36,487 nt of DNA, from the IMG/VR virus record IMGVR_UViG_3300042307_000160, positions 1 through 36,487 of that record. One strand, given 5' to 3'. Shown in pieces: positions 1 to 36,487 of the stretch. How positions within the stretch are numbered: the first letter of the stretch is position 1; the number at the start of each line of letters is the position of its first letter. This DNA comes from a virus. The notes below the pieces were generated by a model. The model was not told where the DNA came from and did no database searches. It was given only the letters and a program-made list of their open reading frames with translations. Position numbers and translations under genes: made by a program.

Positions 1-139
1 TGCTAAGATGAGGTGGGTGCATGAAAGGTATCCTAATTGTGTAATGCTAGATGATGACTTGAATAAGATGAGTCGGACTTATATTGACAAGGAATTTGAT
101 GAGGGCAGCAAGATTGATATGGATACTGCTTATGATATT
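1..139. repeat. Terminal direct repeat, left copy (assembly overlap of a circular genome)
   Basis: These bases match 36,349-36,487 base for base except at two positions (4 versus 36,352 and 13 versus 36,361). Both differences are silent in the glycosyltransferase reading frame. Joining the ends restores one uninterrupted gene, so this is most simply the overlap left when a circular or circularly permuted genome is assembled. A true 139-bp terminal repeat of a linear virion genome cannot be excluded. Confidence 0.93.
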
Positions 140-580
140 ATACAAAGCACAGCATTCACAGCAAGAGAGGCAGGTTGTATGATGTTTGGATTCAGCAACA
201 CAGCAAGACCGGTAGACTATTCAAGCATGAAACCTTATAAGTTGTCAGGTTTTGCAATTGGAGGTAGCATGGGATTCTTTGAAGGATTCAAAATGGTACT
301 GCCTGATGAGTGTGTATCTGCTTGTGATTTTTTTGTCTCAGCAATCAATGCACATTTCCACCGCAAATGTTTTATAAACACTAGGTATGCCTTTACTAGC
401 AAGGAGGGTACATTTATATCCACCGGAGGAATGGCAGAGCATAGAACCCTAGATACAGAAAGAAAGGATTACTACCTATTGAAGGAGTACTTTGGAGCAG
501 CAATACAAAGAAAGAAGGCTACAAGTATGAGAAAAAGCCTAGCTAATGAATATGAAAGGACATTAAAAATACCATTTTAA
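2..580 (+). CDS. TAGT-like glycosyltransferase, C-terminal part (gene continues from the window's right end)
   Basis: This is the larger part of a gene cut by the window ends; its start is at 36,173. The rejoined protein has 251 residues. It has an N-terminal LIILSHKRS segment, CIPESQVEDY and HPDSIKGLSAKMRW, then LDDD at about residues 75-78, a typical nucleotide-sugar and metal site of GT-A folds, and later a GGSMGFFEGF segment. This order resembles the TET-associated glycosyltransferases (TAGT) predicted in phages to glycosylate hydroxylated DNA bases. The in-frame ATG at 8 is internal. The methyltransferase gene starts 3 bases downstream. No TET/JBP oxygenase or hydroxymethylase gene is visible, so DNA as acceptor is inference; a protein or glycan acceptor is possible. 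Confidence 0.65.
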   Translation, partial: AKMRWVHERYPNCVMLDDDLNKMSRTYIDKEFDEGSKIDMDTAYDIIQSTAFTAREAGCMMFGFSNTARPVDYSSMKPYKLSGFAIGGSMGFFEGFKMVLPDECVSACDFFVSAINAHFHRKCFINTRYAFTSKEGTFISTGGMAEHRTLDTERKDYYLLKEYFGAAIQRKKATSMRKSLANEYERTLKIPF

Positions 581-582
581 CC

Positions 583-1155
583 ATGACAAACAAAGAATTT
601 TATAACAAGGCATTAAGTGAAAGCAGTCCAATCAAGCAAGTAGGTTGGGAGAATGAAGCAAAGGCTATCAAAAGATACAAGCAAATAGCTAAGTTAATCC
701 CACCTAAAACACAAACAATTGTGGACTATGGTTGTGGCATTGGTAACTTTGCTAAGTATGTGAGCAATAGTGCTGAGTATATTGGTATGGACTTGCACAC
801 TGAGTATGTAGAATTTGCTAATGAAATTAACCCTGAACTGCATATTTTACCTACTGATGGTAAAGGAGTAGTTCCTCAATGTGATTGTCTAGTAAGCATT
901 GGAGTATGGACTTTGAGAGGAGAACTTAATGACTTGCAGTATTGGAATAACATTGTGTTTCAGTTAAACAATATGGTAAAGTATGTTTCTGATAGTATTA
1001 TAATAAATGGATTCCATAACCAAGCAGACTACAAAGACCCAAAGTTATACTATCATGACATAAGCAAATGGATAAAGATAGCAAACTTATTAGGATTGAA
1101 AATGAAGGTGTTAGTGTTTGAAAAGTTTGAATTTATAATCATGCTAAAAAAATAA
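583..1155 (+). CDS. Class I SAM-dependent methyltransferase
   Basis: The 190-residue protein has a clear motif I, VDYGCGIGNF at residues 47-56, followed by an acidic residue (D70 in YIGMDL) that would bind the ribose of S-adenosylmethionine. It lacks a DPPY/NPPY or PCQ motif, so it does not look like a DNA base methyltransferase; small-molecule or sugar methylation is more likely. It begins 3 bases after the glycosyltransferase stop and is followed by a 74-base gap that holds a promoter. Placement beside glycosyltransferase, deacetylase and WbqC genes suggests it acts on the same product, which is inference. Confidence 0.75.
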   Translation: MTNKEFYNKALSESSPIKQVGWENEAKAIKRYKQIAKLIPPKTQTIVDYGCGIGNFAKYVSNSAEYIGMDLHTEYVEFANEINPELHILPTDGKGVVPQCDCLVSIGVWTLRGELNDLQYWNNIVFQLNNMVKYVSDSIIINGFHNQADYKDPKLYYHDISKWIKIANLLGLKMKVLVFEKFEFIIMLKK

Positions 1156-1174
1156 AATATTAAGGCATAAAAAT

Positions 1175-1205
1175 TTTTTTAATTAAATTTCATGTCGTAA
1201 CTTTA
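1175..1205 (+). promoter_or_regulatory. Bacteroidetes-type promoter candidate upstream of the RarA-C gene
   Basis: The box TAACTTTA at 1,198-1,205 fits the -7 element TAnnTTTG except at the last base. A T-run at 1,174-1,180 lies about 19 bases upstream where a TTTG -33 element is expected. The start codon at 1,230 follows an A-rich leader. The same TAnCTTTATAAGAC sequence appears before the 26,355 gene, which supports a functional site. Confidence 0.5.
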
Positions 1206-1229
1206 TAAGACAAACAAATCAAATCAATT

Positions 1230-1835
1230 ATGTCAGACTACAAGTTACAGACCGTATCCGGTCATTCGTTTTACACTGTTGCAAGTGCAATTCAAAAGTA
1301 TGTAAGGAGAGGAGATGAGCATAAGGCTCTGTATTGGTTCTCCGAATTATTCATGAGTGGTTTTGATAACTATGCATGGAAAAGAATTAGAGTTATGGTT
1401 TCAGAAGATATTGGTTTAGCCAATCCTGAGTTACCGGCTCAAATTCATGCATTGTACCAAAATTACTTGGAGATGAAAAAGGAGAAAAACAAACATGCTC
1501 CTGAAAAGTTGCCATTTATCCATGCTGTATTGTTAATTGTTAGGAGTCCAAAGTCAAGGATTGTTGACAATTTACTATGTCAGTACTTTGACCTTCGCAA
1601 CAATATCCCTACACCTGAATTTGATGACTATGTATATTGTTTGCATACAATTGAGGGCAAGAAGAAAGGTCGTGGCAACAAACACTTTTACGAGGATGCA
1701 GCATTAATCACAAATGATATTATGCCTGAGGAGTATGAAGTAAGAGATAAGGTTGCTCAACAATATTATGACCGAGATGCAAGGAACAAGTCAACAAGCA
1801 AGACTGATGAATTTATAACACAAGAATTATTCTAG
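1230..1835 (+). CDS. Stand-alone RarA/MgsA C-terminal domain protein
   Basis: This 201-residue protein contains KALYWFSELF followed by RIRVMVSEDIGLANP (about residues 32-68), which matches the region after the AAA+ ATPase in bacterial RarA/MgsA, the replication-fork maintenance protein. There is no Walker A or B motif, so only the C-terminal oligomerisation/clamp-loader-like part is present. It may interact with SSB, the host RarA or the sliding clamp at forks; this is inference. It has its own promoter and its stop overlaps the PIG-L start by one base (TAGTG). The C-terminal third is charged and less conserved-looking. Confidence 0.7.
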   Translation: MSDYKLQTVSGHSFYTVASAIQKYVRRGDEHKALYWFSELFMSGFDNYAWKRIRVMVSEDIGLANPELPAQIHALYQNYLEMKKEKNKHAPEKLPFIHAVLLIVRSPKSRIVDNLLCQYFDLRNNIPTPEFDDYVYCLHTIEGKKKGRGNKHFYEDAALITNDIMPEEYEVRDKVAQQYYDRDARNKSTSKTDEFITQELF

Positions 1836-2500
1836 TGAGGAAGGATTTAAAAAAAAGGCTATTAGTTGTGGTTGCACACCCTGATGATGAGGTCTTAGGT
1901 TGTGCCGGTTTACTATTAGAAAACTTTAACAAGGGGGGAGATAACTTTGTATTGTACTTAAACAATGGTTGTCATTACAGGGAGAACTTTGATGCTAAAA
2001 CCATAAGTCAGCAGATTGACAATGTAGCAAAGATATTAAAGTTTACCCCCCTAGTTGAAACACTAAGCACAGGCGAGTTTGATACATACCCCCAAAGGAA
2101 AGTCAATGATATAGTATCCAAATATATCAAGAAGTACAAGCCAAGTACAGTAGTTACTCATATAGCTAATGATTTGCACCAAGACCACAGAGTTGTAAAC
2201 ACAGCTACCATGATTGCAGCTAGATTCACTAGCAAAAGTCCTGTCAAAACAATCCTAGAAATGCCTGTTATCAGTAGCAGTGAGATTAATCCTCAGTTTT
2301 GCTTTTGCCCTAATTTATTCCTAGATATTACTAAGTACATAGATGCAAAGAAACAAGCAATGCAGCAATATGTATTTGAAGTAGAAAGCATGAAGGAACT
2401 CAGAGGAGCAAATGGTATAGAAGGATGGGCAATATTTTATGGTATGCATATTGGAGTAAGGTATGCAGAAGCATTCAAATTAATACGAGGTACAATATGA
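1835..2500 (+). CDS. PIG-L family N-acetylglucosaminyl deacetylase-like protein
   Basis: The start is GTG overlapping the previous stop. Residues 14-19 are AHPDDE, the zinc-binding and catalytic motif of the PIG-L/LmbE family, and H115-Q-D-H118 supplies the second metal-binding histidine motif. The family removes N-acetyl groups from GlcNAc-containing glycoconjugates or small molecules. The 221-residue length is typical. No signal peptide is visible, so it should act in the cytoplasm. It overlaps the next gene by an ATGA. Placement between a glycosyltransferase/methyltransferase pair and a WbqC gene suggests processing of an amino sugar attached by the phage. The acceptor is unknown. Confidence 0.85.
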   Translation: MRKDLKKRLLVVVAHPDDEVLGCAGLLLENFNKGGDNFVLYLNNGCHYRENFDAKTISQQIDNVAKILKFTPLVETLSTGEFDTYPQRKVNDIVSKYIKKYKPSTVVTHIANDLHQDHRVVNTATMIAARFTSKSPVKTILEMPVISSSEINPQFCFCPNLFLDITKYIDAKKQAMQQYVFEVESMKELRGANGIEGWAIFYGMHIGVRYAEAFKLIRGTI

Positions 2501-3105
2501 AAAAGGTAATGATTAGCCAACCTAGATACCTGCCTAGTGTCAGTTACCTAGAAAGGATAAAGAAAGCAGATGTGTTTGTTATCCTAGATACAGTGCAAAG
2601 GGTAGAACGAGGCTTTGAAAACAGAAACAAGATAAAGGACAAGAATGGAGCAGAGAAATGGCTTACTATTCCAATTAGGTCAAGTAACCGGACACTAATC
2701 AAGGATACTATTACGGATGGCTTAGAATGGAAGATTGACCACTTGAATAAGGTAAGAAACTATTATAACAATGCTATGATGGAGTTCTACTTTGATGCCT
2801 ACCTTAATGTAATGGATACAGAAAGGTACTGTGAGAACCTAGTTAAAGGATTGATTTACCTAAAAAGTATATTTAACATAAAGACAGAGTTTGTTCTAGC
2901 TAGTACTATATCAAATGTTAGCAATGGAGGAATAGAAGAATTGGTAAGATTAGTGAAGGGAGTAAATGGAGATACCTATATATCAGGAGCAACCTGTTTA
3001 GAATATGGATTTACTCATGAATATGCTCAAAGTAATGATTTAATACTAGAAATAGACAATAGTACTAAGTATATGACATGGATTGAAACAATAGAAAAGG
3101 GATAG
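2497..3105 (+). CDS. WbqC family protein
   Basis: The ATG at 2,497 forms an ATGA overlap with the PIG-L stop and gives 202 residues that begin at once with family sequence: ISQPRYLPSVSYLERI, then ADVFVILDTVQ, then FENRNKIK and KWLTIPI. This order is characteristic of the WbqC-like family, found in surface polysaccharide loci and occasionally in phages. I know of no settled biochemical activity for the family. Translational coupling with the deacetylase suggests that WbqC acts on its product, for example on a freed amine; that is inference. An earlier in-frame start at 2,425 would lie inside PIG-L and is unlikely. Confidence 0.8.
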   Translation: MKKVMISQPRYLPSVSYLERIKKADVFVILDTVQRVERGFENRNKIKDKNGAEKWLTIPIRSSNRTLIKDTITDGLEWKIDHLNKVRNYYNNAMMEFYFDAYLNVMDTERYCENLVKGLIYLKSIFNIKTEFVLASTISNVSNGGIEELVRLVKGVNGDTYISGATCLEYGFTHEYAQSNDLILEIDNSTKYMTWIETIEKG

Positions 3106-3140
3106 GCTGAAAGTTCACAAATAAAACACTATAAAAAAAG

Positions 3141-3527
3141 ATGGACAATTCAAAGGCAAGAAGCAAGTCAATAGAAGTTAGACAAGCAAAGAGGGAAAAG
3201 AAAAAGGAGGAGTTCCTTGAAGTATATAGCCAAAAGGCTAACAATGTACACCTTACTTGTAAGGCACTAGATATAGAACGAGGTACATTTTACAAATGGA
3301 TAAAGGAGGATGATGCTTTCAGGGATAAGATACAAGCATTAGAGGAAGGAGATATAGATTCGGCAGAAACAGCACTTAAACGGCAGATATTGGATGGAAA
3401 CATCACAGCAATTATATTCTACTTAAAGACAAAGGGCAAGAATAGAGGCTATGTAGAGAGACAGGAATTAACAGGCATGAATGGTCAAAAACTATTTGAA
3501 GTAGAGATATTAGATGGCGAAAGTTAA
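3141..3527 (+). CDS. terS: Terminase small subunit
   Basis: The 128-residue protein opens with a lysine/arginine-rich stretch and a helix-turn-helix region (about residues 28-50, NNVHLTCKALDIERGTFYKW) of the kind found in phage small terminases. Behind it is a helical part ending in a GKNRGYVER-like stretch often seen in this family. It would recognise the packaging site and recruit the large subunit. It overlaps the large terminase gene by 14 bases, which strongly supports the assignment. Confidence 0.8.
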   Translation: MDNSKARSKSIEVRQAKREKKKEEFLEVYSQKANNVHLTCKALDIERGTFYKWIKEDDAFRDKIQALEEGDIDSAETALKRQILDGNITAIIFYLKTKGKNRGYVERQELTGMNGQKLFEVEILDGES

Positions 3528-4674
3528 TATAAAAACAAACAAAGTATTCAAACACCTAGAAGAAAGCAAGGCTAAGATAGTCGTTGAACAAGGTGGAACT
3601 AGGTCAGGCAAGACCTATAATATTTTGTTATGGATTATATTCAGCTATTGTGATAAGCATACTGACAAGATTATAACTATATGTCGGAGGTCATTCCCTG
3701 CTTTGCGAGGTACAGTAATGAGGGATTTCTTTCAGATTGTACGAGATAACGACCTATATTCCGAGGAGTATCATAGCAAGACGGCTAATGAATACAGAAT
3801 CAATGGAAATACAATAGAGTTTATCAGTTTAGATATGCCTCAGAAAATAAGAGGTAGAAAGCGAGACCTGTTGTTTATCAATGAGGCAAACGAACTTAAC
3901 TATGAAGATTGGCAGCAATTAATATTCAGAACCAATGAGAGGATAGTACTAGACTACAATCCTTCGGAGGAATTTCATTGGATATATGAACAGGTACTGA
4001 CAAGGGCAGATGTAGAATTTTATCAGACTACCTACAAAGACAACCCCTTTTTAGGAGATGTAATAAAACAGGAGATTGAAAGGTTAAAAGATATAGATGA
4101 AAACTATTGGAGGGTATATGGATTAGGCGAAAGAGGGCAAAGTAGAAGCCTTGTTTACTCATTTCAAACCTGCAAGGAGATACCGGCAGAGGCAAAGTTA
4201 GTTTCTTATGGTTTGGACTTTGGTTTCAGTAATGACCCTACTAGCTTAGTTAGGACATATCTGTTAGATGATAATATGTATGTAGATGAATTGATATACA
4301 GGACAGGCATGACTAATCAGGATATAGCTAAGGAGATGCAGAACCTAGGACTAGACAAAAGCAATGAAGTATTCGCAGATAGTGCCGAGCCTAAAAGTAT
4401 AGAAGAAATATACAGAATGGGGTGGAATGTAAAGCCAACAGTAAAAGGAGCAATCAATTTAGGTATTGATATTATTAGGAGATACAAGCTATTCGCAACA
4501 GAAAGAAGTTACAATTTAATCAAGGAGTTGAGGAATTATAAGTACATTGAGGACAAGAATGGTCAAATGACAAACAAACCTGTGGACAATTTTAACCATG
4601 GACTAGATGCACTAAGGTACTCAGTTGTAAATAAAATAAGCCATAGCCACCTAGGCAAGTACTCATTTAGGTAA
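3514..4674 (+). CDS. terL: Terminase large subunit (PBSX-like)
   Basis: This 386-residue packaging motor has an ATPase with Walker A GGTRSGKT at residues 27-34, the coupling LRGTVMRD region, Walker B LLFINEAN at about 119-126, and a C-terminal RNase H-like nuclease beginning at YGLDFGFSNDPTSL (D235), followed by FADSAEP near residue 290. Length and motif order fit PBSX-type large terminases. It cuts concatemeric DNA and drives it into the prohead through the portal. The portal gene lies unusually far away, at 20.7 kb. Confidence 0.95.
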   Translation: MAKVNIKTNKVFKHLEESKAKIVVEQGGTRSGKTYNILLWIIFSYCDKHTDKIITICRRSFPALRGTVMRDFFQIVRDNDLYSEEYHSKTANEYRINGNTIEFISLDMPQKIRGRKRDLLFINEANELNYEDWQQLIFRTNERIVLDYNPSEEFHWIYEQVLTRADVEFYQTTYKDNPFLGDVIKQEIERLKDIDENYWRVYGLGERGQSRSLVYSFQTCKEIPAEAKLVSYGLDFGFSNDPTSLVRTYLLDDNMYVDELIYRTGMTNQDIAKEMQNLGLDKSNEVFADSAEPKSIEEIYRMGWNVKPTVKGAINLGIDIIRRYKLFATERSYNLIKELRNYKYIEDKNGQMTNKPVDNFNHGLDALRYSVVNKISHSHLGKYSFR

Positions 4675-4690
4675 ACGATAATCAAATAAA

Positions 4691-4703
4691 TATATTTATA
4701 AGT
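4691..4703 (+). promoter_or_regulatory. Late-gene box TATATTTA five bases before ATG (copy 1)
   Basis: TATATTTA at 4,691-4,698 is followed by exactly five bases (TAAGT) and the ATG at 4,704. Four other late genes have the same box at the same distance. It fits the TAnnTTT part of a Bacteroidetes -7 element, which would give an almost leaderless mRNA, but could instead be an A/U-rich translation enhancer. Confidence 0.45.
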
Positions 4704-5288
4704 ATGTGGGAAAAACTAACAGTAGGGCAATTTATTAGCCTGTATGACATTGAAGCAAATGAAAACATGAATATTGTTGAGAAACAGCAAAAGATGTTAT
4801 CAATTGTAGAAGGTAAAGCTGAGGAGGAGTATGACAACATAAAGTACAGGCAATTAGTACAAGAATATGCTACAAAGTTAGCCTTCTTTAATCAAGTGCC
4901 GGACTCAAAACCGGTAGACTACCTTGAAGTTAATGGTAAAAGGTACAAGTTTTGTTTTGAATTGCATGAAATTACAGCCGGTCAGTATATTGACATATCG
5001 GCATTCAGTGGTCAGATAATGCAGTTGAATAAAATAGCAGCCTGTTTCTTTTTACCAATGAAAGGAGACAAGTACATGGAGTATGGAAGTATTCCACATG
5101 ATGTAGTAGCAGAGGAACTGTTGGATGCTAAATTTATAGAGGTTTATGGTTGCATGGTTTTTTTTTATCAATTATTCAAGGAATTAATAAACGATACTAT
5201 AATTTATTCAAATCTGACGGAGGAGGCGAAGGAAGCACTACTTCGTTTATGGAAAGATGGGGTTGGGTACATAGCACCAAGCAAGTAG
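4704..5288 (+). CDS. Tail assembly chaperone-like protein, zero-frame product (gpG-like)
   Basis: The 194-residue protein begins with a KLTVGQFISLYDI segment and has a second, similar ITAGQYIDISAF segment near residue 92, a pattern seen in phage tail proteins of this position. Its end (DGVGYIAPSK) looks complete. A nine-T run at 5,158-5,166 offers a T_TTT_TTT slippery site in the correct frame, and the -1 frame is open from 5,132 to 5,431. This arrangement mirrors the lambda G/GT tail chaperone pair. The unusual feature is its location next to terminase, about 10 kb before the tape measure gene. The assignment as chaperone is inference from architecture. Confidence 0.6.
   Translation: MWEKLTVGQFISLYDIEANENMNIVEKQQKMLSIVEGKAEEEYDNIKYRQLVQEYATKLAFFNQVPDSKPVDYLEVNGKRYKFCFELHEITAGQYIDISAFSGQIMQLNKIAACFFLPMKGDKYMEYGSIPHDVVAEELLDAKFIEVYGCMVFFYQLFKELINDTIIYSNLTEEAKEALLRLWKDGVGYIAPSK
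5159..5165 (+). promoter_or_regulatory. Putative -1 programmed frameshift site (T_TTT_TTT)
   Basis: Zero-frame codons here are GTT TTT TTT TAT. Both TTT codons re-pair perfectly after a slip of one base backward, and reading then continues as TTA TCA and on to 5,431. No stem-loop downstream was established by eye. A homopolymer sequencing error would give the same picture, but the zero-frame gene is itself well formed. Confidence 0.55.
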
Positions 5289-5431
5289 CAGACTTTGAAA
5301 ACATAACTGTAAGCGAAGCCTACAATTTGAAAGTTGTTCAGTATCTAAATACCCTAGCATATTTGAAGGACTATAATAAACACAAAGAAGCAGAATTTAA
5401 AAAATGGGAGTTGCAACACAGAAACAAGTAA
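5165..5431 (+). CDS. -1 frame extension of the tail assembly chaperone (gpT-like)
   Basis: This frame has no convincing start; the only candidate is a TTG at 5,150 without context. Slippage at the T run would join 154 residues of the upstream protein to 88 residues from here, giving a fusion of about 242 residues. The extension carries FMERWGWVHS and a helical VVQYLNTLAYLKDY segment, which look like real coding sequence. By analogy with lambda gpGT, the fusion would bind the tape measure protein while the short form coats it. The end overlaps the next gene by 28 bases. Confidence 0.6.
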   Translation, partial: LSIIQGINKRYYNLFKSDGGGEGSTTSFMERWGWVHSTKQVADFENITVSEAYNLKVVQYLNTLAYLKDYNKHKEAEFKKWELQHRNK

Positions 5432-6027
5432 ATGCCTTATTCAATATAGGAGGCAGAAAGTTACAGCCTAATGAATACATTGGTGCTATTGATGATGTGT
5501 TAGGTCAAAGTGTAAAAGGTATCATGGACAAGCTAGGTGTAAAGCTAGTCCAAAAGTTAGAGGAGTTTTCTCCGGCAGATAGTGGCAAGTTGCAATCTTC
5601 ATACTCAGTAATAGGAGTAAAGGAAATTAAGGGAGGATATAGGCTTGAAATTAATGTAGGTGTGGATTACGCAGACTACATTGATAAGGGAGTAAAGGGT
5701 ATTCAAAACAGAAGAAAGACCTTCAAGAATGCAGAAGGTAAATACTATCAGTTTAAAACTTATGGTATGCCACCGGAGGCACTCAAACAGCTAGAAGGAT
5801 GGGCAGCAAGGAAAAACATTGAATTGAAAGCACAGGCTTCAATAGAAGGAAGGAAAAATTTAACACAGATAACAAGTCCTGCCAAAAGATTAGCATATTA
5901 TATCAAGAAATATGGTATTGAAGGTAGGAATTTTAAAAAGAAAGCAATAGATGCAGTAATGCCTGATTTTAATGTACAGTTAAAGGAGATAGGCAATAAC
6001 TCATTGATTTTAAAAATAGTAAGATGA
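5404..6027 (+). CDS. Putative tail completion / HK97 gp10-like protein
   Basis: The 207-residue protein has FSPADSGKLQSSYSV (about residues 52-66) followed by INVGVDYADYIDKGVKG (about 83-99). This spacing of a D/SGKLxxS motif and a VxYAxYxxxG motif recalls HK97 gp10-type proteins that complete the tail or head-tail joint. The C-terminal half is basic. It overlaps both the frameshift extension upstream and, by four bases, the next gene downstream. The family assignment is by motif only. Confidence 0.5.
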   Translation: MGVATQKQVNALFNIGGRKLQPNEYIGAIDDVLGQSVKGIMDKLGVKLVQKLEEFSPADSGKLQSSYSVIGVKEIKGGYRLEINVGVDYADYIDKGVKGIQNRRKTFKNAEGKYYQFKTYGMPPEALKQLEGWAARKNIELKAQASIEGRKNLTQITSPAKRLAYYIKKYGIEGRNFKKKAIDAVMPDFNVQLKEIGNNSLILKIVR

Positions 6028-7205
6028 TAACATTAACACAGCCTAGTATAAGCATAGTTCCGGCATTCAATAGGATTAACTATACAATAGTTAGCAACAA
6101 TGCAAGTAATACAGGTTTCAAGTATGTAGTAAAGGTATATAATACTAGCAACGAATTGATAACGACTGCATATTATGATAGTCCGGCTAATCCCTCAACA
6201 CCTGTTGAGTTTGATGTATCTAAGTATGTATCCACTAGCTTTAATTACAGCAAAGGATTCTATGAAACAGCTACTAATTCAAGTAGTCAGAATATCATTA
6301 AAGGATTCTATTTAAAATGCTATGAATATTACGAGGTAGATGGAGACTATGTTATTATTTTATCTAGTGAGGTAGTATCAGCAGTAAAGTATGCATTTGC
6401 AGGAGCATTCCCTTTGTTAGAGTTAAAGAATTGGTATGCTAATAACACACAGTATTGGGGAAGTAGTAACACAGTATACAAGCCATTGACAGATTGGGAT
6501 ACTATTAAGGTAAGAAGTACTGACTCACAAGTATTTGGGTTTGTTAATACAGGCTTGTTTACTAATTGCGAGTTATTAGTTACATACAGCAATGCAACAA
6601 CGCAGACATACTACATTACCCCTGCCGCAGTTATAAGTCCTAATATTACTTATATCAATGTAACACCGGTATCCTATGGAGCAAATGTAGATAACATACA
6701 GCTATTTGTAAATTGGAATAACGGAAGTGCTAGAAGATACAAGTTTGCAACCTTATACACTCAAAGTTGTGGTAAGTATGACCCTATCAGAATAGCTTAC
6801 ATGAATAAGTTTGGAGTATATGACTTTTTAAACTTTGACCTAGTTAACAAGACTACATTTGATATTGAAAAGAAAGGCTACCAAAGAAATTACACAGGAG
6901 ATATATACGAGGCAGATGGAGTAGTAGTAAAGAATATCAATCCTATATATTATACAAAGGAAACGCAGAAGTGGAAAATTATATCAGATTACCTTACAGA
7001 TGCTCAAAGTGAGTTAGCAAGGGAACTGTATAGTTCTCCGGTAGTGTATATGAATTTGGTAAATGATAACGAGATTACCCCTTCATGGATTCCTGTTAAG
7101 CCTAGTGCAACTACCTATGAAATTAAGAAGACGGCATCAGATAAGTTGTTTAACTTAGAATTGGATTTAGAATTTGGTTTAGTAAACACAAGACAATCAA
7201 TATAG
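6024..7205 (+). CDS. Putative minor tail protein
   Basis: A 393-residue protein with many Thr, Asn, Tyr and Val residues, suggesting a mostly beta structure. I do not recognise a named domain. Segments such as FYLKCYEYYEVDGDY and KYDPIRIAYMNKFGVYDFLNF resemble tail proteins that sit before large hub-like proteins in phages of Bacteroidetes, as far as I can judge. It starts inside an ATGA-type overlap with the tail completion gene and ends one base before the next start. A distal tail or baseplate role is inferred from position. Confidence 0.5.
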   Translation: MITLTQPSISIVPAFNRINYTIVSNNASNTGFKYVVKVYNTSNELITTAYYDSPANPSTPVEFDVSKYVSTSFNYSKGFYETATNSSSQNIIKGFYLKCYEYYEVDGDYVIILSSEVVSAVKYAFAGAFPLLELKNWYANNTQYWGSSNTVYKPLTDWDTIKVRSTDSQVFGFVNTGLFTNCELLVTYSNATTQTYYITPAAVISPNITYINVTPVSYGANVDNIQLFVNWNNGSARRYKFATLYTQSCGKYDPIRIAYMNKFGVYDFLNFDLVNKTTFDIEKKGYQRNYTGDIYEADGVVVKNINPIYYTKETQKWKIISDYLTDAQSELARELYSSPVVYMNLVNDNEITPSWIPVKPSATTYEIKKTASDKLFNLELDLEFGLVNTRQSI

Positions 7206-7206
7206 T

Positions 7207-9381
7207 ATGAGTGCAAGGTTATATGTAGAAGGTTACGAGGTAGATACACTAGGAGACATAGATGTAGACTTTACTTATTCTGTTGCAGACATAAGCGACA
7301 TTGAAAGGAGAAATACATCCTACTCAAAGACTATTGTTTTGCCTTCTACCTCAAAGAATCAGGTTTTGTTTGGTAACATTTTTGATATATCTGTCAGTAA
7401 TGATTACTATGAAGCAGACCCTAATATCCTTGTAAACTTTAACCCTGCTAAACAAGCAAAGGCACAAATATTCCTAGACAATGTTAAGATATTTGACGGA
7501 GTACTAAGGATGAGTAAGATTAATAACAAGGAAGGCGGCATTACCTATGAAGTAAATATGTTTGGTAGATTGAGAGACATATTACATGAACTAGGAGATA
7601 AGACACTAGCAGAATTGAACTTTGACGATTACGACCATGTATGGAACAATAACAATATAGCACAAAGTTGGAATAGAACAGAATGGACTGAGGGTGGACA
7701 AAACTATGTTTACCCCTTAGTAGATTATGGATTTAGTACCAATGGTATAACATACCCTTTGGTTAATTTTAAACCGGCAGTATTTATTAGAGAGATACTT
7801 AAAAGGATATTTGATGCAGCAGGTTTTGAAATAGTAGCACCCTTTTTTAATACTCAGTATTTTAAAAAGTTGATAATGGTTACAGGAGAAAAGACTATTA
7901 CAAAACAGGTAAGCACACTCCTAAACCAATATGGCTATTTTAACCAAGATGATGTAACTACATCGGACTTCTATTCTCATACCTTGTATTTTTCAAGCAT
8001 ACTAAATGATGGATTTACTATTAGCAACAGTGGTAGTAGGTTTACATGGAATAGGGCACAGAACTTAAATACAGGTTTAACTTTTAAGTGTAGCTTATTT
8101 TTCTTGGCTTTGCAAGGAGGCACTAGAACAGATTGGACTTTAAACTTAAAAAAGAATGGTTCTAATATAGATACTAGAAACAGAAGTATAAGATTTTCTG
8201 CTCAGTATCAGACATTCAATTGGGATATTGAAATTACAAGTGCAGTTGATTTAGCAAACGGAGATTACTTTGAAATAGAATTAACAGGTAACTTACAAGA
8301 AAGTGGCTTTATGCCGGGCATACAAACAGAAGTAGTGATTGTAGATGGAGCATCCTTCAAGATTGGTAATACTGTACCTGTTGCTGTTGAACTATCAGAA
8401 GGAGATACAATGAAGATAGGATATACTATGCCTAAGTCAATGAAGCAAAGGGATTTCTTGAAAAGTATTATTTCAATGCATAACTTGTATGTAACTCAGG
8501 ACAAGTTGAGGGATAATGTTTTAGAGATTATACCTTATACCTTATTTTATAGAGCATTTAAAAACGAGGCAGCAGATTGGACTGATAAGTTAGACATGAG
8601 TAGTGATGTAACCATAACCCCTTTGAGTGATTTGTCAGCTAAGGAATACAGGTTAGCATTTGATGATGATAGTGATTATTGGAGTCAGCAATACAAGACT
8701 AAGTTTAATGAAGGATACGGAGAAAAGAGAGAGATAATAGATAATGATTTTGTATTAGATACTAAAACTATCAAGGTTGTATTTGCTCCTCCTGTAATGA
8801 GAGAAGAAGTAGCAGGAAGGGTAATGATTCATTTGTATAAGGTTGAGAATGGAGTAAAAATTAGGGATAACTTTAAACCAAGGTTAGCCTATTGGAAACC
8901 GGAAGTACAATGTCCTACAATGTGGACTATGTCCTTTCAAGCAGGAACGGCATCCTATTCAGCATATCCTTATGCAGGTCATCTAAATAATCCGGAAGAC
9001 CCTGTTAATGATTTATTGTTTGGTACTCCAAGAGAGGTGTATTTCAGTATAGCAGTATACCCCGGAGCAAACTTGTACGGAGCATATTACGAGCCATTGA
9101 TTAGTGCAATCGGAGACAAAGATAGTAGACTATTGCAAGGTAGTTTCTACTTGACTCCGGAAGATATAATGGAACTAGATTTTAGGAGGATTATAAAAGT
9201 AGGCAATCACTATTATCAATTGCAAAAAGTAGACAAGTATAATCCGGTGGCTAATACTCTTAGCTATGTTAGTTTGTTTAAAATCCTAGCAGAGGTACAG
9301 CCTTTGGAGTATGAATACATACTGTTAGAGACTGATTACTATATGTTGCAGGAAAACGGAATTGATAAGTTTTATATTTAA
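7207..9381 (+). CDS. Large tail/baseplate structural protein
   Basis: This 724-residue protein starts with ARLYVEGYEVDTLGDIDVDF and has ISDIERRNTSYSKTIVLPST (about residues 29-48), then QVLFGNIFDIS, a pattern recurring in tail proteins of Bacteroidetes phages. It probably forms part of the tail tip or hub linking the tube to the fibre encoded next. No lytic enzyme motif is visible. The function is inferred from size and from its place between a minor tail protein and the fibre. Confidence 0.55.
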   Translation: MSARLYVEGYEVDTLGDIDVDFTYSVADISDIERRNTSYSKTIVLPSTSKNQVLFGNIFDISVSNDYYEADPNILVNFNPAKQAKAQIFLDNVKIFDGVLRMSKINNKEGGITYEVNMFGRLRDILHELGDKTLAELNFDDYDHVWNNNNIAQSWNRTEWTEGGQNYVYPLVDYGFSTNGITYPLVNFKPAVFIREILKRIFDAAGFEIVAPFFNTQYFKKLIMVTGEKTITKQVSTLLNQYGYFNQDDVTTSDFYSHTLYFSSILNDGFTISNSGSRFTWNRAQNLNTGLTFKCSLFFLALQGGTRTDWTLNLKKNGSNIDTRNRSIRFSAQYQTFNWDIEITSAVDLANGDYFEIELTGNLQESGFMPGIQTEVVIVDGASFKIGNTVPVAVELSEGDTMKIGYTMPKSMKQRDFLKSIISMHNLYVTQDKLRDNVLEIIPYTLFYRAFKNEAADWTDKLDMSSDVTITPLSDLSAKEYRLAFDDDSDYWSQQYKTKFNEGYGEKREIIDNDFVLDTKTIKVVFAPPVMREEVAGRVMIHLYKVENGVKIRDNFKPRLAYWKPEVQCPTMWTMSFQAGTASYSAYPYAGHLNNPEDPVNDLLFGTPREVYFSIAVYPGANLYGAYYEPLISAIGDKDSRLLQGSFYLTPEDIMELDFRRIIKVGNHYYQLQKVDKYNPVANTLSYVSLFKILAEVQPLEYEYILLETDYYMLQENGIDKFYI

Positions 9382-9385
9382 AAGT
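9373..9385 (+). promoter_or_regulatory. Late-gene box TATATTTA five bases before ATG (copy 2)
   Basis: TATATTTA at 9,373-9,380 overlaps the stop of the upstream gene and is followed by AAAGT and the fibre ATG at 9,386. Box and spacing are the same as at the 4,704 gene. Confidence 0.4.
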
Positions 9386-12300
9386 ATGTCAGATAAAAGG
9401 ATAAGTCAGTTAGTTGAGAGGGTAAGTATAGCAAATAATGATGTACTCCCTATTGTAGCTTTAAATGCTGCCACGACTAACAAAGTAACGATTAGTACTA
9501 TACAGGATTGGATGCAAACACACCTAGACCATGGTGTAACTAGCATTGGTATAACTATTGGTAGCACCGGCACAGATATAAGTGTAACAGGTTCTCCGGT
9601 TACAGCAGCAGGTAATATTACAATTAATGTTCCGACATCAAGTGCAGCAAACAGAGGTTTACTCAGTGCAGCAGATTGGAGTACATTTAACAATAAGGTA
9701 GGTACAGCTAGAAGTATCAATACAACAGCACCACTACAAGGAGGAGGAGACCTAAGTGCAAATAGGACTTTGTCAATTACTCAGGCAGGTGTATTAGCAG
9801 ATGGTTATTTGTCTAGTGTAGATTGGAATACCTTTAACAATAAGCAACCGGCATTAGGTTATACCCCTGTTAATCAAACAAGGGAGTTAACTATTAATGG
9901 CACAACTTACAACCTGTCAGCAGATAGGACTTGGAATGTAGGTACAGTTACATCTATTGGTGTAAGTATGCCTTCTGCATTTACGGTAAGTAATAGTCCA
10001 ATTACAGGAGCAGGTACAATAGCAATCACAGGAGCAGGTAATAGCACACAGTATATTGATGGTACAGGTTCATTGCAAACATTCCCAAGTATTGTAGGTA
10101 ATGCAACTAATTTAATTAGAGAGGTGTACAATGATAGTGGTGCAACAATGACCAAAGGAACTATTGTTTACATCAATGGAGGACAAGGTAACCTGCCTAC
10201 TATTGCAAAGGCACTAGCAACAGGAGATAGCACATCTGCACAGACATACGGAGTAGTTAGAGCAGACATAGGTAATATGTCTAATGGATATATAACAGTA
10301 GTAGGAGATTTAATGGATATGCCTACTAATGGATTCGCAGTAGGTACTCAGTTATATTTAAGTGGTACAACAGCAGGAGCATTCACAAGTACAAAGCCAT
10401 ACGCACCAATACACTTAGTTTATGTAGGTATAGTTACAAGAAGTCATCCAACCCAAGGAGTAATAGCTATCAAGATACAGAATGGCTATGAAATGGATGA
10501 ATTGCACAATGTAGCAGCACATTTACCTAATGATGGAGATATACTTAAATATGTTTCAAGTACAGGTCTATGGACTAAAACAGCAGGTAGCACTACAAAC
10601 ATCACAGAAGGCACAAACTTGTACTATACAGATGCAAGGGCGAGGACAGCAATCAGTGAGACAGTAACAGGATTAGATTATAATTCAAGCACAGGTGTAC
10701 TTAGCACAAGTGCAGGTTATGGTATCCCTACAACAGCTAGTCAGACTAATTGGGATGCAGCATATAATGATAAGATTAATAGTGCAGCAGTAACAGGTAC
10801 GACTACTAAAACATTGACATTAACCCAACAAGATGGTGGTACAATCACAGCAAGTTGGACTGATATAAACACAGATGCAGTTAGTTCTGTATTCGGAAGA
10901 ACAGGAGCAGTAGTAGCTGTATCCGGAGATTACAATACAGATTTGGTTACAGAAGGTACAACTAACTTGTACTTTACAAATGCAAGAGCAAGGTCTGCAA
11001 TTTCATTAACTACGACAGGTAGCAGTGGAGCAGCAACTTATGTTAGTGGTGTATTGAATGTACCTAATTATACATTGGCAGGATTAGGAGGAGAACCGGC
11101 TATTACAGCAGGTACAACAGCACAGTATTGGAGAGGAGATAAGTCTTGGCAAACTTTAAATACTACAAATGTAGTAGAAGGCACAAACCTTTACTTTACT
11201 AATGCAAGGTCTAGGTCAAGTATTAGCTTGACTACTACCGGCACAAGTGGAGCAGCTACTTATAATGTAGATACAGGTGTATTAAATATCCCTAGTTATG
11301 TAGGAGGAGTAACCTCAGTATTTGGTAGAACAGGTGCTGTTGTAGCAGCAAGTGGAGATTATACTACAACCCAAGTAACAGAAGGAACAAATTTATATTA
11401 CACAGATGCAAGAGCAAGAGCAGCAATAACAGGTACAAGTCCTATTAGTGTATCAGCAGGTGTAGTTAGTATTCAACAAGCAACTGCATTGCAAAGTGGT
11501 TTTTTAAGTAGTGCAGATTGGGTTACTTTCAATAATAAGCAAGGAGCAATAACCTTAACGACAACAGGAACTAGCGGAGCAGCAACCTTTTCTAGTGGCA
11601 CATTAAATATCCCTAATTATACTTTTGCAGAAACAGATACTTTGCAAAGTGTAATTTTAAGAAATGGTACAACAAACACAGGATTTGTTATAACCAATGG
11701 TAATAGTACTTATACTGTACCTTCTAATACAAATGTTCCTGTTATTTATATGTTGAATACAGGAGCAAATCCAAATGCTCATGCTGTTATATCATTAAGA
11801 ACATTAGGAGAAACAGGTGGTGACCCATTTATTTCACTTGATATTAATGGTGTATTAGGATGGTCAGTAGGTGTAGATAACTCTGATGGAGATAAATTTA
11901 AAATCGGTAAAAGTTGGGCAGAAGTAGGTATTAATACATATTTTACTATTGATACAAGTGGAAATTCAACATTTGCAGGTAGTGTTAGAGCAGCAGGTTT
12001 AATATCAAAAGATTACTTAATATTAGAAGCATCTAATAGTACGAATAATTGGTATTTGTATACTTACACAGATAACACTTTAAGATTTAACTATGGTGGT
12101 GCAGGTGGAGATGAATTTATAATGACAACCGGAGGAGGTTTAACTATTTTAGGTAATTTTACTGCTGCTAATTATAGCGGTACACATAGTGGTTCATCAA
12201 GTGGAACTAATACAGGAGACCAAGATTTAAGTGGATATGTAACATTAGGAACTGCTCAAACAATAAGTGGAGCAAAAACATTTAGTAATGATGTATTAGT

Positions 12301-13822
12301 TCTAGGAGGTCGTGTTAATATTTCAACAGGTGGAGCAAATACTTATGGTGTTGTATCAGGTTATTCTATTAATAATAACCATCAAATGACCATGAGAGCA
12401 AACATAACAGGACCTACTTCAAACCCTACATATACGGCAGGGCATCAGATGTGTTTTGTTGAATATGCAAATAATAATGATACAGAAGGATGGTTTTTCA
12501 AATCATCTGCTGAAACTAATTATACAGAAGTAGCAAGAATTACAAGGGCAGGTATTAATTGGAATGGTAACACAGTATTGCACTCAGGTAACTATAACAA
12601 CTATGCACCTACTAAAACAGGAGGAGGAGCAAGTGGTACTTGGTCAATTACATCAGGAGATTCAAATGCATTAGGTGGTGTTGGTCCGGGTGGTTATACT
12701 AGAAGAAATTATACAGGATTTACTTTTCCAACAGGTTCTTATACAGGTTGGTATAGAATAGCAAGAAGTGGTCAGCAAAATGGTGGTTCAGGAGCAAGGG
12801 GTGCTTTTAAAATTTATGTATGTGCAACAGGTAACTATCTTAATCCTGCACAAGATGAAATTTGTGGATTAAAGGATTGGGCAACAGGTTTGTATATTGC
12901 AAGTGTAACAGGTTATGGTGGTACTCCATTCCAAAATTATAGACTAACTTATGATTCAGACTTCACATATCTAGAAGGATATATAAGTTACTATTTTGGA
13001 GGAGACCAAGGTTTTGATGTAGTATCAATGGATAATGGTTTTTCAGGTATGACATGGGTGCCAATGACAACATTAACTGCAAGTACAACTTCTAGTGGTG
13101 CAGTAAGTATTGGTAAAGTTAGTGGAGGTACAGCATTTCCATATATCAGAAGTGGTGGTGGTTTATTTACAGGAGTAACTGAATTTACAGGTGTAGCACA
13201 AGATAATGTAGGATTAGTAAGAATTGTAAATACACAAAGTGGTAATGGAGAACATTTCCCTGCATTGCAAGTAATTAATGTAAATGGTAATCATAGTTAC
13301 GGAATTATTGCAGAATTTAGAACACAAAATGTAGATACAGGAGATAGACCTAGTATTTTGTTTAGTAGAGGAGGTGGACCTAATTGGCAGTTTGGAATGG
13401 GTGCTTATTCAGGTAATAGTGATAGATTTGGTATAGGATATAGGTCTACTTATTTGCCTGATACATGGCCTAGTATGAGAATGGATATGGATACCTCAGG
13501 TAATGTAACATTTGCAGGAGATGTAACTGCATTTTCAGATGCTAGATTAAAAACAGATGTACAAGTTATTGATAATGCTATTGAAAAAGTTAAGCAAATT
13601 AGAGGTGTAACTTTTAAAAGAAATGATGAGATTGACCACAATGTAGGTAGAAAACATACAGGAGTTATAGCACAAGAGGTATTGAATGTTTTACCGGAAG
13701 TAGTATCTATGAGTGATACAGGTATGTACAATGTTGCTTATGGTAATATGGTTGGTTTGTTAGTTGAGGCTATTAAGGAACAGCAAAAGGAAATTGATAA
13801 ACTTAAAAAACAAATTGCATAA
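9386..13822 (+). CDS. Tail fibre with C-terminal S74 intramolecular chaperone
   Basis: The ATG at 9,386 gives 1,478 residues; the frame is open slightly further upstream but without a good start. The N-terminal MSDKRISQLVERV region probably attaches to the tail. Residues about 90-750 contain shuffled repeats: TEGTNLYYTDARAR (four versions), SVFGRTGAVVAxSGDY (two), SADWxTFNNK (three) and LTTTGTSGAAT (three). The last about 95 residues are an S74 endosialidase-type chaperone: SDARLK places Ser1384 and Lys1389 as the likely self-cleavage pair, followed by GVIAQEVLNVLPEVV and a coiled-coil end. It should trimerise, fold the fibre and then be cut off. This is the likely host receptor-binding protein. 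Confidence 0.9.
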   Translation: MSDKRISQLVERVSIANNDVLPIVALNAATTNKVTISTIQDWMQTHLDHGVTSIGITIGSTGTDISVTGSPVTAAGNITINVPTSSAANRGLLSAADWSTFNNKVGTARSINTTAPLQGGGDLSANRTLSITQAGVLADGYLSSVDWNTFNNKQPALGYTPVNQTRELTINGTTYNLSADRTWNVGTVTSIGVSMPSAFTVSNSPITGAGTIAITGAGNSTQYIDGTGSLQTFPSIVGNATNLIREVYNDSGATMTKGTIVYINGGQGNLPTIAKALATGDSTSAQTYGVVRADIGNMSNGYITVVGDLMDMPTNGFAVGTQLYLSGTTAGAFTSTKPYAPIHLVYVGIVTRSHPTQGVIAIKIQNGYEMDELHNVAAHLPNDGDILKYVSSTGLWTKTAGSTTNITEGTNLYYTDARARTAISETVTGLDYNSSTGVLSTSAGYGIPTTASQTNWDAAYNDKINSAAVTGTTTKTLTLTQQDGGTITASWTDINTDAVSSVFGRTGAVVAVSGDYNTDLVTEGTTNLYFTNARARSAISLTTTGSSGAATYVSGVLNVPNYTLAGLGGEPAITAGTTAQYWRGDKSWQTLNTTNVVEGTNLYFTNARSRSSISLTTTGTSGAATYNVDTGVLNIPSYVGGVTSVFGRTGAVVAASGDYTTTQVTEGTNLYYTDARARAAITGTSPISVSAGVVSIQQATALQSGFLSSADWVTFNNKQGAITLTTTGTSGAATFSSGTLNIPNYTFAETDTLQSVILRNGTTNTGFVITNGNSTYTVPSNTNVPVIYMLNTGANPNAHAVISLRTLGETGGDPFISLDINGVLGWSVGVDNSDGDKFKIGKSWAEVGINTYFTIDTSGNSTFAGSVRAAGLISKDYLILEASNSTNNWYLYTYTDNTLRFNYGGAGGDEFIMTTGGGLTILGNFTAANYSGTHSGSSSGTNTGDQDLSGYVTLGTAQTISGAKTFSNDVLVLGGRVNISTGGANTYGVVSGYSINNNHQMTMRANITGPTSNPTYTAGHQMCFVEYANNNDTEGWFFKSSAETNYTEVARITRAGINWNGNTVLHSGNYNNYAPTKTGGGASGTWSITSGDSNALGGVGPGGYTRRNYTGFTFPTGSYTGWYRIARSGQQNGGSGARGAFKIYVCATGNYLNPAQDEICGLKDWATGLYIASVTGYGGTPFQNYRLTYDSDFTYLEGYISYYFGGDQGFDVVSMDNGFSGMTWVPMTTLTASTTSSGAVSIGKVSGGTAFPYIRSGGGLFTGVTEFTGVAQDNVGLVRIVNTQSGNGEHFPALQVINVNGNHSYGIIAEFRTQNVDTGDRPSILFSRGGGPNWQFGMGAYSGNSDRFGIGYRSTYLPDTWPSMRMDMDTSGNVTFAGDVTAFSDARLKTDVQVIDNAIEKVKQIRGVTFKRNDEIDHNVGRKHTGVIAQEVLNVLPEVVSMSDTGMYNVAYGNMVGLLVEAIKEQQKEIDKLKKQIA
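10604..11430 (+). repeat. Imperfect coding repeats in the fibre shaft
   Basis: Four copies of a TEGTNLYYTDARAR-type unit begin near 10,604, 10,949, 11,171 and 11,377. Between them are two copies of a SVFGRTGAVVA unit (near 10,886 and 11,312) and copies of LTTTGxSGAAT (near 11,008 and 11,228, with a third near 11,551). The repeats are similar but not identical in DNA, so recombination between them could change shaft length. Confidence 0.8.
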
Positions 13823-14709
13823 TGGCTTTACCATCCACAGGAAGTTTAAGTATTAGCCAAATTAAGGCAGAATTAGTTTCTAGTTCAAATAGTCTTAGAG
13901 CATTAAGTTCTTTGGCAGGGTTTACTACTCCTGATTCTATTAGTGAGTTTTATGGTTATCCCGGTGGATACTTTTATCCTGCTGTGCCTTTTATTAATGG
14001 ATTTGATTTTTCAGTTAGTAGTAAGTATTCAAATAGCGGTTCAGCTATTGATGACCTTAGTACTTATAATTGGGATGGAACTTTTGTAACAGGTACAGGT
14101 AATGGTACACCTGCAACGATTGACCAATATACATCAACTGCTCCCGGCTATATGACAATTCCCGGAGACTCTGCTCAAAAGTCTATTAGGCTTAATGACA
14201 ACATGAAATTCGGAGGAACTTCTAATTATACTATAATAACATGGTTTAGAGTAAGTGCATTTAGTTCTAGTTTCCCCGGAATTGTAGCAGCAGAAGGTAG
14301 AATAGGTAGTACTCCAATTGGTTATTCTATGTATCTAAGAAGTAGTCCTGATTTTTCAATTTTACATACAAGATATAATGCAAGTTCAGGTTCAGATGGT
14401 ACTTGTTTATTAACATGGGGTTCGGGAGGAATACCTGCATTTGCTTATAATACATGGTATATGTCAGCTATTAGATTTGATGGTTCTACTATGCAGTTAA
14501 GATTATACGCAGGTGGTTCAGGATATAATGGTAGTTTATCTTATCCTAATCCTTTGTCTACAAGTACAAGTTGGAGTGCTTTTTTAGGTTTACGATATAA
14601 TAATTGGTTTAATGGAAGAATAGGATATTATGCAGTATATGGCTCTCCTTTAACAGAAGCTATGTTAGATACAGTATTTACAAATACTAGAACAAGATAT
14701 GGTGTTTAA
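13822..14709 (+). CDS. Tail-associated LamG/concanavalin-like protein
   Basis: A 295-residue protein whose first 50 residues (SLSISQIKAEL, SLRALSSLAGFTTPDSISEFYGY) look like a short attachment module common at the start of phage tail proteins. The rest has the pattern of a LamG-3/concanavalin-like jelly roll: a sequence like YTIITWFRVSAF, later NTWYMSAIRFDG, and GRIGYYAVYGSPLTEAML at the end. Such domains bind carbohydrate or surface proteins, so an accessory receptor-binding role is likely. Its start overlaps the fibre stop by one base (TAATG). Confidence 0.65.
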   Translation: MALPSTGSLSISQIKAELVSSSNSLRALSSLAGFTTPDSISEFYGYPGGYFYPAVPFINGFDFSVSSKYSNSGSAIDDLSTYNWDGTFVTGTGNGTPATIDQYTSTAPGYMTIPGDSAQKSIRLNDNMKFGGTSNYTIITWFRVSAFSSSFPGIVAAEGRIGSTPIGYSMYLRSSPDFSILHTRYNASSGSDGTCLLTWGSGGIPAFAYNTWYMSAIRFDGSTMQLRLYAGGSGYNGSLSYPNPLSTSTSWSAFLGLRYNNWFNGRIGYYAVYGSPLTEAMLDTVFTNTRTRYGV

Positions 14710-14746
14710 TTAGAAAAATAATTTATAACTTTATAAAAAAATAGAA

Positions 14747-15022
14747 ATGAAAAAAATAGAAGCAGTATCAATTTGGTATGATGGTAGCTTTAAAGATGCT
14801 ACCCTACTAGATATTACAGTAAACAGAATTACACTTGGTGTACAAGCATCAATTAGTTTTAGATTGTATTTTGCAAACGAAAGCGACCCTATGTATCCTG
14901 CAATCCAATTAAATAATGGAGATTTGACTATGGATGGTCAAGATTATTTAGATTGGGGTAGTGATGATGAATATGTATGGCAATGGGTAGCAAATAAACT
15001 GAATTTAGTAATTATTTCATAA
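14747..15022 (+). CDS. Hypothetical small tail-region protein
   Basis: A 91-residue acidic protein I do not recognise. It has VSIWYDGSFKDATLLDI near the start and DYLDWGSDDEYVWQWVANKL near the end, and no membrane segment. A TAACTTTA box at 14,726-14,733 lies 13 bases before the ATG, so a new transcript might begin here. Position between receptor-binding proteins and the tape measure suggests a structural or assembly part. Confidence 0.6.
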   Translation: MKKIEAVSIWYDGSFKDATLLDITVNRITLGVQASISFRLYFANESDPMYPAIQLNNGDLTMDGQDYLDWGSDDEYVWQWVANKLNLVIIS

Positions 15023-15040
15023 TCATAAAAAACAAAAACC

Positions 15041-15313
15041 ATGGATTTTAACAAACCAATGAAGGCACTTAACGGTGTATCAGCAAAAGACGGACAAGGC
15101 AATGATATTACATTAGGTAATATTTTAGCACAGCAATTAGTAAGTGGTAGTAAAGGAGATGCCGTAAAGTATTACGGATGGGCATTGAAACTACATGAAG
15201 GTAAGGACATTGAACTAGACAAGTCCGATACTCAAACACTGAAAGATTTTATCACAACCAATGAGCAGTTGACTATTCTAGCTAAGGCACAACTGCTTGA
15301 ATTATTTGATTAA
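15041..15313 (+). CDS. Small protein preceding the tape measure gene
   Basis: This 90-residue protein has TLGNILAQQLVSGSKGDAVKYYGWALKLHEGKDIELDKSDTQTLKDF-like helical sequence (reported here in outline, residues 25-75), ending in LTILAKAQLLELFD. Similar small acidic proteins occur near the tails of many phages. Its stop overlaps the tape measure start (TAATG), the position where tail chaperones usually lie, so it may help tape measure folding. I do not recognise a named family. Confidence 0.6.
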   Translation: MDFNKPMKALNGVSAKDGQGNDITLGNILAQQLVSGSKGDAVKYYGWALKLHEGKDIELDKSDTQTLKDFITTNEQLTILAKAQLLELFD

Positions 15314-17502
15314 TGGCAGAAGAAAATAAAGTCATATTAGATGTAGATGTCAAACCTCTGAAACTCCAATTACGAGAATCAGTTGAAGGTTTACAGGCAG
15401 CTAGACAAAAGTTTGGAGAATTTAGTCAGGAGGCAATTGCTGCTGCTCAAAAGGTTGCTGCTATCAAAGATGAGATAGAGGCTACTAATGAACAGGCACA
15501 ATTGTTTGACCCCGGCAAGAGGTTTCAGGCTTTGACAACAGCAGCTAGTACTGCGGCAGGAGGTATTGCTGCGGTACAAGGTGCTATGGCTTTATTTGGT
15601 GGAGAGAGTGAGAATGTAGCTAAAACATTGCAGAAAGTACAAGGTGCAATGGCATTGTCTCAGGGTTTGTCTCAGTTAAAAGACATAGGCAAAGTAGGAG
15701 AACAGCTAAAAATTTCATTCAAAGGATTAACTGCCGGAGTAGATGGATTCAAGAAAGCACTTATCTCAACAGGCATAGGTGCTTTGGTTGTTGCAGTAGG
15801 ATTACTTGTAGCTTATTGGGATGACATTAAAGGATTAGTAAGTGGAGTAGGTAGTGAGCAAAAGAAACTTAATGAAGACTCTAAGGAAAACCTAAAAACC
15901 CAAGAAGAAAAATTAGATGCTATTGATGGACAGTCTAATCAGTTAAAGTTACAAGGTAAGAGTGAGAAAGACATACTTAACTTAAAAGTAAAGCAATCTG
16001 AGGAGGCAATCAAGGCTGCTGAAATTAATCTAGCTAATGCTAAGGCTACTAAGGATGCACAGGTAAAAGCAGCAGAAAGGAATAAGCAAATCCTTCAAGG
16101 TATTATAACATTTTTGTCTGCACCTTTGGTAGCAGTATTGGCAATGGTTGACCAAGTAGGTAAGGCATTAGGTAAAGACTTTGGTTTAGCCGAAGGATTT
16201 ACAGGTGGTTTAGCTAAGATGGTATTTGACCCGGCAGAAACTGCAAAAGAAGGAGATAAAACAATTAAAGAAGCAGAAGCTAGTCTAAATAAACTTAAAG
16301 AAAAGAAGGCAGGTTTTCAGGTAGCAATACAAGGGATTGATAAGGCAGCAAGAGATAAGACAAAGGCTGATAATGATGCTCAACAAAAGAAAGAAGATGA
16401 GGCTAATGCTATTTTAAGAGAAGCTAACAAAAAGTTAAAGTCTCAGCAAGAGCAAGAACTTTTAACTATTGAAGAATCTTATAAGGAAAAAAGAAAGAAG
16501 TTAAAAGAAGCAGGTATTAAGGATAATGGAGATTTAGCAGCAGCAGAGCAAAAGGAAAAGGCTGCAATAACTGATAAGTATGCTAAGGAAGAAGCAGCAA
16601 AAGTTGAGGCTTACGAAAAGGAACTTGCTAAGATTAGATTAGAAACTAAGTTAGCAGCTATCAAGGATGAGAATGAAAAGGCAAGAGCAGAGTTAATAGC
16701 AGGATTTGAGCAACAAAGACAAGATATTGATGCTAATGAAAAGTACACAGCAGAGCAAAAGACTGCTTTAAAATTAGCCTTAGCTACTAAGGAAGAAGAA
16801 GCACTAGCTGCCTTAAAATTAGCAGCAGACCAAAAGAAGGCAGAAGCTGACATTACTGACTTAGATAAGGAAATTACTAAGGCACAAGGTAAGTTTGATG
16901 TTGAAAGGTCTTTGTTAGACAAAAAGGATGCTTTACTTAAAGAATCATTTAAAAATGGTTTGATTACAGAGAAGGCTTACAACGAAGGAGTAGAGGCAAA
17001 TGCCAATGCAAGAATAGAAATTGATAAGAAAGAGACAGCAGCTAAGGTTGAGAATGCTCAAAAAATCTCTGCATTGCTTAGTGGTTTGTCAGATGTAGTA
17101 GGTAAGGAAACAGCAGCAGGTAAAGCCTTTGCAGTAGCTAGTGCAACTATTGACACATACCTAGCAGCAACTAAGGCATATCAATCAATGGTTGGTATTC
17201 CAATTGTTGGACCTGCATTGGCGGCAGTAGCGGCAGGTGTAGCAGTAGCAGGTGGTATCAAAAATGTTAAGTCAATCTTATCAGTAAAGACTCCGGGAGG
17301 TGGAGGAGCAGCATCAGCACCTTCTGTATCAGCAGCAGCACCACAAGTTACCTCGGCAGTTCCTACCTTAGGCAATAGTCCTGTAACATCAATAGCTAGT
17401 GTGATGCAAAACCAAAAGCCACTGAGAGCATTTGTTGTAGAAAGTGAGGTAACAGGTACACAAAAGAGGGTAGCCGATATTGAACGCAGAGCAGGTTTCT
17501 AA
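15313..17502 (+). CDS. Tape measure protein
   Basis: A 729-residue protein made of long charged helices rich in Ala, Lys, Glu and Gln (residues 20-60 and about 310-620, coiled-coil-like), broken by hydrophobic stretches at about 150-168, near 258-275 and near 635-655. This is the standard look of a phage tape measure, which sets tail length and inserts into the host membrane. It is on the short side for the group, suggesting a tail of roughly 0.1 micrometre if the usual relation of length to residues holds. It follows a small coupled gene and precedes the protease. Confidence 0.85.
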   Translation: MAEENKVILDVDVKPLKLQLRESVEGLQAARQKFGEFSQEAIAAAQKVAAIKDEIEATNEQAQLFDPGKRFQALTTAASTAAGGIAAVQGAMALFGGESENVAKTLQKVQGAMALSQGLSQLKDIGKVGEQLKISFKGLTAGVDGFKKALISTGIGALVVAVGLLVAYWDDIKGLVSGVGSEQKKLNEDSKENLKTQEEKLDAIDGQSNQLKLQGKSEKDILNLKVKQSEEAIKAAEINLANAKATKDAQVKAAERNKQILQGIITFLSAPLVAVLAMVDQVGKALGKDFGLAEGFTGGLAKMVFDPAETAKEGDKTIKEAEASLNKLKEKKAGFQVAIQGIDKAARDKTKADNDAQQKKEDEANAILREANKKLKSQQEQELLTIEESYKEKRKKLKEAGIKDNGDLAAAEQKEKAAITDKYAKEEAAKVEAYEKELAKIRLETKLAAIKDENEKARAELIAGFEQQRQDIDANEKYTAEQKTALKLALATKEEEALAALKLAADQKKAEADITDLDKEITKAQGKFDVERSLLDKKDALLKESFKNGLITEKAYNEGVEANANARIEIDKKETAAKVENAQKISALLSGLSDVVGKETAAGKAFAVASATIDTYLAATKAYQSMVGIPIVGPALAAVAAGVAVAGGIKNVKSILSVKTPGGGGAASAPSVSAAAPQVTSAVPTLGNSPVTSIASVMQNQKPLRAFVVESEVTGTQKRVADIERRAGF

Positions 17503-17513
17503 TATTTATATGT
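17501..17513 (+). promoter_or_regulatory. Late-gene box AATATTTA five bases before ATG (copy 3)
   Basis: AATATTTA at 17,501-17,508 follows the tape measure stop directly and is separated by TATGT from the protease ATG at 17,514. An ATTGAAC sequence lies about 17 bases upstream, as it also does at copy 4. Confidence 0.4.
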
Positions 17514-18104
17514 ATGGACAAAAATTTACCGTTATATAGGTTGGTAATTACTGACAATGAAGAAGGACAGGAAGAAGTAGACTATGTAGCATTAGTTGAG
17601 TATCCGGCTATTCAAAAAAACTTTGTTGCATTTAATAACAGAATGAAGTTTGTAGCCAATGATGAGCAGAGAATAGTATCAGGCCCTTTGATGATTGCAG
17701 ACCTACCTATTTATAGGAGAGATGAAGAAGGAGAATACTATGTAGTATTTACAGGAGAGGAAATTAAGAAGATAGTTCAAAGATTCTTTAAAAAAGGCTA
17801 TCAGTCAAAAGTTAATGTAGAACATGAAAAGGCTATTGATGGTGTATATATGTTTGAAAGCTACATTATTGACAGAGCAAGAGGTGTTAATCCACCAAAA
17901 GGCTTTGAAGACATAGCAGATGGTTCATGGTTTGGTAGTTTCAAGGTTGAAAATGATAAGATATGGGAGGAAGTAAAGGCAGGTACATTTAATGGATTCT
18001 CTGTTGAAGGCTTATTTAGGTATGAAAGGACAGGCAAAGTAGTAACTCCGGAGGAGGAAGTAATGAATGAGATATTTAAAATTTTAGCACAAATTGAACA
18101 TTAA
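17514..18104 (+). CDS. Prohead protease, XkdF-like
   Basis: The 196-residue protein starts with PLYRLVITDNEEGQEEVDYVALVEYPAI, followed by GPLMIADLPIYRRDEEGEYYVVF, NVEHEKAIDGVYMFESYIID and later GSWFGSFKVENDKIWEEVKAGTFNGFSVEG. This corresponds to the XkdF-like family encoded before scaffold and capsid genes; H (in NVEH) and S (in GFSVEG) are candidate catalytic residues. It would degrade the scaffold and trim the capsid protein. Its position before the scaffold-like gene agrees. Confidence 0.75.
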   Translation: MDKNLPLYRLVITDNEEGQEEVDYVALVEYPAIQKNFVAFNNRMKFVANDEQRIVSGPLMIADLPIYRRDEEGEYYVVFTGEEIKKIVQRFFKKGYQSKVNVEHEKAIDGVYMFESYIIDRARGVNPPKGFEDIADGSWFGSFKVENDKIWEEVKAGTFNGFSVEGLFRYERTGKVVTPEEEVMNEIFKILAQIEH

Positions 18105-18113
18105 ACAATAATT

Positions 18114-18126
18114 AATATTTAGTATT
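18114..18126 (+). promoter_or_regulatory. Late-gene box AATATTTA five bases before ATG (copy 4)
   Basis: AATATTTA at 18,114-18,121 is followed by GTATT and the scaffold ATG at 18,127. ATTGAACA occurs 17 bases upstream of the box, as before copy 3. Confidence 0.4.
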
Positions 18127-18735
18127 ATGAACGCAAAAGAAGCATTAGTAGAAATCAAGAAATTGTTATTTACAGAAAATGTAGATACACAAGCAAAATT
18201 CGCATTGACCGAAGGAAAATTGGTTGATGGAACTGTCGTTAGCTACGACCTAGAAACAGCAGAAATCTATGTTGTTGGTGCAGATGGAGTTTCAGTACCT
18301 GCTCCTGTTGGAGAACATCAATTAGAATCAGGAGAAATCGTTGTTGTAATTGAAGAAGGTAAAATTGCCGAAGTTAAAAAGGCAGAAGAAGCACCAAAAG
18401 TAGAAGTAGAAGTTGAGGCGGCTGATGACACAAAAGAAGATGTACCTGCGGAAGAACCTAAGAAAGATGAAGCAATGGCTAAGTTTGAGGAGGCAGTAGC
18501 AAGTTTATCAGCAAAAGTTGATGACTTAGCAGCACAGGTAGATGAACTAAAAAAGAAGAATGAATCAATGAAAGAAGCAGTTAAGTTATCTGCTGAAATT
18601 ATTGAGTCATTAGCAAAAGAACCAAGCGACAAGGCAATTACACAGCCAAATAATTTTCAGAAAGTATTAAAGTCTGAAAAGGATGACAGATTTAACAATT
18701 TACAAAAAGCATTTCAAAATTTAAAAAACAAATAA
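18127..18735 (+). CDS. Scaffold-like protein
   Basis: A 202-residue, strongly acidic and then charged protein. Residues about 1-80 form a small beta-rich part, 80-120 a Glu/Lys/Pro-rich linker, and about 120-165 a coiled coil (KVDDLAAQVDELKKKNESM). The basic C-terminus (FNNLQKAFQNLKNK) could bind the capsid protein. Composition and place between protease and major capsid gene are typical of phage scaffolds. The stop is one base before the capsid gene start codon. Confidence 0.7.
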   Translation: MNAKEALVEIKKLLFTENVDTQAKFALTEGKLVDGTVVSYDLETAEIYVVGADGVSVPAPVGEHQLESGEIVVVIEEGKIAEVKKAEEAPKVEVEVEAADDTKEDVPAEEPKKDEAMAKFEEAVASLSAKVDDLAAQVDELKKKNESMKEAVKLSAEIIESLAKEPSDKAITQPNNFQKVLKSEKDDRFNNLQKAFQNLKNK

Positions 18736-18736
18736 G

Positions 18737-19687
18737 ATGGCATTAGATTTATCAGCACTTACGAACTATGTTAAAGAAAATGAGCAACAGCTAACTGCTG
18801 CCGCTATCTTCTCAGCAAAGACAGCTTCTTTAATTGAAGCAAAAGGTAATGTTCAAGTTGGCATCAAGTCAGCAGAGACAATCAATATTTTAACAACAGA
18901 TGCAGTATTTCAATCAGGTGGTACTTGCGGTTTCAATGCTAGTGGTACTACTACTATTACGCAAAGAACAATTACAGTAGGTAAGATTAAGATTCAAGAA
19001 GCAATCTGCCCTAAGGTATTTGAAGCTAAGTACACTCAAAAAGCATTGAAAGAAGGTAGCCAATACGATTATATGGCTTATGCAACTGAGTATAGCAACC
19101 AAAAGATTGCTAAAATTGGTGCAGCATTAGAAACTGCAATTTGGCAAGGCGATACCGCTAGTGGTACAGCTAACCTAAATAAATTTAATGGTTTTGCGAC
19201 TATTATTAACGCACTAGGTTTTGGTGGTGCAGGAGACCCTATCAATGGTAATGTTAGTGCATTAACTACTTTGACTAAGGCAAATGTTAGAACTGCTGTT
19301 GATGAGATTTTCTTATCAATCCCTGCTGCATTGTTAGACAAAGATGATTTTGTAATCTTCGCAGGTAATGATACATTTAGAGAATACATTGTAGCACTTC
19401 GTGAAGCTAACTTATTCCACTATGCAGTTGATGCTGCTAACATGGAAGTTACAGTTCCCGGTACAAATGTTAAGTTAATCGGTGTTAACGGATTAAATGG
19501 TACTGACTACATGGTTGGTGTATGTATGAGCAATATGTATCTTGGTACAGATATGTTAAACGAGCAAGATAAGTTTGAGTTGTTCTATGCAAAAGAGGCA
19601 GATGAAATGAGATTTGTAGTAGAATTCAAACTAGGCTGTCAGTTAGCATTTACTGATGAAGTTGTATTTTGGAAGAAAGCATCTTAG
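18737..19687 (+). CDS. Major capsid protein
   Basis: The 316-residue protein follows protease and scaffold genes and has a helical N-terminal region (LSALTNYVKENEQQLTAAAI), a central SQYDYMAYATEYSNQKIAKIGAALETAIWQGD segment (outlined), and a C-terminal part with FELFYAKEADEMRF and FKLGCQLAF. This is the normal layout of an HK97-fold capsid protein in phages of this type. Fold assignment rests on position and general pattern. A hairpin lies 16 bases beyond the stop. Confidence 0.8.
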   Translation: MALDLSALTNYVKENEQQLTAAAIFSAKTASLIEAKGNVQVGIKSAETINILTTDAVFQSGGTCGFNASGTTTITQRTITVGKIKIQEAICPKVFEAKYTQKALKEGSQYDYMAYATEYSNQKIAKIGAALETAIWQGDTASGTANLNKFNGFATIINALGFGGAGDPINGNVSALTTLTKANVRTAVDEIFLSIPAALLDKDDFVIFAGNDTFREYIVALREANLFHYAVDAANMEVTVPGTNVKLIGVNGLNGTDYMVGVCMSNMYLGTDMLNEQDKFELFYAKEADEMRFVVEFKLGCQLAFTDEVVFWKKAS

Positions 19688-19702
19688 TAGAAAAAATATA
19701 AT

Positions 19703-19724
19703 GGGCGGAGGTAATACTTCGCCC
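19703..19724 (+). terminator. Hairpin after the major capsid gene
   Basis: GGGCGGAG at 19,703-19,710 pairs with CTTCGCCC at 19,717-19,724 (eight pairs including one G-T) around a six-base loop. It is not followed by a T run, so it may be an attenuator or an mRNA 3'-end stabiliser for the abundant capsid message, not a full terminator. Confidence 0.55.
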
Positions 19725-19746
19725 TTAACTAATAAAATTAAATAAA

Positions 19747-20250
19747 ATGGCATGTGCATTAACACAAGGGTATACCCTAGATTGTAAGGATAGTATAGGT
19801 GGCTTACAGTCAGTATATTTTGCTCCATGGGAAGATTTAGGTACTGTTACTGTCGCAGCAGGAGTTGTTACTACTCTTACAATGGATGTTGGTAAGAAAT
19901 TTTACCAATATGAACTTGTAAAAGAAAGTTCTAACTTTGCAGAAGCAGTAAATACTAATGTACAAAACGGTACAGTATTTTATGCTCAAACTTTGGAAGT
20001 AATTTTGAATAAATTACAAGTTAACACAAGAAATGAAATCTTGTTGTTAGCAAAGAATCGTTTAGCTGTTATTGTTGTAGATAATAACGGAGACAAATGG
20101 TTTTTAGGTCAAAGCTACGGCTTAGATTTAACAGGTGGTGGTAGTGGTTCAGGTACAGCTTTTGGAGACAGAAGTGGTTACACTTTAACCTTCACAGGTA
20201 ACGAAAAGGAGTTAGCTCCAAAAGTTACTGCTGCTATACCTATCGTTTAG
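19747..20250 (+). CDS. Putative structural protein (possible tail tube or head decoration)
   Basis: A 167-residue protein beginning with ACALTQGYTLDCKDSIGGLQSVYFA, a start I associate with structural proteins of Bacteroidetes phages. The middle is beta-rich and helical (AQTLEVILNKLQVNTRNEILLLAKN), followed by a Gly/Ser loop (GGGSGSGTAFGD) and GYTLTFTGNEKE. These features would suit a tail tube subunit, which is otherwise not identified in this genome. It lies between two hairpins, so may be a separately transcribed, abundant product. Role is inferred. Confidence 0.6.
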   Translation: MACALTQGYTLDCKDSIGGLQSVYFAPWEDLGTVTVAAGVVTTLTMDVGKKFYQYELVKESSNFAEAVNTNVQNGTVFYAQTLEVILNKLQVNTRNEILLLAKNRLAVIVVDNNGDKWFLGQSYGLDLTGGGSGSGTAFGDRSGYTLTFTGNEKELAPKVTAAIPIV

Positions 20251-20287
20251 GATTTGGTTTGTTTTAATATGGTAGTAAACATTAGTT

Positions 20288-20313
20288 CCCCCTTTTTAGG
20301 GGGTTCTTTTTTT
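20288..20313 (+). terminator. Rho-independent terminator
   Basis: CCCCCT at 20,288-20,293 pairs with AGGGGG at 20,298-20,303 around a four-T loop, followed by TTCTTTTTTT. It would end the transcript from the capsid and 19,747 genes. A late-gene box lies 20 bases downstream. Confidence 0.85.
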
Positions 20314-20333
20314 ATGTACAAGTTTGACTAATT

Positions 20334-20346
20334 TATATTTAATTGT
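20334..20346 (+). promoter_or_regulatory. Late-gene box TATATTTA five bases before ATG (copy 5)
   Basis: TATATTTA at 20,334-20,341 is followed by ATTGT and the ATG at 20,347. It lies directly after a strong terminator, so some promoter is needed here; a TTTA ends 19 bases upstream of the box. This copy best supports a promoter reading. Confidence 0.5.
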
Positions 20347-20703
20347 ATGGTTGCTATAAGAAAAGGACAAAATAATCACATTTATATTGCATTAACTGAT
20401 AAAAGGTTGACAAGTAGCAATGCTTATACCTTTAAATTTGTTAATGAAGTAACTAATGAAGAAATTAGTTTAAATTTGACTGATATTAGTAGTTTTACTG
20501 CTAGATATTCAAAGTTTCTAATCCTAACAGCATCTTTTAACGCAAGTACAGTAGGATTTTGGAGATATTATGTTACACAGACCGGCAGTGGTGCTACTGT
20601 GATAGCAACAGGAAAGATGGAATTGACTGCGGACAATTTGAGCAATACGGAGGTAGTTAGATACCAAGGTTATGTTGGCTCATATAAAACATATACAGTA
20701 TGA
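20347..20703 (+). CDS. Hypothetical structural-region protein
   Basis: A 118-residue, beta-rich protein with TFKFVNEVTNEEISLNLTD, GFWRYYVTQTGSG and a C-terminal SNTEVVRYQGYVG. I do not recognise a named family. It overlaps the portal gene by four bases (ATGA), so it is translated with it and is probably a head or connector component. Confidence 0.6.
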   Translation: MVAIRKGQNNHIYIALTDKRLTSSNAYTFKFVNEVTNEEISLNLTDISSFTARYSKFLILTASFNASTVGFWRYYVTQTGSGATVIATGKMELTADNLSNTEVVRYQGYVGSYKTYTV

Positions 20704-22727
20704 TAAAACTATTGAAGTTTGACCAAGTTCCTTTGCCTATTTACAAAGAAGTAAAAGGTAAAGATTGGATTTATTACGGAGAGAAGAATGACTATCCTGA
20801 CTACTTGTTGAGGATTTATAACAATTCAGCAAAGCATAACGCAATTGTAACAGGTAAGGTTGATTATATCTGCGGTAATGGTTGGGATGTAAAGGCTGAG
20901 GATGAGATGGAGAAAGCTAAGGCTTACGGCATCATTGAAAAAGTCAATAATAAGGAAGAAAGTTTAACGGAGTTGACTAAAAAGTTGACTACTGACTTGA
21001 TGATTTTCGGTGGCTACTACTTACAAGTTATTTGGACAAAAGGAACAGGAGAAATAGCTGAATTATACCATATAGACTACTATAAAGTTCGTACTAACGC
21101 AGATAATAGTGAGTTTTATGTATCAGACCAATGGATTAAGAACGGAAATGTTAATCCAAGACCTGAATATGCTACATTCCCGGCATTTAATGCTAACAAT
21201 CCAAAAGGTAGTCAGATTTTGTACTTCAAGGAGTACAGAGCAGGAGCAAATACATACAGTTTACCTGATTACAGAGGTGCAATATCCTATATAGAACTAG
21301 ATATAAGTATCGGAGAGTATCATTTGAATACTATCAATAACGGTATGTTTAGTTCTAAGTTAATTAACTTGAACGGAGGTAAAGTAAGTCAGGAAGAAGA
21401 AGACAGAATTGAAAGACAGTTTAAAGATAAGTTCTCCGGCAGCAAGAATGCAGGAAAATTCATGTTAGCATTTAACGATAGCAAGGATAATGAACCTTCT
21501 ATTATTGATTTAAGCGGTACGGAGTTAGATAAGCACTTTGATTTATTGAATAAGACTGTACAGCAGGAGATTTTTAGCGGTCATAAAGTAACAAGTCCTA
21601 TGTTATTCGGTATTAAGACCGAAGGGCAGCTTGGAGGTCGTGCGGAATTGCGTGAGGCAAGTGAGTTGTTCCAAAATACCTATGTAAATGCTAAACAGAA
21701 GGCAATTGAAGAAGTATTTAACTATTTGTATAGTTTTAATGATGTTTTGGCTCAGTTTGAGTTAAATAAAACAGAACCTATCAATTTTGAGTTTAGTGAG
21801 GCTATCATTAGTGCCAATATGACTCAGGATGAAATTCGTGAGAAGTTAGGATTGCCACAAATCATAAAAGTAGAAAGTAATTCCTCGCAAGAAGTTATCA
21901 ATGCTTTAAATTCATTGAATCCAACCATCTTACAGAAAGTAATGGAGAACATGGATACTAATGAAATAAGAGGCTTAATAGGCTTAACTGCCAAGCAGGA
22001 TACAATTACCCCAACAGAACCACAAAACCCGACAATAGGCGGCTTAGAGGCTAACAATGACGGATTTGACCAACATAAACACATCAATTGTAGTCATTCA
22101 GACAAAGATGAAGATATATTGGCTCATTTTGAAGGTAAGGGAGTACCAAAAGAGTTTTTTAAAGTAGTTCAAGAAGATAAACTGATGTTTAATAGCATGG
22201 ATGAGTTTATCAAGGAAGAATTATTCGTAGATTATATACTAAATGAAGTTCAGGAGAACATCTTAGGAGTAATTAAGGCTAATCCTAACGCAACAATTGA
22301 TGATATTGCACAGAAAGTAGGTGTTAGCAAGGCTATTGTAACGGATAGATTGAATACTTTGATTGATGATAATGTTATCAAGGAGAAAATTAATAGACAA
22401 GGATTGATTACAAGAAGTCTTACAAAGATTGGAGAAACGGCTATCAGAAAGTTGACTCCGATTACCTCCTACAAGGTGTTGTATTCATACGAAGAAAGAC
22501 CCGGCATTCCGGCATTGAAAGGTCAAAGCAGACCGCTTTGTCAAAGATTATACGGCAGTGGTATGTTCTTTACACGAGAGGAGATACAGAATATTAGCAA
22601 TCAGCTAGGTTATTCAGTGTTTTTATTGTGCGGAGGTTGGTATCACAACCCTAAAACAGGCAGAAATACTCCATATTGCCGTCATGAATGGAGAAGAAAT
22701 GTAGTAATTGAAAAAACATCAAGATGA
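20700..22727 (+). CDS. Portal protein with winged-helix and MuF-like C-terminal extension
   Basis: The first about 430 residues look like a phage portal: DWIYYGEKNDYPDYLLRIY near the start, VTGKVDYICGNGW, then later GGRAELREASELFQNTYV and EAIISANMTQDEIREKLGLP. The 675-residue protein then continues unusually. About residues 523-565 read as a winged helix (PNATIDDIAQKVGVSKAIV followed by LIDDNVIKEKI), and residues about 593-675 (SYEERPGIPA, RPLCQRLY, FTREEIQNIS, CGGWYHN, CRHEWRRNV) resemble the C-terminal cysteine/histidine segment of Mu gpF-like head proteins. It would form the DNA channel of the head, with the extension probably inside the capsid. Confidence 0.85.
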   Translation: MIKLLKFDQVPLPIYKEVKGKDWIYYGEKNDYPDYLLRIYNNSAKHNAIVTGKVDYICGNGWDVKAEDEMEKAKAYGIIEKVNNKEESLTELTKKLTTDLMIFGGYYLQVIWTKGTGEIAELYHIDYYKVRTNADNSEFYVSDQWIKNGNVNPRPEYATFPAFNANNPKGSQILYFKEYRAGANTYSLPDYRGAISYIELDISIGEYHLNTINNGMFSSKLINLNGGKVSQEEEDRIERQFKDKFSGSKNAGKFMLAFNDSKDNEPSIIDLSGTELDKHFDLLNKTVQQEIFSGHKVTSPMLFGIKTEGQLGGRAELREASELFQNTYVNAKQKAIEEVFNYLYSFNDVLAQFELNKTEPINFEFSEAIISANMTQDEIREKLGLPQIIKVESNSSQEVINALNSLNPTILQKVMENMDTNEIRGLIGLTAKQDTITPTEPQNPTIGGLEANNDGFDQHKHINCSHSDKDEDILAHFEGKGVPKEFFKVVQEDKLMFNSMDEFIKEELFVDYILNEVQENILGVIKANPNATIDDIAQKVGVSKAIVTDRLNTLIDDNVIKEKINRQGLITRSLTKIGETAIRKLTPITSYKVLYSYEERPGIPALKGQSRPLCQRLYGSGMFFTREEIQNISNQLGYSVFLLCGGWYHNPKTGRNTPYCRHEWRRNVVIEKTSR

Positions 22728-23317
22728 GTGCGAATATTTTAATGATTTCAGAGCAGTCTTTTAAAGACTTTACGGTAGCAAGTAATAACATTGACCTAAA
22801 AAATGTTACGCAAGTTATCAAAATGACTCAGGATAGATATATCCACCCGATATGTGGTACGGCTTTGTACGATAAGATACTAGCATTGATTAGTGCAGGT
22901 ACGATTACCAATGTAGGTAACGCAGTTTACAAGACATTTTTGGATGATTACTTAACTGATACTCTATTCAATTATGTTTTAGGAGAATTGCCAATGGCTA
23001 TGCAGTATAAGTTTGTGAACAAAGGAGTAGTAAAAAGAACAAGTGAGAATATACAAGAACCTTCATTTGCAGAGTTGCAGAGTATAAGTCAGTATTATAA
23101 AGGTTATGCAGAATGGTATGCGGAAAGAAGTATCAATTACTTATGTGCAAATAGCACTTTGTACCCTGAATACTTGAATCCCGGCAGTGATGTTACGACT
23201 ATACAGCCTGTTGCAAATCAATACAAGGTTGCAATTAATTTAGGCAGGGGAGACTACGAAGACCACAGACCTTATTCAGAAAGATACCAAGGAAACAGAT
23301 ACAAAAAACCATTCTAG
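22724..23317 (+). CDS. Putative head-tail connector protein
   Basis: A 197-residue protein with mostly helical sequence: ISEQSFKDFTVASNNIDLKN, QDRYIHPICGTALYDKIL and LDDYLTDTLFNYVLGELPM. This resembles the small connector proteins that follow portal genes in Bacteroidetes phages (my memory places it near a DUF6712-type family, not verified). It overlaps the portal gene by four bases and probably closes the filled head. Confidence 0.55.
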   Translation: MSANILMISEQSFKDFTVASNNIDLKNVTQVIKMTQDRYIHPICGTALYDKILALISAGTITNVGNAVYKTFLDDYLTDTLFNYVLGELPMAMQYKFVNKGVVKRTSENIQEPSFAELQSISQYYKGYAEWYAERSINYLCANSTLYPEYLNPGSDVTTIQPVANQYKVAINLGRGDYEDHRPYSERYQGNRYKKPF

Positions 23318-23318
23318 T

Positions 23319-23459
23319 ATGGCTTACAGTAAAAATGAAAAAAAACTAAAAGAATATTTAAAAAAGCAAGATGACACTAAGCAACCTAATAAGCAAATTA
23401 AAGGCAATTCAGGTAAGCCATCCAATGATAAGAACCTTCGGAGAAGGAGACATCTATGA
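23319..23459 (+). CDS. Possible small basic protein (46 residues)
   Basis: The ATG at 23,319 overlaps the connector stop region (TAGTATGG) and opens a 46-residue frame starting MAYSKNEKKLKEYLKKQ, very basic, ending in NLRRRRHL. The last 89 bases overlap the next gene in another frame, which argues for caution. Its tight fit after the connector stop and plausible start support it. Confidence 0.4.
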   Translation: MAYSKNEKKLKEYLKKQDDTKQPNKQIKGNSGKPSNDKNLRRRRHL

Positions 23460-23802
23460 TTATGTAGATAATGGAGGCGAAATTGAATATCCTGTAATGT
23501 GGACTGTTGTGAAGCCGTCTACATTTAGTGCCGGTGTTATGAGGTACAGACTTGTTTTATTATTTGCGGATTTATTGACTGAGGATAAGAGTAATAACTT
23601 ACAAATTCAGTCAGACCAATTGTTAGTAGCATTAGATGTTTTGTCTAAGTTAAAGTTAGATAATACCTATTCGTTCAATACCAATCAACAAGCTAATATA
23701 GATTTTTTTGAGGAGAGATTTGATGATTTCACTGCCGGTGTAAGCATTGACATTGAGATTATTGACCCTCAGCCTTTGAATTTATGTCAATTCCCTAATT
23801 AA
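23371..23802 (+). CDS. Putative tail terminator / neck protein
   Basis: A 143-residue protein with a helical start (LSNLISKLKAIQVSHPMIRTF), then EYPVMWTVVKPSTFSAGVMRYRLVLLFADLL, and helix-rich middle. The mix of N-terminal helix and beta strands, and the place after portal and connector genes, suit a tail terminator or neck protein. No named family recognised. Confidence 0.5.
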   Translation: MTLSNLISKLKAIQVSHPMIRTFGEGDIYDYVDNGGEIEYPVMWTVVKPSTFSAGVMRYRLVLLFADLLTEDKSNNLQIQSDQLLVALDVLSKLKLDNTYSFNTNQQANIDFFEERFDDFTAGVSIDIEIIDPQPLNLCQFPN

Positions 23803-23812
23803 TAGAACTTAT

Positions 23813-24031
23813 ATGAATATGTTATCAAAAGATGAGATTGGAGTGCCGTCAACGCTAGGAGCAATACTGTTTAATGGAATGCAGCTAATGGGTGTAGAGT
23901 TAGTAAATGTCGTATTTACATGGATTATATCAATATTGTCCATTATATACCTCGTATATAAAATTAAAAACGAAAAGCAGAGTTATGATAGACGACAAGA
24001 CAATAGAGAGGATAGCGATTCTGCATCCTAA
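23813..24031 (+). CDS. Small membrane protein, holin candidate
   Basis: A 72-residue protein with a hydrophobic stretch at about residues 27-49 (VELVNVVFTWIISILSIIYLVYKI) and a charged C-terminal tail rich in Asp, Arg and Ser. It overlaps the endolysin gene by 47 bases. A charged tail and position before the endolysin match small phage holins, but the composite protein at 24,467 is another holin candidate. Confidence 0.6.
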   Translation: MNMLSKDEIGVPSTLGAILFNGMQLMGVELVNVVFTWIISILSIIYLVYKIKNEKQSYDRRQDNREDSDSAS

Positions 24032-24470
24032 ATTAAGAGAAGAAGCAAAGGATATATACTTTGAAATTAGTGCAGCATTAACAGGCAAAGCATTTTGTAG
24101 GTTTACTCATACACTAAGAACATTTGCAGAGCAGGATGCTATATATGCACAAGGTAGAACCACAAAAGGACCTATTGTATCAATGGCAAGAGCCGGTTTG
24201 AGTCCTCATAACTATGGTTTGGCTATTGATATTGTTTTGATAGACAATAAGAAGGCTATATGGGATACTAAGATGGATTTTGATGGAGATGGTAAGTCTG
24301 ATTGGATGGAAGTGGTAGCAATTTTTAAGCAATATGGTTGGACTTGGGGTGGAGATTGGAAGTTTAAAGATGCTCCGCACTTTGAAAAGACATTTGGATA
24401 CAGCACTAGAAGCCTTTTGAATATGTATAATAGTGGCAAGGTAGACAAAAACAACTATGTATTAATATGA
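23985..24470 (+). CDS. M15 family peptidase endolysin (L-Ala-D-Glu type) with calcium loop
   Basis: The ATG at 23,985 gives 161 residues; the frame is open upstream but lies inside the holin gene. SPHNYGLAID at 73-82 supplies the zinc ligands H75 and D82, and PHFE at 131-134 supplies H132, as in VanY/M15 peptidases that cut the peptide stems of peptidoglycan. Between them, D98-F-D100-G-D102-G-K-S-D106 forms an EF-hand-like loop, recalling the calcium-activated T5 endolysin. No signal peptide, so release depends on a holin. Overlaps the next gene by four bases. Confidence 0.85.
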   Translation: MIDDKTIERIAILHPKLREEAKDIYFEISAALTGKAFCRFTHTLRTFAEQDAIYAQGRTTKGPIVSMARAGLSPHNYGLAIDIVLIDNKKAIWDTKMDFDGDGKSDWMEVVAIFKQYGWTWGGDWKFKDAPHFEKTFGYSTRSLLNMYNSGKVDKNNYVLI

Positions 24471-25105
24471 AACTGAATTACTACAAGCAATGGAAAACAA
24501 CAAGTCTAGGATTGATAATTATAGTAGCTTCTATAACAAGTGTGTTTGTCAAGGAGATACTATGGTCAGATGCTATTATTGGTATAGCAGTTGGACTGAT
24601 GCTCGTTTTTTCCCCCGATACCATTTTAGATAAAATTAATAGGCTAATAAAGGTATTGATTGTATTCTCTTTTACAAGTTGTATGAGTGAGAAGAAATTG
24701 GCACAAGTATGTGCTGATAAGTTTCCTATTAAAGATAGCACAGTTATTATTGAAAGAGTTGATACTACCTATCAGTATATTAAAGGAGATAGCATTAAAA
24801 TTCCGTTTTATTTAAAAGGAGAAGTAGTTTATAAAGATACAATTTGCCCACCTGTTAGAGTGCCACAAGTAACAAAGACAAAGGAGAAGATTGTATATCA
24901 AGAAAACACAGCTAAGTTAGCTATTAAGGACAATATTATATACAACCTTAATAAAAGTGTGCATGAGCATCTAAAAGAGATAGATGAATTGAAGAAAAGT
25001 AATGAGTCTTTGATAAAATTTAGAAATATAGTGTTAGGTATCATGTTTGTAATTGTTTTAGCTACATTCATTATTGCCTTCATACAAGCAAAACGATTAT
25101 GGTAA
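24467..25105 (+). CDS. Apparent holin / unimolecular spanin composite
   Basis: The 212-residue protein has two hydrophobic segments at about 13-28 and 34-48, as in small holins. Directly after them comes a lipoprotein-like signal, RLIKVLIVFSFTSC with Cys72, then a charged, partly coiled periplasmic-type stretch, and a C-terminal membrane segment at about 187-207. A lipobox plus C-terminal membrane segment is the layout of unimolecular spanins, which fuse inner and outer membranes at the end of lysis. No ATG precedes the lipobox, so this appears to be one polypeptide with both functions. It overlaps genes on both sides. Assignment is by topology only. Confidence 0.6.
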   Translation: MKLNYYKQWKTTSLGLIIIVASITSVFVKEILWSDAIIGIAVGLMLVFSPDTILDKINRLIKVLIVFSFTSCMSEKKLAQVCADKFPIKDSTVIIERVDTTYQYIKGDSIKIPFYLKGEVVYKDTICPPVRVPQVTKTKEKIVYQENTAKLAIKDNIIYNLNKSVHEHLKEIDELKKSNESLIKFRNIVLGIMFVIVLATFIIAFIQAKRLW

Positions 25106-25962
25106 TAACAAAACCTGCTAAGTCTTTAACCAAGATAAGCATTGACACGAAACACACTACAATGTTGTTAATTTCAGATGTGCATTTTGATAGTGCATAC
25201 TGTGAAAGAAAGTTGTTAAAGGAGTCTTTGGACATGGCAGTCAAGAAGAATGCTATAATCATGTTTAACGGAGACTTTTTTGACATGATGCAAAGCAGAA
25301 ATGATAAAAGAGGTAGCAAAAGTAATTTAAGAAAGGAGTATTTAGGAGATAACTACTTTGACCTAGTAATACAAGATGCTTATGAATTTTTGAAGCCGTA
25401 TGCTAAAAACATAGCAATAATGGCTGACGGAAATCATGAAACAGCAATTACTAAGAACTATGAAACTAATCCACTAGACAGGCTTTGTTATGTTTTAAGA
25501 AAAGAGGCAGGAAGTAAAGTAGAGCATACCGGCTATCAAAGTTGGGTAGTTATAAATATGTCAACAGATGGTGGCACAGGTAGAACTGTATATAAAATTA
25601 AATTGCATCATGGTTCAGGTGGTAATGCTAGGGTTACAAAAGGAGTTATTGAGCATAACAGAATGAGTACCTATGTAGATGGAGCAGATTTGATATGGTT
25701 AGGACATACACATACACAGTATTGTATGCATAGCACAGTTGAAAGGTTGTTTGACAGAAATGGTTACGAGGTTAAATTGGAGAAAGTGCATCACATCAGA
25801 ACAGGTTGTTGGAAACAGGAGTACAAAGAAGGTGGTTGGTCAGTAGAAAAGGGTTTTAGTCCTTCTGAAATCGGAGGTTATTGGGTTGAATTAGATGCGT
25901 GTAGAAGCTATAATGGAAAAAAGAGAGAAACTGAAATTAAGACAAGAATATACCCGACTTAA
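25099..25962 (+). CDS. Calcineurin-like metallophosphoesterase
   Basis: The 287-residue protein carries the full set of family motifs: SDVHFD (about residue 28), NGDFFD (about 55), DGNHE (about 111), KLHHGSGG (about 171) and GHTHTQ (about 198). These bind two metal ions. Substrate is unknown; a nuclease or phosphodiesterase role in DNA processing or nucleotide metabolism is possible. It overlaps the lysis gene by seven bases and is the last large gene of the late transcript. Confidence 0.9.
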   Translation: MVITKPAKSLTKISIDTKHTTMLLISDVHFDSAYCERKLLKESLDMAVKKNAIIMFNGDFFDMMQSRNDKRGSKSNLRKEYLGDNYFDLVIQDAYEFLKPYAKNIAIMADGNHETAITKNYETNPLDRLCYVLRKEAGSKVEHTGYQSWVVINMSTDGGTGRTVYKIKLHHGSGGNARVTKGVIEHNRMSTYVDGADLIWLGHTHTQYCMHSTVERLFDRNGYEVKLEKVHHIRTGCWKQEYKEGGWSVEKGFSPSEIGGYWVELDACRSYNGKKRETEIKTRIYPT

Positions 25963-26212
25963 TATGTGGCTAGAAATAGAAGTAATGTTGCGAGGCAATA
26001 CTATTGATTGGCAGGAATTAGGCTTTGACATCAAGCATGAATTTGCTAGAAGGATGATAAGGCTAGATGAAATATATTATGTACAAGAGTTGCTACCTGA
26101 CATACAGATAATGGTGTTTAATGACCAATCTTCGGTGTATATACGAGGAGGCTATGCACAGATAAGGGATGAGATACTCCATTTGCAGGAGGATGATGAT
26201 GATGAAGATTAA
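25895..26212 (+). CDS. Hypothetical protein at the end of the late region
   Basis: A 105-residue protein, helical and charged (KREKLKLRQEYTRLNMWLEIEVML, and later KHEFARRMIRLDEIYYVQELL), ending in an acidic tail. It overlaps the metallophosphoesterase by 68 bases; starting at the ATG at 25,913 would shorten the overlap to 50. No family recognised. A terminator follows at once. Confidence 0.55.
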   Translation: MRVEAIMEKREKLKLRQEYTRLNMWLEIEVMLRGNTIDWQELGFDIKHEFARRMIRLDEIYYVQELLPDIQIMVFNDQSSVYIRGGYAQIRDEILHLQEDDDDED

Positions 26213-26213
26213 G

Positions 26214-26236
26214 AAGCACTGAGAGGTGCTTTTTTT
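26214..26236 (+). terminator. Rho-independent terminator ending the late region
   Basis: AAGCACT at 26,214-26,220 pairs with GGTGCTT at 26,225-26,231 around GAGA (one T-G pair), running into a T tract that ends at 26,236. It lies immediately after the stop of the last late gene. Confidence 0.85.
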
Positions 26237-26288
26237 ATGCCCTGTATACAGAACTAAAAAATAATTTAAAAAATATTTTAAAAAAAAC

Positions 26289-26319
26289 TTTATTTATTCA
26301 AATACACTTCGTATCTTTA
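26289..26319 (+). promoter_or_regulatory. Bacteroidetes-type early promoter
   Basis: TTTA at 26,289-26,292 and TATCTTTA at 26,312-26,319 are separated by 19 bases, close to TTTG-N19-TAnnTTTG. It lies between the late terminator and the first early gene at 26,355, and its -7 region matches that at 1,198. Confidence 0.7.
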
Positions 26320-26354
26320 TAAGACAATATTACAAACCAATAAAACACACGATT

Positions 26355-26567
26355 ATGCTAGAAAAATTAGACACAGCACAAAATCTTGGATTCATTGCTA
26401 AGTTAAACAAGTTAGACAGGATACCTGTTCAAGACAAAAAATTATGGGATATGGTTGTTGAGACTCCTGACATTGAGGACATCAGCAATTTGTATGAGGC
26501 TTGGTTAGCAGGTTGGGATTCATGCAACCTTGAATACAAAAGATATGCTAAACAATCAAAATTTTAG
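26355..26567 (+). CDS. Hypothetical early protein
   Basis: A 70-residue protein, mainly helical (EDISNLYEAWLAGWDSCNLEYKRY near the end), first gene after an early promoter. No family recognised. First early genes of phages often act on the host, but nothing in the sequence shows this. Confidence 0.6.
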   Translation: MLEKLDTAQNLGFIAKLNKLDRIPVQDKKLWDMVVETPDIEDISNLYEAWLAGWDSCNLEYKRYAKQSKF

Positions 26568-26570
26568 GAC

Positions 26571-26801
26571 ATGGTTAATTGTACAAAATGTGGTTCTGCA
26601 ATGCCTGAGTTAAGGCTTACAAAGTATGGCTACAAGACTTGTGTTAATTGTAGCAGTGTACAGCGAGTAGGTGGAGTTCCTATTACAAACCACAAGACCG
26701 GTAACACAATTCAAGTTTTACCTATGGAGGTAGCACAAAGATTAAATAAACTTGCACAGCGAGATGGCTATGGCATCTGCCGAGGCATGAAACATTCATA
26801 A
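26571..26801 (+). CDS. Small zinc-ribbon protein
   Basis: A 76-residue protein with four cysteines in two CxxC pairs, C4-x2-C7 and C24-x2-C27, a zinc-ribbon spacing. The rest contains IQVLPMEVAQRLNKLAQR, a helix that could contact DNA or protein. Starts three bases after the previous stop. Role unknown; regulatory binding is plausible. Confidence 0.65.
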   Translation: MVNCTKCGSAMPELRLTKYGYKTCVNCSSVQRVGGVPITNHKTGNTIQVLPMEVAQRLNKLAQRDGYGICRGMKHS

Positions 26802-26811
26802 AAAAAAAGAC

Positions 26812-26925
26812 ATGAAAAAAGACCCAAGACAAAAACAGTATGAAGATGATAGCGACCACCCAATTGTCTCGTTGATAATTGTAATAGTTGCCCTAGTTTT
26901 AACCTCTTTAATTGAAAATTTATGA
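26812..26925 (+). CDS. Small single-span membrane protein (37 residues)
   Basis: Starts at the ATG at 26,812 after an A-rich stretch and encodes a charged head (KKDPRQKQYEDDSDH) followed by a hydrophobic stretch (IVSLIIVIVALVLTSLI). The stop overlaps the next start in an ATGA, which supports translation. Its function is unknown. Confidence 0.6.
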   Translation: MKKDPRQKQYEDDSDHPIVSLIIVIVALVLTSLIENL

Positions 26926-27113
26926 CAAAGCAAAATAAGCCTGTTTTAAGGCACGAACCTCCCGTTGGACTAAATATATCAAAGTCAGTTTTTCCTGCCA
27001 AGGAGATGGCTTACAATGATTGGTGTAGGGCAATGAGAGTAGGTTCTAGATTTGAAAAAGACAGTATGTATAAAGGTAACGATATTGATTTCACAAAATT
27101 TAAAAAGAAGTAA
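26922..27113 (+). CDS. Hypothetical small early protein
   Basis: A 63-residue basic protein (KEMAYNDWCRAMRVGSRFEKD in the middle, FKKK at the end) starting in an ATGA overlap with the small membrane protein. No family recognised. Confidence 0.55.
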   Translation: MTKQNKPVLRHEPPVGLNISKSVFPAKEMAYNDWCRAMRVGSRFEKDSMYKGNDIDFTKFKKK

Positions 27114-27114
27114 C

Positions 27115-27297
27115 ATGACAAAGAAACATTATGTATGGGCAGCTAACGCAATTGTTAGTCAATGCTATGAGTTAGGCATCAAAAAAGAAGAATGTTCTAG
27201 CTATCACACTTTTGTAGAGTTTTTCAATGAGTTCGGCAATAAGTTTGACATTGATACATTCAATGAATTTATTGACAAGAAAGTCAAAGAACTTTAA
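27115..27297 (+). CDS. Hypothetical small early protein
   Basis: The ATG at 27,115, one base after the previous stop, gives 60 residues (MTKKHYVWAANAIVSQ at the start). An upstream start would run through the preceding gene and is less likely. Helical and acidic toward the end, no family recognised. The Bacteroidetes-type promoter for the next operon follows the stop. Confidence 0.6.
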   Translation: MTKKHYVWAANAIVSQCYELGIKKEECSSYHTFVEFFNEFGNKFDIDTFNEFIDKKVKEL

Positions 27298-27316
27298 AAT
27301 ATTTTTTAAAATTTAT

Positions 27317-27347
27317 TTTGTATTTTAAAATAAGTTTCGTACATTCG
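27317..27347 (+). promoter_or_regulatory. Bacteroidetes-type promoter for the recombination operon
   Basis: TTTG at 27,317-27,320, a 19-base spacer and TACATTCG at 27,340-27,347 match TTTG-N19-TAnnTTTG closely. The leader is about 45 bases and contains GAGGAG some 27 bases before the ATG. The best promoter match in the window. Confidence 0.75.
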
Positions 27348-27399
27348 CATTACCAAATCAAATCAAAAGAGGAGCAGTCTCTATAACCTGCGTACTACC

Positions 27400-28335
27400 A
27401 TGGATGCAATCCAAAGTTTAATTGACAATGCATTTTCAGGATTGAAATTGCAAGATGCAGCTAACTCCGAAAGAGTAGCAAGTTTGCTAGACCAATTTGA
27501 CCTTAGATGGACAGTTAGCAAACAGCCTCTGTATTTAGCAGATGGCACAGAAACAAGTTACAAAGCTGTTGTCAGAGATGATAACAAGCAAGTGTTTCAA
27601 ACTTGTAAGGACAGTTACAGTCCTTATCAAAACAGCGAGATGGCTGAGTTACTAATTAGAATTGCTGACAAAGGTGGCTATCAGATACATGATGGCGGTT
27701 ACTTTAAAGGCGGTGCTAAAACATTCGTTCAGCTAATTTCAGGCAATGAATTGAAGGACATTGGTAAGAACAGAACCAAGGTTGTAGGCTACACTACCGG
27801 ACTAAATTCTCATGATGGGAGTATGTCTCTAAAATGGGGTAGCACAAACAAGACTATCTGTTGTCAAAATGTTTTCAATGCAGTATCCAAGCAGCTAGGT
27901 AATAGTGCAAGGCACACTACTAGGCTACAAGACAAGGTGGATATGTATTTGTCTGAGATTGGTGCAGCTATTATGCAAGAGAGGTCAATTTTTAACACAT
28001 TTGTTAGATTGTCTGAGACTCCATTGCAGCAGCATCAGATTACCAAGGTTGTCAAGGAAATTACAGGAGTTGACATCATGCAAACAAGGAACGAGGCTGA
28101 GAAAAATTTTAGCACCTACAATATCAATCGTTCTGAGGAGTTGTTGACATCAATTTCTAAGGAAGTCAATCAAAAGGGCGAGACTCTATGGGGTTTGTTC
28201 AGTGGTGTAACCAATTACACAACGCACAGAATCCCTGTACCTAATCGTGAAAATGCTAGACAAGAAAGTAAGTATGTCGGCACAGCATCACAGATTGACA
28301 ACCGAGTATTTGACTTAGTAAGTTCATTTAATTAG
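27400..28335 (+). CDS. DUF932 family protein
   Basis: The 311-residue protein has the layout of DUF932 phage/plasmid proteins: VRDDNKQVFQTCKDSYSPYQNSEMAEL, DGGYFKGGAKTFVQLIS, DGSMSLKWGSTNKTICCQNVFNA and a helical C-terminal half. The family is common in phage and plasmid genomes and often lies near recombination genes; its biochemical activity is not established to my knowledge. It has its own strong promoter and begins the operon leading to ERF and the exonuclease. Confidence 0.85.
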   Translation: MDAIQSLIDNAFSGLKLQDAANSERVASLLDQFDLRWTVSKQPLYLADGTETSYKAVVRDDNKQVFQTCKDSYSPYQNSEMAELLIRIADKGGYQIHDGGYFKGGAKTFVQLISGNELKDIGKNRTKVVGYTTGLNSHDGSMSLKWGSTNKTICCQNVFNAVSKQLGNSARHTTRLQDKVDMYLSEIGAAIMQERSIFNTFVRLSETPLQQHQITKVVKEITGVDIMQTRNEAEKNFSTYNINRSEELLTSISKEVNQKGETLWGLFSGVTNYTTHRIPVPNRENARQESKYVGTASQIDNRVFDLVSSFN

Positions 28336-28356
28336 TAACCGTTAAAACAAATCAAT

Positions 28357-28617
28357 ATGAAATTTGAATTAGAAAGAGAAGCCAAATGGAACAGTTTCAG
28401 AGAAGAATCAGAAGTAACCTATTGGATTAAAGTAGATGGTAGATATGTGCAATTATGCCGCACATACGAGGATGCACTTGCTAAGTGGGAAATTCTCAAA
28501 GCAAAGTATGAAAATCCATCTAAGGAGATTATAGGAGTAATAGAGGTAGAGGAGGAGAGTATCAAACCAATTGTAGAAACCCTTAAAACCGAAGTTATCA
28601 ATGAAGACACCGTTTAA
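28357..28617 (+). CDS. Hypothetical protein
   Basis: An 86-residue acidic protein with VTYWIKVDGRYVQLCRTYEDALAKWE near the start, a beta-strand and helix pattern, and a Glu-rich C-terminus. No family recognised. It overlaps the next gene by 17 bases. Confidence 0.6.
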   Translation: MKFELEREAKWNSFREESEVTYWIKVDGRYVQLCRTYEDALAKWEILKAKYENPSKEIIGVIEVEEESIKPIVETLKTEVINEDTV

Positions 28618-28948
28618 TTTAGAAGGTGGAGTATCAGGCACTATTTTAGTGCTTGATACCGAGCCTATTGTAAGTTTTGCTGTAACAGGTTACAGTAAGA
28701 TTGGTTACAACTTTGCAATGTTGTTTACTACCGAGCAGTTCTTACATTTATTGCATAGCAATAATATTGAGGAATGCACAGAAGCAAAGGTTTTGTTAGA
28801 CTATTATGTAGAAGATGAAGATGGCAATACTTGTTGTGAGACTTATGCAGTAAGTATAGTTGACTATCTTATGAACTATGTAAGTAACGAAAAGATTGCT
28901 ACTATTATTAGAATATCAGTTGAAAATTTTTTAAACCAAATCAAGTAA
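28601..28948 (+). CDS. Hypothetical protein
   Basis: A 115-residue protein with strands at the start (GGVSGTILVLDTEPIVSF) and a helical end. Contains DGNTCCETY. No family recognised. Part of the DUF932-to-exonuclease operon. Confidence 0.6.
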   Translation: MKTPFNLEGGVSGTILVLDTEPIVSFAVTGYSKIGYNFAMLFTTEQFLHLLHSNNIEECTEAKVLLDYYVEDEDGNTCCETYAVSIVDYLMNYVSNEKIATIIRISVENFLNQIK

Positions 28949-28949
28949 A

Positions 28950-29168
28950 ATGAAAGAACAGTATGAAAAGTTGTCTATGCTTAACATAGATATGAATGAT
29001 TTTTACACAATCACATTGTACCATTATGAACTAAGGTTGCAAGGTAGATTGACAGAGACTTTGTTAAATAAAATGAAAGCATTAGGCTTTGTGTTTAAGT
29101 TGTCTGACCAAGGATATGTTGAATCTAGCTTAGACCATGTTTTTGTAACCTTAACCCCAATGACATAA
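28950..29168 (+). CDS. Hypothetical small protein
   Basis: A 72-residue protein (MNDFYTITLYHYELRLQGRL in the middle). The start lies one base after the previous stop and its end overlaps the ERF start (TAATG). No family recognised. Confidence 0.6.
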   Translation: MKEQYEKLSMLNIDMNDFYTITLYHYELRLQGRLTETLLNKMKALGFVFKLSDQGYVESSLDHVFVTLTPMT

Positions 29169-29746
29169 TGAAAAACTTAATGACAGCATTGTCAGCATTT
29201 CAGTTGGAATGCCCAATAATCCACAAGGATACACAAGGACACAAGTACACTTATGCAGATTTGCCTAAGATTTACAGTGTGATTAATCCATTGTTGCACA
29301 AGCATGGTCTAGTAGTAGCACAGCCATTAGTTAATGGTTGCATTGAAACTATCTTGTACCATTTGCCTAGTGATGAATGTATGAAAGCAATGACTCCTAT
29401 TCCACAAGTATCGTTAGGTAATATGAATGACTACCAAGCATTTGGTTCAGGTGTTACATATTACAGAAGGTATGCACTATCTAGTATGTTAGGCTTAGTT
29501 ACTGACAAAGACACAGATGCAGCCGGTACACAAGTTGTAAAGGAGAGAGCAAATATTTCAAAGGTTGTTAAAAATCAAGAACCGGAGGATAAGACAGCTT
29601 ACATCAATGATGTAACAATGTTAAAGCTAGTAGCTAGATTCAATGCAGGAGAAGAAGATGTATTTGATAAGGCTGCAAAGCATTTTGTATTTAGAGAAAA
29701 AGATTTAGCAACAATTGAAATTTTATTAAATGATAGAGCAGTATAG
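29168..29746 (+). CDS. erf: ERF family single-strand annealing protein
   Basis: The 192-residue protein has YTYADLPKIYSVINPLLHKHGLV (about residues 29-51) and AFGSGVTYYRRYALSSMLGLVTDKDTDA (about 94-121), the two core segments of ERF recombinases. It binds single-stranded DNA ends and anneals complementary strands, working with the exonuclease encoded next. The overlap of 17 bases with that gene supports co-translation. Confidence 0.9.
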   Translation: MKNLMTALSAFQLECPIIHKDTQGHKYTYADLPKIYSVINPLLHKHGLVVAQPLVNGCIETILYHLPSDECMKAMTPIPQVSLGNMNDYQAFGSGVTYYRRYALSSMLGLVTDKDTDAAGTQVVKERANISKVVKNQEPEDKTAYINDVTMLKLVARFNAGEEDVFDKAAKHFVFREKDLATIEILLNDRAV

Positions 29747-30374
29747 TCAAGAATGGTTCAATGCTAGGTTAGGCAAAATTACTAGCAGTACTATATGGAA
29801 TTTGATAGTAGAACCTAAAACGAAAAAAGAAGGAGAGTTGTCATCCACTACAAAAGATTACTTGATGTCAAAGTTAGCTGAAAGGCTATCCGGAGTACAA
29901 AGAGATTATAAGAGTGATGCAACTACACATGGACTTGAATTAGAAGGAGAAGCACTTAATTACTATGCTGAATTAACCGGCAATGTAGTTGGAGAGGCAG
30001 GATTCATTGAAATGATAAAAGGCTTGTATGGTGGCACACCTGATGGCTTTGTCAATGATGATGGAATTATTCAAGTTAAATGCCCATGGAATTATGTAAA
30101 CCATATTAACTATGGATTAGTAGATGATGTAGACTATTTCAAGAAGAAGTATCGTGAGTACTATTGGCAATGTCAATCAGATATGCTTGTATCAGACAGA
30201 GCATTCTGTGATTTTGTTAGTTACTGCAAAGATATGCCTGATGGATTGAAAATGTTTATCCTACGAATCCCTGCAAACCTAGAAGATATGCAGTTATTAG
30301 TTGATAGGTTGGATGCATCAGCTAAGTTTATAACCAATACACATGATTTATTATTAAGCAAATGGAGAAAGTAA
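29730..30374 (+). CDS. YqaJ-like exonuclease
   Basis: The 214-residue protein resembles lambda-exonuclease-type YqaJ nucleases: SQEWFNARLGKITSS at the start, THGLELEGEALNYY near 67-79, YGGTPDGF with D105, then QVKCPWN at 115-121. The usual active-site pair is ExK; here Gln115 replaces Glu while Lys117 is kept. It may still work if another acidic residue helps, or may be weakened. Paired with ERF, it would resect ends for annealing. Confidence 0.85.
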   Translation: MIEQYSQEWFNARLGKITSSTIWNLIVEPKTKKEGELSSTTKDYLMSKLAERLSGVQRDYKSDATTHGLELEGEALNYYAELTGNVVGEAGFIEMIKGLYGGTPDGFVNDDGIIQVKCPWNYVNHINYGLVDDVDYFKKKYREYYWQCQSDMLVSDRAFCDFVSYCKDMPDGLKMFILRIPANLEDMQLLVDRLDASAKFITNTHDLLLSKWRK

Positions 30375-30754
30375 AAACGATACTCAAATACATTCAGTTG
30401 TACACTAACTGCAATGATTACACATTGAAAAGGATAGAAGCAGTTATGGATGGTTTGATATTGGAGAGAGAGGTTATAAAAGTAGTTGAAAATACCAAAG
30501 AAGTACTTATACAAAAGAAGAAAAGTTCAGAATCTATTAAGAAATGGGCAAGTAGATGGTTAGTTGAAAACGAAACAAGTTACAGCGAGGTAGCATTAAG
30601 GTCTAGAAAGACTGAGGTGCTTACCTTGCGTAACCGGTTTTGTGTAGATGCCTACAAAGAAGGTTTTGGACTGTCTGAAATTGGAAGGTATTTGAAACGA
30701 GACCACACCACAATATTACACAGTATTCACAGAGTTAAAACAATCAAGAGATGA
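30362..30754 (+). CDS. DnaA domain IV-like DNA-binding protein
   Basis: A 130-residue protein whose C-terminal half matches the DnaA box-binding domain: SRKTEVLTLRNRFCVDAYKEG, then LSEIGRYLKRDHTTILHSI, with the DHTT signature at about residue 116. There is no ATPase domain. It may bind DnaA-box-like sites in the phage origin or the host origin. N-terminal part is helical and charged. Confidence 0.85.
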   Translation: MEKVKTILKYIQLYTNCNDYTLKRIEAVMDGLILEREVIKVVENTKEVLIQKKKSSESIKKWASRWLVENETSYSEVALRSRKTEVLTLRNRFCVDAYKEGFGLSEIGRYLKRDHTTILHSIHRVKTIKR

Positions 30755-30888
30755 AAATAATTTTTGAATGTATGCGTTTTTTTTTAATCAGCATACCTAT
30801 CTTTATAGTTGTTTACTTATCGTTGGAATTGTATTTTCTAATTAAAACAATCGTAAAAAATGAAACAGCCAAAAAATCAAATAGCTGA
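30751..30888 (+). CDS. Small membrane protein (45 residues)
   Basis: Starts in an ATGA overlap with the DnaA-like gene and encodes a hydrophobic segment (MRFFLISIPIFIVVYLSLEL) with a basic end. It runs 29 bases into the next gene. Contains a nine-T run, so a length error there could change the frame. Function unknown. Confidence 0.5.
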   Translation: MKIIFECMRFFLISIPIFIVVYLSLELYFLIKTIVKNETAKKSNS

Positions 30889-31114
30889 GGTATTGTACCT
30901 GTTGCTAGAACAAGACAGAACAAGTCTAGACATAATCAAGCATGGAGTTTTGAACCCTACATCTAAGATTAGTCAGTTAAGAAACAAAGGAGTAGTTGTA
31001 TTGTGTGATAATGTACAGCACACTAACAAGTTCGGAAGGAAAATGAAGTACGGAAAATTCTCAGTACTTAATTTCAAAGATTCAGTTAAAATTTATAACC
31101 AAATAAACAAGTAA
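30860..31114 (+). CDS. Helix-turn-helix protein
   Basis: An 84-residue basic protein with a winged-helix-like pattern: QIAEVLYLLLEQDRTSLDII, then NPTSKISQLRNKGVVVL. This is the layout of small phage HTH proteins that bind DNA (HTH_39-like). Stop is one base before the next start. It may regulate early genes. Confidence 0.65.
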   Translation: MKQPKNQIAEVLYLLLEQDRTSLDIIKHGVLNPTSKISQLRNKGVVVLCDNVQHTNKFGRKMKYGKFSVLNFKDSVKIYNQINK

Positions 31115-31115
31115 G

Positions 31116-31346
31116 ATGATTAGTAGCAAAGAAAAAATATTTTACGACACGCAGATTCCTAGTTCGGCAAAGATTCTGTTCGTATATATTGCAGAGAAGA
31201 AAAAGATTGAAGCAACTAATGAGCAGTTAGCGGTTCAGTTCAATGTAACAAGTGTAAGTATATCCAATTGGTTGTCAAAGTTAGAGGAGGCTGACTACAT
31301 AAAACTCAGCTATTCTAAAAGAAAGAGATTGATTGAACTTAATTAA
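31116..31346 (+). CDS. Winged-helix protein
   Basis: A 76-residue protein with ATNEQLAVQFNVTSVSISNWLSKLEEADYIKLS, a clear helix-turn-helix plus wing, ending in basic residues. It resembles the N-terminal part of phage replication initiators. A terminator follows, so this ends an operon. Confidence 0.7.
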   Translation: MISSKEKIFYDTQIPSSAKILFVYIAEKKKIEATNEQLAVQFNVTSVSISNWLSKLEEADYIKLSYSKRKRLIELN

Positions 31347-31350
31347 CCTT

Positions 31351-31378
31351 AAAGGAGAGTATGATGCTCTCCTTTTTT
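31351..31378 (+). terminator. Rho-independent terminator
   Basis: AAAGGAGAG at 31,351-31,359 pairs with CTCTCCTTT at 31,367-31,375 (nine pairs) around a seven-base loop and runs into a T tract ending at 31,378. Confidence 0.85.
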
Positions 31379-31389
31379 AACCTTGATAT

Positions 31390-31815
31390 ATGACAAATGA
31401 AAATGTGCAGCATAATTGGTATGCTGTAATCCCGGCAGAGATTCTGTTAGACAAATCACTTAGTAGCACTCAAAAGTTGTTGATTGCTTTAATATCAAAC
31501 TTGTCAAATCACAAAGGTTATTGCTATGCAAGTAATCAGTACTTGGGTACTTGTCTCAATCTTACGGCTAAAACTATATCAGATAACATTACGATTTTGG
31601 AAACTAAGGGCATTATTGTAAGAGATTTGATTAGAAACAAGAAGACACAGCAAATAGAAAAAAGACAGATAAAGATTAAGACCCTCCCCCTATTTAACCG
31701 GATACCTCTCCGGAAAAATCCGGATACCCCTCCCCCTAAAAATCCGGAAAGTAATAACAAAGTATATAATAACAAAGAGAATAGGGAAGTAACGATTAAA
31801 AAATTAGTAATATGA
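31390..31815 (+). CDS. Replication initiator-like helix-turn-helix protein
   Basis: The 141-residue protein has a winged-helix start: YAVIPAEILLDKSLSSTQKLLIALISNLS, then CYASNQYLGTCLNLTAKTISDNITILETKGIIV, an HTH_36-type layout, then a Pro/Lys/Asn-rich tail. It is followed by DnaB with a four-base overlap. Gene pair and order recall lambda O/P-like initiator and helicase modules. The tail-coding DNA (31,698-31,748) holds GC-rich repeats that could be an origin inside the gene. Confidence 0.7.
   Translation: MTNENVQHNWYAVIPAEILLDKSLSSTQKLLIALISNLSNHKGYCYASNQYLGTCLNLTAKTISDNITILETKGIIVRDLIRNKKTQQIEKRQIKIKTLPLFNRIPLRKNPDTPPPKNPESNNKVYNNKENREVTIKKLVI
31698..31748. other. CCGGA-repeat cluster, possible iterons of a replication origin
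   Basis: CCGGA occurs at 31,698, 31,710, 31,720 and 31,744, with two copies of a longer CCGGATACC unit, in a GC-rich island inside an AT-rich genome. It sits in the 3' part of an initiator-like gene, as lambda's origin lies in gene O. An AT-rich stretch follows. The repeats could also just encode the Pro-rich tail. Confidence 0.35.
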
Positions 31816-33170
31816 AGCAAATAAAGCCAAAGGAGGATGTCTTTTATGCCAAAGTACCTCCACACTCCAAAGAAGTAGAAACCTGTGTTATTGGCATTCT
31901 ATTGATTGAACAAAGTTGTGTACATGATAGTATCAATAAGCTAAGTGCTGACTTTTTTTATCAGACTCCGCACAATACTATTTTCAAGGCTATTCAGTAT
32001 TTGTATGACAATAGTTCTGCAATTGATTTAGTAACAGTAAATAACTATTTGACTAAGAATGACTTAATGGATTTAGTTGGTGGTGCTTATGAATTAGTTA
32101 AAATGACTAATGGAGTAGTAAGTTCAGCACACTTGCCGGATTGGATTAAGATTCTGCAATCCTATTATTTACAGAGGCAGGGCATAACTATTGGACAGCA
32201 ATTAGTAATGGATAGTTACACAGGACAAGATGCTGATGCTATTCTTAACAAGGCTAGTAGTAATATTTTAAATGCACAGGAGAATGTATTTAGAAATACG
32301 GAGAAAAACATGGTTCACTACTTGTTTGAACTAGCAAAACAGCGAGATAAAAGTACAGCAGATGGACAAATCGGTATCAATACAGGATACAATAGTTTGA
32401 ATGCATTGATTAGTGGTTGGGTAGCACCTGACTTGATAATATTAGCAGCAAGACCTGCACAAGGTAAGACGGCTTTCATGCTTAATACTATAATCAATGT
32501 ACTCAAACAAAAGATACCGGTTGGTATTTTTAGCTTAGAAATGAGTGGAGAACAGCTAGTTAACCGGTTGCTTAGTTTAGATAGTGGTATTGCTCACAGT
32601 AAGTTAAGGCATAATCACTTAGTTGAGGAGGAGGTAGTCAGATTGATGAAATCAGAGGCAAGAATGGAGAAATTCCCTTTGTATATTGATGATTGCCCTA
32701 GCTTAAATATCAGAGACCTGCGAAGCAAGGCTACAATCATGAAACGGAAGTATGGTATCAAGTTTCTTTGTATTGATTACTTACAGCTAATGTCAGGAGT
32801 TGACCGCAAAGGCACAAGAGAGACCGAAATTTCGGAGATAAGTAGAGGTTGTAAGATTATAGCTAAGGAATTAAATATCCCTGTATTAGCTTTGTCTCAG
32901 CTAAGTAGAGCAGTTGAATCAAGGAATGATAAGCTACCTCAATTGTCAGACCTTCGGGAGAGTGGTAGTATTGAACAAGATGCTGATAGTGTAATATTCT
33001 TGATGAGACCGGAGACTTATAATATCAAGGAGATTGAAATACGAGGTAGCACATATCCTAGTGATGGTATTTGTGTAGTTAAAATTGGTAAGAACAGGCA
33101 TGGCTCACTTAAAACACTACCGTTTAAATTTATAGGAGATAGTATGTCATTCAAAGAACATGAATTTTAA
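31812..33170 (+). CDS. dnaB: Replicative DNA helicase, DnaB-like
   Basis: The 452-residue protein has the N-terminal helical domain (VETCVIGILLIEQ, TPHNTIFKAI, residues about 20-110), and a RecA-like C-terminal domain with Walker A ARPAQGKT at 213-220, then GIFSLEMSGEQLVNRLL, CIDYLQLMSG (Walker B), ALSQLSRAVESR and DLRESGSIEQDAD. All motifs of the DnaB hexameric helicase are present. It opens the phage replication fork. Overlap of four bases with the initiator-like gene. Confidence 0.96.
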   Translation: MKQIKPKEDVFYAKVPPHSKEVETCVIGILLIEQSCVHDSINKLSADFFYQTPHNTIFKAIQYLYDNSSAIDLVTVNNYLTKNDLMDLVGGAYELVKMTNGVVSSAHLPDWIKILQSYYLQRQGITIGQQLVMDSYTGQDADAILNKASSNILNAQENVFRNTEKNMVHYLFELAKQRDKSTADGQIGINTGYNSLNALISGWVAPDLIILAARPAQGKTAFMLNTIINVLKQKIPVGIFSLEMSGEQLVNRLLSLDSGIAHSKLRHNHLVEEEVVRLMKSEARMEKFPLYIDDCPSLNIRDLRSKATIMKRKYGIKFLCIDYLQLMSGVDRKGTRETEISEISRGCKIIAKELNIPVLALSQLSRAVESRNDKLPQLSDLRESGSIEQDADSVIFLMRPETYNIKEIEIRGSTYPSDGICVVKIGKNRHGSLKTLPFKFIGDSMSFKEHEF

Positions 33171-33191
33171 AAAAAGTTTTAAAAATAATTT

Positions 33192-33218
33192 TTTGTATGA
33201 ATTAAAGTAGTAATTTTA
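33192..33218 (+). promoter_or_regulatory. Possible promoter with short leader
   Basis: TTTG at 33,192-33,195 and TAATTTTA at 33,211-33,218 are separated by 15 bases, shorter than the usual 19. The ATG follows at 33,222, so the mRNA would be almost leaderless. It resembles the late-gene boxes, with three, not five, bases before the start. Confidence 0.35.
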
Positions 33219-33221
33219 TGT

Positions 33222-33602
33222 ATGTTAGAAAAAGACCTGCATACAAAAGTTTGTAACTTCATAAGAACTAAGTACCCTGAGGCAATTTTCAGGACTGATT
33301 TTGGAGCAGGAATGCCTATGTCAATAGGTATGGCAAGGAGACAAAAAGTATTGCAGTCGCATTCAGGATACCCTGATTTATTTATAGCAGAACCAAGAGG
33401 GAACTACTCCGGTTTATTTTTAGAATTGAAGACCGAATCAAATAAAGTATTCAAAAAGGATGGTACTTTGTTAGCTAATGCACACCATGAAGAACAAGCC
33501 AAAATGCTTACAATGCTATATGCAAGAGGCTTTCAGGCTAAATTTGCAATAGGTTACGAGGATGCTGTAAATAAAATTAAGGAATATCTTGAAAGCGATT
33601 GA
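33222..33602 (+). CDS. VRR-NUC domain nuclease
   Basis: The 126-residue protein has the PD-(D/E)xK nuclease pattern of VRR-NUC proteins: SGYPDLFI at 48-55 with D52, and LFLELK at 65-70 with E68 and K70, preceded by FGAGMPMSIGMARR. Such small nucleases cut branched DNA or process ends. It overlaps the sigma-like gene by 14 bases. Confidence 0.9.
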   Translation: MLEKDLHTKVCNFIRTKYPEAIFRTDFGAGMPMSIGMARRQKVLQSHSGYPDLFIAEPRGNYSGLFLELKTESNKVFKKDGTLLANAHHEEQAKMLTMLYARGFQAKFAIGYEDAVNKIKEYLESD

Positions 33603-34074
33603 TTGGATATATGGCAAGGAGTTTGAACTAGCATTCAAGAATATCGGCAAAGACCTTTGGGAGGATTTGCGACAGGAAGTTGCACTCATAGTCCTAGAAT
33701 ATGACCAAGATAAGATAGCAGAGTTAGAAAGTAAAGGAAAGCAGGTTTTTAAGTTTTGGATTGTAAGAATATGTTGTAACCAAACTAATTCAAAATATGG
33801 TAAGTTTGGCAGAATGTATAAGTCTTTAATACCTGTTGAAGATGTAACTAGATTCATAGCAGAGGAGGAGGAGATTAATGATGACCAACATATTGTAGAC
33901 AATATAACAAAGAAGATGAATGATTTATATTGGTATGACAGAGAAATTTTGAAAATGTACATTGAATTAGGAAGTGTACGCAAAGTATCTGCTCAAACCG
34001 GCATACCTCATACCTCTATTTTTATAACTATTAAAAACATAAGAAAATGTATCAAGGACTCGTTAGTATATTAG
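33589..34074 (+). CDS. Sigma-70-like protein
   Basis: The only workable start is TTG at 33,589, inside the nuclease gene, giving 161 residues. DLWEDLRQEVALIVLEY at about 22-38 resembles sigma region 2, and DREILKMYIELGSVRKVSAQTGIPHTSIFITIKNI near the C-terminus resembles region 4 helix-turn-helix. Aromatic and basic residues lie between. It may guide host RNA polymerase to phage late promoters. It overlaps the next gene by 28 bases. The level of similarity is modest. Confidence 0.6.
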   Translation: MKAIDWIYGKEFELAFKNIGKDLWEDLRQEVALIVLEYDQDKIAELESKGKQVFKFWIVRICCNQTNSKYGKFGRMYKSLIPVEDVTRFIAEEEEINDDQHIVDNITKKMNDLYWYDREILKMYIELGSVRKVSAQTGIPHTSIFITIKNIRKCIKDSLVY

Positions 34075-34313
34075 GAGCAATAGGATTGACTCTGATTTGG
34101 TTTTATATACTGAAAGCACCGGTTTATTTTAAGAAATGGACAGGATTGAATATGCAAAAGCCGTTCAGTTGTGCCTTCTGTTTATCCTTTTGGATATGCT
34201 TTTTTTCTTTATTGGTTAAAACAAACTTGATAGAAGCTATATTTATAAGTAGTATAACCCCCTTTATATACTTGTATGTAGAGGATTTAATCACAAACAA
34301 ATGGGAATTATGA
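34047..34313 (+). CDS. Small integral membrane protein with CAFCLSFW motif
   Basis: The 88-residue protein has about three hydrophobic segments (residues 5-25, 42-58 and 62-80) with CAFCLSFW at about 42-49. This is a CxxCLxFW motif shared by a group of small phage and bacterial membrane proteins of unknown function (DUF1360-like by my reading). Overlaps both neighbours. Confidence 0.6.
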   Translation: MYQGLVSILGAIGLTLIWFYILKAPVYFKKWTGLNMQKPFSCAFCLSFWICFFSLLVKTNLIEAIFISSITPFIYLYVEDLITNKWEL

Positions 34314-34648
34314 ATCAGAATGACAAAGAAATATTTGAAAAGCACTTGCCTTTTTATGAATCGTACAAGAAGCATAGCTTTATCAGAAACTACTCAAAAG
34401 ATGTGTATAATGAATTGATACACTTGTACACTACCTATGTAGATAAGAAGCACAACTTTTCGCATTGGTGCAGTAGTTGTAGAGCAGAGTTAGTAGTACA
34501 CTTGTATAATTGGTACTTGGCTAATGAACCTACTACATGGTATGCCGAAGAAGAAAAGAAGGAAGTATTAGCAGATATTCCATTTACAACAGAAGAAGTA
34601 GTAATTGAGAATTTGCCACCAAAGAAAAGAACAAAGAAAAGTAAATAA
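34301..34648 (+). CDS. Hypothetical protein
   Basis: A 115-residue protein, mainly helical, with HWCSSCRAELVVHLYNWY at about 55-72 and a strongly basic end (PPKKRTKKSK). The start may be at 34,301 or at the ATG at 34,310. Recurs in my memory as a small phage early protein, but no family name is certain. Confidence 0.6.
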   Translation: MGIMNQNDKEIFEKHLPFYESYKKHSFIRNYSKDVYNELIHLYTTYVDKKHNFSHWCSSCRAELVVHLYNWYLANEPTTWYAEEEKKEVLADIPFTTEEVVIENLPPKKRTKKSK

Positions 34649-34676
34649 TTAAGCCATATTAAAACAAACAAATCAA

Positions 34677-34898
34677 ATGGAGAACAAAAAAGTAAGACTA
34701 GGAAACGGTAAGAAAAGAAGTGAATCATGGATGACAGCAACAATTTGCTTGTCAGAAGCAAAGAATCATGCTTACGAGTATAACGGCAAGGAGTATGTTA
34801 ACATTAACATTAATGTAGCAGCACAGCCTAACGAATATGGTAAGGATGTATCCTTAACCCTCAATGATTATAAGAAGGAAGACAAATTACCATTCTAA
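34677..34898 (+). CDS. Small protein with SSB-like C-terminal tip
   Basis: A 73-residue protein with beta pattern (KEYVNININVAAQPNEYGKDVSLTL) and ending KKEDKLPF. The acidic-hydrophobic tip resembles the C-terminal peptide by which SSB proteins bind partners. It is too short for a full SSB fold. It may be an SSB-like mimic or unrelated. Confidence 0.5.
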   Translation: MENKKVRLGNGKKRSESWMTATICLSEAKNHAYEYNGKEYVNININVAAQPNEYGKDVSLTLNDYKKEDKLPF

Positions 34899-34899
34899 T

Positions 34900-35025
34900 A
34901 TGTCTAAGTTTAAGCTAACTGTAAAGGAAGGATTCTATGAGGCAGATACCTTATGGAGTCTTATAGTTGAAGTATTGAAGCATAGGTTTTGGCATCTTCG
35001 CACTCATGGTAAATGGATGGATTAA
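34900..35025 (+). CDS. Small protein (41 residues)
   Basis: Starts at the ATG at 34,900, one base after the previous stop, and encodes MSKFKLTVKEGFYEADTLW followed by a helical VEVLKHRFWHLR segment. The TAA overlaps the HNH start (TAATG), which supports it as a real gene in this packed operon. Function unknown. Confidence 0.55.
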   Translation: MSKFKLTVKEGFYEADTLWSLIVEVLKHRFWHLRTHGKWMD

Positions 35026-35282
35026 TGAAGAAGCACACTAAAATCTATTTAGAATACTTTGGTTATGGCATTGAGGACTTTATACCCTGTGAAAGTTGCG
35101 GCTCAAAGGCTGTTGACATACACCACATTCAAGCAAGAGGCATGGGCGGCAGCAATGAGAAGGATTGTATAGAAAACCTAATGGCATTGTGCAGGTATTG
35201 TCATACTGTAATGGGAGACACCAAGACCCACATGGAATATTTAATCAATAAGCATAAAGACAAGCTAGATGGCAAAAGGTAA
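35025..35282 (+). CDS. HNH endonuclease
   Basis: Starting at the ATG at 35,025 (TAATG coupling; an in-frame ATG at 35,013 is possible) the protein has 85 residues. C22-x2-C25 and C56-x2-C59 form a zinc site around AVDIHHI (31-35, with the catalytic His) and ENLMALC with N51. In phages such small HNH enzymes often assist packaging or homing; both terminase genes lie about 4.5 kb further on. It overlaps the next small gene by 14 bases. Confidence 0.85.
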   Translation: MKKHTKIYLEYFGYGIEDFIPCESCGSKAVDIHHIQARGMGGSNEKDCIENLMALCRYCHTVMGDTKTHMEYLINKHKDKLDGKR

Positions 35283-35391
35283 GTTAGACACAAAAAAGGT
35301 ATCCTTTGGTAAAAGAAAGCAAGGTTGTGCAAAGAAATCGTACAACAAGCATAGTCCTAAGCCAAAGAAGTACCGAGGACAAGGTAGATAA
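35269..35391 (+). CDS. Small basic protein (40 residues)
   Basis: A 40-residue protein, almost half Lys and Arg (MAKGKLDTKKVSFGKRKQ at the start and KKYRGQGR at the end). Starts in the HNH gene with a good ATG. The RGQGR-like end recurs in small phage proteins as I recall. Basic enough to bind DNA or RNA. Confidence 0.55.
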   Translation: MAKGKLDTKKVSFGKRKQGCAKKSYNKHSPKPKKYRGQGR

Positions 35392-35414
35392 TTTTAACAT
35401 AAAATACATACAAA

Positions 35415-35606
35415 ATGAGCCAACCGTTTCAATTGAATTTCAACAATGACAAGAAAGTTGTCAGTGTAACCCTGCTAGATGATGATGGAATATTTCAACT
35501 AGCTAATTTATTTAAAGACTTGTTAGACAAGGCAGGTATCGCTAATACTATCACAGAAACACCTATTGAAAATGCAGAGCAGATTAGCGAAAATATCGGA
35601 GATTAA
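35415..35606 (+). CDS. Hypothetical small protein
   Basis: A 63-residue acidic protein (VVSVTLLDDDGIFQLANLFKDLLDKAG). A TAATTTTA box at 35,389-35,396 precedes it, possibly a weak promoter. Overlaps the ParB-domain gene by 35 bases. No family recognised. Confidence 0.55.
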   Translation: MSQPFQLNFNNDKKVVSVTLLDDDGIFQLANLFKDLLDKAGIANTITETPIENAEQISENIGD

Positions 35607-36189
35607 GTCAAACCCTGACAACCCTAGGATTATAAAGAATAACAAGTTTTACAAGCTAGTTAATTCTATTAAGCAATTCCCTAAGATGTTAGAGTTAAGA
35701 CCTATTGTTGTAAACGAAAAGATGGTTGTACTAGGTGGCAACATGAGGTTAAAGGCTTGTAAAGAAGCAGGAATCAAAGAAGTGCCTATTGTTATGGCTG
35801 AGGACTTAACAGCAGAGGAGCAAAAGGAGTTTATCATTAAGGATAATGTAAACTTTGGTAGTTGGGATGCTGAGATGTTAGCTAATGAATGGGATTTGAA
35901 TAAGCTATTAGATTGGGGATTAGGAGCAACAGACCTAGCTATTCAGGAGATTGAAGAACTAAGAACTGAGCAGGAGGATGATGAGGATTGTATATATCCT
36001 ATTGCACCTAGGTTGTCAGAAAAGCATGACTATGTTATGATAATGGTAGACAATGAAATTGAGTATTCATACTTAAAGACTTTTTTTAATTTGTCAGACC
36101 AAAAAGATTACAAAAGTAGCAAGGTAGGACAAGGCAGAGTAGTAACATTTGCAGACTTCAAAAAGATACTTGATGAAAGAAATAGTTAA
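35572..36189 (+). CDS. ParB N-terminal domain protein
   Basis: The ATG at 35,572 gives 205 residues (a TTG two codons earlier is possible). NPDNPR at 14-19, RPIVVNEKMVVLGGNMRLKACKEAG at 43-67 and a following helical region match the ParB-like nuclease/CTP-binding domain, with GGNMR in the nucleotide-binding place of GExR. The C-terminal half is acidic and unfamiliar. Phage ParB-domain proteins often sit beside DNA modification genes. It overlaps the glycosyltransferase gene by 17 bases, so the two are co-translated. Confidence 0.85.
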   Translation: MQSRLAKISEIKSNPDNPRIIKNNKFYKLVNSIKQFPKMLELRPIVVNEKMVVLGGNMRLKACKEAGIKEVPIVMAEDLTAEEQKEFIIKDNVNFGSWDAEMLANEWDLNKLLDWGLGATDLAIQEIEELRTEQEDDEDCIYPIAPRLSEKHDYVMIMVDNEIEYSYLKTFFNLSDQKDYKSSKVGQGRVVTFADFKKILDERNS

Positions 36190-36487
36190 GTTGATTATAC
36201 TATCCCATAAAAGGAGCAACAAAGTGGACACATTGGAAACCATAAGTAATTGCTCCTTATGTATTCCGGAAAGTCAAGTTGAAGACTATCTAAAATACAA
36301 TGGAGATGTAGAGATTATAGCACATCCGGATAGCATCAAAGGACTAAGTGCCAAGATGAGATGGGTGCATGAAAGGTATCCTAATTGTGTAATGCTAGAT
36401 GATGACTTGAATAAGATGAGTCGGACTTATATTGACAAGGAATTTGATGAGGGCAGCAAGATTGATATGGATACTGCTTATGATATT
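36173..36487 (+). CDS. TAGT-like glycosyltransferase, N-terminal part (continues at base 140 of the window)
   Basis: The ATG at 36,173 lies inside the ParB-domain gene and opens the frame MKEIVKLIILSHKRSN, which is truncated by the window end. It joins in frame to the left end to give 251 residues. This part contains the nucleotide-sugar-binding start of the fold: LIILSHKRS, CIPESQVEDY, and HPDSIKGLSA before LDDD. Its role is discussed at the left-end entry. Confidence 0.65.
   Translation, partial: MKEIVKLIILSHKRSNKVDTLETISNCSLCIPESQVEDYLKYNGDVEIIAHPDSIKGLSAKMRWVHERYPNCVMLDDDLNKMSRTYIDKEFDEGSKIDMDTAYDI
36349..36487. repeat. Terminal direct repeat, right copy
   Basis: Matches bases 1-139 with two silent mismatches. 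The overlap is the joining point of the circular assembly. Confidence 0.93.

Follow-up and report, generated by a model that had tools for sequence, protein, structure and literature searches.

The DNA analysed here (the window) is a virus record of 36,487 bases from an uncultivated freshwater phage. Its structural cluster contains five genes with the same short AT-rich box directly in front of the start codon. These are the gene that follows the terminase large subunit (ATG at 4704), a tail fibre gene (9386), a head protease gene (17514), a scaffold-like gene (18127) and the pre-portal gene (20347). The box, WATATTTA, starts at 4691, 9373, 17501, 18114 and 20334, and in each case there are exactly five bases between it and the ATG. 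The initial annotation had reported [A/T]ATATTTA at these five places and had described it as always preceding structural genes; all the coordinates are confirmed, and all five genes do lie within the structural cluster. The scaffold-like gene is upstream of a capsid-like gene, 18737, and the latter has no box.

The 8-mer itself is not enriched in the window, with 12 matches on both strands against 13.1 expected. The enrichment is one of position. On the plus strand, 5 of the 10 WATATTTA copies end exactly five bases before an ATG; when gaps of 0-12 bases between box and ATG are considered, a gap of 5 is found five times and gaps of 1 and 10 once each, with none at all on the minus strand. When the upstream regions of 51 genes were dinucleotide-shuffled, any 7-mer was in register at four genes in 7 of 1000 shuffles and at five genes in none, so that the arrangement in the window, where ATATTTA is in register at five genes, was never matched.

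The box is one half of a longer element, and the only half noticed in the initial annotation. Upstream of it lies a second block, [A/T]AC. On the plus strand, the five elements, which we regard as candidate promoters, are as follows. That of gene 4704 (4674..4706) has AAC at 4674-4676, 16 bases, TATTTA at 4693-4698, five bases and the ATG. That of the tail fibre gene (9355..9388), which falls within the 3' end of gene 7207, has AAC at 9355-9357, 17 bases and TATTTA at 9375-9380, again five bases before the ATG. The same five-base gap is found in the remaining three: the protease gene (17483..17516) has AAC at 17483-17485, 17 bases and TATTTA at 17503-17508; the scaffold-like gene (18097..18129) has AAC at 18097-18099, 16 bases and TATTTA at 18116-18121; and the pre-portal gene (20317..20349) has TAC at 20317-20319, 16 bases and TATTTA at 20336-20341. 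The full pattern [AT]AC-N16-17-TATTTA-N5-ATG is thus present five times in the window, against 0.04 expected and a maximum of one in 300 Markov sequences. By eye, 17514, 18127 and 20347 also suggested a TTTG or TTG element at -33, but what the sites share is AAC/TAC instead. A weight matrix was also built by leaving out one gene at a time and training on the remaining four as they occur in other phages, with near relatives left out; among 72,870 positions on both strands, it ranked the window sites 3rd to 5th, and that of gene 4704 8th.

Relatives were collected by a scan with the capsid-like protein 18737, which gave 80 related loci, and by further scans with gene 4704 and ORF 33589, and box conservation was counted over 176 loci. 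Among distinct upstream sequences of the orthologs of the five boxed genes in turn, TANTTA stands at a gap of 5 before the ATG in 15/25, 7/17, 38/38, 34/36 and 37/43; several of the boxed upstreams that do not have TANTTA carry TATTTC, and the orthologs of 9386 divide between gap 5 (7/17) and gap 6 (10/17). Across the 176 loci, TANTTA at gap 5 precedes no ortholog group other than these five. The conserved core is therefore TATTTA, with the variants TACTTA, TAGTTA and TATTTC, and the comparison of relatives led us to replace the 8-mer as the conserved unit by TANTTA plus the upstream [A/T]AC. Both blocks are kept in 37/38 distinct relatives at gene 4704, 17/17 at 9386, 43/43 at 17514, 40/40 at 18127 and 48/48 at 20347. 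Put together, [A/T]AC is found 16-17 bases before TA[TCG]TT[AC], followed by 5-6 bases and the ATG, in 185 of the 186 distinct boxed upstreams, although the relatives are correlated by descent and such counts are not independent tests. This problem is reduced, not removed, by the leave-one-gene-out, codon and three-lineage comparisons. Box and spacing are conserved at the same five genes, with the proviso that the gap is 5 or 6 at the orthologs of 9386. Among the additional sites inspected in relatives are six copies of TANTTA-N5-ATG away from the boxed genes. All six lack AAC, whereas in the same comparison all eight copies at boxed genes have it.

Where the upstream block overlaps a preceding coding sequence, codon choice in that gene preserves AAC beyond what the protein requires. 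The gene before 17514 ends in D-I-E-R-R-A-G-F-stop, and the C of the first Arg codon completes AAC. This Arg is CGN in 43/43 and the next one AGA or AGG in 41/43, while AGA/AGG is otherwise the usual choice in the window gene, at 14 of its 16 Arg codons. Upstream of 9386, Asn is encoded by AAC in 17/17, compared with an overall usage in that gene of 21 AAC and 30 AAT, and the tail of the gene reads TTT TAT ATT TAA, again in 17/17.

The pre-portal site provides a clue as to function. Directly upstream of it is an intrinsic terminator (20288..20313, plus strand; CCCCCTTTTTAGGGGG followed by a T run), in agreement with the initial annotation, which had placed the last box just after a strong terminator. 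A terminator-like hairpin with a T run is found in 48/48 orthologs of 20347, mostly ending 38-45 bases before the ATG. Given the terminator, a promoter for 20347 would be expected in the short interval that follows, and this interval holds little but the two blocks. A pyrimidine is expected at -1 of a transcription start site, and every boxed upstream has one immediately before the ATG; the mean for the other gene groups is 37%. In Flavobacterium johnsoniae there are 4-5 nt between the -7 element and the start site (PMC6847099), and in F. psychrophilum the -7 element spans -12 to -5 (PMC9723704). With this spacing, the 5 nt between box and ATG would put the start of transcription on the A of the ATG. 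A promoter box lying about 10-12 bp ahead of the start codon is taken to mark a leaderless gene (PMC3160421), and the core begins 11 nt before the ATG at all five genes. Since the start codon sits where transcription should start, the late mRNAs would be leaderless, or would have at most about 1 nt before the AUG. In F. psychrophilum leaderless mRNAs are rare, at 5.5% (PMC9723704).

Searches of phage records gave no DNA match to the window and no match to its capsid protein, and no relative turned up in bacterial genomes when these were scanned twice, with the capsid-like and the sigma-like alignments. The closest isolate to come up is the Nonlabens (Persicivirga) phage P12024L, which together with P12024S belongs to the genus Inhavirus, and whose portal is 29% identical. 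The nearest phages are what points to Bacteroidota as the probable host phylum. P12024L and the window share the PHROG families of the protease/scaffold (24921), the capsid-like protein (11320) and the next gene (19091), as well as the order of a nuclease gene followed by a sigma-like gene and the same promoter design; they differ in that P12024L has protease and scaffold in one gene, and in that its block is CGTTA rather than TATTTA. Its structural genes are preceded by AAC-N16-17-CGTTA-N6-7-ATG, and wherever AAC-N16-17-CGTTA occurs on the plus strand of its genome (seven sites), an ATG follows 6-7 nt on. The pattern recurs in relatives of P12024L, and CGTTA-N7-ATG is found once or not at all in genomes of the lineage of the window. 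A third lineage, L185, has a capsid-like protein 67% identical to that of P12024L, and carries AAC-N16-AGTT[TA] before its protease, pre-portal (again behind a T run) and post-terminase genes. The protease and pre-portal positions are common to all three lineages, and in all three the -10 block stands 11-12 bases before the ATG. Each genome uses a single spelling of this block, and the spelling changes from one genome to another, a pattern to be expected of a recognition factor specific to each lineage.

A candidate for such a factor is ORF 33589 (33589..34074, plus strand; 161 aa), which has an annotated TTG start, replaced by ATG in most relatives. It is encoded in the early/replication half, where it follows a nuclease gene (33222..33602, plus strand; phrog_824) of the same family as the VRR-NUC gene that precedes the sigma-like gp35 in P12024L. 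Residues 25-157 match the sigma70-ECF family TIGR02937 with an E value of 0.0026 and 17.4 bits, below the curated cut-off of 42.9, and the same family matches 23 of 24 homologs; there is no Pfam sigma match. Two predicted models are of low confidence (pLDDT 56 and 65). The PDB folds that match them best belong to sigma factors, mostly to region 4 of the ECF type, with region 4 of sigmaE, AlgU and SigD among the best at Z 8-9.5, region 2 not being resolved in the models. A PDB sequence search with the sigma-like alignment had no sigma factor among the matches listed, and tblastn of phage records found no relative of the sigma-like protein. An ortholog is encoded by 11/11 near-complete relatives in the lineage of the window. 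In P12024L, gp35, which follows the VRR-NUC gene, matches Sigma70 region 2 (E 1.4e-5), and the third lineage has a sigma70-ECF match (E 4.4e-5), so that a protein with a match to ECF sigmas is encoded in each of the three lineages, that of the window being below the curated cut-off. A profile comparison between the ORF 33589 and gp35 families was not significant, and their pairing therefore rests on gene order, weak family matches and the promoter parallel.

Taken together, these observations suggest that the boxes are probably the -10 halves of five ECF-type late promoters, used by the RNA polymerase of the host together with the sigma-like protein of the phage, and giving leaderless mRNAs. 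AAC is the usual core of the -35 block of ECF promoters. In the proposed scheme, the promoter has the layout [A/T]AC-N16-17-TATTTA-N5, and the expected start of transcription coincides with the start codon. Host RNA polymerase carrying the small ECF-like sigma ORF 33589 would most likely read the five sites, and so would switch on the head, connector and tail genes together. The initial annotation had offered a leaderless late promoter, possibly used with the phage sigma-like protein, or else a translation enhancer. The promoter is the better supported of the two, by the second block at a promoter-like spacing, the conservation at just these genes, the terminator and the concerted change of the -10 block; the transcript ends and the dependence on the sigma factor are the parts that we infer.

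Several other explanations have to be weighed. It is rather unlikely that the same leaderless promoters are read by a host sigma, whether an ECF sigma of the host or the Bacteroidota primary sigma acting on a degenerate TAnnTTTG box. TAnnTTT-A does fit three of the window's five boxes (TATATTTA), which are placed as a -7 box would be for a start at the ATG, and the sigma function of ORF 33589 is putative. Against this, relatives do not preserve the A of TA(nn) (TGTATTTA and TCTATTTA before 20347), the box never ends in G, TAnnTTTG is absent within 40 nt from every boxed upstream, and the upstream block that is kept is AAC/TAC, not TTTG. Nor would a host sigma account for -10 letters that change in concert between lineages, or for the presence of ORF 33589 in every near-complete relative. 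The early-region boxes of the same phage (1198, 14726 and 26312), which the initial annotation had taken as TAnnTTTG-like, actually read TA[AT]CTTTATAA. Another reading keeps the proposed promoters but shifts the start of transcription, either by several bases into the gene or to an upstream position; the true start codon would then be a different one, or the mRNA would have a short leader. The gap of 6 in part of the 9386 orthologs would allow this, but it is improbable in view of the gap of 5 kept in nearly all orthologs of the other four genes, the pyrimidine at -1 and the constant distance of the -10 block in three lineages.

An enhancer of translation initiation, in which an AU-rich box at a fixed distance from the AUG recruits Bacteroidota ribosomes, which use no Shine-Dalgarno pairing, is attractive to the extent that the distance is fixed and that these hosts tune initiation through AU-rich, Kozak-like upstream bases (PMC6847099). 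Nevertheless, it would not explain a second block at about -31 to -28, upstream of the region that the ribosome is expected to read and kept by codon choice, nor the fact that related lineages have CGTTA or AGTT[TA] in place of the box before the same genes. With the capsid-like gene 18737 lacking the box and one site lying right behind a terminator, we consider the enhancer very improbable. Chance clustering of an AT-rich word, for which the lack of enrichment of the 8-mer as such might speak, is effectively ruled out by the position enrichment, the conservation and the full-pattern counts.

Promoters of this kind, read by a phage sigma late in infection, are already known from phiEco32 and 7-11 (PMC8948821). 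Those of 7-11 are bipartite with a 16-bp spacer, GTAAtg-16-aCTA; promoter positions are kept between relatives while the sequence and the sigma diverge, and transcription starts 6-9 bp from the -10 block (PMC8948821). The sites described here resemble them in the phage-encoded (here candidate) sigma, the late structural genes, the 16-bp-type spacer and the conserved positions with diverging letters. They differ in that phiEco32 and 7-11 infect enterobacteria, have no leaderless design described and use other block sequences. With ECF group 4 promoters (E. coli sigmaE, Thermoanaerobacter RpoE1; PMC3397946), the sites share a short upstream element that has AC as its last two bases and is followed about 16-17 bp later by the -10 block. 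ECF promoters commonly have CGTC as their -10 motif, and the -35 sequence of sigmaE is GGAACTT (PMC3397946). The block of P12024L begins with CGT, as in ECF promoters, whereas that of the window is TATTTA, not CGTC, and there is no GG before the AAC; this departure from the CGT typical of ECF promoters counts against the preferred reading. The Bacteroidota primary-sigma promoters, TTTG / TAnnTTTG (PMC6847099, PMC9723704), have the same 4-5 nt between box and start and an AT-rich -7 block, but the phage sites have TANTTA as their core and AAC/TAC ahead of it, and leaderless mRNAs make up only about 5% in those hosts.

What is new is the Bacteroidota-type setting, the host being suggested by the nearest phages, together with the fusion of promoters to start codons and the fact that the -10 block has diverged in concert from lineage to lineage. 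The open-access literature searched gave no earlier description of these promoters, or of late promoters in Bacteroidota-type phages. The chances seem to us about even that the whole late regulon consists of promoters fused to start codons, with a phage sigma setting the starts of both transcription and translation and giving leaderless late mRNAs in hosts where such mRNAs are uncommon, and that sigma and -10 block have co-diverged into at least three specificities (TATTTA, CGTTA and AGTT[TA]) at homologous positions within one phage group. The analysis offers a concrete, testable scheme of late control for Bacteroidota-type phages that names both the sites and a candidate sigma, and it extends to the cultivated phage P12024L, in which sites and sigma can both be tested. 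Its prediction is that the late genes are all expressed from leaderless mRNAs, in hosts that have few of them. Should the pairs of sigma and -10 block prove orthogonal, they would be of use as promoter tools in Bacteroidota, where expression signals are unlike those of E. coli.

The window contains a promoter-like class distinct from the proposed late promoter element, of the form TA[AT]CTTTATAA(G), at 1198, 14726 and 26312, with a further member at position 30798 (TATCTTTATAG). The genes downstream are 1230, 14747, 26355 and 30860 respectively, with leaders of approximately 13-54 nt. Among the related phages, TAACTTTATAA is found again upstream of the orthologs of 14747 and 1230. This class possibly represents promoters read by the sigma factor of the bacterial host. 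A sixth match to the late element, AAC-N16-TATTTA, lies at 34220-34245 within ORF 34047, with a weight-matrix score of 9.8 and no ATG following it; it is probably due to chance.

In the mechanical ORF calls, the tail fibre gene begins at TTG 9362. We favour ATG 9386, on the basis of the promoter position and the homologs. For the sigma-like ORF (33589-34074), the start codon given in the window is TTG; most relatives have ATG.

A terminator-like hairpin separates the capsid-like gene 18737 from gene 19747 in 24 of the 47 orthologs of 19747.

To the left of the terminase genes lies a cassette (583-3105) whose products, judged solely by eye, resemble a methyltransferase, a deacetylase of the PIG-L type, with an AHPDDE motif at 1835, and, at 2497, a WbqC-like protein; it possibly functions in surface or nucleotide modification.
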